Below, one piece after another: positions 1-64,000 of a stretch of DNA of 64,000 nt. Position numbers and translations under genes: made by a program. The notes beneath the pieces are model-generated. The model saw nothing but the letters and a program-made list of their open reading frames with translations. It was not told the origin of the DNA and did no database searches. How positions within the stretch are numbered: position 1 is the stretch's first letter; every line of letters starts with the position of its first letter. This stretch comes from Acanthochlamys bracteata (taxonomy: Eukaryota; Streptophyta; Magnoliopsida; Pandanales; Velloziaceae), in NCBI GenBank assembly GCA_019914995.1, contig CM034127.1:7874001-7938000 (forward strand). Reading direction: 5' to 3'.

Positions 1-3000
1 TTTGTTAGCATAAAGCCAGCTAAATCTAGCCAATATAGGGACTTTTAATCTTCCTTTTCGATGGTTGTACAAGCATGCAAAGCATGTAAAAGTAGTTGGC
101 TACATTTGCCTTCATCTTATTCCTTATACACCCAGTAACCTGTATGATGTATCTAATTTTGGATGAATGAATGAGTTGAGAAGAAGAATTTCTATCCTCG
201 TTCTATTTAAAATTATTATCTTTCACTAAGCCTTTTAGCTTTTATAGCTATTTACATGTTTTGGTTTAATGCAGATTTAACTGTTTTGGATTCTATAGAA
301 CTGTTTAGCATGCGCTAAAATATACAAAATAGTAATTCAAAAGGCTATCTATGGTAAGCTTAACAGTATGCTTACTTGAGGAATTGATGCAAAATCTATA
401 TATCAACACAAGCATATAACCCATGCTGTCTCAAACTATCGATAAATAGAATAGAATATCTAACTAATAAAGAATCACAAATTACTTTTAACTTGCAAGG
501 AGTTGAACAAACCCAGAATAGTTGCAAAAAGTAATGGAAGTTATCCAATGAAGGAGGAAAAGAGCTTTAAAGATGTGGCCCTTCACATTATTGACATAAG
601 ATTAGATAACTATTCTCACCTAAATGATCCAAGTCGAGCTGTTGTATAAGTAGCTTGTCTTAGCAAACCCGCCGATAATCCCTGCTTAAGAAACTAATTA
701 GGTAAACGGGCAGATCTTTTCTTTAAAATGAAGTAAAATGGAACAGAAGTGCTAATCAACATGCTCTTTCTGAAGTAGGCTTTCCTTTTGTTAGGAATTA
801 TTGTACAGGTGTGTATAGAAACTTCCGTAGAGTTTAGTTTAAACTATGGGCATTGTTGCAAGGTAAAGAAGAAACTGATCTACAAACTTACTCAAAAACA
901 AGTTAGCTTTCACAACTTGAGAAGAATCCGTACCATAAGCTGTAATTAGAAAGATGTTTTTTTGGAGACCTCTAAAGTAATGCAACCCTTGATTTCCATT
1001 TTAATTAGAATACTGTCGTTCGGAAAATTGATATACAAATTTACCTTTAAATGCGAACAAAAGTTAGGAATTTTCAACAAGTATAAGGCTTCACCAGACC
1101 AAGGTAGCTGGCTTACGTTCTCATAATAATGCAGGAAATACAGGATCTTTATTACCTATAGGTTTTTTCATGTTCAAATACCTCCTAAGCATTTGTGTGT
1201 GAATGAGTAAGGGGATGTTTGGCATTGCATTCCGTGACTTACTTCATCTCCTTTTCAACTTCTCATTTCCCAAGAAGCCTTCTACAGTAATCTATAAATT
1301 TGTTAGCAAATTTGGAAGGTATGGGAAAATTGTACGTCATAGAATCATTATATATATAATTTTTTTAAACCAAAGAATGGCAAGCTCGTTTCCCAAAAAC
1401 CCACAAAAGCTCCTTTTCTCCAAAAGCTCTTTTTAAGCAATCCCAAACGACCCCTAAAAGGAAGTAAGAATACACTAACTAAATGCGAAATTGTTGATTG
1501 TTATTCAATCATAGGAAAATTGCAAAAAGAGTACTAATTTTGGACACGTTGTCTTATATTAAAAGTATTATAAGTGAAAGAATCCCATAAAATAGGTTGT
1601 GAGGAAAATATGACGCCAAATAGCATGATAAAATGTTGATGAAGTTTGTATTAGGAGAGCAGTTTTATTCTTATGAAAGTTCTAGCTATAGAGAGTTTTA
1701 TATATTAGGTAAGCTTGTTTAGTTAGAAATTTCATTTGCTATGGACTCTACTTATCAAGAACTTTTAAGAGGTAGAAGTACTCACATTTTCAGAGAACAT
1801 TGGTTGAATGTCTACAAATATATGTATAGCTATTATTAGTAATACAGAAGTTTTGATGATTTGATTAACAGATTTATGAACTGATTATGTGGTGTTCTTC
1901 CTTCTCTTTCTAATATTCTTTCACTCGTTCTTCCTCTTTTGACTTGGTTTCATCTGCTTTTCTATCATCTTTCTATCCTGTACACTTCAATCAACTTTAT
2001 GTGTTTCAGGAAGAGGAAAAGTCTTAACAAATTTGTTTAAAAGGGCTACAAAACTTAAGTTATAAAGTTCACCAACTTTCTTAAAACATGTAAAAATTGA
2101 CATTTAAGTTGTACCAAAACACAAACTTCATTCTTAAAGACCAATTTGGATTGACAAGGATCCTTATATAATCCAATAATATCAATCTTTCGCTGACCAT
2201 ATCATACTAAATTTGTACATGCTTTAATCTGCAATTCAGAAAACGACTTTTCAAGCTAGTGCATTACATTGTTTTAGCTCATTAAAGCAAATGACAGTCC
2301 ATTCCTCAATGTTAACCAAGAATGAGAAAATGACATCAAGAGAGCATCTAGTAAGAGTTACTTAATTCAATTGATATTTGTATGGCGTTTGATGTGATTT
2401 AAAAGTCCCCAGAAAATACAGGAAGGAAGACTTCATACTTAAACCCAATTTTTAAAAAAAAAAATTTTGTAAGTAGGTTGCTTTCATAAAATTGGAATGA
2501 TGAAATATAGACAACATTCTGTGCAAAATGATCATATAATTGTGGGTAGAAAATTGCATTCATTCAAAATAAACTTTACTCAATCTTTTGAAATAAATCA
2601 ATCAGCACATCCAAATAAGAAAACTATCTGGCATTTATAAAAGAACTTACTCCATCTCTAGCCTACAACCATAAGGTCGCCTGTAAAGCATTCAAAATTC
2701 ATGAAAATCAAGGCTAACTGGTTTAATAAGCAATACATGAATCAATATAATCTCTTGGTCATCACTCTGTTTGGCAAATTCTGCTTGGCAACCAATTCTA
2801 GTAGATAATATACAAAAATAGATAGGAAAAAATATCTCAATTCCGAAAACAGTTCAATATCTTTAAAAGATGTTATATAGATACTAATTTCAGCAACTGA
2901 GTGTATTGCTTGGTACTAACTACAACAGTAAGAAAATCATAATTGAGACAAGCACCAAAGGGTCATCACAAACTACATGGCAAGACATTAGTCGTGAAAC

Positions 3001-4384
3001 CAGTGAAAAGAGTTACTTCTAAAACTACCAGTGTATCACCATGATAAATCTCAGGAGGACAGAAATGATGACACGACAAAAGAAACAAACCTTGTAAAAT
3101 GCCCGCATACCCTCATTGGCAAGCATGGTTTTTGTGACACTAATGGCTGAACCTTGCCCCAGCTGAATGCGAACCTGCAAAACCAAATACAAAATATTAT
3201 CTATTAGCACTGCAAAATCAAACTTCCAAATCGAGTCTCAATAACAGCCAATTGCCAATGATATTCATTTCAAGGGATGAACTAGGCATTTTCATAATTT
3301 CTAGAAATGACTACTTTAATTTTTAAAAAACCATCTGCAAGCTAAACCTTGTTCTGGATTCATTTCTCATACCTAACCAGGTACTTCAGAATTAATCAAC
3401 TACCGCTGAACATCCACATGATGGACTCTGTTTCGGAAAGCCATTTGAAGTAATTACTTATCAAAAGAATGCATCTAACCAACTACTGTTATTAGATACA
3501 CAAAAGCTGAACCCAAAACAAGTAACTGCTCACTCTGACCTCACCAGTCTACCTCAGATCTGAACTACTATCTAACAAGAACCAATAGAAACACTTATGC
3601 AATCAAAATCAAAATTGCATTTCTACCAAAACAGTAAAATCAAGATAAAAGCCTTCACAAACAAGATAGTACAGGAATAATCAACAACTTCCTATCTTTA
3701 TTCGATCTGATCTTTTCTCATTCAAAAAGTTTATAAGACATTAATTAGAAGCATTTTCTTGTTTGCCTAAAGCGAAAAAGCATCAAGTTCAATGTAAAAC
3801 ACATTTGTGTGTAGCCAAAATTAACAGAAGCACGATCTGCTTCTCAGATCTGAAGATCCACAAAGGTAACAAATCTTCAGGGCTCAAAACTAAAATAACA
3901 CAGCATCCTACTTAGAAATGAGTAACAATAACCGAAAAACTTAGTTAGCTACTTAAAAACGAGCATCTGAGAAGTGAACACAGAAGTTTGAAACTGAACC
4001 ACCCGGTGCTTCTTCTGAACATTAACTACTAAAATCATCATAGGAAGATAAAAACTGTAACATAATCAGCCCAGCAAGAGAAATTTGGGGCAACATAAAA
4101 ACTCCACTTCAAATTCCGCAAACCAATTCTGGTCCTCCGATCCAAGTCCGCCAAAAAAAAAAAAAAGGAAAACATTTGCAAAGAAAAAGGGCAAGCCAAT
4201 CAGGGAGATTCCCAAGTAAGATTTTGAATGGTAGGAAAAAAAGAATTACCTTGACCATATCAACTGGCTGGATAACACAGGTAGCGAGCATGCCTGAAGC
4301 TCCGCCATTAACGAAGGGCTTGACAGTGTTCCAAACACCAGCGGTAGCCGCCTGAGTCTTGAGCTTTCCCTCTGCCGCCGCCAT
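1..4384 (-). CDS. DTC: Mitochondrial dicarboxylate/tricarboxylate carrier, 5' part (runs off the left edge)
   Basis: Member of the mitochondrial carrier family (SLC25). DTC proteins exchange 2-oxoglutarate, malate and other di- and tricarboxylates across the inner mitochondrial membrane. Three coding exons are visible: 4250-4384 (45 codons from the ATG), 3091-3174 (28 codons) and 620-681, all with GT-AG borders and matching phases (0, 0, 2). Exon 1 holds the first transmembrane helix (TVKPFVNGGASGMLATCVIQ) and the first carrier signature P-x-D-x-x-K (QPVDMVK, residues 39-45). Exon 2 begins VRIQLGQGSA and ends AFYK. Exon 3 is GLSAGLLRQATYTTARLGSF. This word order is diagnostic of plant DTC. 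About 35% of a protein of roughly 300 aa is present; the other carrier repeats must lie left of base 1, because no further exon is seen in 1-619. Intron 2 (682-3090) contains a MITE at 1,211-1,454. The ATG was chosen because it starts the only open N-terminal frame and gives the usual short leader. Confidence 0.93.
1211..1454. mobile_element. hAT-like MITE in DTC intron 2
   Basis: A 244-bp element with imperfect terminal inverted repeats: left GGGGATGTTTGGCATTGC, right (reverse complement) GGGGTCGTTTGGGATTGC, 15 of 18 identical. The interior is AT-rich with a central TATATATATA core, and there is an AAAAGCTCCTTTT motif near the right end. Related copies with the same ends lie at 31,097-31,356, at 17,155-19,783 (interrupted) and at about 53,651-53,892. 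No clear target-site duplication was found, so the hAT assignment rests on the TIR style only. The reading frame through it has no coding character. Confidence 0.7.
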
Positions 4385-7300
4385 CTCTTCTCCGTTGCTT
4401 CCTCAACAAAAACACCAATCTGAAAGAAAGAGGAAGCGGAGAAGACTAGGGAATCAATCTACGGAAGCGAAGAAAAGGGCCTAGTAGTCCTGCTAGCTTC
4501 TTTTCCCTTTCCTGGTCTAAGTTCATTAGCCGGAATACTTCTAAATAAAATTTTTTTATAATAAAAAATATTTTTATTTTTTTAACTAAAATTTATTTTT
4601 AATTTTTAGAAAAATAATAAAAATATATAATAAAAATATTACCTTATAAAATTTTTTTATATTTTTTAAATAAATATTTGAAATATTTACTAAACATATA
4701 TTAAAATATATGAAATAAAAAATAAAAATTTTTTTTCTTGGTAAATCAAACGCACTAATGAATGAACGGAACGAAACAGACCAAGGCCAGAACTTAAACA
4801 ACAAAGAACTGTGGGAGATTTTTGGCATCCAAAAACTCTCACGTTTATTTATAAATTTTTTATAATATTTTATAATTTTTAAACATTTTAAATAATATAA
4901 GTAAATTATATATTATATAATTTTTATACATTTAATTTTTATTTTTAAAATAAAAAAACAAATTTATTTTAAAAAATTTTCGAAATACTTTTCACTCAAA
5001 ATATATTTATTATCATAAGTAATTTTAAACATTCAAAAATTTCTCACATTTTTTTATAAATTTTTTATAATATTTTTATATCTTTTTAATATTAAAAATA
5101 TGAATAAATTTTACATTATATATTATAATTTTTATTTTTTAAATAAAAATTAAATATATTTTAAAAAATAATTTTTTTCTAAAAAATTTGCTATCATAAA
5201 TATTTGTAACGGACCTTCCTCCTCATGCTTATAATACGGGCTCATGATTTCCATTTTGATATATATATTTTTTTAAAGCTCAGTTTAGCTGTGAGTTAAG
5301 CATAAAGAAATTGAGGGATTGTGATCACGACGACCGATTATTTATTAATTATTACTAGTGCACAAAAAATAATAAAACGAGGGAGTTATTCTTTTTATCT
5401 AAAACGATAAAGCAATATTTCCCTTAGCACGTTCTAGTCATGATCATGTGGAGTTTCGCAAGATCTCGTTCACCAAAATTTTGAATTTACTTATTATTGA
5501 AAAGAAAAATTATTGTCGTAGTTGAAGTAGGGCGCTTTCAGAGGCTATTAGGAACTAGTTTTGCACCTATCTTTAATTTTTTTAAGACAAGTTAATATTC
5601 TTAGGTAAGAAAATTTACTAAAATTAGAACTCAAATATCAGCGTTATATAACCTGATTAGACTTCATTCGGCTACAAATTTATGCCAGATAAAAGACGAT
5701 TTGTTGCTGGTGGAGTAAATTCAGTTTCTGAAGTACGAATTCACGAGGGACACATGCTGGTGGATCTGATCAGAAGTTGTTGGACGAAAAGAGGATAATA
5801 ATAATAGTAATCATCATAATATTTGTCGAGCAAAATAACAAAAATGTGAAAATATTATATATTTAACCTTTTTAATTTTTTATTTTATAAAATTTTATAA
5901 AAGTATACAGAATTTTTTTTAAAAATTTAGATCGTAAAATTCAATTAATATTAATTTTAGTCAAAACTATTTAAAAATTTTTAAATACTTTTTATTTATA
6001 ACAAATAATTTTTAAAATAATTTTTTAAAAATATTTAACCTAAGATTTCACACTACCAGCGCAGATTGAGTGAACCAGAGATGGTGTGCCCAATAGTAAC
6101 GTAAACTGCAGGACCGCACTGTAGGTATGCTTCACAACCGTCGAATGAAGTGGCGGAGGTTCAAATGTTTCATGCTGTCTTTGATGAGATGGGATGGGAC
6201 CCACATGACGAATCATGCGGTGCGGCGCAGCAAAGAAAACGCTTTGGCGTATCATGGAGTTAGTTATCAAATTAAATATTTTTAAAATAAAAATATTTTT
6301 ATTTTTTAAAAAATTAAATATTTTTAAAATAAAAAATAAAATGTTTTTATTTTCAATAAAAATAAAAAAAATTATTATATAAAACTTTTTATATTTTTAA
6401 AATTTTAAATAAATATTTTAAAAACTTATAAAATATATATTAAAAAATTAAAAATTAAAAATTAAAAATTTTATTTTTTTGATAAACCAAATTAAACAGC
6501 CCCTTCATACTTGTCGCTGATTTGACAATGAAAATGCGCTTTGTGATTTTGTAGGTAAGAAGGCGTTATGGTGGAGGTAGATGCAACGCTTTTGTGGGGA
6601 ACAGGACAGGCCAAATTGGCCAATAGGTGGTGCAAGTGGTACACAGGACATAAAACTATTAACACAAAAGTAAAGAAAAATAACAAAATAGCAAAATAGA
6701 AAAGAAAAGAAAACTACATATAAAGAAAAAACACAAAGAAGATATCAATGGATTGGTTGGCTTGGGTGAAATAGTTCTACTATTATTTTTAAACCAGTTA
6801 AATTTTATTTCTAGATATTAGATTATCCAATAAATCTTGTCCAAATCATGTTTGTAGGAGATCCAATAAATCTTATCTAATTTTATCAGATTTTAACGTG
6901 CAGCATTAGTTTTTTCACCGTGCACATTTTTAACTCATTATATGGACTCATACAGATATATCAAGTTCTCGTATAGTCTAATTCAAGTTTTGATTTTCAT
7001 ATAAAATATCTAATTTCAATTTCATGTTTACATGTCACATAACAATAACGATTTGCCGTCGTTTTAGCCTAGTCTTCAAGTTGTCATCAGCCGATTGATT
7101 CATTCAAAGATTTGAACATATTTTGTTTTAATAGCTCACCATAACTCTCATTTAATTTTTTTATTTATTTTAACATGATATGCGTCATTATATGTATACA
7201 TGATTATGAGCCCATATACTAAACAACAAATACACATACATTAAAAAGTATTGATCTCATTCCAATATTCACCAATAAATATTACCGAACTACACTTATC

Positions 7301-9226
7301 GACTATGCTTTAATATACATGTTAACTTACATATTAATCTTATGAGAGATTTGAACGGGTGGAGGTAATCTATCAAATTCTGCGAAGAAAATCTTATCAT
7401 GTGAAATATAATGGATTACTTATTGTGTATTCCTGAGCCATGACAAAAGAGTTGGAAAAGCACGAAAAAATTTCTCTTCCAATCGGTGAAGACGTAGGTG
7501 AGAGTCGATCTCCAGAAATGAAAAACTGTTTACAAGTTTCAACACAGTAGATATATGAAAGCTAGAAAGTCGATCTATTACGCCACACGAGATGAGAGAA
7601 ATAGAAATTAAGGAATTAATTTTTGAAATAGTAATCACAGATTATCCTATCTTGAGGTGGAAAAAGTGTTTGTTCTCAAGGATATCGAAGTTGTAAAATT
7701 TCGAGGCATGATGTATACCGTTGAATAGCAATCATACGATCAAGATCTAGACACTGCAACGTAGCACACATTAGCGGTGATGCCTCTATCATGAGGCATA
7801 TACACATATGTATATATACATACATGTAAACATCTAGCATGGAATTATACACATATGAAAACTCATCTAGCATGAAATTATATAGCCTTGCTCAAACCGA
7901 GATCTGCATTACAGGTATAGATAAAGTAGTTAGGAACCTACGATAGAAGTAAAGAGTTCGACAAATTTATTTGGTTCATGTAAGCAAGTTTAAGTTTAGA
8001 TTATCATATTTAATTTAAACTATCATGAATTTCTTATCTTGTCTAGATAATAATTAATTAAAATTTATACGAATTAAATCGTTAATTATTACTCATCATA
8101 TTTAATAATAGAATCAAATTTAGATTATTTATTTAATATCAAAATTATTAAATTTCTTTTCTACCGTTTCAAGTGTAAGCAAAATTATAAAATCAATTAA
8201 TAATAAAATATTATAAAGTAATTTTAAATGATCTCGAACGTGTTAAGTGAAAGTATGAAAAATTTTTATTGTAATCCTTGATAATTAAAATATAACTAAG
8301 ATAATGGCATATTAAAGCCAATAATTTTTTTCTTTTTTTTCTTTTATTTTAAATCTTAAATCATGAATTCTCCATCTGATAGTATAAATATTCTTTTGAA
8401 TAACGGCTATATAAAAACCACAATATTTTTTCATAGAAAACGTGGCATACTAGATTTACTTATACTTTGTTGAAATAAATTTTAACTCTTATACTTTTTA
8501 AAAGGAAAAAATTGAAATAATTTTGTCATCTTATGTAATTAAACTAATTAAAATTAATTATAAGAGAGTGAATTGTAAGTGTAAAAGTATTTTGTAATAT
8601 TCTTTTTGTTCTAGAAACCACCGCAATAAACTATAAATTAATTGGAGTAAAAAAAATATTTCTCCTAATAATTTCTAAGAGATAATTAATTAAAAATTAA
8701 AAACCACTTAATCATCATGCCCCTTTTACTTAAAATTAACAATACAATCATTAGTTTCTTTAACCCCCTTTGTAGAAATCAATGCGTTTACCATCTCTCA
8801 TCTTCCTGTAATGGTTATTATCTCAACACTTACAAGCCCACTAATCATATTAACAACATTCTAGGTGTCTTTTTTTTTGTTTTATAAGTAAATTTTTTAC
8901 AAATGAGTTTTTAAAAATAAATTATTAAAAATAATATTAATAGAATAGTGTATTTTTTTATTTAAAAAATAAGTTAAAATATTTTTATATTTATTTTAAT
9001 AAATAAGCTAAACCTAATTTTTAATAAAAAAAAGTGATTATTTTTTATTAGAAGAGAAGTTACTTCTGAGCGCGCAACGGTGCACGACGAAGAAGAACAA
9101 ATAGCAAGTTTTTCACCCACTCGCGCCACCCATGCGTGGAGCTCTCTCCTCTTTCTGTGATTCACTTATAACATTGCAGCAAAGCCACAGAAGAAGAAGA
9201 AACAAAGATTAGTTTGAATTAAAAGA
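4385..9226. other. Intergenic, AT-rich, no gene recognised
   Basis: Region between the DTC start and the USP-kinase fragment. The first ~130 bp should hold the DTC 5' UTR and promoter; no convincing TATA box was picked out. Most of the rest is very AT-rich. The blocks at about 4,540-4,760, 4,850-5,210, 5,840-6,030 and 6,260-6,500 are runs of A/T homopolymers resembling eroded AT-rich MITEs. The 6,260-6,500 block ends in a GATAAACCAAATTAAACAGCCCC-type terminus. Short reading frames at 6,040-6,270, 6,492-6,686 and 7,420-7,873 have no recognisable domain and are not called as genes. Confidence 0.6.
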
Positions 9227-9481
9227 ATGAGAGTAACGAACAACAATCAGAAACTGGCAATGGAGTCGCAGCAGAGAATAGAAAGGGAAGAAGAAAAGTT
9301 TGAAAGGAATACTATTGTTCTTGGAGTTAGAATGGATTTGGAGTGCAAAGAGTTATTAACTTGGGCTCTTGTTAAAGTTGCTACCGCCGGTGATCGTGTT
9401 ATTGCTCTTCAGGTTGTCCTGCTACCGGCGCCGGTGAGTGAGATCGCGTCTTACCCGTTTGAGATTTTGATCTCCACATAG
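9227..9481 (+). pseudogene. N-terminal fragment of a USP-domain receptor-like cytoplasmic kinase
   Basis: An 84-codon frame whose residues about 28-61 (NTIVLGVRMD, ELLTWALVKVA, GDRVIALQV) match the start of the universal-stress-protein-like (adenine nucleotide alpha hydrolase) domain that opens a family of plant cytoplasmic kinases (Arabidopsis At1g21590/At1g77280 type). The family protein continues for several hundred residues, with the rest of the USP domain and a kinase domain. Here similarity stops after VIALQV and the frame ends 23 codons later. No later exon was recognised before the tubulin gene at 10,445. A 14-base A run follows at about 9,602. The break falls at a CAG|GTTGTC sequence that could be a donor, so an abandoned first exon is possible. 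Either ATG (9,227 or 9,260) could be the start. It is most likely a relic, less likely a short expressed gene. Confidence 0.5.
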
Positions 9482-10444
9482 TTTCCAGCCATATAACCCA
9501 TCTGTCTATCGAATTGCCTCTCTAGTTCCTTCTCATCCACCATCACTGCCGGCGTAGCATCACCTCTAATTGTAATCAGTCAATGTAGATTATATAATTT
9601 AGAAAAAAAAAAAAAGAAACAATGATTGATTTGTTTTGTGGTTGTTTCATGATTTAGACTTTACGATTTGTTGTATATACTTTAGTCATAGTTGCTTCGG
9701 TGGGTATTTTGCCTTAACAGCAGGAGGATTTTCTTATGGTCGCTATTAGCACTGTCAACGACTGAAGTGTATTTAGTTGTCGCTGTTGCTCTCGAGTCGC
9801 TATGTAGCGACTGCTAATTCTCTCTTTATTAATTAATTATTTATTTGGTTAACTCGTAAGTTTCAAAATTTTACTTTTTTTTCCGTTCGGTTTGGTTTCT
9901 ATGAAAAATGGGAGATGTCTAACTTTCATAAATTTATTACCTTTTAAGTAAAATGCTGATGCATCAGTTTTCAAGTTCTCCTAGATATTTATACAAGCCA
10001 TTTACAGACACTGTTGTAGACTTGTAGAGTGTTTGAGCAATAAATAAAGATTGAATTGAAACTTCATTTGCATTATTCTTCTTAGCATTATTTTTTTTTG
10101 TGGGTGAATGATATCATTCTTTACATTAAAAACAAAAAAACACTGGCAAGAAAAGAGCTTTAGCTTACTTGTTTAATTCGTTGTTGTAGTTTACTAATTT
10201 ATTGTTGTTGTTGTTGTGGTTGGTTTTTTATCCAAATACTATTCCAATCATGGAAGTGGCGGGTAAACCCCACCAAGGACGGTCGACAACATACAAGCTT
10301 AGCTAAGATCTTTCTCTTTTTTCTCTTCCATTCCAATCATCCATCTCCAACAAGTCTCTTTCTTATCTCTCCTTCCTAAGTCCTAACTCTGGAATTTGTT
10401 TTAGAATAAAGAAAGGACAAGCACCAGCAGCTTAGAGTAGAGGG

Positions 10445-13406
<2,962 letters not shown>

Positions 13407-15659
13407 GCTAAGTTTGCTGCATGCTTTCCAGTTATCATGATACTTTTTCCTTTATATTACGTGCATAATAGTATGAGTTCTGTGATTTACTCAACGTTAT
13501 TATCACTACAGATATTGTGTGAAAGACCTTCACCTTTGTGGTTCGGTGGTGTTTAATGGTAATAAATGTCATTAAGGTTGATTTTCTTGGTAATTGATAA
13601 TTCTTCAGGCGGTGCTTCAACAAAGAAATCGAATTATCGAATGGAAGGTTTCACTACAAATGCGAAATTCTTTTACAGAACCAGGATGGATAGCTTGGAC
13701 ATTCCGGATCATGGCCTGAGTAACTTAAGACCTGTTTGGTTGCACTTTAGTTTCAGTTCCCGTTTTCGCCTTTGGCTCTCTGAAAAACAAATTTTGGAAA
13801 CGTGTTTGTTTATGGCTTTTTTTTTATTTATTTATTTTGTTATTTTGGGAAAAACTGACGAACAGTTTTGAGAACTTGTGGAAACCAATAATTATTTTCA
13901 AAATATCTACTCAGAACATCAGAATAAACCAACAGTAAAATGTCAATTGTGATAACCGGAGCTTCGGTTAATTGCTGGAATCCGGAAGTCCGGCGAGCTG
14001 ATGAAAGCGACGGTAATGATGCTACAGCATGACAATGGTCGCTAGAACTCCAGCGAGATCATTTGAGCTCTAGCAATTTCCTTGAGATAAAATCCTAGTG
14101 TTTGTTATAGTTGTTTTTAGAAATTTCAAATCACTTGAAGAGAGCCCCGTCCAAGTTTATAGTTTAGTTTTAATTAGAAACACATTTGTTCGATTTCATC
14201 GTATTCTGATTTAATCTTGAAACGAAGTTATTTATTTAATTTAGATCTCTAAAATTAAGAGTACGTTTTAAAGTGTTTATAAACTAATTTTTTTAAATAA
14301 ATAGTATTTTTTTAAAAATTTCTGAGATTGACTTTTTTATTTAAAAAAATAATAAACTTAAATATATATATATATATATATAATTTTTTATATACTTTAA
14401 TTATATATATATATTTAATTGTAAAAAATTATTATAAAAAAATATGCTTGTTTATTTGAAACGATAAGTATTTAATAAGTTCATCTAAATATTTCATAAA
14501 TCAGGTGTCCTGTTTAACAACACTTGTAGCCTTTGCTTATTTAATTTTGGTTTTGTAATTTGACAAGTACAACATAAAGAATCGTAATTTTGCTTTGTGT
14601 ATCTTTCTTTTTGCTGTTATGATATTCTTCGATTTTCATCTAAATTGTCCAGGTTCCTACCATCCACAACAATGATTCTTCATCTCCCATTCAATAATTT
14701 TTTCATCCTGCTACTATTTAAGCCATCTTCAGGCTTCTACTATTAATCATTGTCACGCATAGTTCCAAATAGATGAGATGTTCGTTTCCAACCCTATCCC
14801 TCCCAATCTGCAAATATTGCGGATATATTCATACTAGAGTTTATAATTCGGTTAAACACCCCGACCTCTGCTTGAACCAGAAATGTCCAATGAACGGGTT
14901 TACGGACACCGCTTGAACCAGCAGCACCTATTGAATGAAGGTTTCAATTCCATCTATCCAGGAGCAATTCTGCAATTGCTTGCTTATATCAATCAAAGGA
15001 TGCAAGTTGAAGTTTGCATCTTTTTGAAAATTTAAAAACTTCGGGGAAGTGTTACAACGATACCGTCATATAACAACATAGTTTGCATGCCTTTTGTAAA
15101 TCTCCGAGCATCATAAGACATTTTTCCTAAATATCCATTTGAAAAACTTCCGAAGCAGATCAACCTCATGCACACAATCCAACCTTTACAAGACAGAAAT
15201 AAAGATAAAAAGAAGGCATCATTGAACCGAAGCAACAACAAGAATAATCATTAATATCAACAACCAATGCGCTCCTCGTCTGTCAAATACAATTGCACCA
15301 ATACCCAAAATTTGGACCCAAAAACATCAAGCTAATTTTTCACAACTACCAAAAATTTTACACGATTTTCAAGTCCAGCCCTTGCATTCTAAAAACTAAC
15401 ACAGTCCTGATACAGCAATTACACTCTTCTGTGCGCTCTTAGGATGAAGCAGTGAAAATAAATATGCGTTTCCATATAAATATTATACACCATCTACACC
15501 AAGACCATAAACCAACCAATATCTCACTGTCAAGCACCCTCAACAAATCGATGGACCTTACGACAGCAGGGAAGTGAATGATACGCAAAGAATGGGGAAT
15601 CCAACGAACAAACAAGAAATGTAGTGGTTTGGGTCAAAACCAGTAGAATATGAAACCTA
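13407..15659. other. Convergent intergenic region (tubulin and importin 3' ends)
   Basis: Contains the tubulin 3' UTR on the left and, at the right, the importin 3' UTR on the minus strand, perhaps from about 15,000. A (TA)11-type tract lies at about 14,360-14,382 inside an AT-rich block (14,260-14,500) resembling an eroded MITE. The open frames at 13,566-13,871 and 15,032-15,241 have no family resemblance and are not called. Confidence 0.6.
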
Positions 15660-17657
15660 CTATGAGGACAAAACAGACTGCAACGCAAGCTGCTGCTGAG
15701 GCTGCAATGCAGACCAGGTTGAGGCGAGAACAGATGGCGGCAATGTCTGCTGAAGCTGCCTCAACAGGTTGATCATCCTGCTAGCTGTTTGTTCTGTAGC
15801 TAAATCCTTACCTGCACATATCACCTACAAAAACACATGTACTGATGCTCAAGACACGAAAAAGAAATATATTATGTCTTGATAGTTACAGTATTGAAGT
15901 GTAGATCTACATTTAACTGAACATAGTCACATGGCATTAAGACAAATTTCAAAAGTTAAACTGGATCAACAATGTATAATGGTCGAATTCACAAGGCTCA
16001 CAATGCTGATAGTTAATAACAACAGCCTATCCGATACTATAGTAGCTTGTTATACACTATAGTGGGTCATCATTGCCCAACTTTCCAAACCAATAAGGAG
16101 AGAAACCGTAAGATAGGATCATGAGCCCGAAGGTTACATGCACTCAAACCAAATTGATGATACCTACAAGTATCTTTCCTGATGTATTGCTTGGTCAATC
16201 CAAGAGCCTACTGATAAATGAAAGATTCTGGAAGAAGATAAATCGGACAGTATTGCTTGGTCATTCCAACTCCTAGACATGATGTTACCATTATTAAAAA
16301 TATAAAGGCAGCAATTGGAAAACTAACATAGAGACAAATATACCCAACAAAGTGCATTCCTAAAAATTTTGAAGTCACCAGTAACATTTTAGAGCAATGG
16401 AAATTCTCATATATGGTTGGCATAGCATTCAGGAAATCTCTAAAGGTAACAAATTCCATTCACAGTTCTTACTGAAGTGGGACGAGATAACATATAATTT
16501 CACCAAGTATCAGAAGAAATTACATCAATACTTGGTTAAAAAACCCTAGACCAGTATAATATTCACATACCTTAGGCACAAGCAGCATAATGTGTTTTTA
16601 AAGAAGTTTTATTACCTCAGCAAAAATAGAAACAACCTTGGGGAGATATTGGTTGTTTGGACCCAACAGATCTGGATCAGACCTGTCCGTATTCACATGC
16701 CATTATACAGCCACATTAATTAAGGAGAGCACCAAAGGTACGTAACTGTGACCAACAGCGCCCAAAATTACCTCTCAACCATAGAACAAAGTTGATCATG
16801 TACAACTTTGGCCTCAATCAAATCACTCTTTATAGGTAAGCAGCTTAGCCAGGCAGGAATTACCTGCAAACGCAAACAAAAATGTGCATATTTAATGGTT
16901 GCATGTGTCACATGCAGCATTTTTATAAGAAATTAATATCTTTGTAGGAGAGAGCAAATACTCTATACTTGTATGATTTTAACTGAAAAAGCGCATTGGA
17001 CATAAAAAAGATGGATATCTTGCAGATGAAATGTTAGTCGATCTTAAATTTGGTTTTTAACTTCTGCATTAACTGCATCAGTTTTGCCTTAAGCTGAATG
17101 GTTGTTACATAAGGCAACCTCAATAACTTACAACTAACGGAAAGGATGACAGTTGGGTTGTTTGGGATTGCCTTCTCAAAACGCACCCCAACTTGTCCAA
17201 CTTAAAAAATAAATAATAAATAAATAAAATCTAGTGTTTTAGAAATTTTTTTATAATTTAGAAAGCATGGATGAATTATACATATGTATATGTATATATA
17301 GGGGCACTCCCTTCCCTGTTTATAGCCGGAGTGACTTCCAAATTCAATCTCCACAGTTCGATATGAAGAACTATGAATTAAAAACCTATCCATAAAATTT
17401 TAACTCAATCGGACTACGAATTCACATCCATCCGATCATTTGATCAAGATTACAGAAAGTAAGAAAACTTAAAAATATATATATTATATCATTTATGTCA
17501 TCTTGATCAAGTAACCAGATGGAAATAAATTCGTGATCAAATTGAGCTAAAATTTTATGTGTAGGTTTCTAACTCATAATTCTTCATATCCAACGATAGA
17601 GATTGAATTTGAAAGTTTCCCCGACCATAAACCGAAGAAAAAGTGCCTCTATCTCTC

Positions 17658-17696
<39 letters not shown>

Positions 17697-18071
17697 TGTG
17701 TACACATGCGGGCCAAAAATGGCCGGCGAGCTCTCTAAATTCAATCTCCACCGTTGGATATGAAGAACCATGAGTTGGGAACATGTTGATAAAATTTCAG
17801 CTCAATCAGAATACGAACCTACCTCCATCGAAACTCTTGATCAAAGTGACACAAAAACAAAATATATATCTTTTGTCAAATTTAAAAGTTTATGTCATTT
17901 TGATCAAAAGTTCCGATGGAGGCCGGTTCGTATTCCGATTGAGCTGAAATTTTATCAACATGTTCCCAACTCATGGTTCTTCATATCCAACGGTAGAGAT
18001 TGGATTTGGAGAGCTCGCCGGCCACTTTTGGCCGGCATGTGTACACATGTGCCTTTAAGGCCTACATGTGC

Positions 18072-18102
<31 letters not shown>

Positions 18103-18852
18103 TGACATTCTTAGAAGCACATGGTGCACATGCCGGTCAAAAGTGCGCGGCGAGACATCAAATCCAATTTCCACATAAAATTTCAGCTCAATCAGAATAC
18201 AAACTGATCTCCATCAGAACTCTTGATCAAAATGACATAAAATGTTAAATTTGACAAAGAATATATATTTCATTTTTGTGTCACTTTGATCAAGAGTTCT
18301 GATATAAGTCGGTTCGTATTCCGATTGAGTTGAAATTTGATCATGTTCTCAACTCATGATTCTTTATATCCAACGGTGGATATTAGATTTGGATATCTCG
18401 CCGGCCACTATTGGCCGGCATGTGCCTCTATTATATATATATATATAGACACATGTAGGTCTTAAAGGCACATGTGTACACATGCCGGCCAAAAGTGGCC
18501 GACAAGCTCTCCAAATCCAATCTCCACCGTTGGATATGAAAAACCATGAGTTGGAAACATGTTGATAAAATTTCAGCTCAACGGAATACGAATCGATCTC
18601 CATCGGAACTCTTGATCAAAATGACATAAACTTTTAAATTTGACAAAAGATATATATTTTATTTTTGTGTTACTTTGATCAAAAGTTCCGATAGAGGTCG
18701 GTTCGTATTCCGATTGAGCTGAAATTTTATCAATATGTTTCCAACTCATGGTTCTTTATATCCGACGGTGGAGATTAAATTTGAAGAGCGGCCACTTTTG
18801 GCGGCATGTGTACACATGTGCCTTTAAGGCCTACATGTGCCTATATCCTATC

Positions 18853-18907
<55 letters not shown>

Positions 18908-19306
18908 GGATGGGGATAGGGGCACCCCATCCTTAGGGGCACCCTTTTCAATCTAAAGTTTCAAATTCAATCTCCACCGTTAGATATAAACTACTATTAG
19001 TAAAAAATGTACTAACAAAATTTCAAGTCAATCAGAATACAAATCGATTTCCATCCGGCTTTTGATCAAATGACATAAATAATAAAATTTGATAAAGATG
19101 TTCTTTTTTCTTTTTATGTCATTTTGATCAAGAGATTTGATGGAGATCAATTTATAATCCGATTGAGTTAAAATTTTGTTGCCGTCTTTGTAACTCATAA
19201 TTTTTCATATCCAACGGTGGAGATTATATTTAAAATTTTTTATGCATCTTTTTAGAAGGGGATCCCCTAAGGTGCCCCTAAGAGTGGGGTGCCCTTATCC
19301 CCACCC

Positions 19307-19362
<56 letters not shown>

Positions 19363-22300
19363 GGAATACTGACACTCCCTTCTCAATTTTTGGACAGTGG
19401 AACTTCAAAAATTTAATCTCCACCTTGTATATCAAAAATATTTAGAAACATATTGACAAAATATCAGCTCAATCTGACCACGAATCGACATCCATCCGGC
19501 CATTTAATGAAGATAACAGAAAATAAGAAAAACACCAAAATATATATATTATCTTCTTTTCGCCATCTTGATCAAGTGGTCGGATGAAGGTCAATTCGTG
19601 GTGCAATTGAGCTGAAATTTTGTCTTTCTAAACTCATATTTTTTAATATCCAACGGTGGAGATTGAATTTTGAATCTCACCGTCCAAAAATTGAAAAGGG
19701 AGTGCCCCTAAGGACTAGTTTGTTTCCCTAAAACCCAGAAAAAGCTCCTTTTCTCAGACGCTCTACTTTTTTCAGCAACCCCTGATGAGGCAAAGTCTAC
19801 CAGAAGTCGTGCACAATATAGGACAACAATTTACAAAGATACTTTTTAATGACTTGACAGACAAATGTTTCAAAGTGAAACTGACTTCAAAGAATGCATA
19901 TAACTGCAAGTTCAAGGGGTCGCTAAATTGGATTCCAAGTCAGCTCCATGTAAATGGACATGGGTACAGACAGAATCATGGAAATGGTACCAGAAACATG
20001 ATTCAACATGCGCATTGATTGAGATACTACAAAACAAAATGCCAAGGTTGCTGGACTAAAGTGAACAACATTTACACATAAGAAAGTGGAGTGCTTTGAT
20101 CAGTAAACTACTGCATTAACTGATTTAGGGAATACTGTCAATCATGGTCAACAGATGAGTAAACCAGACTACTGGTTCCCTATTAGTTAGTCAAAGAACA
20201 CAACAATCATACCTAGCACCTCAAACACAAGCACAACATGCGCAAAGGACAAGAACATTAAGTACGTGCAAGCAGGTTTGTGTGAAACGAATGATGCATC
20301 GACACTAGGTGCAAGGTAATAAATGCACATAAGAACCAAATTACAAAAGTCTAACATCATCATCCACCTGTTTTCTGCCATAGAAATAGCAAGAACAGAA
20401 GCTTAAGTGTGAAAAAGTAAAAAGAAAAAAAAAATATTGTCTGAGAAGAACCGAGTCAACCGACTGGAAAAATAGCTCGGATTAGTTTCAACCATCATAG
20501 CAAAGAGAATAAAACAGTGTGAAGAATGTCTTATTTAACTTTTCAATATCAAAGCATCCTTTTAAGTTCAACTTAATTATATGAAAAATGAAAAAGATGA
20601 ACAGAGATACCTGAGCTGCATCAATACTACTGCGATGAAACTGACATATCTTCCCCAAAGCAGAAACAGCATTATCATATGCCATTACGTTATCTGAATG
20701 TATTGCATTTGGATATCTTATGACATTATTCAATTTGGAGAGAGCCTCTGCAAAACCCAAACCAAAGGTTTAAAAATAAGCCAGAAACCCTTAATTTTCC
20801 TATTCCAACAACCAGCAACGAAAACAAAAGAGTAAAAAAAAAGATTCATAACAGATTCTCTACCTCCAACAAGAGGACAAAAAACAGATCCTCCGAATTC
20901 AGCACAAACACCAACACCATATACAGCAGCCTGAAAATCAATAGATGATCTAGTTACTACGGTCCACAATGCGAAGGAGATTTAGGTTAAGTGTTAAGGT
21001 TCGGACCTGTCTAACGTCTGCATTTTCGTCATTGCATGCTTCCAAGAGAAACGGAACATAAGTATCGTAATACCTGTTAGAAGATTTTTGCCAAAAAAAA
21101 AATAAGATCAATAAGATAAATCTGAAGTGCTACAGTACATCAGCCTTTCAAGGAAATACTAACTTAAGAGCTGCTTCTCGACATTGCTCAGCAACGTCAT
21201 CAAAAATGCAAATTGCTATTCGTCGCTCTTCAGCTGTCTTATCTTTACCCTAAATGATAGGGAAACAAGAACAAAATGAAGAAATGAGAACTTGTTCTAA
21301 CAGAAAATTCATTAGAATTCAAACTATGCAAACACTTCTACATATAAGCATAAGAACTTCAATAAAGAAGCATAGCACAATAAGAACTATCATGGCATCA
21401 CTACTTACCAACATAGGTGTTATATACACTGAAATTTCATCAAAAAATGGAAGGAAAGAAGCCTTGAATATTTTTATTAATGTGCCCAAGCAATCACCAA
21501 TCTGCATTTGTAGATGGAGTTCAGAATTTTGCCACAAGTTGCACTTGATTGAACGTAAAAGTTATTTAGGTTGAATGACACATACTTGATCAAAAACTTC
21601 TTCTTCTTGCTCATTTTCTTCATTAAGCAACTCCCCTTCTTCTGCATCAAAGTCTTCAGCTTTTGTTCTTTCTGCTCTCTCTCTTTTCCTAGTTGTGCTT
21701 GCTGTAATTACATGCTTGATTTCATCAACAATAGACTTGACTTGCCCTTCATTAAGAAGTGGTCCTGAGAGCTATAATAAGAAAAGAAAAAGAAAAAGTC
21801 ATAACAAAAAAGGTATAGTCATCACGAGATTCGTAACTCCAACAAGAATGTAGGATTGTATATATGCATTTAAAAGGAAAATCCTTTACGAATATATTCA
21901 TTCATGTTTACTTTTACATAATAATTCAAGGTGGTAATGATAACTATAAATATACAAAACAAAATGTCATGAAAAAATAGATCTACGCACATACATACAA
22001 ATTTTGTTTTGTCATGTATAACTTTGCATAAGTCAGTAGCGTTACCAATCCAGGAAGAAGACCTGCTTATCAACTAATTAATACTTGCAGCCAGTGACTT
22101 ACAACTTAGACCGGCCCGTTGTTCCATCCCTCTCCAGTTTTTATTTTGCTGGACTTGCATGGAATCATTTACAGCGCTTAAAGACGTGACAAAGTGATCT
22201 ATCCACGACCACAAAAAGCAAGAAAACCAACACCTTAAAAGCAAATGTATGCTTGTCTATAATATTTATTGTACGGGGTGATGCCTTTCATTCCGTTAAT

Positions 22301-25300
22301 TAATAAAAGTAAAGCAATCACAATCTAAAAGGAAGTGTTGCCTAGAGGGAGAAGTCAGAAGAATAAACTTAACTCAGAGGAATTTAAGAAGAGTCTGGAC
22401 AAGAAGCCAAAAGGGCAAACCCAGAAGAGGAATTCCGAGGAGAATTACCAGGGACTGTGACACATGTAGGAAGTACATAATCCACGTAATCCACTCAATT
22501 AAAAAACTTAAATCCCAGTTTGGAGTGATTCCATCAATTATTTTGAACCTCAGACCACATACCACATAGAAATCATTCTGGAGCAACATCAAAAGAACAT
22601 GAACAAGATGCAAAAGACCAACTTGCAAGCATTTTAAGTGCTCCCCGAAAGCATAAGTCAGGAAATATCATCTTATTGCTCTCAGCTTTCTAACGGAAAA
22701 TAGTACCATTCAGTTTATTGCTCTCACTTTCCAACAGAAAATAACTGCCATTCCGTCTAATGCTCTCAGCATTCCAACTATAAGTGACATTTTCAAGATT
22801 GCAATCTGGCATTTCTAGAAACCCTCACTTAGAGCATCTCCCACATCCACAAATTTTCTTGTTAAGGCAAAAAGGAACAGCAGACAAGAACGAAGTCAAG
22901 TTCAGGCCACCAACTTGTCAGCAGAGACCAAAGAAAAAAAGAAAAACTAACCATTTCTCAGATGAGGTTAAAACTATTGATTTAACTTACCATTTACTTA
23001 TCTCTGATATATGAGCAATTCAAAATAGCAAATGCCAGTCATTAATGACCACGCTATAACAAGCACCAACTGCCTTATAGTATGCAGTTCCCAAGGGAAT
23101 AAGCTAAACACATATGACAAAACAACTATACAATCACAACCTAAGAGATCTTAGATAACAGAAGATGAATATATTTGCAGATGCAAGTGAAAGACTCATA
23201 TTTATAGTTTACAGCCAACCTGTATACATTCATTCAAAGAATCCAGCATGCTTGCACATATCTCTGTCTCAGGTTCCTACAGAAAAAAATTTGCTGTAGT
23301 TATAACAATCAGGAACAAAGTGATATATCATCAAACTAAAACTCTTTAGAATAAAGAATCATGAATACCTTGTGAAGAGCTTCAACCAATGCTGGGATAA
23401 TATAATCAGACAACTGCTTAACATATGACTCATCACGTCCATGAGCTTGACCCTTCTCCACTGCTAACTTAGCTGAACGAAGAAGCTCGGGCATTGCTAG
23501 AGGCAGAAAACCAAATATTCATCTGAATACAAGCCATAGATGAAATTATTTGCGAAAATAAGTTATTAAAGAATTAAACCACACCTGAAACAGCAGCCTT
23601 GCGGACTTCTTCGTGAAAATAAAATTTTAGCAAAGGAACTAATATGGGCGCAACCTGCATTATTTGGTCGCAAACTGAGCATAAAAGAAATTTCTGACTC
23701 GTGCGGCTATAATAACAAAAAAAAATACATCCTTACTAACCTGATCAATCCATGGGTAGAAACCCTCCTTAAGCTCATCAGCATAGCAACAAAGCATGTT
23801 ACATGCCGTGGCTTTTTCTTCCAAGACACTAGTCCTGATCCCAATTCTTTTATCTCCAAGAGTTATTGTCTCAATGCTGTTATATAATGCAAAATTTTCA
23901 GAAATGTAAGACAAATTTCTTTTTAAAATGATGTCCAAATAGATTTAAAAAAATGGACCTTTCATCATCCGAATCATCTATATCATCATCAGAATCAGCA
24001 GATGTAATAGTCACATCTGGTTTTAGTTGTGCTGACTGGAGCAGTGGAGGCATGACGACACTCATGTATGGAAGGAAATCTTGGCCTAGACACTTGCATA
24101 ATCTTGCCCATGCCTAACAATAAAGAAAAAGTTTTTAAATATTGCAATGTGTTACCAGACACTTACAGCATGTAGGTTAACTTCGATAACGCAAGACATA
24201 CTTGTAGCATATAGCTCATTATTGGATCATCGGCCTCCATTTGAGATCCTTGCAGTGACATCAGCACTTCCATTACCTACTTAATCAAAATAACTAAAGA
24301 ATAAGATCCATGACCAGCAAACCCAAAACATGCCAAGATCATAAAGGAACATTTGTGCTAAAATGAGATAAGAAAATAGAACACCAACACTGGACTATGG
24401 CACATACACAAGTGGAGCACAAAGGGGGAGATGCATAGTACATAAAGTACAGAAGAAGAATCACATATAAAGCAACAACCAAAGGAAGAAATAATAATTA
24501 CAAACCAAAAGCCTCCATGCAGGTAACATAGATTCCTCCATACAGCTTAATCAATTTGATCATGAAAGAAACAGTATTTCTAATAAGAACTAAAAGACAT
24601 GATTACGCCAGCCTCATGGAATTATATAAACAAACAGTTCCACAAAAAATGTGCCATCGATCTATAGTAAGAGACAGTTTGATGCTAGCCTTGACAATAC
24701 CTGCTTGGCATCGTCCCTGAACTTGTCCTTTCCAACTGCCATTCCAACTAAACTAATACATTCCATAGCTTTGGCACGGAGCATTCTTCTTGATTTGTCA
24801 GTTGCATTAATCAAAATAGCCTTGAGGTAGGGCATAACAGCATCATAGTACTTTTGGAAGTGTTCCTAAAACAAGTTGTTCAGTCAGACAGGATGAACTT
24901 AACCAAATGTCAAACATATTTAGCTTTAAAAAAATTAAATTGCAAACTACCTGGGAAGAATCAGCCACAGATGCTAAGGCTGTCAACGCTCCCTCTTGCA
25001 CCATCTGCTTCCCATTCTAAAAAGAAAAAAAGGCGGGGGAAAGAAAAAGAATAAATAGAAGTTGATTGCAACAATTTGGATAATCCATGGCCAATGAGAT
25101 TCAAGGGGTAGTCAAATAAATGTCAAAGTGTGGAAAAAGTGGCACCTGTAGAAGTACAAGCAATTTGCTAACAATTCCATCCAAGTAAGGAGTCAAAATT
25201 TCTGGAGTGCAGTTTTCACTAAAATTAAGGACAGCAGAAGCAGCATGGGCCTGTAAAATATTAATGTTATGGGAATTCTGAGACAAGTAAGAAAGATCTT

Positions 25301-28300
25301 TAGCCGAGAAAAAAGAAAGATGCTCCGTATTGGGGTCAGGGACTATAAAACAAAAGGTGGCCCTAATGCACAAGTAAAAACAGATTACCTATTTCAAATG
25401 GAAACATGCAAATCTAAGTCTCTGGTGAACTCTCACTACATAGAACAATACAAAGAGAAAGGACTCCCATGATATTTGCCCATTTTGAAATATATATATG
25501 CTATAGATAAAGGAGTTTTGTGATAAAACCGCATTATGTAATATTGATAAGGCCAAACTTGAAATGCAACCTAGTATAATGAACATGCAAATCAGAAATG
25601 TATCTGTAGCCACTAATGGATATTCTGATGGCATGCTATGATTTCTAGAAGCCGGGTCAAAGTCAAAAGAAATATCATTTAAGTTTATTCTGATACTCAC
25701 AATACAATTTTAAAAAGACAGTACTCAGAACTGAGTTTCGGAAAATAAAGTTTTAATCTGCAAAGTTTACTTCTTCTTTCTAGATCTTTCCAAATGCTAA
25801 GTCCTTAAAAATTCATACTTGGCTGTTCTTTGACATAGCACAGCTGAAATACCTCGACTCCTAACACTTCTCAGAATTACCAATACATTACTACACTTTT
25901 AAAAAGAGCCGAGTTAGTCATTGCATCGTTCTCCCAATCATCTGAGTCTTGACATTAAATAACAGCACACAACAAGTATCATGACTCCAAAATATTGTCA
26001 AAGCTCTTGGTGACATTCAACTTTTAAATTAGCCAAATATTAAAACAACAATAAACAATGATGGTTACATATATTTGAGTGATCAAATGTGATTCACTGT
26101 GATCTTCATATCCTATTAAATCCTATTTATGAAGGAACAGATTGCTTGTTAGGAAGTTCAAACAGAATTCTGATCATTAACTTGATTCATCGGTATATTA
26201 TATGCTATGAGATTGAAATGAGATTCAACTACCAGTTCTACCGTATCCTTGAACCAGACGCCAAATTTCTCATTGATACTATGAAATCTAGCATCCTCTG
26301 CACTTCACACATAGATACTATGTGCCAAAGTATTCAATATAAATCATTGCAAGTAATAGCTTATCCCCCTCTACACTACCCATAAAGAACCTTAGAAAGG
26401 TATGTTTTTCCAACACCAGTTTCAACTATTGATATCTCAGTTTGCCAAATAACCTAAAACTACCATTACCTCAACATACTTCCAATGGCATGTGTTTCTA
26501 ACTTACACTAAAACAAATTTCAGAAAAATATATAGAAAAAAACATCATGCCTTCCCCAGTAATCCACTTATGAACATGCTTTTAACAAGTACACTTTATC
26601 TATCCTACACATATGTAAAATTATATTCATTTACCTAGTGGAGGACTGAGACAAAAACGATGACATAAGTTACGCTTCATCTGGTTCAAGTTTGTGAAAA
26701 CTGATTTCTCTTTCCTACCCGTAATACTTGCTCAAATAGAGATATGCTTTCCTTAGTTACCTCAAAGGAGAAAGAACTTACTACATTCCACAAAAGAAAA
26801 TCATAGACTTGCGAGAATAAAAAAACCGTAGCATATGATATCTTCTAAAAGCAAAATTAAATGAGAAACAAAAAAAGTAGTCCTTACATTCACCTAAACA
26901 GGTGAATGTAAAATGATACACTTGCAAGAATTAAAAAAAAATGCAGTGTATGATATCTTCTACAAGCAAAATTAAATGAGAAACGAAAGAGACTAAACTA
27001 GTCCTTACATTCACCTAAACAGGTCTCTGCATACATACAGGAATGTTACTATCTGAACAATAAACTAGCACTTGCCTGTACACGAGGATTCTGAAAGTCA
27101 TCCATTGCTGATGCCAAAGCAGGGAGCACTAGCTGATGATACTGTAACTGAAGATCTGGACCCAGATCTGTGGACAACTGACCAATAGCATTGATTGCTG
27201 CCCAGCGCACACGAGGGTGTGGATCTTGGAATGAATTCAGCACCATTGAAACAACTTGCTCCAAGTTCTTGATCATTACCTACATAGACACAAGAGATAT
27301 AAGATAAAGGCAAATAACTTGAAGCCCTACTGACTGCCAGAAGCTGCCAATACCTTTGAACAGCCTTCGGCAATTTGGGCAAGGGTAATAAGTGCTGCAT
27401 GATGCTTCTGCCATTCCGGAGCAGCCAAATACTGCAGAAGGAGTTCAGATGCGACGGGCAGAATACTGTTTCCACCAAGAGCAATTGCAAGGCGATCAAG
27501 ACACTCCTGTCCGACATTGTAATTGCCTGTCTCTCCAGCATCCTCATCCTCTGCTTCAGCCCCATGCCAAGCAGGCTCGTCCTCAATATCAAGCAGCATT
27601 TTCATAAGAATAGCAAAAAGCCGTCCCACAAACTGCGGGAGTCGCCTCATCATCCCGGGAGCTCGCTCCCTTGCCTCTGCAAGTGTGATTACAAACTCCA
27701 CGGCCAGGTGCCGAGTACTCTCCTCAAGATGGTCAGCCTCTGCAATCTGGAGCATTGCCCCTACAACATCAGGAAGTTGCCGACGGAGAAACCTTGGTTC
27801 AGTGCCAGCAAGCTCAATCAGAAGTTCAAGCGCCTCCTGAGCAGTGGCCTCCTGTCCAGAATTTAGCGCTTCAGTGAGCGTGCGCATCATGGCAGGTAGA
27901 AGATCCTGGAACCTGTCACGATCAGCAGCAGATGGAAGGCATTGGACTAAATTAATTGCAGCACCAAAGGCAGCAAGACGGACGTCGGGTGAAGACGGGT
28001 GGGACAAAGCACTGAGCATAACAGAGTGTAAAGTAGGCATGTGTGGAAGCAAAGTATCTCCTATGTACTGTGCTAACTGAGAAAAAATCAGCAACGACGA
28101 CTCCTGAAGTCGGGGGTGGTCAGGTGCTGTGACGGCTTGGAACATAAAAGGTAACAACTCGGGCCACGCATTCTCAGGGAGCAGAGCAGCCGCAAGTTCT
28201 GCCACTGTATCGCATAACTTCTTTGCAATCGTTTTCGCCTCTTCCCGCTGGACGGCAGACAAGAGCAAAGATTTGATCGTTGACTGCGTCTGCGGGGAGA

Positions 28301-28595
28301 GCCTGGGCCAGATGTAAGACGGTGGGGCATCAACGGATGACGAAGAATCAGAGAGCGATTTGCGGAGGAGGATCGCGGACATGGCACGGATCTCGGGGTG
28401 CGTCGAAGAGTGAAGGATGTGTCCCAACTTGAGAGCAAGTGCGTCAGGGTGTTGGTCGCGGCAGAGATTGAACAGTTGTTCAGCGGCAGACCGTTGGTCG
28501 TTCGCTGAAGACATAAGGTGATTTAATAACGATTCAAACGGAGCCGGATCGGAGCCTAACACCGCCGCCATCTGCTGTTGCTGATCCATCGCCAT
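15660..28595 (-). CDS. KETCH1: Importin-5/karyopherin beta-3 type nuclear import receptor, complete
   Basis: Importin-beta family receptor built of HEAT repeats, carrying ribosomal proteins and other cargo through the nuclear pore under Ran-GTP control. The Arabidopsis counterpart (At5g19820, KETCH1/IMB3) also imports HYL1. Exons from the 5' end: 27354-28595, 27076-27279, 25146-25250, 24951-25016, 24701-24865, 24202-24276, 23959-24113, 23741-23876, 23585-23654, 23369-23496, 23220-23276, 21586-21771, 21409-21501, 21164-21249, 21007-21073, 20864-20930, 20611-20747, 16772-16863, 16616-16682 and 15660-15824. They sum to 3,363 nt, 1,120 residues, with every phase consistent. Landmarks: PAMMRTLTEALNSG and EARERAPGMMRRLPQF in exon 1, HPRVRWAAINAIGQLSTDLG in exon 2, TITLGDKRIGI in exon 8, an acidic EENEQEEEVF stretch in exon 12, and a C-terminus QQQLALQSVLSS. 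Intron 2 has a GC donor (CAG|GCAAGT). Exon 13 ends with a Leu codon where I recall Trp (residue 894). Exon 1 is notably GC-rich. Confidence 0.95.
17660..17690. repeat. (TA)n microsatellite
   Basis: About 15 uninterrupted TA units between palindromic units 1 and 2 of the intron 17 array. Confidence 0.9.
18072..18101. repeat. (TA)n(CA)n microsatellite
   Basis: A TA tract followed by a short ACACAC run between palindromic units 2 and 3. Confidence 0.85.
18855..18908. repeat. (TA)n microsatellite
   Basis: The longest TA tract of the window, about 26 units with one TG interruption, between palindromic units 4 and 5. Confidence 0.9.
19306..19360. repeat. (TA)n(GT)n compound microsatellite
   Basis: A short TA tract running into about 19 GT units (19,322-19,360), between palindromic units 5 and 6. 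It is placed where the other unit boundaries carry pure TA. Confidence 0.9.
26805..27030. repeat. Direct repeat, two ~115-120 bp copies, with a hairpin, in importin intron 2
   Basis: Copy 1 (from 26,805) and copy 2 (from 26,918) share ACTTGC-AGAAT, ATGATATCTTCTA-AAGC, AAAATTAAATGAGAAAC and TCCTTACATTCACCTAAACAGGT. At 26,884-26,911 the first copy ends in a perfect 12-bp stem with loop AAAC (arms TTACATTCACCT and AGGTGAATGTAA). The second copy lacks the right arm and ends ACAGGTCTCTGC. It lies next to the GC-type donor of the intron (27,075). Confidence 0.75.
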
Positions 28596-28860
28596 CGGTA
28601 CGCGATTTAATACTGATGATCAATTGATTTGATTAGATGAATTGCGTTGGGCAGTGGAGGAGGAGGAGAAGAAGAGAGAGAGAGAGAAGACGGGGGGTGG
28701 TGGTGGCGCTGGGAATATAGAGGGAAAGTGTCCGGAGGTTCTATATATTATTAGGGTTGAGAGAGAGAGGGAGAGGGAAGAGAAAGAGAGGGGGGTTTGA
28801 TTAATTTGGTGCGGAGTTAAACGAGAGAGAGGGGACAGGGGTTTGGGTTTGTGGGGGGCA
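28596..28860 (-). promoter_or_regulatory. Importin gene 5' UTR/promoter with CT-rich tracts
   Basis: Directly upstream of the importin ATG. On the coding (minus) strand this stretch is nearly pure pyrimidine: CTCTCTCTCTCTC runs at about 28,672-28,688 and 28,758-28,792 and further CT blocks. Such CT microsatellites are common in plant 5' UTRs and core promoters. An ATATATA stretch at about 28,741-28,750 (TATAATATATAGAAC on the minus strand) could be the TATA box. The open frame through it (28,620-28,874) is low-complexity and is not called. Confidence 0.45.
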
Positions 28861-31096
28861 CAATTCGCTGTCAATAGCTGTTGATTAAGATGTGGAAAAG
28901 AAAAGGTTTTAATTAATTACTTGATTAATTAATTTTAGTGAACACTCAATCTAATTAATCATAGATGACTTTAATATCAAGCGTTCAATTCTGTAATTGG
29001 CAGAACCGAACAGGTCAGTCCAGATTGATCTAAAAATTATCGATATAGAATCTAAATAGGATCGATTTGGAAATAACTTGCCTATGCAGTTTCATCGGTC
29101 CACTTAGATGGATACGAATTGATCCATCATTTCAGTCAAATGGATCAACTCTGAAAGATTAAAAATAAATTAACGGCTTCTATCTTAGCAAGTTCATCGG
29201 ACGGGTTGTGTTTGATCAGTAATGTTTCTCATCGGATTCCACATGACAGCACTCATGCCAAAGTGTTATAGAATACAGAACAATAAGGGCCTGAAAGCTA
29301 GGTGAAGTAATGGCTTTGTCTGATCTAGAAAACGAGCTGATGAAGCCTTTGCTGAAGCTTGGCTTTCTAGTGCTATCAATGTTCAAGGTGATGGCTTGAG
29401 TTCGATCAAACCGTTGACGTCAATTTTTAGTATTACGTGAGTTGAGTTTTTCACGAAACTAATAGCAAACTTTACAATCCTTATTCATAAACACCCGTTT
29501 TATTAAACTCAAATCTTACTTTACACCCCCAATATTCATTCGTTATCCATGCTTCTCCCGATGCTATCTCTCCATATCTCATTCTCATTTTCTTCTTTCC
29601 TTCTCATTATTCAACTGTTAGATAAAAATTACATTCTCTAAAAATTTGGATCTTTCTAACAGTGGAGGCGCCATATTCTAAGATGTAATAGTACTATGCA
29701 ACAAGCAGTCTTGTTGTTGGTTATTCTCTCTATTCAAGCCTTCCCATTTTGGTCAACAAGTTCACCATCAACAGATTCAATTACTTTGGTCTTCTCGACG
29801 ATCTGCAATGGTTCACCTCCATTCGTCAGAGTTCACGTTCTCGGAAAACTAGGGTTACTTCACTATCATTCGTTCGTTTTCTTAACCATAATAAAACTTT
29901 CACCCACCGCTGTTGTTTTCTTTGTCGCAATCTTCACCAACACTAATCTTCTATATCACACTATATTGATACATTTACTGTCTTCGTTGTTAACGCTGTC
30001 GTTTGTTGTTGTGTCAGATATTATTTTAGGAGATAACCTACCCACTATATATTGACTCTATGGGCGATCCATTGACCCGCAAAGTCAATCCACCACCCGT
30101 CGATCTGGACAGAATTTCGGGTCAACGTCTAATCCCGTTTTGCCAATGACGTTCAATTCAACCGGTGTTCTATTGCTTGTGTTTGTGGGTTTGTCTCAAG
30201 ATGAGATGATATGTCTATCTTAGATAGTTAGATTTGATTCAGATGCTTTTGGGTGTGATTTAACAAGGACAGATGTAAAAAATAAAAAGAGTGCATCATA
30301 AAAAACTATATCCCTATGAGAATTTATGAAGAGTAACGTAGTTAAACAATATTTATATCTCTCATTTTATTATTCTAATATTGTTTTAAAAAAAATAACC
30401 ATTTCTTATAAAGATTAATCAAAATATTTTTAATTCAATTAGAAAATTCTTGTCAAACTCTCAAAATCTATAATATGCACATTAATTTATCATAAATATT
30501 ATTGTTTTTTTAAATTTTAGTTGGTTAGGATAATGATCTCTAATATAAAATTTTGGACTCAAATTTAACCAAAAAAATTTATTTTTAATATTCTTATATT
30601 TAGTTTAAGCCATTGTAGAGTGGTAGTATTGTCCGTAAAGTAAATTTTAAAATTGAAAATATTATTTATTTTTAAAAATATTTAGAAGTTACAATAAATT
30701 GATAAACTAAAGCTCAAATCTAAATCTCTTATATAAGATATCATTATCCAGACCATTTGGACAATAATAGATGTTTTAAAAGTTTCACAACGGTTATAAA
30801 AATACGGTTACAGCAGATGAAGATAGAGTTCGGAATAAGTTTGTTACTGGAATTATGATAGTTTAGTCAATTTTAGTTAAAAAGGGTAAAGAAAACTTAT
30901 TTTGAAAAGAATGCTATAAAAACAAAAGGCTAAAGTGACAAAGTTACTTAGGTAAAAAAAAATCCCATTTTTAGTTATAGGGAAGTAGGAAAAGTGCTAA
31001 AAGTCAACTTTCTTTGAAGTGATCAGCTTGAATTTTTGCTCGTGTCTTCGCTAAGGCACAATTGCTTAAATAAGATGATGCTTGTGGTTGGATTTG

Positions 31097-31356
31097 GGGG
31101 GTGTTTGGCTTTGCTTTCCTCCAACCCAACTTTTCAATTCTTCATTTTACGTTTTTCAATACATATTTTATAAATATATAAAAAATTTATTTAAAAATTT
31201 AGAAAGTGTAGAAAAATTCTACGGAGTGAGATCTTTTTATTGCATATTTTTATTATTTTTTTAGAAGTAAAAAAAATAGAGCTCGTTTTTCAAAAAGGAC
31301 AAAAATACCCTTCATTTCACAAAAGCTCCATTTCATAAGCAATCCCAAACGCCCCC
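31097..31356. mobile_element. hAT-like MITE
   Basis: A 260-bp element with ends GGGGGTGTTTGGCTTTGC and, in reverse complement, GGGGGCGTTTGGGATTGC (15 of 18 identical). The interior shares CAAAAGCTCC near the right end with the copy at 1,211-1,454. The flanks TTGGATTT (left) and TTGGAGTG (right) share five bases and may be an eroded 8-bp target duplication. Confidence 0.7.
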
Positions 31357-32949
31357 TTGGAGTGCTTCTCCATATCTATTTCAATTTTTCGATTTTCAAG
31401 AATATTTCTGCAATATTCTAAAATTTTTTTAAAGATTTGGAAGGTATTGGTGGATTGTACTTCATCTTTATATATGTATAAAATTTATTCCTTTCTAAGA
31501 TAGAAAACAAGCTCATTTTCTCCAAAAAAACTCTTTTTCAAAAAATATATTATTATAAGTAACAAGAAACTAACCTAAAATACTTTTTTGAAAAGCAACT
31601 TTTAGTGGACTTTTGAGAAAACATGTTTATCTTTTTTTAGCTTAAAAAATAATAAAAATTGTATGTAAAAAAGTTGCGTCACATACAATTCCCCTATACT
31701 TTCTAAATTTACAAAAAATATATCTAGAATATTATAAAAGATGTTTTGGAATACAAAAAATTAGAAAGGAGATAATTGAAATGTAATGCCAAACAGGTCT
31801 AAATAGGCTCCTAATAAGAGCCAATTTATTAAAAAAGATAGTAGATAGATAGCTTCATATAAAATTTTGTCATAAATTCAAAAAATATAGATTTTTTCTT
31901 ATAATGAAGGCAAAATTACTTTTTGTTGAAAGCATGGAGGATAGATAGCAAATTAAAAAATATCATAGTTTGTGATAATTTATTTAAAAAATGTATTAGG
32001 AATGAGTTTGATTTGCAAAGTATTCTTACTAACAGTTCATGGAGTTTTAGTAGATAATGACGACCTCTATTTTGGTGGAAAGAAGAAAAAAATATTGAAA
32101 TTGGAAAAATCATTTGATATAGTGGATAAAGATCACAATGAAAATGGTTGAATTTAGAAATTTTTATAAATTAGAGATGCCACCTCTTTTAAAAATTAAG
32201 ACAAAAAGGCACCTTAGGAGGGGAGTTCATATGTTATGTGCGAAAAGTTTTAGGCACCTGGTAAGTTCTTCAAAGAGTTGTATAATTAATTTAGAATTTT
32301 CTAATTTATAATATGATTTAGGCCAACAAGAGACTAATATATTAGAAAAAATATGCACGCATATTTAGGTGTGTAATTTTAGTTACCACTTATTAAATGA
32401 ATTGTAATCTCAAATAATCAACTCATAAAAGGAAATCTTTTTTGGAAAGTAAAGTTTTATAATGTTTGACTCCTCAAAAAATATGTTAAATTGAAAAGAT
32501 TTTGAATATATAATCTTTATTTTTATAATATTTATAACAAAATTGGAAAAGAAACATGTGCTGTTGTTTTCCTATTGTTCAATGTTATCTCTTCTTATAC
32601 TAATCAAAAAGGTAATATTTTGTAAAATGACAAGTTATTAAATATTAAAAATTAGTTATTTGATGATATTATCTCTTTAATTAGTAATAGTATTCATTAA
32701 TTATTAATTTCTTTATATTAGCTTAACTCTAGTTTCATTTCTAAAGTATTTCAAAAATTCATTTCTAATATTAGCTTTTGAAAATTTCACTTCTTTACGT
32801 TAGAAGTGTTAACAAGTTTCCATCATAGAAAATTTTCAAAAGGACTAATATAAAGCCTATAAATAAAATGTAATATTCAATGCTACAAACTTGATTTTAC
32901 CCATTAAACATAGTGGTCAATAATTGTACAAAATGATCAGCAAAGAGCA

Positions 32950-34500
32950 TTAAAGATTAGAAACTTTTCAGTAAGCAGTTCATCGGTAAATTATTATCGC
33001 AGATACTATTACTGACTATAATATAACTATAGTTCATAAATATAAAAGAATTACATACTAAAAATGATACCAAGTATGAGTTGATAAAGATGAGGCATTT
33101 ACGAAATGAATATTTTGTCAGTAATTAAAAGTGGTACTATATATGTATTCTATTAGTAATTAGCATCAATACCGACTAAAATATTAGTCAATAATAATGT
33201 AGCATTATTGACTAATATTTTTGTTAGTAATGATGCAGAAACACCAACTAATATTTTAGGTTAATAGTGTAGTAATTTCACCTAAAATTTTTGTTGGTAA
33301 TTAGAAGAACTTAGGCTTTGGTCGATAAAGGTTAGTAAATTGGAGCAATGTTGACTTATAGTTTGGTTGGTAAATACTAAAATTTTGTCGGTAATGTACG
33401 GCCAACATTCTTTCTATCTCAAAATAATTCGTTAAAGTTAACTATCTAATTCAACATATATACATCAATATTTAAGAAATAATCATTAAAATTTACACAA
33501 TATTCCACATAAACTCATCAAAGTTGTTACAACATTCACCCAAAAATTCACTATAATTATTCGTAATTAGCATTCACCAAATTTATGGTCAAGATTAACA
33601 TACAAGTTAATCAACATTCAAGTTAATAATTCAAGTTAACTAAAAAAAAAAATGAAATCAATTCTTTCTAATTGAAAGATCTCTAGCATCTCATAATGTT
33701 ACAATATAGTGGCTCATCTATCAAACTATTATGTCTTCAAATATCTACATTAGCAAAAAATAATAAAAATGAAGACACCCATAAGGCAAAACACTAGAGA
33801 TGTATATGTAATTAAACACTATCATATATCCAATGGTTAAAATGCAAACTTTCGCCTACCTAACTTCACTTATGATAGTACAAAATACACAACCAATATA
33901 TACTTCTAAAGTCTTATAATTCAATCATTCTCCCTAACCACTAACGTTTATAAGTCAATAGAATAAATATATAATTATTAAAATCACCATATTTTTATAA
34001 TCTCAAACACATCGATATTTCTCAGAAATGATATAAGCAAAAGGATAAACTTATTTTTTAGTACTCCACTAATGTTCTTTAGAATGGCATTCTCGTGAGT
34101 ATTGCCATATTCTCCAAATTTTTATGAATGCGGATTTTTCTAGAAGCGACGCTTGCATTCATCAAATCAAATACGTTACTTTATAATTTGCTCCAGCAAT
34201 AACAGTTTGAAAGTTAGGTGGGTTAGGCCCACATTCTCGACCATGAATATACTCCGAAGCGCTTTCAAGGACCTGAAGACATATCTCCTCGTCATTAATT
34301 GCGCTAGTGTTTTATTGAGACTTGATTTCTATCTCCATCTTCTAATTCTTCATTTCATTCAAAATTACAAATTTATAACCATTTTGATGACGAATGACTT
34401 ACATAGTGATTGTAATTCCTCAAACATCCAACTCATTTTCTTTTTGTGTTTAATATATAGGTCTTCTTATATAGTTCAATATAGTTAACGTTTCACAAAT
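32950..34500 (-). mobile_element. Decayed CACTA (En/Spm)-like element (tentative)
   Basis: 32,980-33,410 carries about nine degenerate copies of a T-GTCGGTAAT / ATTACCGAC-like motif in both orientations, a pattern typical of CACTA subterminal repeats. On the minus strand at about 34,130-34,310 a broken frame reads NDEEICLQVLESAS, then GPNPPN, recalling the C-terminal part of the plant Ptta/En/Spm transposase family. Neither the CACTA termini nor a full transposase were found, so this is a low-confidence call. Confidence 0.35.
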
Positions 34501-37500
34501 TTTATAAAAGAGAAAAATAATAATGTTATAATTTTGTAATATTTAAATAAAGTAATATTAATTGAAGAACAAATATGAAATTTTTATGTTGTGCGGTTGC
34601 AAATGTTTATAATTTATTGTATACTTGTTCTTATTCATAGAAACGGCAAAATTTGCACTATTTGACTTGGTTTACACATAACAAATACCAACTTTATAAC
34701 AAATGACTAGAAAAATGAAAGTAGAAGTAATTAAATATTTATTATTTTTTATTCATGAGAGTTAAGTCATGAAGCCATATCCATTCTTTCTGTCATGTCG
34801 CGAAAATAATGAAGTCTCTATGGGGTTGACTCTACCCTTCTCTTCCTTCATTACCTAATTTCTTATAATATAGATTATACTTATAACCCTAATCCTTATG
34901 ACAATCTTGACACTTTAAGCTAAGCAGTAAATAGTTGCTTGTTGGGGCAAATCAAGATCAAACTTCTCCTACAATAACATGTAATTTATTAACAATATTA
35001 AATATGTTGAATATAAGATACTCACATTTTTATATCTGCAAAAAAATCTCTTTATTTTATATTGTCATCAATCTTATTCTAACCCATTATGTTCTTATTA
35101 AAGCATGTTAATGAACAAGAAACCCTCATCTCCCAAGAACCATTAATAGTGTTCGTCAATTGATCTAAGAATGACATCTGGTATGTCATAATTTTCTTTG
35201 TACCCATTTATATATTTGTCTAAATTATTACATAAATGAAGTACTCTAAAATATTGCGCTTGTACATAAATAAATACTATCAATATATATGTACACGTTC
35301 AAAGCATAATAAAATAATTAGAAACAAGTAGACACAAATAAGTAATTAAGAAAATTAATTAGCAAAACTTTTTACAATTAGTATGAGGTGTTGTCACAAT
35401 ATTATTAGGTTATAAATCATTGATATTTTATGCTGACTATATTAGTAACAACCATCTTTCAAAGTATTAGAATGAAAACTTGTATAATTGCAAACACTTT
35501 CAAAGTATTATAATTATTTGTCTAACTATTTCTAGAGAGAAATAGAATAGTGATTTAAATATATTGGTAGTTTGATGCATGAGAGTTCACGTAATGAAGC
35601 ATCTACTTCTATTTTATGGGGACGTTTAAGAGTGCTTATAAGTGAGATTTTCAAAAATAAAAAAAAATTTGGGAATGTTTCAAAAAATAAATTTTATTTT
35701 TATTACAATAAAAGTAATAATAATAAGTAATAACAAAATCTTACAACGTAAAATTTTTATATATTTTTTATATTAAATAAGTTTTATAAAATATTATCAA
35801 AAAATATGAAATCAAAAAGAGCTTTTGAAAGCTTCTCAAAAGCTCTACCAAATATGACCTATATCTTTTTTAGCAAAAAACAAGATGCAGTAAGCTTGTG
35901 AAAAGCTTTTAGCAAATAAACTGATTAAGATTAGAGATGAACTTTGACATTTGAATAAGAAAGATATTACTCTGGAGACTATGGGGTTGATTTTATAAAA
36001 AAAAATACAACGACTGCAACATCATTCATCATCTGGAAGTTTTAAGACTTCATTGAGAGCATTTCGATCGTAACACTTTAAAAATAATGATCATGCATCT
36101 AGCGAACAATCTCTTATTAAAAATCAATTTAAGTTTTACCAGCTTTATGTTATTTGTACTATATACTTTGAAGAGAAAATTTTTTATAAATAAATCACCT
36201 AAAATCTCTCTGGTATCAACTTATGTACATAAACTTAAAACATATTTGGTATCAATTTATGTACATAATCTAAGTAAATGCTTTCATTCTCTCATCTTAT
36301 AAAAATGACTTTGCAAACTTCCTCTTGCATATAAGCTGCATATAGAAAAAAAAATATAAAGTGTTAAATACAAAATTAGTGCGATGAAACACTTCATCGA
36401 TATAAAAAGACAATCAAGCTTATAAAAAACCCAAGATTGTGGAACTACTGTTCCATTCAACTTAGGTAAGCTAAATCAAACAAAGAGTGTGAAATGTTGA
36501 AATACTTTATTTGATGCAACAAGAAAAACTAAATTAAGAGGCAAGTTAAGCTTATAAGAACCCCAAGATGGTTAAGCTACTCATTTTTTGAAGGGCATAG
36601 GGGGTTATGGCAAGACCAAGACATATTCATTCACCTCGAAAACTAGTGAATACATGCAATTTTTCTGCAATGCAAACCTTCTGCACTATGATGAAACCAT
36701 CGTTCGTGTTTACATATAAGCAAATCATAGCATACACATATAATCGAAACATGCAAGATTACATATCAAAAGTTATAGTAACTAACTGTGCCATATGGTA
36801 TATCATGTTATAAGTATATTGCCTACAGAAAATATAGCTACTCCATATGCAATTGGAACTCTACTATTAACTTAAACACAGTACAAACACGCAATAACTA
36901 CAGACTTAAACATTTATATTTATATTGCGTAAAAAAATACTCATGAACAACCAAACACAAGTCTTAAGTCCTCTGGACATATATTCTAGATAGATATGTA
37001 TATTTTTCAAACTTAACTATAACCAATTTCTACATCCAAATAAAAGGGTAGTTTATAGTTTGCATTACAATTGCACAATTTTAGCCCAACAATTAAATAG
37101 TTGTGCAGCTCATGACTTGAGGTCAATCAACATAACACATTTCAAGGAACTAAATAAAATCAAAGAAAAAACCTAGCAATTCTTACGATAAAATTTGTCT
37201 AACACTACTAAAATATGAAAAAATTTTATCTAATTTTAAAATAACTAGTAAAATAAAATTTAGACCCTAACTTAAATCTGTTTGCGACTTACGGTTGGCT
37301 CAATTCTCACTATATCCAAAACTTTACTTTGTCCTAATCTTAAGTGTACATTTTGAAAGGGCTTATAAAATTAAAATTTTTTAAAATAGACGATATTTTA
37401 AAAATATTTTTCATATAAAATATTATAGAAATTTTATTAAAAACGTCAAAAATTTAAAGTTAGAATTAGAAGTATTGAAAGTAAAAGCGAAACGTTCACT

Positions 37501-37539
37501 TAGCAAAATATGAAATGAAAAGTCGGCTCAATTTCTCAC

Positions 37540-39997
37540 TATACACATTTACTTTTTCTTCTTTTCTTTTCTGTTCTTCACCCGCAGTCGCGCCTCCTCC
37601 CTCGCAGCCGCGCGTTCCCCTCCTTCTCCCCACGGTCGGCGATCTCCTAGCTTTGTTGATCTCCTTCCTTCCTACACCTTCTCCTAGTTCAATTTCACCG
37701 GATTGTTGCCGTCGATCCGGATTTCTTCTTCTTCGCCGCCGCGGGCGTATCGTCGATCGTGTTGCTCACCGCCGCTGTCGCCCAAGCGAGTACGCAATCG
37801 CCTCCGTGAGTTGCCTTCGGTTCTGTTCATCGCTTCTACTTACTTCTTCGCAGCCTGTTTTCCCTTAACGATTAACTTCTGGCCGGCTCCCTGTTTCACC
37901 GGAAACCGGCGAACTGTTGGGCCACATTCCACAGGTAAGTTGAAATACTTGTTTCATACCTTTGCAGTTGCTGTTGAACCATCTATTAACCCCTTCCATC
38001 ATAGGTGTTCCCTCGATGGGAGACCGAAAAGTTCGTGGTTAAGGTACAAAGCTGGTTTAGAATTCAATCGTCAAATTTCTGTGATAAGCCTTCTAAACCC
38101 GCTAGCCCTAGCATTAGATAAGTTTATGAATGTTAATTGATGGTTGAGAACGAGATTGCAAATGAATGGATGAAATGAACTTGGGTTCCGGATGCGCCTC
38201 AACGGCGATAAGTGAACTATGGATTGGTTATGTATTAATATTGTTGGTATGGATGTCGTGATTGAAATTGATTTCTGTTCATTGTGAGTGCAAAATAGTT
38301 GTATTCGTATCTGTATAGGAATACAAATGGAGTTTAGACCGAGTGGTATGGCTTGGAGCTAGCTCGTGTTGCGTGATTGCGTAGACCTCAAGGTGGGGGT
38401 TGCTTGTGTATTTTTCTTCTTCACTTCACCTCTAATTTTTCAAGACTGAGTAACATGTGTTGGAAACTCCAGCATACCTTGCCATTATGAATGCATAATA
38501 TGATCTTCTCCCTTCGTGCTATATAACGTGTAGGTTGCTATAGCATGTTTACTTAAGAGTTATGGTAATTGACTACTATAGCATGCTAGTAATGAGTAGG
38601 TTGCTATGCTTGTTTAGATATTCAATTTATTCATTACAACAGGTTTAGCACCCTGTAACACCTAATAACATGATGTACTAAGTATACCTTAATAATTCTT
38701 CTGTAATGCTTGTATATATATAAATAGATATGGCATTTAAAGTAGTTTCCTTATATGATTTATGATGAATGCCGTCATAGTTTTAAGTCTAATATATTTC
38801 ACTATGTATGTATACTGGCCTGTACCGAGGCATGCGAAGACTGTCAAGGGATGAGTTTAAGATCTCAGTGGGTGTGGGGCAGAGCCTTCCTATAACCATA
38901 GACTTATTTAGGGCCTATGAGCTTGAGGATGAGTCCATAAACCATCTGGATCCATCACCCGGATGGGTAGTAGCCTCGGTGGGGTGCAGAAGCTTGGATA
39001 TCGAATGCTGGTGGAGGTATATTTGTTGAGGATTTGGTCTCATTTGTACTATACTGTCCTACCTCTCTAAATATATTATATATGTACATATATATACATG
39101 TGTAAAATACAAAAATACGTGCTTAGCATGTATGTGCGTAAGGTAATCCTTGATATCATCTTATAACACCGTCGTCTAGTGTATGGATTTTATCCTATAT
39201 TGGTTATCTTTATGTCGACTCACTCCATATAAGGATTGAGAACTTGTATAAATAATTACATTATATAAGAATTTAAGTATTGTGTATGGGACTGATTATC
39301 TTTATGCCTCAACGCATCTCATTCTTACTGTATCTGCTCCACTAAGAACTTGCTCGGTATGGAACAATTAGGACTTTGTGAGACTGACTGTATTCTATCG
39401 TTATATCTGTTGCATATAGAGAGATAGCAACAAATGGCTAGGTAATGGATTAGTGACCTTAAGTGGAGCATTTTACAACTTTGACCTCATTAAGGCTATG
39501 CTATTTCCTTTCTTCTTTGACCCCCCCCTAAGATTAGTGAGAGTTTAGTGGAGTCATTGTCATAGATCAAATTGACCTGTCAGGTGTATATTCCGCGTTT
39601 ATCATTTCTTTAATTGTAGTTGGCTTTATAACTTTGAGAGATATATACTTTAATGCTACTTCTATTGTAATTGAAGTTGCATTAATTTAATTCTAGAGCT
39701 GTATTAGGTGTGGTTGTCCACCGATAGTATGTAGTTGTTGTATTTTGTCTTGTTAGGAAGTTTGAGTTTGTTATTCTTTCTTTTGGTATTTATTTTGGTT
39801 AGTATGTCAAAGTTATATAATTGTACAGGTTCACTACTTGAGTTCATAAAGGAGACTTTGCTGAGATTTTTGGAATTTTGTTAGGAGTTTGAGTTTTGAG
39901 TTGAATATTCATCTACGCTTACTGGGCGCTAATCTTGTGCCTTATCTGATCTTGATTTAGTTCTGTGCCCATCATAGTTCGGGTTGGGTCATGACAA
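37540..39997 (+). mobile_element. LTR-like sequence upstream of the peptidyl-tRNA hydrolase start (tentative)
   Basis: 37,540-37,930 is a GC- and pyrimidine-rich island (CGCCGCCGCGGGCG at about 37,733) ending in a consensus donor CACAG|GTAAGTTG at 37,935. 38,800-39,020 is again of higher GC. The segment ends GGGTTGGGTCATGACA at 39,996, and GGGTC-TGACA is a common 3' end of plant Ty3/gypsy LTRs, whose 5' ends read TGTCA-GACCC. No matching left end was found. The alternative is that the 37.5-37.9 kb island is simply the non-coding first exon of the hydrolase, spliced to an acceptor near 39,977 (CCCATCATAG). Both could be true. The open frames 37,515-38,140 and 38,808-39,029 resemble no protein I know. 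Confidence 0.35.
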
Positions 39998-39998
39998 G

Positions 39999-42900
39999 AT
40001 GTCATTCCAGTACGCTAAGGGCTTCCTTTGCCGCCATTTTTCTACTGCTGCTTCCACACCTTGGTTGTTCGTGGGCCTTGGTAATCCTGGAGACAAGTAT
40101 CGTTTGACGCGCCACAATGTATTTAATTTCCATTTCCTGACTTTATAACTCAACTACTTCAAAATGTTATATAAGCAACATGCAATACAAATTTTACAGA
40201 ATTTTGTCTCATTTCTTTCAGGTGGGAGTTGATATGATCGACATGTTTGCTCGGTCACAGGGCATATCCATGGATAGAGTTCAATGCAAAGCCCTGTTTG
40301 GTGAAGGTGAGTCAGTTGACAGATTAATCAACAATTGCATACGTTCTTATCAAGTCTGGCATTTTTGGAACTGCTTTTTGTTTGTGTTTGTGTAGGGGTT
40401 GTTGCTGGAAATCCTGTTCTCCTTGCAAAGCCGCAAACTTATATGAATCTCAGCGGTGAATCGGTGAGAATCCCCTACTTTTTCATCTATAAATTAAGTA
40501 TTTTTATCCATGATTATGAAATGCTCTGTAAATCCATACAGTTGTACCAATCATATAGAATATTATACAAGCATTTGCTACTGTATCTTCTTTCAAACTG
40601 CATCTGCATTCTTGAACATAAAAGTGCATGGGATAAGGTTTTTGTGTGGGCTGTCACGAATTGTTTTCTGTTCAAACTTTCAGATTCTCTCTACATCTAT
40701 CTGTCTCACTTATCTATCCTCATTATCTCTACCCAATTTTGAAAAAAGAAGCAGCAAAGAATAGCATGCAATAATAAAATAAAAGTCTTATTACAAGTTC
40801 CAAGGTTAGAAATGCATGCAATGGGAAGAAGAAATGCTGCATATTTCATTCAGCTGGCCGTCTGGAGGTTATTGGAAATTTCGTTGTTTATTTCTTGTCA
40901 CTATGTTGTTAACTCCATATTTTTGCCAAGAAGTGGTCGAAATGAGGTCCAAATGATAAAAAAATTTGGTTGAAATTGGTCGCAATTCAAGGCAAGCATA
41001 ACACTACAGTAAGCTCGTATCATTGACGTTGTGGATCAGAACATAGAAAAGATGCCATCTATTTAGTTATTCAGCAGATTTTTCATGCTTATTTTTTTAA
41101 AACAATGGTTTATAAGATAAGAGTGGAGATGAAATATTGTTTTAGTTAAATGTATAAATTTTTTTCCCAAAAGAAAGATCCACTTCCTTTTTGGAGGAGA
41201 TGTTAGGGAAACGGAGAAAAAGCGGGAGCACCAAAAACTTAAAAACGAAGCAAGATAGCTTCTAATATAGTAGTTAATCAAGAGATCTACTAAACACAAT
41301 GTATTTAGTGCTTAAACTCTCTAGATCTAATTAAAATAGTCATAAGTATCAAGAACAGTAAGCACAACAATAGAACGAATGAAGACAAGATTTAATGGTT
41401 TGGCTTAAAAGAAACTTACGTCCATGGAAGAGGAGAGAAGAATTTGACTATTATTGTGAAGATTACAAAAATGGAGTTAAAGCCAAATTCTTGTAAAAGC
41501 TCTAAAGAGAAGATGAAAAACTCTGTTGAAAAGAGATGAAAAATAACCAAGCACGCACCAACCAACCACACTTCTCCCAAGAAAGACCCTTAAAAAAGGT
41601 TTGAAATAAATAAAATAGAGAAAAGAGGGTCAAAACAACAAAAACAGTAAATTTTTACAATTGGTTTATAATTCTCTGTTTTGGTCGTGGACAAGTTAAA
41701 CTCTTATTTTGGTCAAAAAGTGGTAGAAAATAAGGTCGCACATGTCAAAAACTAGTTCAAATGGGTCAAAATTGAAGGCAAAATATAATAGGAGAGAATA
41801 GAAAAAATTTGAGAGATGAGAAGGTAAAGTGGAGTTCTTCTCTCACAGAAAGAATGAGAGTGAAGCTGAAGAATTGGAAAGGATTGATAATAACAACAAC
41901 TTCTCCTTACTTCCGTTCCACGACCATCTTATATAATGTTTATTGAAATTTCTTTTCTAATTTTCTAACGATGTTTTCAGCAACTGTTCCTACACATTTT
42001 ATTGCGAAATTCAGTTATGAATCTCCTCCTAAATATTTTATGAGACTAAATAGTTTTAACACATTACAATTATTTACGACCATACTAATCACTTTACTAT
42101 AATGTTTTTTCCTTTTATTTCAAATTTTTTTCTAATTCTAAGATATTCTTAGTAGCTGTTCCTACACCTTTTATTGCTAAATTTGATTATGAATCTTCTC
42201 CTAAAATATCACATAAAATCTATATAATTTTAAAACATTAGCACCATTTACGACCATACTAATACACTTTAGGACCACCCGAAGATCACCTTACTATAAT
42301 GTTTCTTTGATATTTTCTTTTTCAACTTATTTTTTTTTCTAAATTTCTAGCGATATTCTCAATAACGTTTCTAAACTTTTTATTGCAAAATTTCGTTATA
42401 CATTTTCCTTCTGAAATATATCATAAATTACATAATTGTTAACGCATTACAATCACTTATGACCATAGTAAGACCCCTTATGAACCACCTCACCATCACT
42501 TACCTACCATATTGTTTCACATTTTTTTTTGTAATTTTTTAATTGATATTCTCAGTAAGTTTTGCAATACTATTTTTTATTTCGAAATTTAATACGAATC
42601 TTCTACTAAAATATCATATAAAATCTATGTACTTTTAATGTATTACGACCATATTAACTCATTTTACGACTAATTTACAACTATCTTACTATATTATTAT
42701 TTGATTTATTTCTTGCTTTTAAGTTTTTTTTCTAATTCTTTAACGATATTCTCAGCAAATTTTCCTACACTTTTATTGCAAAATTTAGTTATGAATCTTT
42801 TCCTAAAATATCTTATAAAATCTCTATAATTGTAACATATTACAATAACTTATGACCATACTAACACACTTTATAACAACCATTTTTACGACCATCTTAC

Positions 42901-45900
42901 TATATTATTTTTTTCATATATATATATATATATATTCTAATTTTCTAATGATATTCTCAGTAGTTCCAATACTTCTATTGCGAAATTTAGTCATGAATCT
43001 TTTTCTAAAATATTACATATAATTTATATAGTTCTAACATATTACGACCATGTTAACTATACTAACACACTTTATCACCATTTTATGACCATCTTATTCC
43101 AAAATCTTTTTCACTTTTTAAAATATTTTTAACGATATTCTCAGCAAGAGTTCTTATACTTGTAATGCGAAATTCAATTATGAATTTTGTATTTCGGAGA
43201 GGAGGTTCGTAAATGGACTGAATTTGCCTCGAAAGAGTCCAATTCGCAAAATTTTTTAATGCAGAAAGATTATTTTGTGCTCCAGAGAGCCGATCTCCCA
43301 AAAATCAGCCGTGTTTACTAAACCCATTGGATTTTCGATCGGACAGCAGAGTTTTAGGCACAACGATACAGTGCGTAGTGTCTGCCGTGTCTTTCCCCTC
43401 CCTATATGTATGTTAGGTGAATATCTAGCCAACCTGATCTAGTGGGGCTCAGGCGTAGTTGTTGTTGTGTTGTTGATACTAGTCGAATACTTGTTATTAA
43501 TTGCAGGTTGGCCCACTTGCAGCTTATTATAAGCTTCCCCTTAATCGAGTTATAGTGGTAACTTTCTCCCTTTGGCTTGATATTTGATTACTTTAATTTT
43601 TTGTAGTTATTTGTGAACCTTTAGATATCTTATATTGTCCCAGATGTTTGATGATATGGAACTACCTTGTGGAGTACTTCGCATGCATCTAAAAGGAGGA
43701 CATGGTCGCCATAACGGGTATAAAGCATCTCTTTCTCGAGTAGCCTTGGACGAAACAATTCAATGTTCTTGAATATTGATGACCAATATTTAATAGCTTA
43801 TAACACAATGTCAACTTCGATTTTACTTTATTTTGAGTTGAGTGTTGTGGCTCTTTCTATGCAAATGTACAAGATAACATTGGAAGGTTTTGACAAATAT
43901 AAAATTTTGGAGTTTTCTTATAATCTAAATAAAGTTGAAACCTATCAAGGATTAGAATTGCCTAAGATTTAACTACTCATTATTATCATTGAATTTTTGG
44001 TTATTTTAGTGGATCTTTGGGAAATAGTAAATTAAAAGTTGTTTTAAACATGAACAGGAATATTACTCGAAAATTTTAATTAAAGTATAAGAATAATGTC
44101 TAAATTTCATTAGAGTATCTTAAAAATTGTTTATAGAGATTTTATGCAATTTGTTGGAGTTGGACGTTGCGAGCCATATTTTGCCATCATTAATTGTAGA
44201 ATGTATATCGATTGATAACAAATACCGGCTACATTTATGTCTTTTCATTTAAGATAGCATTTTTTGAAAAAATAAGTCCACAACTAGCAGTCACTTGAAA
44301 TTGTTTTTAATTAATTTCCTGACAAGGAACATTTAAAAAGTAATACGGTTTTTGAATTCGAAGAATTCTTTTCCAAAATGAGTACCTTATGTTGTCCAAT
44401 CTATGTAGTTCATAAGAACTATATAATAAAAGCCGAGTTTTAAGAAAAATACCAAAAAATCGTAATTTTATATTTTAGTTTTCTTAACTGCTTTTGTATA
44501 TAGGATCCTCTATAAGGACATGGGGTCCTACTTTGATAAAAATACTTTTTAGTTGTCTTTGTCTATGTTGTTTGAATAATGTCTTGCCCGGACATTGCAA
44601 CATCTTAAATTTAAATGTTTTTATGTTCAGTTTGTTCGCAGTACGAGAAGGTTCAAATATACACAAATAATGTAAAATTTGATAGGTAGGATTTTTAATG
44701 TTTGAGATTACATTTAACGGTTTTGATTTTGAATCGAAGGTTTAAAAATATGAATCATGAGTTCGTGACACGATGTGGGCACAATTGTGGGATAAAGGAT
44801 TTTAAATCTTTGAATCAGAACTTCACCAATGAGAGAGTCCACATCTAATATGAGGGTTTTCCCTTATCATATAAGCCAACTAAGGAAAAGTTGTCATTCT
44901 AATACATATATGGTATGTTTACCCTCACTTTGTTTGACTGCATACTTAAGATTTTATATTTGTAGGACATTCATTTATCTAGAGTAGATTTGAGAGATTC
45001 CTGTGTGGAGTTGCTTACCAACTTTAACAATTGAGACATTGGTCCTTACGAAGAATAAATAATCTTTAATACAACCCATAGACCATCAATCATCGAGCAT
45101 AAATTTGAGAGTTATTAGTGTGAGTTTATCTCGATTCTTATGATACTTGTCAAGACTGATGCAGCTTTATTATCGTATTGAACTAAAATACATTACGAAA
45201 TTTACAGTGAGTATTAAGCATGGTTGGTTCTTGCTACCGCCTTGGCGATCATTTACATTATTTCCCACTTCTAACTCATGGTTTCTTCATTATTTTTGTT
45301 TTGACCAAGAACTCTTTTGAGACGAGATTAAATGCACAATATACCATGCTCTATTTTATGTATGTTCATAGATTTGGTAGGGATTGATTCGCCTCAAGAG
45401 CATGTATAGTCTCGACTTGTGTCAAAGGGTGTTCAACACTAGATATTCCACTGTAGGCAAGAAATGATTTGGTGAATATATATATATATCTTGTCATGCG
45501 TGTCTATCTATTTTTGGTCTTTTAGGAGCCTCTTTTGGTCCTAGGGATAACTTATCTATTTTCCCCATCTATTCCTTCCAATAATCATATCTAATTTCTC
45601 ATGTAAAGAAATTAACATATGTATTATTGTATTTTGCTATTTGATCATTAATAGATCTGCAGCATTAGAAGGACTAGCACCTTCACTCAAACCTACTGCG
45701 GGTTTGTAGTGTTTTTTAGATTCATTTAATGCTTTATAATAAGCATTCATTTAAATCCGATTTTGTTGTTTAATAAAGATCTCTAAATTGCTCAAGATCC
45801 TTTCGGAGCTCTTCAGCAAATTGTTTTGAGTTCTTTTACTTGTTCTTTGACATTTTTCAAAACTATAAAAGTTTGTTCTTCTATTTTCTTTGGTTTATTT

Positions 45901-48900
45901 TTGTCAAGTAATTGAACAAGTTGAATTATCTGTTCATTTGATCTTAACTCTTATGTAATCTTTAAGTGAATTTTCTTCATTTGATGATTTTTCTGCTAAT
46001 TCTAGATTTTCTAAGAATTTGCAGTCTAAATTAAGAAAATCTTTTTCAAAATTTTCTATAGACTTATCAGATTGTTCTGGCTTCTATTTAGCCAATTTTT
46101 TCTCTAAGTCTTTTTGTTTTTTGTTTCTCAAGAACATAACGAAGAAATAGAAAATCTTTTTGGAATTTCTTGCTTTATAAAAACGAAAATTCTTTACAAG
46201 AAAACATCTTCGTCTATAAGAGACGAAGGCTTATTGGAGAAAACACCCTACATACATACTTTGAGTCGTTTCCCTTTCGAAAAATCGACAAAAAGTTTTT
46301 TTTTAAACTAAAACTAAGGAATACCTGAAAAGTGTTCCTGCAGTCTCTACAACTCTTTCTCTACTCGATCGATGATCATTTGGCTCGAAGGAGTTACATA
46401 TATACAGGAGTTCTTAATTTAACTCTGATTTTCAAACCATGGTTAAAAAAAATCTCTCCACTCAAGTAGGACAAGGACTTATTAGATAACTTTCGTAAAT
46501 GAAAGTTAGAAAAAGAGCCACGTCTCTTGAGATCAATAAATCTTTTATAAAAGAAATAAAAATATTCCTATTTAGTTGTCCAGTTGTTCTTTTTGCTTGT
46601 CATGCGTTGAACATGTGTCTTCTTCTGATGTTGAGACGTCATCTTTATTAATGCTAGTTGAGGGGATAGAAACTTTAATAAATTCTTTTAGCATCAACTG
46701 GACACTTGAAAGGATATCTTCTTTGAAAGATTCTTTTGCCTTTTGTCTCTTCTGCTTTCTCTGTTGGCTCTTTGTTAATTCAGAGCTACTAGCATCGGAG
46801 TCTTTTTGCCCATGACCTGCTTGATCAAGTCCTGCAAAACTGATAGATGGGATAAAGAGAAAGTTTGTACTTCCATTATCACTTTTGATAAGTGATCAAC
46901 CATCAACGGATTTGATGTGCCTTTACCGATGCCGTGCATAGTCGGACTAGAGTGGTCTATACCACTGGTTAGCATTTTGTGGTAAATGCTCAGCCATTAA
47001 CGGATTTGATGAGCCTTTACCTGCACCGTCAGTAGGGCTAGTTAACTTATTCTCCATTAAGTTAAGTACGGACTTTTCATTTTTTGTCGCGGTTTGGACG
47101 ACCCCTATTTTTATAGGCTTTTTAGGATAAAGCCATAAATCTGTCTGCTGTTGTTCAGCAACAGAATGTAAACGTGAAGAAAATACATGTAACTTCATAT
47201 TTTGTAGTTGAGCTTCAAGATTTGATGTAATCTTTAAAAGCTCGTTTTTTTCTTTCTTTAAAGCATCTGCGTGTTTATTGACTCGTTCAACCTGCTCACG
47301 AGTTTCTAAACAATGATCACAAAAAATAATCTTTTCTCCAGGGTGAGCAATTCCATACTGTAAAACAGCATTATCTGAACTACTTACCGTAGAAGAACTA
47401 GACATGGATTGTCTTAAACTTGGTGCAATATAATAATTACAACCTAAATTTCTTCTGGATCTATCTAGTGCAGAAGCTAAACTATGGGAACCCTTAAATT
47501 GCTTAACAGGGGAATTTAGAGTGACACGGATTACATCTTCGTAATCGTGATATACTCCACGAATTTCTTCTTTATAGACAACATAAAAAAGGATACCTTA
47601 ATGTTCATTACATGAAAAAACAAGGCTAAACCATTTAAACAAGCCATAAACTATTTCTGGTCTTTTTCTTACTTATTCCAACCGAACCACAAATTGTCGA
47701 AGTAGACAAGTGTGTTACTTGGATAAACTATAGCTAGTAAGGGATTTAAAACTTTTTTTGCTAGGAGCAAAACCATTAAAGAAAGGTTACCGAAATAACA
47801 TCTTTCTCCAGAATTAACATGCTTCGGGTTCACCCTTATAAACTTTAGGTTTGTTCTTAGCTGAAGAAAGTTTTACCTCCTCAGCTGATTTCTTGCATTT
47901 ATCAGGTTTATCTGGCGGTTCTCCCATCTGAACAGAAAACTTATTAGTCAAACTGTCAGAAATAATAAATACAGCTCTAGATAATAAATCAGCAGCAACA
48001 TTAGATTTTCCGTGCGAATGTTCAATTTTAACATGCTTAATGGTGTTGAGTTTATCTAGTAAATTGTACCATCTACGCTGAGTAGATCGCTTTTCATTTA
48101 ACTTGTTATAGAATTTTACTATAGCTTCACGATATGTCTGATTGTAATTTCATCTTTAGGGAGAATAAACAATTGTTTGCATAAAATGTTTGCTGCATAA
48201 TGACCGCATTGATTTGTTGATCCAAAAAAAAGTTTGCGTATTTTTAAGACTAGAAAATGGTATCTTATTTATTCTTGATACTCAATTATCTCCTATATGC
48301 ATTATTGAAAATCAATCAATTCAATCGCTCACAGTTTTAGTTTGTATAAAATTTTATAGAATTGAATTACGTAAAATTAAATTAAGTAGAATTTACAAAT
48401 TTGAATTAAACTGAATATAAGTAATTTTAAATGAAGCAAAAAAAAAGAATATGTAATTGAAATAAATTTTATGTTAAAATATCTACCCAACCCCTTACAG
48501 AAAAATCAAAAAGCTAAAGAAGACTTAAAATGCGTAATAGTGATTTGATTTCGGTTATATTTCCTTTCCGCTTGATGTGAGTGCTACTTTTCTTTTCCTT
48601 ACACTTTATGCAGAAAAAGATAATATGTTCATTACTGCTAATGCAAAATACAGATTTAAAGATGCATTCAAATTGTTTATTCTCCCTAAAGATGAAATTA
48701 CAATCAGGACATATCGTGAAGCTATAGTAAAATTCTATAACAAGTTAAATGAAAAGCGATCTACTCAGCGTAGATGGTACAATTTACTAGATAAACTCAA
48801 CACCATTAAGTATGTTAAAATTGAACATTCGCACGGAAAATCTAATGTTGCTGCTGATTTATTATCTAGAGCTGTATTTATTATTTCTGACAGTTTGACT

Positions 48901-51900
48901 AATAAGTTTTCTGTTCAGATGGGAGAACCGCCAGATAAACCTGATAAATGCAAGAAATCAGCTGAGGAGGTAAAACTTTCTTCAGCTAAGAACAAACCTA
49001 AAGTTTATAAGGGTGAACCCGAAGCATGTTAATTCTGGAGAAAGATGTTATTTCGGTAACCTTTCTTTAATGGTTTTGCTCCTAGCAAAAAAAGTTTTAA
49101 ATCCCTTACTAGCTATAGTTTATCCAAGTAACACACTTGTCTACTTGACAATTTGTGGTTCTGTTGGAATAAGTAAGAAAAAGACCAGAAATAGTTTATG
49201 GCTTGTTTAAATAGTTTAGCCTTGTTTTTTCATGTAATGAACATTAAGGTATCCTTTTTTATGTTGTCTATAAAGAAGAAATTTGTGGAGTATATCACGA
49301 TTACGAAGATGTAATCCGTGTCACTCTAAATTCCTCTGTTAAGCAATTTAAGGGTTTCCATAGTTTAGCTTCTGCACTAGATAGATCCAGAAGAAATTTA
49401 GGTTGTAATTATTATATTGCACCAAGTTTAAGACAATCCATGTCTAGTTCTTCTACGGTAAGTAGTTCAGATAATGCTGTTTTACAGTATGGAATTGCTC
49501 ACCCTGGAGAAAAGATTATTTTTTGTGATCATTATTTAGAAACTCGTGAGCAGGTTGAATGAGTCAATAAACACGCATATGCTTTAAAGAAAGAAAAAAA
49601 CGAGCTTTTAAAGATTACATCAAATCTTGAAGCTCAACTACAAAATATGAAGTTACATGTATTTTCTTCACGTTTACATTCTGTTGCTGAACAACAGCAC
49701 ATAGCTTTATGGCTTTATCCTAAAAAGCCTATAAAGGTAGGGGTCGTCCAAACCGCGACAAAAAATAAAAGGTCCGTACTTAACGGAGAATAAGTTAACT
49801 AGCCCTACTGACGGTGCAGGTAAAGGCTCATCAAATCCGTTAATGGCTGAGCATTTACCACAAAATGCTAACCAGTTGTATAGACCACTCTAGTCCTACT
49901 ATGCACGGCATTGGTAAAGGCACATCAAATCCGTTGATGGTTGATCACTTATCAAAAGTGATAATGGAAGTACAAACTTTTCTTTAACCCATCTATCAGT
50001 TTTGCAGGACTTGATCAAGCAGGTCATGGGCAAAAAGACTCCGATGCTAGTAGCTCTGAATTAACAAAGAGCCAACTGAGAAAGCAGAAGAGACAAAAGG
50101 CAAAAGAATCTTTCAAAGAAGATATCCTTTCAAGTGTCCAGTTGATGCTAAAAGAATTTATTAAAGTTTCTATCCCCTCAACTAGCATTAATAAAGATGA
50201 TGTCTCAACATCAGAAGAAGACACATGTTCAACGCATGACAAGCAAAAGGAACAACAGGACAACTAAATAGGAATATTTTTATTCCTTTTATAAAAGATG
50301 TATTGATCTCAAGAGACGTGGATCTTTTTCTAACTTTCATTTACGAAAGTTATCTAATAAGTCCTTGTCCTACTTGAGTGGAGAGATTTTTTTTAACCAT
50401 GATTTGAAAATCAGAGTTAAATTAAGAACTCCTGTATATATGTAACTCCTTCGAGCCAAATGATCATCGATCGAGTAGAGAAAGAGTTGTAGATACTGCA
50501 GGAACACTTTTCAGGTATTCCTTAGTTTTAGTTTAAAAAAAAACTTTTTGTCGATTTTTCGAAAGGGAAACGACTCAAAGTATGTATGTAGGGTGTTTTC
50601 TCCAATAAGCCTTCGTCTCTTATAGACGAAGATGTTTTCTTGTAAAGAATTTTCGTTTTTATAAAACAAAAAATTTCAAAAAGATTTTCTATTTTTTCGT
50701 TATGTTCTTGAGAAACATTTTGTGAAATATATTATTCAGAAGGTAGCCATGAAGCTTGTTAATTCTGTCTGCAGAAATGAAAGGTTTTTATAGGAAAAGA
50801 TGAACAATGGGTTTAGGGTTAGAACTTTTAACACATTAAAAATTCAAAAGACTCATTGCCAATAGTACCCGAGATGCCCAGTGGCCCGAGAATGGCGTAG
50901 TGGCGAATAGGGGAAGACGGCTGAAAAGAGGTGAGGTGTGTGAGCAGTAAACCAAAGTTGCCCAATATGTTTGTTGTATACCTTAGTTAAGCAGATGTTT
51001 TTCCAGAAGAAATTTTCATGTCTGAATATATGGTTTTCATAAAAGAAAATTCAAAAAGGCATAACATATAACTATAACATAATGAAGAAGTAATCCTAGT
51101 AGCTTGAACGAAAGGATAAAAATTCAGTATGTTATACTTTTCTTATTTTTCTTTTATATTTTGTTTAGGAATGGAGAACTTTTTCTTAGTTACAGAAAAG
51201 AGTCAAAGTACCAAGTAGGAATTAATCTAAGATGAATACGCCTGCTTTAGAATTTACGCATTTAAATGCAGTTTATTGTTTTAAACTTAGTTTTAAACTA
51301 TTTAAGCTAGGTTTAAAGTTTATGATCATCTAGACGGATGATTATAAGAAATCAAGAATTATTCTTAATCTCTTGATGATTAGTTTACTTTCCTTTTTGG
51401 GAATAAAAAGAATAGTAATGTTTATCTGCTTAAATTTAACATTACTTTATTACAAGATATCGAGAAATTTGGTTTACAAATTTTCGATGGATTATAGCTT
51501 CTTATATCATATTAGTGATTCAAACATATCACAATTATGGTATTATAAGAAGAGGAATCATCTATGGAATAATTTATTTCATAGATAAATTAACAAATGT
51601 CTTTGCAATAAGATTTTGCATTGAAAAAGTTAAGTAAAGAATACAGAACCGGCTGTTTTCCGGCAACACCACCTCTTTGGTATATATATATATATATATA
51701 TAGTCAAGATAGTGATATGATCTCTTTCAGAGCCAATACGGTGTATTATAATAAGGTTTTCGGTGAATTAACCCATCCTCTTTACCCTGGAGTTATTTTA
51801 CGTTTTCTTATATTGTGGTTACACAATTTTCCTTATGATGCTATTTCGAGTTTTCAAAATGACTAGGTGTAACTTATACCTTAATGGCATGTTCCGGCTT

Positions 51901-54900
51901 TTCATTCCCAAGTGGCTTGTATTTCAAGTTATAAGCTTTTCTAATGAAATGTTCAAAAACATGTTGGATTTTGTAGAACAATATTGATTTAATCTAAAAT
52001 TCGCTTTAGTGCTCCGCTCCCTAGTAGTATGTATCACTCATCAAGATGGGCTTAAGTTGATATTGATATCATTTATTATAAGGATTGTAAAAATTTGGTG
52101 TCATGTTGGAAGCATGAACTCTTCATCTTGGTTGATGTGTGCCTTAGTATTTATATATGTTCATCACAATGCATGTTGATATGCAAATAGGTCAGGATAA
52201 GAATGTGTTTTTTGAACTTTGGTAGCAACGTAACAAATAGACTTGTCCATACTATCAGAAAACAAATATAACATTTATACAAACTTAATCAAATTTAAAA
52301 ACTTTAGTTAACACATGGAAATTTTGAAAAATATTTGTGTAATCACTATACAGAATCTTCTTCATAAAACTGTACATGGACTTAGTGCAAGATGTTAGTG
52401 ATTAAGACAGGTCCTTCGCAAAGAATAGACAAAAAGAAGCATGTAATCTGTGCTTTACATGAAACAAAGATGAGGAATAGACCTATTATTTTTATTAAAA
52501 TGTAATACCACTATGCACATCTTTAGTTTTGTTAATCTCATTCGATTGTAGTTGCTCATTTGGCTACCTTCTTACTTCGGTTTTTATGTTTGAGAAATTT
52601 GTCGTGGGGAATCAGATTACATACTAGTAAGTTAGATATTGAAGACTTATAACTAAACATAAACACTTTTATGTTGCAAGTACCTTCTTTTTTCTAGTTC
52701 CTCTGTTACGATTTTGTATCCTTTCAAGATGGGAAGGGTCGAGTAAGCTTTGAATGTTAGGGGTGGACGATGTGGAAAATTGGTGCAAGTAAATGTAAAA
52801 CAGCTAAGAAACATGAATAGAATTCTTTCTCAAAAAAATAAAAAATAACAGTACAATAAATATAACACTTTCAACCACCTGTAAACCATCCATTTTTTGA
52901 TGTGTATATTAAAATAGCTTAATCTCATCAATAGTACTTCACCTTTGTCGTTTCAGATAAGCTCTATCTTTATTTGAATATCTAAAATATATGTGACTTC
53001 TAAAATTTTGATTTGGATGGAGCAACAACATGATTGTGCATCAGAGTTGCTTCATGTGATGATATAAAATAGTCCTCCTGACCTAATCTCAGTTATATTT
53101 TGTTGAACAACCTGTTCTTGGTATTGGCCTAAACTTAAACTCTTTATGTCTATAATGCCGTTGACCTCTTTGCACAACCAATTCAAAATGATCTTCTCAA
53201 CATCCTTTATCATATTAGAACTCAATATTTTCGAATGCTAAATCCATTCCTTTTGGCATTGTTATTACAACATTTAAACTGTCATCTTTGAATGATTCGA
53301 ATGCCATTGCCACCTCTGGTTTCCTCTTTCATTTCACTTTCAACTTCAAGAGAATTGGATGTCATAAGAATATGATTCGTATAGTTTGGGCTTTTATATT
53401 CACTCTTTTTTGATAATTGGCTAGAAGTTGAGGATTGGCATCTAAACATTTCCTTATATTATAGTTTTTCTAGCTAGTTGCTTGTAAAGTTTGGGGCATG
53501 GTATTTCACATATATCGATGGCCAGTAATTGGTATATTGTCCATGTATGGGTTTACTACCTCCTTTTGTGTCAGTGGTTTGGAGCAGTTGATACTTAGAT
53601 ATCTCCATTTTGTGATAAAATGTAGGTGTCATCTTCAGATTAGAGATTAAAGGGCTGTTTGGGTGTGCTTTTAGCTCTGTCATCTCTTTTTTAGCTTTTC
53701 GTTTTCTGAGAAACTTTCTATAGTATTCTAGAAATATCTTGATGTAATGGGTGATTTGCACGTTATAGAATCATTATATGTATAATTATTTGATATTTTT
53801 TAAGCCAAAAAAGTCAAACTTGTTTCCCAAAAGATCCTATAAAAAGCTCCTTTTCGCTAAGAGCACTTTTCATAAGCAATTCCAAACGATGACTAAATTT
53901 AAATTTGTCGAGAAGTTGGAACTAGTATCTTACACCTGTTAATATTTTGAATGAGTTAGCACAACTATGTTTTTCAAGTATCACCATAAGTTGATAAGAA
54001 GTGAGCTACACGCTGACGAAGGTTGCCATCAAACATTACAACTTGTGTTGGTGATATCATCTCAAAAATAGTATGTTATCATTCCACAAAACATGTGATT
54101 TGTATATTTGATGCTCGTGATATGGTTTATGTTTGCAATTGAGCCTTCGATGCATTCTTTATAGCATGTTTTAACATGTTAAGAGTGACAACACTTGCTT
54201 GAATTTATTGTTTGGTTGATGATGTTGAATGTGCACCCACTTGCACCCACGTTCAATTTGGTAAGTTGTTGATCTCTTTCCTTTAACTAATTCTCAATGC
54301 GCGAACATGTTAATACCAAAATTCATGACTGAGTTGTTTATGTAGTAGCTTTGTTTTATTTTTGTAGCATGTCTTGTATCAAAACCAACTCTAGTAAAAA
54401 TGTTTTACACAGATGTTATAATCATGCCTATCATAGGTTCATGTTGTTTATGTACTACACTTTTGGGTGCAAGTTGTTTACTTGGGGTTGTATTTGCTCA
54501 CAGTCACTTACAAAGAGATGCTTTATGCATTTTATCCAACTTACAAATGGAAGGTGCAAATGCCCCTAGTCCCTTCCTACTAGATGTGCAGTTTGGGCAC
54601 CTTTTGGTTACCACCATACCTAGTGCTTTATGATTGAATACTTTGGACACATAGCCCACAGGATGACATTTTATGATTACTCTAGTAGTAGTTGATAAAG
54701 TTGTCCTACGGTATGGCTATCATTTCCATCCAGAGACCCTTTGTATTAGTAGCATTTATTTATTTATTATTTTTTATAAGTTTACTCCCAAATTTATGGT
54801 GAATTTGATCATATTTTCTTAGACAAGACTAAAATGTGTAGTTTTAATGTTTTTGCTTCACAAGACTATTTGATATTGCAGCCCATGTACTTTTTTTTTT

Positions 54901-56717
54901 GAACGTTATCAATTGTGGCATTGTAGCTAGTAGTTTTATTATCTTCATATGATAACATTAGACAGATATTGAGATTTCAGATACTACGAATAGGGCAAAC
55001 GGGAAGAAGATTATAGCATATGGATCCTGCATTGCTTAGTGTACCTATGCTTGCAAAATGTATGTTCTTTAACAATCTTCTTCTCTCAGGTTGAAGAATG
55101 TAATATACCATTTCAGGGGTAATAAAGAGTTTGGACGATTACGAATAGGTAGGTTTTACCTCCCTCATCTTTTTCTTGCTTTTTAAAAGTTTATATATTT
55201 ATATGATGCTAGTTGATCACGTTTTCTTTTTCAGGCATTGGAAGGCCACCAGGTCAAATGGACCCAAAAGCATTTCTACTGCAAAGTTTCAATGCTACAG
55301 CACGTGAGAGAGTGAGTGCATGATGCCTTACTGGATCGCAAAGCTTGCCCAATTTCAAGATGTCTGTTTTGTCATTCTTCACTTTCTATCCTAAATCATA
55401 GTTCCCTTGTTTTCTGCTTCTGATATAACTCTTTTGTTCTTCTCATAGAATCTAGGGGTTTTACACTTGCTTTTTGAACATAGCATTTCTAGATTGGTCT
55501 ACCGAAGCTCAATTTTTATCTATTTAGTATAAACACAAAACATGAATTTGTGAGAATTGTGGGTTAATCTTATTCTGGTTAGTACTAGATGGATATTTAA
55601 TCATTGTACTAACATCTGATTAAGAATCTCTTTTTTTTAAGATTAAATGACTGAATAATTCAAGAGAGTCAAAATAGCAAAACAAAGATAATAAAAACAA
55701 AAAATAAAAGAAGTGTCCTCTGGAAGTGGTGGAGACCATATAATTCGAGTGAAGCTTTGCAAATATAATAAGGTGCCATGATAGGCTACATAATCGATCA
55801 CTATCAAACAAAGCAAATATGTTAATTGAAACTAATGCTGCTCCCTTTTCATGGAGATGAACCTTATTGGTCTATGTTACTTAAGTCAATTTAACTTCAG
55901 CTTTGCGGACCTGTTATGTGCTTATGCTCTTGCTATGTTGTATTAGTTCTTGTTATAAAGCTGCCGCGCTAGACGAAAGTCAATGACGACTCCTTGCAAG
56001 CGCCAGACTCTACTCACTGCAAAAGCTTATATTTGGCCTGCAAACTCACTCTCTGTTTGCTGCTTTATATTAACTCTTTTGGCTGTCTGATCTCAATGGC
56101 ACATGCATTTGTATATGGAACTTCATAGGTTTTTTTTGGGACTTCTTTACTTGTAAAAGTTGCTTGCAAGACAAATTTCTATTCTATATTTCTTTCCTAG
56201 TTTCTCTTTTGTATATTCTACTGATATCATTTTCCATGCTTGTAAAGCTTGCTATTAATGGAAGTTGGCTTTAGATTCCATGCAATTGGAACTTACTGGG
56301 CCAAAATTAATGTGAAATGAGCGTCATACACAGCCACATTTTCATCCTAGCACTTTTATTTGACAGTAATGATAAATACTGGTAGATGTAGTCCTTTGTT
56401 TGAGACATTTTAGTACAGAATAAATACTAGAGTAGGATGACATCCTTTATTTGACTATTACAAGTTAAAATGGTGATTGTGGAATTTTGGCTACCTATTT
56501 CCTTGAGATCAGGATTTCAAGCTGTTGGAGTATTATGAGATTTTACTGATTTGAACTAATTGATATATTCTGCTGCTTGTACCAGGTTGATATGGCTTTG
56601 CAAGAAGGAGTAGTTATTTTGAGAAACATTTTAGAGAAAGGTTTGACAGAGTCCGCAAGGTCTGCCAACACAGATCAGAAGTATAAACATCTTAGAGTTC
56701 AGAGCTTGCATTTGTAA
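39999..56717 (+). CDS. PTH: Peptidyl-tRNA hydrolase (bacterial Pth type), complete
   Basis: Cleaves the ester bond of peptidyl-tRNAs that drop off ribosomes, recycling tRNA; plant members act mainly in organelles. Eight exons: 39999-40118, 40222-40306, 40396-40463, 43507-43557, 43644-43717, 55090-55148, 55235-55311 and 56586-56717. They sum to 666 nt, 221 residues, with all phases consistent and GT-AG borders. Catalytic positions are all present: N29 (GLGNPG), H39 (TRHN), M85-N86 (YMNLSG), D111 (FDDMELP) and N132 (GGHGRHNG). The N-terminus [19 protein letters not shown] is basic and hydroxylated, as for a mitochondrial or plastid transit peptide. An in-frame TAG 24 bases upstream supports the ATG at 39,999. 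Intron 3 (3 kb) carries a ~200-bp tandem repeat. Intron 5 (43,718-55,089, 11.4 kb) contains an inverted endogenous pararetrovirus and a MITE, a very large load for a 221-aa gene. The position matches At5g19830. Confidence 0.94.
41925..43210. repeat. Diverged tandem repeat, ~200-bp unit, six to seven copies, in PTH intron 3
   Basis: Copies begin near 41,931, 42,090, 42,288, 42,500, 42,685, 42,893 and 43,088. The shared order of words is ACGACCATCTTACTATA, then TTTTCTAA, GATATTCTCAGCAA, CCTACAC-TTTTATTGC, AAATTTAGTTATGAATCTTC and ATATCATATAAAATCTAT, then TTACGACCATACTAACACACTTTA. Units differ by substitutions and small indels, so the array is old. A related GGTCGTGGAC/GGTCGAAATG motif recurs at 40,930-41,000 and 41,690-41,760, giving the block a look of CACTA-type subterminal repeats, but no terminal CACTA pair was established. 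Confidence 0.75.
45490..46137 (-). pseudogene. Viral ORF1 N-terminal remnant
   Basis: On the minus strand an ATG at 46,137 opens a lysine/glutamate-rich frame, broken by stop codons within the first 20 codons and again later. It can be followed with frame changes to about 45,490. Its composition (charged, coiled-coil-like) fits the N-terminal part of a caulimovirid first ORF, and its position immediately after the leader supports this. It has no counterpart in the right copy. The inner boundary with host DNA at a TATATATATATA tract (45,478-45,489) is approximate. Confidence 0.45.
46572..47600 (-). pseudogene. Viroplasmin-like viral ORF, left copy (broken)
   Basis: In viral sense the segment at about 47,600-47,410 resembles the caulimovirid viroplasmin/RNase H1 N-terminal domain: Y-V-V-Y-K start, a G-V-Y turn, K-Q-F-K-G and a terminal YYI. 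Then comes an open stretch of 152 codons (47,405-46,947) with a C-x-x-C-like pair and a K/E-rich coiled coil of about 40 residues. At least two frameshifts, near 46,970 and 46,830, separate this from a serine/lysine/glutamate-rich C-terminal part that ends at a TAA (46,572-46,574). A further frame break lies near the domain start. It is non-functional as it stands. Confidence 0.55.
47814..48175 (-). pseudogene. Viral RNase H 3' fragment, left copy
   Basis: The C-terminal part of a pararetroviral RNase H region, with the typical H-x-x-G-K-x-N-V-x-A-D-x-L-S-R block near its middle and a hydrophilic K/E/P-rich tail before a TAA (47,814-47,816). A one-base deletion near 48,140 breaks the frame upstream. 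It mirrors the right copy at 48,577-49,032. Confidence 0.6.
48577..49032 (+). pseudogene. Viral RNase H 3' fragment, right copy
   Basis: An open frame of 151 codons. From about residue 34 on it matches the left copy and shows the [13 protein letters not shown]-type block, the [10 protein letters not shown] segment and the H-x-x-G-K-x-N-V-x-A-D-x-L-S-R block found at the end of RNase H in caulimovirids and Ty3/gypsy elements. The first ~33 residues have no recognised counterpart and the catalytic N-terminal half is absent, so this is a truncated relic. The ATG at 48,577 is only the start of the open frame, not a viral start. Confidence 0.6.
49240..50265 (+). pseudogene. Viroplasmin-like viral ORF, right copy (broken)
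   Basis: Mirror copy of the left viroplasmin-like frame. The viroplasmin-like segment at about 49,250-49,440 is followed by the coiled-coil segment, but here a TGA interrupts it near 49,560 and a small insertion near 49,770 shifts the frame. The lysine/serine/glutamate-rich tail ends at the TAA near 50,265. It is more damaged than the left copy. Confidence 0.55.
50267..50715 (+). promoter_or_regulatory. Viral non-coding region (promoter/leader-like), right copy; mirror at 46,121-46,571
   Basis: Between the end of the viroplasmin-like frame and the next viral ATG. It contains an AGACGTGG box (50,311), a 7-bp stem at AACTTTCATTTACGAAAGTT (about 50,331-50,350), a TATATAT box at about 50,434-50,441, and downstream an 8-bp stem with a 5-nt loop (CTTCGTCT / AGACGAAG, 50,611-50,631; mirror 46,208-46,228). 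This order fits the single intergenic promoter and structured leader of pararetroviruses. The tRNA-Met primer site was not recognised. Confidence 0.45.
51680..51702. repeat. (TA)n microsatellite
   Basis: About 11 TA units in PTH intron 5. Confidence 0.85.
53651..53892. mobile_element. hAT-like MITE in PTH intron 5
   Basis: About 242 bp. The left end GGGCTGTTTGGGTGTGC and the right end (reverse complement AGTCATCGTTTGGAATTGC) are eroded versions of the ends at 1,211-1,454. The interior shares CGTTATAGAATCATTATATGT, CTTGTTTCCCAAAAG and AAAAAGCTCCTTTTC with that copy, which makes membership of the same family clear. Confidence 0.65.
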
Positions 56718-58312
56718 CAATAAATATTGAGGTAATATTTGCGTAGTTCTAAGGAAAACAAAATTTTGTTTCAAAGGTTCTACTCTTTCAAGACCATGAA
56801 ATGTGATTAGACTTTTAAAACTCTAATCGTCTTCATACTGGATAACACTACTGCAGTCAGGAATTTGAGGTACTGTTTGCATAAAAGAAGTGTTATATAG
56901 CAGAAGAGTTAAAAAAATGAGGAAATGGAAAGTAGGCAAAGGGAACTATGGGATTCTTGGATAGTTGTAATTGCTTTGGAAGCCTTGCTGTAGTATGAGG
57001 TTGCAAAAGCTTGCATTTTCTGTTGTAGCTCCATTTGTTATCTTTATGTAGCACGTCAGTTCTCTAAAGGAGAATGACTTTGAAACATGAGCTTTCATGT
57101 AGCAGAATATATATTTTTTGTTTTCTAATTACTTTTGGCATCTGCTATTACCAATAAAGGTTACTTCTTGTTCTGCTAGCTCTAATGATCTTGCTGGGAG
57201 GTTTTATTGTGTAGAAATCTAGAATATTAGAGGCTAGAGCCTAGAGGAAAGTTTTAAGGTTTGAAAGCATTGAAAGATTCCATGTTCTAAGATCTTTTCC
57301 CCATTCAGAGTATTAAAGTAACCATGCATGTTTTTGATCTCCTAGTTTTGAGTTACTACAATTATTATGCCAATCAATTGGAGGAGCACATCTTTTTCTT
57401 TCCCCTGGGCACCACTACTAAGTTCTTGCTGTTACTGAATTCTATCTTTATTTTCTTTTGGTTTCGAAGAAATTACAGTAAAGGCTCTATTCGTTCTGAA
57501 AGGTTATATTTGGTCTCAGAGAAAGTGAAGGAAAAGAACAATTTTTGTGTTGTTTGGTTGGAGAAGAATTGAGATGAGAAAGAAATAGAATATCTTTTAA
57601 ATAAAAAATATTTTATTTTTTTTTAAAATGAACTATATTTTTTTATTTAAAAAAATAATAACCATAAAAAATAAAAAAATTTTATTATGTAAAATATTTT
57701 TATATTTTTAAATTTGTAAATAAATTTTTTAAATATTTATAAAAAATGTATTGAAAAATGTAAAATCAAAAATAAAAAAAATTGATTGTTGGAAAAGTAA
57801 TGCCAAATTTTATTTGCTTTCTTTCATTTCTTTTTCATGTTCATTTTCTTCTTGTTTTCAATCAAGCAAGGCTTAGCTTCACTTTCTTTATCACCATTTT
57901 GCTTTTGTTTTCTCTTCTTACCGAGCATGGGCGGTTTTCACTCTTTATAGGTTACGTTTAGTTTTTGACATTTTTTCTTTTCTTTTTTCTCGTTGACTGT
58001 TAAACTCGAAAGAAGGTTAGATGATAAAGACGCGGTGTTGTAATGATATAACATGCAAGTAGTAGTTGAAGATGATTAACTTTCTCTGGTGTGGCATTTA
58101 CAGAAAGTAGTAGAAGCTAATGCTGTAGAAGTGATATATGAAAGTAATCATAATGCAAATTTGCCTGTACTTTCACCATATCTCTCTTCTCATAGAAGTA
58201 GCCTGTACCAAATCCAAACCAATAATTTACATGGAGGTGAAAGGTGCAAACGTTCAGACGTTGCTGAAGATAGTACTAATAGTAACTGGGTTCTTTTTTT
58301 CCTTCGAGAACG
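56718..58312. other. Convergent intergenic region (PTH and HEXO2 3' ends)
   Basis: Holds both 3' UTRs. An AT-rich block at about 57,545-57,810, with a GTGTTGTTTGGTTGGAG start and an AAAGTAATGCCAAA end, resembles an eroded MITE of the class found elsewhere in the window. The 57,324-57,572 frame is not recognisable as a gene. Confidence 0.55.
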
Positions 58313-60146
58313 TTACTGGGAAAGATTGCACATTCCGGGGTTGCGCACACACCACAGCGGCTGTATAGGTTCTGCCCTAATACCTCTCCCCACCATCCTG
58401 AACCTCCACTCGTTCAACCTATCAGTAGCTGTTGCGTACCTCTTCTTCCCGGTTGAATCTCTGTTCCCTGACCACAATGCTTCAGCCATTGCTGCCGCTC
58501 TTGGCCATAACCTCTCGTCAACCACCATTCCGTCCGACTGCTCCGACCATAGTGCCACTTCACCTCCGAGCACCAGCTTTGCTTCCTTCTCGCTCAAACC
58601 ATATGTTATGTCGTAGTCATACACTCTCTGCCAAGACTTGAACGGCGCACACCACGACCCACCATTCCCTCCAGCGTAGTTGAATGGTTTCCCTGATGGA
58701 TCTGATTCCTGACGGTTGTAGCGGCTGTCGTTCCCCAACCATCCACCATGCCCACAGTCTAGGTAGTAGAAGTCGGCCGATGACACAATGACACGGTACC
58801 CTGCTCCTGTCAACTTCTTGGTGTTGTTTACCCCGTTGTTCCAGGTCTGCATGATGGTGTTGTTTGTGGGCAACAAGGAAGGGTTGACTTTGGCTCTAGA
58901 GCTCAGCAGAACATCTTCCCAGTAGACTGCAGTCCGTTTAAGTGAGGCTATATAGGAGTAGGTGTTGTTGATGAACAGCTCCAGGAGTTGGTCGTGCGTG
59001 CCATTTTTCGAAAAGAAATCTCGAACAGACGAGTCGTCCTCCCAGCAAGCAGTGTTCACCTCATCGCCGCCGGCGTGGTACAATGAATCTGAGAAAAGGT
59101 CAGCCACGTCCCCCACAACATTGCGGATGACGTCGTATGTTTTTGGGTTTAGCGGGTTGAGCTGCCCAGTGCCGGGTTCTGCAGCCAGTGGTGGCCCATC
59201 TGCAGGCACCCAAAACTTGTTTGCACATGTCACGATCTCCGGGTATGCTTCTGCCCAAGACCCAGCATGCCCTGGAATCAGCAGCAAACAATGAACTGAT
59301 ATACCATTTTGCATATTAGCAGAAAGCAATATTATAGTATCAATTGAGCTGCGAACCTGGGGAATCAATCTCAGGGACGACACGAATTCCGTGGCGGCCG
59401 GCGTAGTTCACTATGCGGCGAACATCTTCGGGAGAATACCGCATTCCCTGGCCGTAAGACCCTTTGAGGGCGAGCTCTGGTTCAGAAGGGAGTAGGAGAG
59501 GGAAAGATTGGGAATCAGTGATGTGCCAGTGGAACACATTGAGCTTGTTATAGCTCATGGCGCGGATAGTGCGCAGTATGTCGTCAACGGAGTAGTAGTT
59601 CCGAGCGGTATCAAGCAGCAAGCCGCGGTGCGGAAACAGTGGCTTGTCGATGATCTCGATATCAGTTGGAAGTAGAACAGAATGACCACCGGCGAAGACT
59701 GCGAGCTGAGAGAGTGTCTCAAGACCACGCATGGCGCCCCAAGGTGTTGCGGCAGTGATGTTAACGAGATCGCAGTAAACCGACAGCGTGTACGATTCAT
59801 CGACACCGTGATGTAGCGGAGCAAAAGGGTCTACAACAGAAATTAAGAGATCACGCACCGGGGAAGGGACGACGAGAGCATCGGAGGGAGGGATCAGAGG
59901 GCGGTGACGCTCAGTTGAAAGCATACGCATGTAGCGGCGAATGGCGCTGCAGAGAGGGGGATTATGTGGAAGCGGCGGAACGACGTCGAAGAACGGTGAT
60001 AACGGGGACCATGTTGGCTTCGGCCAACTCAAGCTTCTCGGCAGCGGCCATACATTGATCGACGGCTGGAATTTTTCGGATTGGGTTGCTGTGGCGAAGT
60101 AGAGAAAGAGCAGTAATGCAAGAGAAAACAATAGAGTCTTCGCCAT
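58313..60146 (-). CDS. HEXO2: Beta-hexosaminidase, GH20 (HEXO2 class), complete
   Basis: Retaining exo-beta-N-acetylhexosaminidase of glycoside hydrolase family 20, removing terminal GlcNAc/GalNAc from N-glycans and chito-oligosaccharides in the secretory pathway; Arabidopsis HEXO2 is assigned to the plasma membrane. Two exons, 59357-60146 and 58313-59271, joined in phase 1 across an 85-bp GT-AG intron: 582 residues against about 580 in Arabidopsis. Seen: signal peptide [21 protein letters not shown]-terminal GH20b-like domain ([13 protein letters not shown]), HGVDESYTL, the catalytic-domain start [37 protein letters not shown] and the catalytic Asp-Glu pair in YHAGGDEV (D333-E334). Near the C-terminus are [23 protein letters not shown] and [13 protein letters not shown]. 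Several N-x-S/T sites (NGT, NNT, NDS) fit a glycoprotein. Exon 1 is GC-rich. The ATG is the first in frame and directly opens the signal peptide. Confidence 0.95.
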
Positions 60147-61384
60147 TGTTTATTTTGCTTTCAGCGGAGGAGGTTGAATAAAAAGGTCAGATAACTTCCT
60201 GTTCTCTCCTTTTAAAAAGAAGGAATTGGGGGTTATGGCCTTGTTCAGGTTTAGATAACTCCCTGGATTGGACTGGATTTTTGTGTTTGATCCGATAGGC
60301 TTTGGTGCTGCTTTCTGGTTGCCCAATGACAGATGGTGCCCTCTGGCTAGTTGTTAAAAATTTGATACACAATTCTGATGTACACACTTTCTGAGCACTC
60401 TTATCAATTAAGCTGAGCAATGAATTATTTCTGTGAGGGACTCCGATAACATTTTCAGAAATGAGTTGAGCTAACGGGGTGATAGAATGTTCGGTCATTT
60501 TCTTGGGGTGGTTCTTCCCTTGTGAAAGGTTAATAACGAAAAGGGACCGCACTGAAAATGCCAATGCTTGAGTGGTACTACACTACTACTCACCTAGGAT
60601 TGAGAGAAATATTTGGTATTAATTTCAAAAACTTATTTCATCTTTTTTTAAATTTTTTTTAAAAATTTGTAAATTTTCTAATTTAAATAAAAATAAATTT
60701 ATATATTATAAAATATAATGTGTATAATTATTTAATTAAAAATAAACTTATTTCTCAATAACTTTATAAGAAACTTTTTTTAAGAACTTTTTTAAAAACC
60801 TTTTTTTGAGTAATCTCAAATGTCCCTGGAGTGTGGATGCCGTTCTTTGTGTAGCAACAAGTCGCATATATTGATGCTGTTACACGTTAGAAAACAACAA
60901 CTTATAGCATATTCTACTCAGCTTGGAATAATAGTATTTCAATGTGGAACGAGTTTTTAACAATAACAATATTTAAATATTGCTTACACTGGTGGATTCC
61001 TTTGTTATTCGGACCCTATTGAAAAAACACAAACTCCGTCTCATAAAGAGTTTATTTACCTAAATTCTAAACTTATTTTTATTTTTTATTAAACTCTATT
61101 TTAACTTTCAGCTTAAAAAAATATTTTTAAATTAAAATAAACACATTATTTAAACTAAAACTTTTTCATCAGAAAATTTACTTTTAAAATTTAAAATTTT
61201 TTTTGTCAAACTCATTTTTAATATAAAGTAAATATAAAATTTTTTTTATCAAAACTTATCTTTAACATCAAACATATTTTTAAAATCTTATTTTAAATAA
61301 TACTAATGTAAACACGCTCAAACTGTTTGAATGCGCTTGTTTCTAGAAATTGGTTAAGAAGCACGTCTAAAAATCAGTTTGTTT
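60147..61384. other. HEXO2 upstream region, AT-rich
   Basis: The first few hundred bases on the minus strand should hold the HEXO2 5' UTR and promoter. A 125-codon minus-strand frame (60,187-60,564) has no recognised domain. 60,600-60,830 is an AT-rich block with TTTGGTATTAATTTC and GAGTAATCTCAAATGTCCC ends, possibly another eroded MITE. Nothing else was recognised. Confidence 0.5.
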
Positions 61385-61390
61385 GTAGTG

Positions 61391-62580
61391 TGTGTTTACT
61401 TGCAACGTAAGCTCAAGTTTTTTTAAAAGATACTTCACTTGTAATTTACTTTCAGAACATAATAAACACAAAAATTATACTTATAAGAAACTCAATTTTT
61501 TCATTAAAAACTGAAGTTCACGGGAAATGTTCCCGTGCACTTTCCAAAACATCTCTCTTGACAATCTTCCATCCATATGTTGAACCTTCTTTTCTCTCCA
61601 TCATCTTTCAAATTTGAGATCCAAATGTGATCGCATCTCTTCCTCTCTCGGTCGATCTATCTTCAATCAGATCTCGTCTCATTCAAATCAACAAAACAGA
61701 AAAGCTTTTTCAATCTATCTCTAAAGCAAATAATCAATGTCTCACAAATTCCTATTGCAAACAACTAGCCAACTAATAAACCGTAAAACGTTACCAATTT
61801 TTGTTTAACAAGCAAAAGAGACAAAAAATAAGCTCCACTCTAGTATAAAATAGCAAAACAAAGCAACCTATCAATTAAGAAAATGATATTTGATGTACTA
61901 CTAACTAACGAATGAAATTCTAGCATTAGAACACTCATCAAACACTAAGTTCAACAAACAATGAATCGAATTTCAAGAATTCACCTTCCGTTGGCCATTA
62001 GGAAAATTGGCTCAATGGAGGAGATTTGTTTTTCTCGTCAAGCGAGCGATCGGTGGCGTATCATGAGCCCGATCAAGTAGAAAAAGGTTGGGAAAAGATG
62101 ATTTATTAATTAGAGAAGGAGCAGGGATTCGATACATGTTGTGTTAGCAACACTAGATCTATAAGATTCAAACAGAATTGTAAGAAATTGGTAGCGAATT
62201 TGAGAGAAATGAGCGAAATTAGGAATTAGGAAAAATAAAAACAATTTCACATTTGTAATCGAGATTTAGTTGAATTCGCTCCTGACGGTGGACGAAATCA
62301 AGTCATGATGGGATTATATTTGAATTTTGACGAAGATGCGGTATAGAGAAGCAGGGAGAAAGACGACTGAAGATATGAGAGAACGGAAGAGAGGTAAAGC
62401 TGCAATCGCTTCGGTGACTGACCCAATCTTCACTTCAGCACCAAAGTAAACACAAAAACTCAATTTTTATATTCACTTTCCTATCAAAGTAAACATAAAA
62501 GGTACACTCACTTTCAACATATAACTTACTTTATGCAATGATATTTCCCTAACTTAGTTTACCGTGCAGGTAAACACGCC
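61391..62580. mobile_element. Non-autonomous TIR transposon, ~1.2 kb (tentative)
   Basis: The left end TGTGTTTACTTGCA (61,391) and the right end read in reverse (CGTGTTTACCTGCA from 62,578) are inverted repeats matching at 12 of 14 positions. Both are flanked by GTAGTG (61,385-61,390 and 62,582-62,587), a probable target-site duplication. Subterminal motifs (AAGTAAACA-AAAA) recur at the right end. The interior has no transposase-like frame. Confidence 0.5.
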
Positions 62581-62587
62581 CGTAGTG

Positions 62588-64000
62588 TTTGTTTCAATTA
62601 AAGAACTCATTTTTTTGTTAAAATTTAAATTCAAATTTATATTTTATATTTTAAGTTAATTCTAAATTCTCCAGCTGATATTTAATTTATTTGTATAAAT
62701 TTTCAGTTTATCTAACTTACTTCTTACTAATTAAAACACATTCTTAATTTCCGACTAAGGATATCTAAGAGGGTACTATCGAACAAAATTGACTGCTGCC
62801 AACAAAATTGGAAAAAATTAGGCGGGATATCAAATGGAATGGGACCCAAAAAAAACTGACAAAGAGAATTAACAAATAATGCTGGTACTTAGAAAATTCA
62901 TCAGTACAGTAGACGAAAATGAGAAAGAGTGTCATATCTTTGAAAAGTGCTAAGACTTTGAATTATCTTGGAAGTTCGATAGAAAATGAATTTAGATATA
63001 TTTTTTTTGAAAAAAAAGATTAGATATTCTATTAGTTAGACATAAAATATCCCGTTAGTGCATATACTAGAAAGTCGATAAATATTTGTTGATGGATATT
63101 ATGATGGCTAATTTAAGTTTAAAAATATTTATGAAACACATTGTCTCAAAAATAATTGTGTGCATATTATCTATGCACATTCTACGTACATATTGTACAT
63201 TAAAAAATATTAAGAAAATAAATGATATAAAGATAAATATATGAAACAATATCAATATCATTTTTATGTAACAGGAAGCTCATGTTTATAATAATTTATA
63301 CACATCTGCATAATGTGTACATTGAAGTGGAAGCTTATATTATATTATTCACGAACAACTACATAGAATATTAATTTTAAACTAATTTAACTTAAAAATA
63401 CTATCAACACTTAAATTAGCCTTAAATAATTATTTATAAGAAATTTTCGTTAAAAAGATACAGTTATCAGATCCTACCACTGTCGGCAATCCATAATTGT
63501 CTACGTATCGTCGGGTCTCTCAGACGGATCGCTGAGTCAATCATAATTCAATGTGGGTCAGCCCAATAGCCCATAAACATTTGTAGGTTTGCAGAGTTGC
63601 ACTAAATATAAATTATACAGAGACATATCCTTAATTTTGTTATTCTTACAAGAGTCGGGCACGACTAATAAGTGATAACTTAATTATTATTGTTTCTTTT
63701 TACTGCAGCTACAGTTAAAAGTGATCTTATGCGTTTTCTACCAACGCTTTTGAAATTTTATCAAATTCTTTCAAAAAATATCAACAAGCAAACAACCTAA
63801 GTTTGTATTTCATCAAAAGGATTTCAATGAATTACAGATATGAGACTAAATGGTTCTTACCAATGAGAGCGAGACGATTGACCCAGAGGGGAATATAATT
63901 CTGTCGAACGCAGACAAGCATCATGATAGAAATGGTTGCAAATTGGAGAGATGAGATTATAAGAATTGCATGGGTAATCAGAACCATGGCTTTCATGAGT
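62588..64000. other. Intergenic, nothing recognised
   Basis: AT-rich sequence to the right edge. The minus-strand frame 63,067-63,261 is a hydrophobic low-complexity translation and not a credible gene. No tRNA or other RNA gene was recognised. Confidence 0.5.

Follow-up and report, generated by a model that had tools for sequence, protein, structure and literature searches.

A palindromic endogenous caulimovirid lies in an intron of a host gene within the 64,000-nt stretch of Acanthochlamys bracteata DNA that we analyzed (hereafter the window), and it is a real and well-bounded structure. Three further head-to-head palindromes of related viral sequence are found elsewhere in the genome, and the geometry that they have in common with the window fits a fold-back of the viral minus strand better than it fits chance joining. 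This four-locus geometry is a more interesting part of the finding than the role of the window locus as a possible source of siRNA.

Host Gene and Viral Block

The host gene encodes peptidyl-tRNA hydrolase (PTH) and was placed on the plus strand by tblastn, with query frames drawn from four paralogous genes (five stretches). Its eight exons, with GT-AG sites, join into an open frame of 221 amino acids that scores 198 bits against PF01195 (peptidyl-tRNA hydrolase). The first-pass annotation had put the repeat inside intron 5 of this gene, and both the exon placements and the intact frame agree with it. The counterpart of intron 5 measures ∼2.2 kb in the paralogue locus L026 and ∼2.8 kb in L028, as judged from exon placements. 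A hexosaminidase frame neighbors the locus. The viral block, ∼6.2 kb at ∼45490-51680, fills the space between two (TA)6+ runs, which are the only two between 43701 and 55100 (the whole window has 18). The features are as follows.

39999-40118, 40222-40306, 40396-40463, 43507-43557, and 43644-43717, plus strand: PTH exons 1-5 (tblastn, splice sites, PF01195)
43718-55089, plus strand: intron 5, 11,372 nt (exon placements, open frame)
45476-45489, no strand: left-boundary (TA)n run, one of the two (TA)6+ runs in 43701-55100
45490-46120 (45512-45939 and 45945-46120), minus strand: two extra viral pieces in left-arm orientation, their order different from that in the related locus L018
46122-48175, minus strand: left arm, with the leader side outside, the viroplasmin-like frame within 46947-47597, and the RNase H end inside
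48176-48670, no strand: spacer, made up of 270 nt of unsettled origin, a 200-nt host copy (48446-48645), a short stretch, and ∼11 viral bases
48671-50717, plus strand: right arm, with the RNase H end inside, the viroplasmin-like frame at 49248-49562, and the leader side outside
50718-51680, plus strand: continuation of the right copy through the leader to the tRNA primer site, ending TTTGGTAT, then (AT)n
51681-51702, no strand: right-boundary (TA)n run, the other (TA)6+ run in 43701-55100
55090-55148, 55235-55311, and 56586-56717 including the stop, plus strand: PTH exons 6-8, the end counted from the frame

The extent first assigned to the locus, 46119..50718, does cover both arms, but the viral block is wider on either side. 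Similarity to other loci of the family runs rightward to 51664, after which the window reads TTTGGTAT and then (TA)n; at this point L018 reads TTTGGTATCAGAGC, the initiator-tRNA primer site, of which the window keeps just the first bases. On the left, 45490-45511 is without a match and is assigned to the block by inference. The right end of another related locus, L009, likewise enters a (TA)n run, and endogenous caulimovirid insertions are often flanked by (TA)n, according to section 12 of a review (PMC10377300).

The center of the palindrome is composite. Spacer bases 48446-48645 are a 93% match to G000:C2:14421594-14421796, which lies on the same contig, 6.5 Mb off, downstream of an open frame. 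Templated filler of this sort commonly accompanies break repair. The first 270 nt of the spacer give just short matches at 72-75%, confined to their second half, and the last ∼11 bases are viral and part of the right copy, as seen in the junction alignment.

Viral Identity

The sequence is an endogenous caulimovirid. Read in the sense direction, the right arm passes from the end of the RNase H region through a viroplasmin-like frame into a noncoding leader. The frame is shorter in the right arm (49248-49562) than in the left (within 46947-47597), and PF01693 scores 21.7 bits in the right arm, above the cutoff of 21, and 13.5 bits in the left arm, below it. This viroplasmin-type domain is the sole domain in the six arm frames scanned, which gave no match to reverse transcriptase; the RNase H remnant of the window has no Pfam match and was placed by similarity to related loci. 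It is those related loci, rather than the window, that hold reverse transcriptase (PF00078, E 7.7e-37, in L012), RNase H (PF17917, E 1.1e-14, in L016), and the caulimovirus-type aspartic protease (PF21024, A3B, E 4.4e-17, in L014). The movement protein (PF01107) scores 25.8 bits in L019, where the cutoff is 23, and 16 bits, under the cutoff, in L013. An exact 12-nt match to the initiator-tRNA primer site stands at the leader end in L009, L011, L018, and L020. Across the window and the related loci, then, the features of Caulimoviridae are present as reverse transcriptase with RNase H, protease, movement protein, viroplasmin, and primer site. The window locus itself reads as a fossil.

The Inverted Repeat

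Two near-identical viral segments of ∼2.05 kb, facing opposite ways around a spacer of ∼0.5 kb, had been described at this locus, and an alignment of the arms had been proposed. The gapped alignment bears the description out: it spans 2,054 columns, with 33 mismatches and 4 gap openings, and gives 98.0% identity between the left arm (46122-48175) and the right arm (48671-50717), which are separated by 495 nt (48176-48670). An ungapped search recovers the same structure in four inverted pairs, which together match 46122-48138 with 48708-50717. In a self-comparison of 44000-53000, the inverted match stops before the host flanks. As controls we took eleven stretches totaling 100,470 bases, five from paralogue loci and six from the window outside the repeat, two of these six overlapping by 4.5 kb. 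Inverted matches of at least 200 nt occur in one of the eleven, and all are 66-81% identical. We note that these control matches belong to a cluster of repeats that the window carries at ∼17.3-19.7 kb.

Plant substitution rates are 1.3e-8 to 7e-9 per site and year, at which the 2% divergence of the arms corresponds to about 0.8-1.4 million years, on the assumption of identical arms at birth. The insertion would be younger if the arms already differed at birth and older if they have converted each other. The earlier reading of the arms as little diverged and the event as recent is thus upheld as to the divergence, but "recent" is to be taken relatively, as roughly a million years. When polarized against 12 other loci, 10 of the 33 differences fall to the left arm and 22 to the right, with one ambiguous.

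Two further readings of these differences were set aside. The innermost 600 nt contain just 3 of the 33 differences (p 0.0045), a weak hint of gene conversion near the center in a region picked post hoc. A methylation signature was considered for the sense-strand C-to-T substitutions, 9 of the 22 right-arm changes; counts this small and outgroups this remote do not allow a claim.

Head-to-head copies of this kind have been described in cotton, where endogenous pararetroviral elements are 98.98% identical, as reported in PMC10458927. Both cases consist of two opposite-facing copies at comparable identity (98.98% in cotton, 98.0% in the window). The cotton elements, however, span ∼15 kb and are nearly complete copies, whereas the arms of the window are 2 kb long and show just the viroplasmin-type domain in the six frames scanned.

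Related Loci in the Genome

The leader segment matches the window and at least 12 other places; these 12 were taken as 10-kb stretches, and further places of the family exist beyond these 13. By self-comparison, closely similar inverted viral copies are present in 5 of the 13 loci. Four of the five (the window, L009, L014, and L010) are head-to-head and one (L011) is tail-to-tail.

L009, contig C19: inverted arms of ∼3.2 kb, 94.6% and 95.6% identical
L014, contig C19: arms of ∼1.9 kb, 91% across the whole palindrome
L010, contig C7: arms of ∼0.4 kb, 88.9% over the whole palindrome including the center, 93% and 96% in the ungapped arm pairs
L011, contig C9: tail-to-tail copies, 92-97% identical, with a 790-nt offset

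L019 has a single inverted viral match (268 nt, 84.7%) that is no closer than copies at different loci are to each other, and it was left out of the count. L017 carries a direct repeat, 98% over 3,561 columns, with the copies 5.1 kb apart. Matches of the window arm to the 12 other loci are at 72-93%, mostly 73-82%. The two arms of a locus resemble each other more closely than they resemble copies at other loci, which suggests that each palindrome formed on its own, unless conversion between arms has made them alike.

The centers and ends of the four head-to-head palindromes are alike in several respects. Measured against third copies (by eye from alignments for the window, L014, and L010), the overshoot of one copy at the center is ∼11 nt in the window, in addition to the filler, 30 nt in L014, 45 nt in L010, and 460 nt in L009. 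Three of the four thus have their inner breaks no more than ∼50 nt apart. In a simulation that assumes independent uniform breaks, the probability that at least three of four offsets fall within 50 nt ranges from 5e-6 (breaks over 7 kb) to 1.5e-4 (over 3 kb), a value to be read as post hoc and for four loci. In viral sense, the center is upstream of the leader in all four, at differing depths, and the arms run toward the primer site. All four have one outer end near that site, at approximate distances, taken by eye, of +3 to +6 in the window, +16 in L009, −2 in L010, and −4 in L014. The second arm falls short of the first in the window, L014, and L010, and extends beyond the primer site in L009. 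Such ends are neither specific to palindromes nor general, since the nonpalindromic L016 likewise stops no more than ∼10 nt from the primer site, and the copies in L011, L013, L018, and L020 run through it.

In the RNase H region, the breaks of the window and L014 are ∼20-30 nt apart; the center of L010 is near the leader, and that of L009 is in the reverse transcriptase. We do not claim significance for the position common to the window and L014. A hairpin hot spot there was tried by folding 44-nt windows and ranking the stem-loop at the break, and was rejected: it ranks in the top 1.5% in L016 and at 70%, 10%, and 13% in L019, L018, and L012.

Origin of the Palindrome

Synthesis of caulimovirid minus-strand DNA begins at the primer site and proceeds through the leader, viroplasmin, and RNase H regions toward the reverse transcriptase. 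In the reading toward which we lean, defective caulimovirid DNA inserted once, at a (TA)n site of intron 5, and the palindrome arose from fold-back of a minus strand before or during insertion. A nascent minus strand that is anchored at the tRNA primer site by its 5′ end and has reached the RNase H region with its 3′ end would fold back and prime its own copying; both the fold-back step and the polymerase are our conjecture. The resulting hairpin would then be joined into a chromosome break together with host filler DNA and two further viral pieces. The expected product would be a head-to-head palindrome whose center marks the point reached by the minus strand, with one full arm to the primer site and a second arm whose length reflects the extent of copying. 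Three of the four loci match this model, and the fourth matches it in part. Fold-back of some kind seems to us probable, and snap-back of the minus strand in particular we put forward tentatively. Hairpin DNAs occur in cauliflower mosaic virus infection and would be the replication by-product that the model requires, although they are unintegrated and come from a different virus, whereas the window copy is integrated.

Some observations sit poorly with a clean fold-back. The ideal product has both outer ends at the primer site, but each palindrome has one. The palindrome in the window is also no clean hairpin loop, as ∼470 nt at its center are foreign or of unsettled origin. A general fold-back does not suit L011, with its tail-to-tail copies and 790-nt offset, or L019, whose opposite-facing pieces overlap by 268 nt at 84.7%.

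Alternatively, repair of a broken chromosome may have joined two separate linear viral DNAs head-to-head by their ends, with no fold-back; head-to-head end joining is common for transferred DNA in plants. The make-up of the block, several viral pieces plus host filler, is typical of end joining. The tail-to-tail arrangement of L011 and the little-overlapping pieces of L019 also speak for it, and the near-coincident breaks of the window and L014 in the RNase H region would be expected from a common discontinuity in the viral DNA. A common discontinuity, however, fails for L010 and L009, with their centers near the leader and in the reverse transcriptase, and chance is unlikely to bring the two breaks so close together in three head-to-head palindromes out of four. 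The joining model accounts for the mosaic and leaves the small offsets unexplained; we regard it as the less likely origin.

Minus-strand fold-back, if it operates more widely, suggests a broader possibility, about which we are doubtful: that hairpin-ready viral loci recur as a by-product of pararetrovirus reverse transcription, with minus strands snapping back and being captured at (TA)n breaks. Among the open-license papers listed, judged by titles and the opening lines of abstracts, we found no snap-back origin for integrated pararetrovirus copies, which does not imply its absence from print.

Predicted Hairpin RNA and Possible Small RNAs

The arms share 1,417 perfect 21-mers out of the 2,034 in one arm. 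Unspliced RNA of the host gene, like the lariat of its intron 5, would thus contain a double-stranded stem of ∼2 kb, in line with the near-perfect stem that the first-pass annotation had predicted for PTH pre-mRNA, and judged from sequence such a stem is a likely substrate for Dicer-like enzymes. The leader of each copy, from the orientation of the frames, is on the outer side and points away from the center, so viral transcripts would run outward. Because these would leave the palindrome, read-through from the host gene is the likely source of a hairpin RNA.

The proposal that the locus yields hairpin siRNA is plausible; actual siRNA production is quite possible in our estimate, and a protective role is speculative and improbable. 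As a possible siRNA source, the locus belongs to a kind that is already known. Inverted-repeat caulimovirid loci are reported to feed 22-nt siRNAs in tomato and soybean (PMC10377300), and the idea is in print for tomato, where inverted-repeat endogenous pararetrovirus loci were reported by Valli et al. 2023 (as cited in PMC10377300 and PMC12904150) under a title close to it. Like the window locus, the tomato loci are, as summarized there, rearranged endogenous caulimovirids in inverted-repeat form that can give hairpin RNA. They differ in that 22-nt siRNAs have been mapped to them, while the repeat in the window, known from its sequence, lies in a host intron and is one of four of similar geometry. 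Soybean has long inverted repeats, caulimovirid- and transposon-derived, that are processed by DCL2 (Jia et al. 2020, cited in PMC10377300); they resemble the window locus in form, but for them, according to the citing text, small RNAs have been demonstrated. The long and highly similar arms that mark siRNA-type inverted-repeat loci are present in the window (98.0% over 2,054 columns).

Of 678 sampled arm 21-mers, ∼8% match one of the 12 other loci perfectly, 29% with at most one mismatch, and 54-55% with at most two, against 0%, 0%, and at most 0.2% in three host control stretches matched in the same way. Perfect targets in trans are few because the arm matches the other loci at 72-93%, mostly 73-82%, and for this reason effects in cis would be likelier than strong silencing in trans.

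This bears on whether the locus is a selected antiviral memory, in which host transcription would supply hairpin siRNAs that silence relatives in trans, a reading compatible with either origin. The excess of 21-mer matches over the controls and the tomato precedent speak for it; the scarcity of perfect trans targets, the fact that recurrent palindromes can be explained by their origin without selection, and the equal possibility that a long intron is neutral make it improbable. That the palindrome is an assembly artifact is less probable by far: mirror-image duplications are a recognized type of assembly error, but the arms differ by 33 substitutions and several indels, their extent is asymmetrical, the spacer contains host filler, and inverted copies at 89-97% recur in four other loci, the arm differences and the filler being what chiefly disfavor it.

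Implications

A role as heritable RNA-based immunity has been proposed for inverted-repeat pararetrovirus loci, and the position of the window locus in an intron offers a simple source of transcription for testing siRNAs. How these viruses enter chromosomes was called speculative in section 12 of a 2023 review (PMC10377300). The geometry of four loci in one genome leads to a specific hypothesis of origin, one that surveys of sequence from any plant could put to the test. If it is true, the heritable RNA-based memory of viruses in a plant would be seeded by errors of viral replication and not by later rearrangement.

Repeat Arrangements at Related Viral Loci

Two other loci of the same endogenous caulimovirid family carry duplications of their own. 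In L017, self-comparison shows that the viral sequence at 1-3546 is repeated directly at 5122-8665, the copies lying 5.1 kb apart with 98% identity over 3,561 columns. In L011, the viral leader region is both tandemly duplicated (95.5%) and inverted in tail-to-tail fashion within 3485-6645, and (TA)n runs occupy 2476-2491 and 7404-7421 of this locus. A similarity search also placed family pieces on opposite strands near each other at G000:C8:7777071-7780015 and likewise at G000:C12:5168292-5168696, both of which are possible further inverted loci.

An interspersed, self-palindromic repeat of ∼300 nt has six copies within the window (17333-19691), and further copies lie close to viral segments at four of the related loci (L010, L011, L012, and L014).

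Center and Inner Break of the Palindrome

A 200-nt stretch at the palindrome center (48446-48645) is a copy of sequence that lies 3′ of an open frame of the host (L030, C2:14.42 Mb); the product of this frame appears to be a senescence-regulator type protein. In the alignment, inspected by eye, a purine-rich tract lies within the region coding for RNase H in the nonpalindromic locus L016 and in L019, which has only a short inverted viral match; the tract is situated ∼55-65 nt upstream, in viral sense, of the break common to the window and the head-to-head palindrome L014. By eye, this tract resembles a plus-strand primer tract, and a discontinuity at this position could provide a natural site of breakage.
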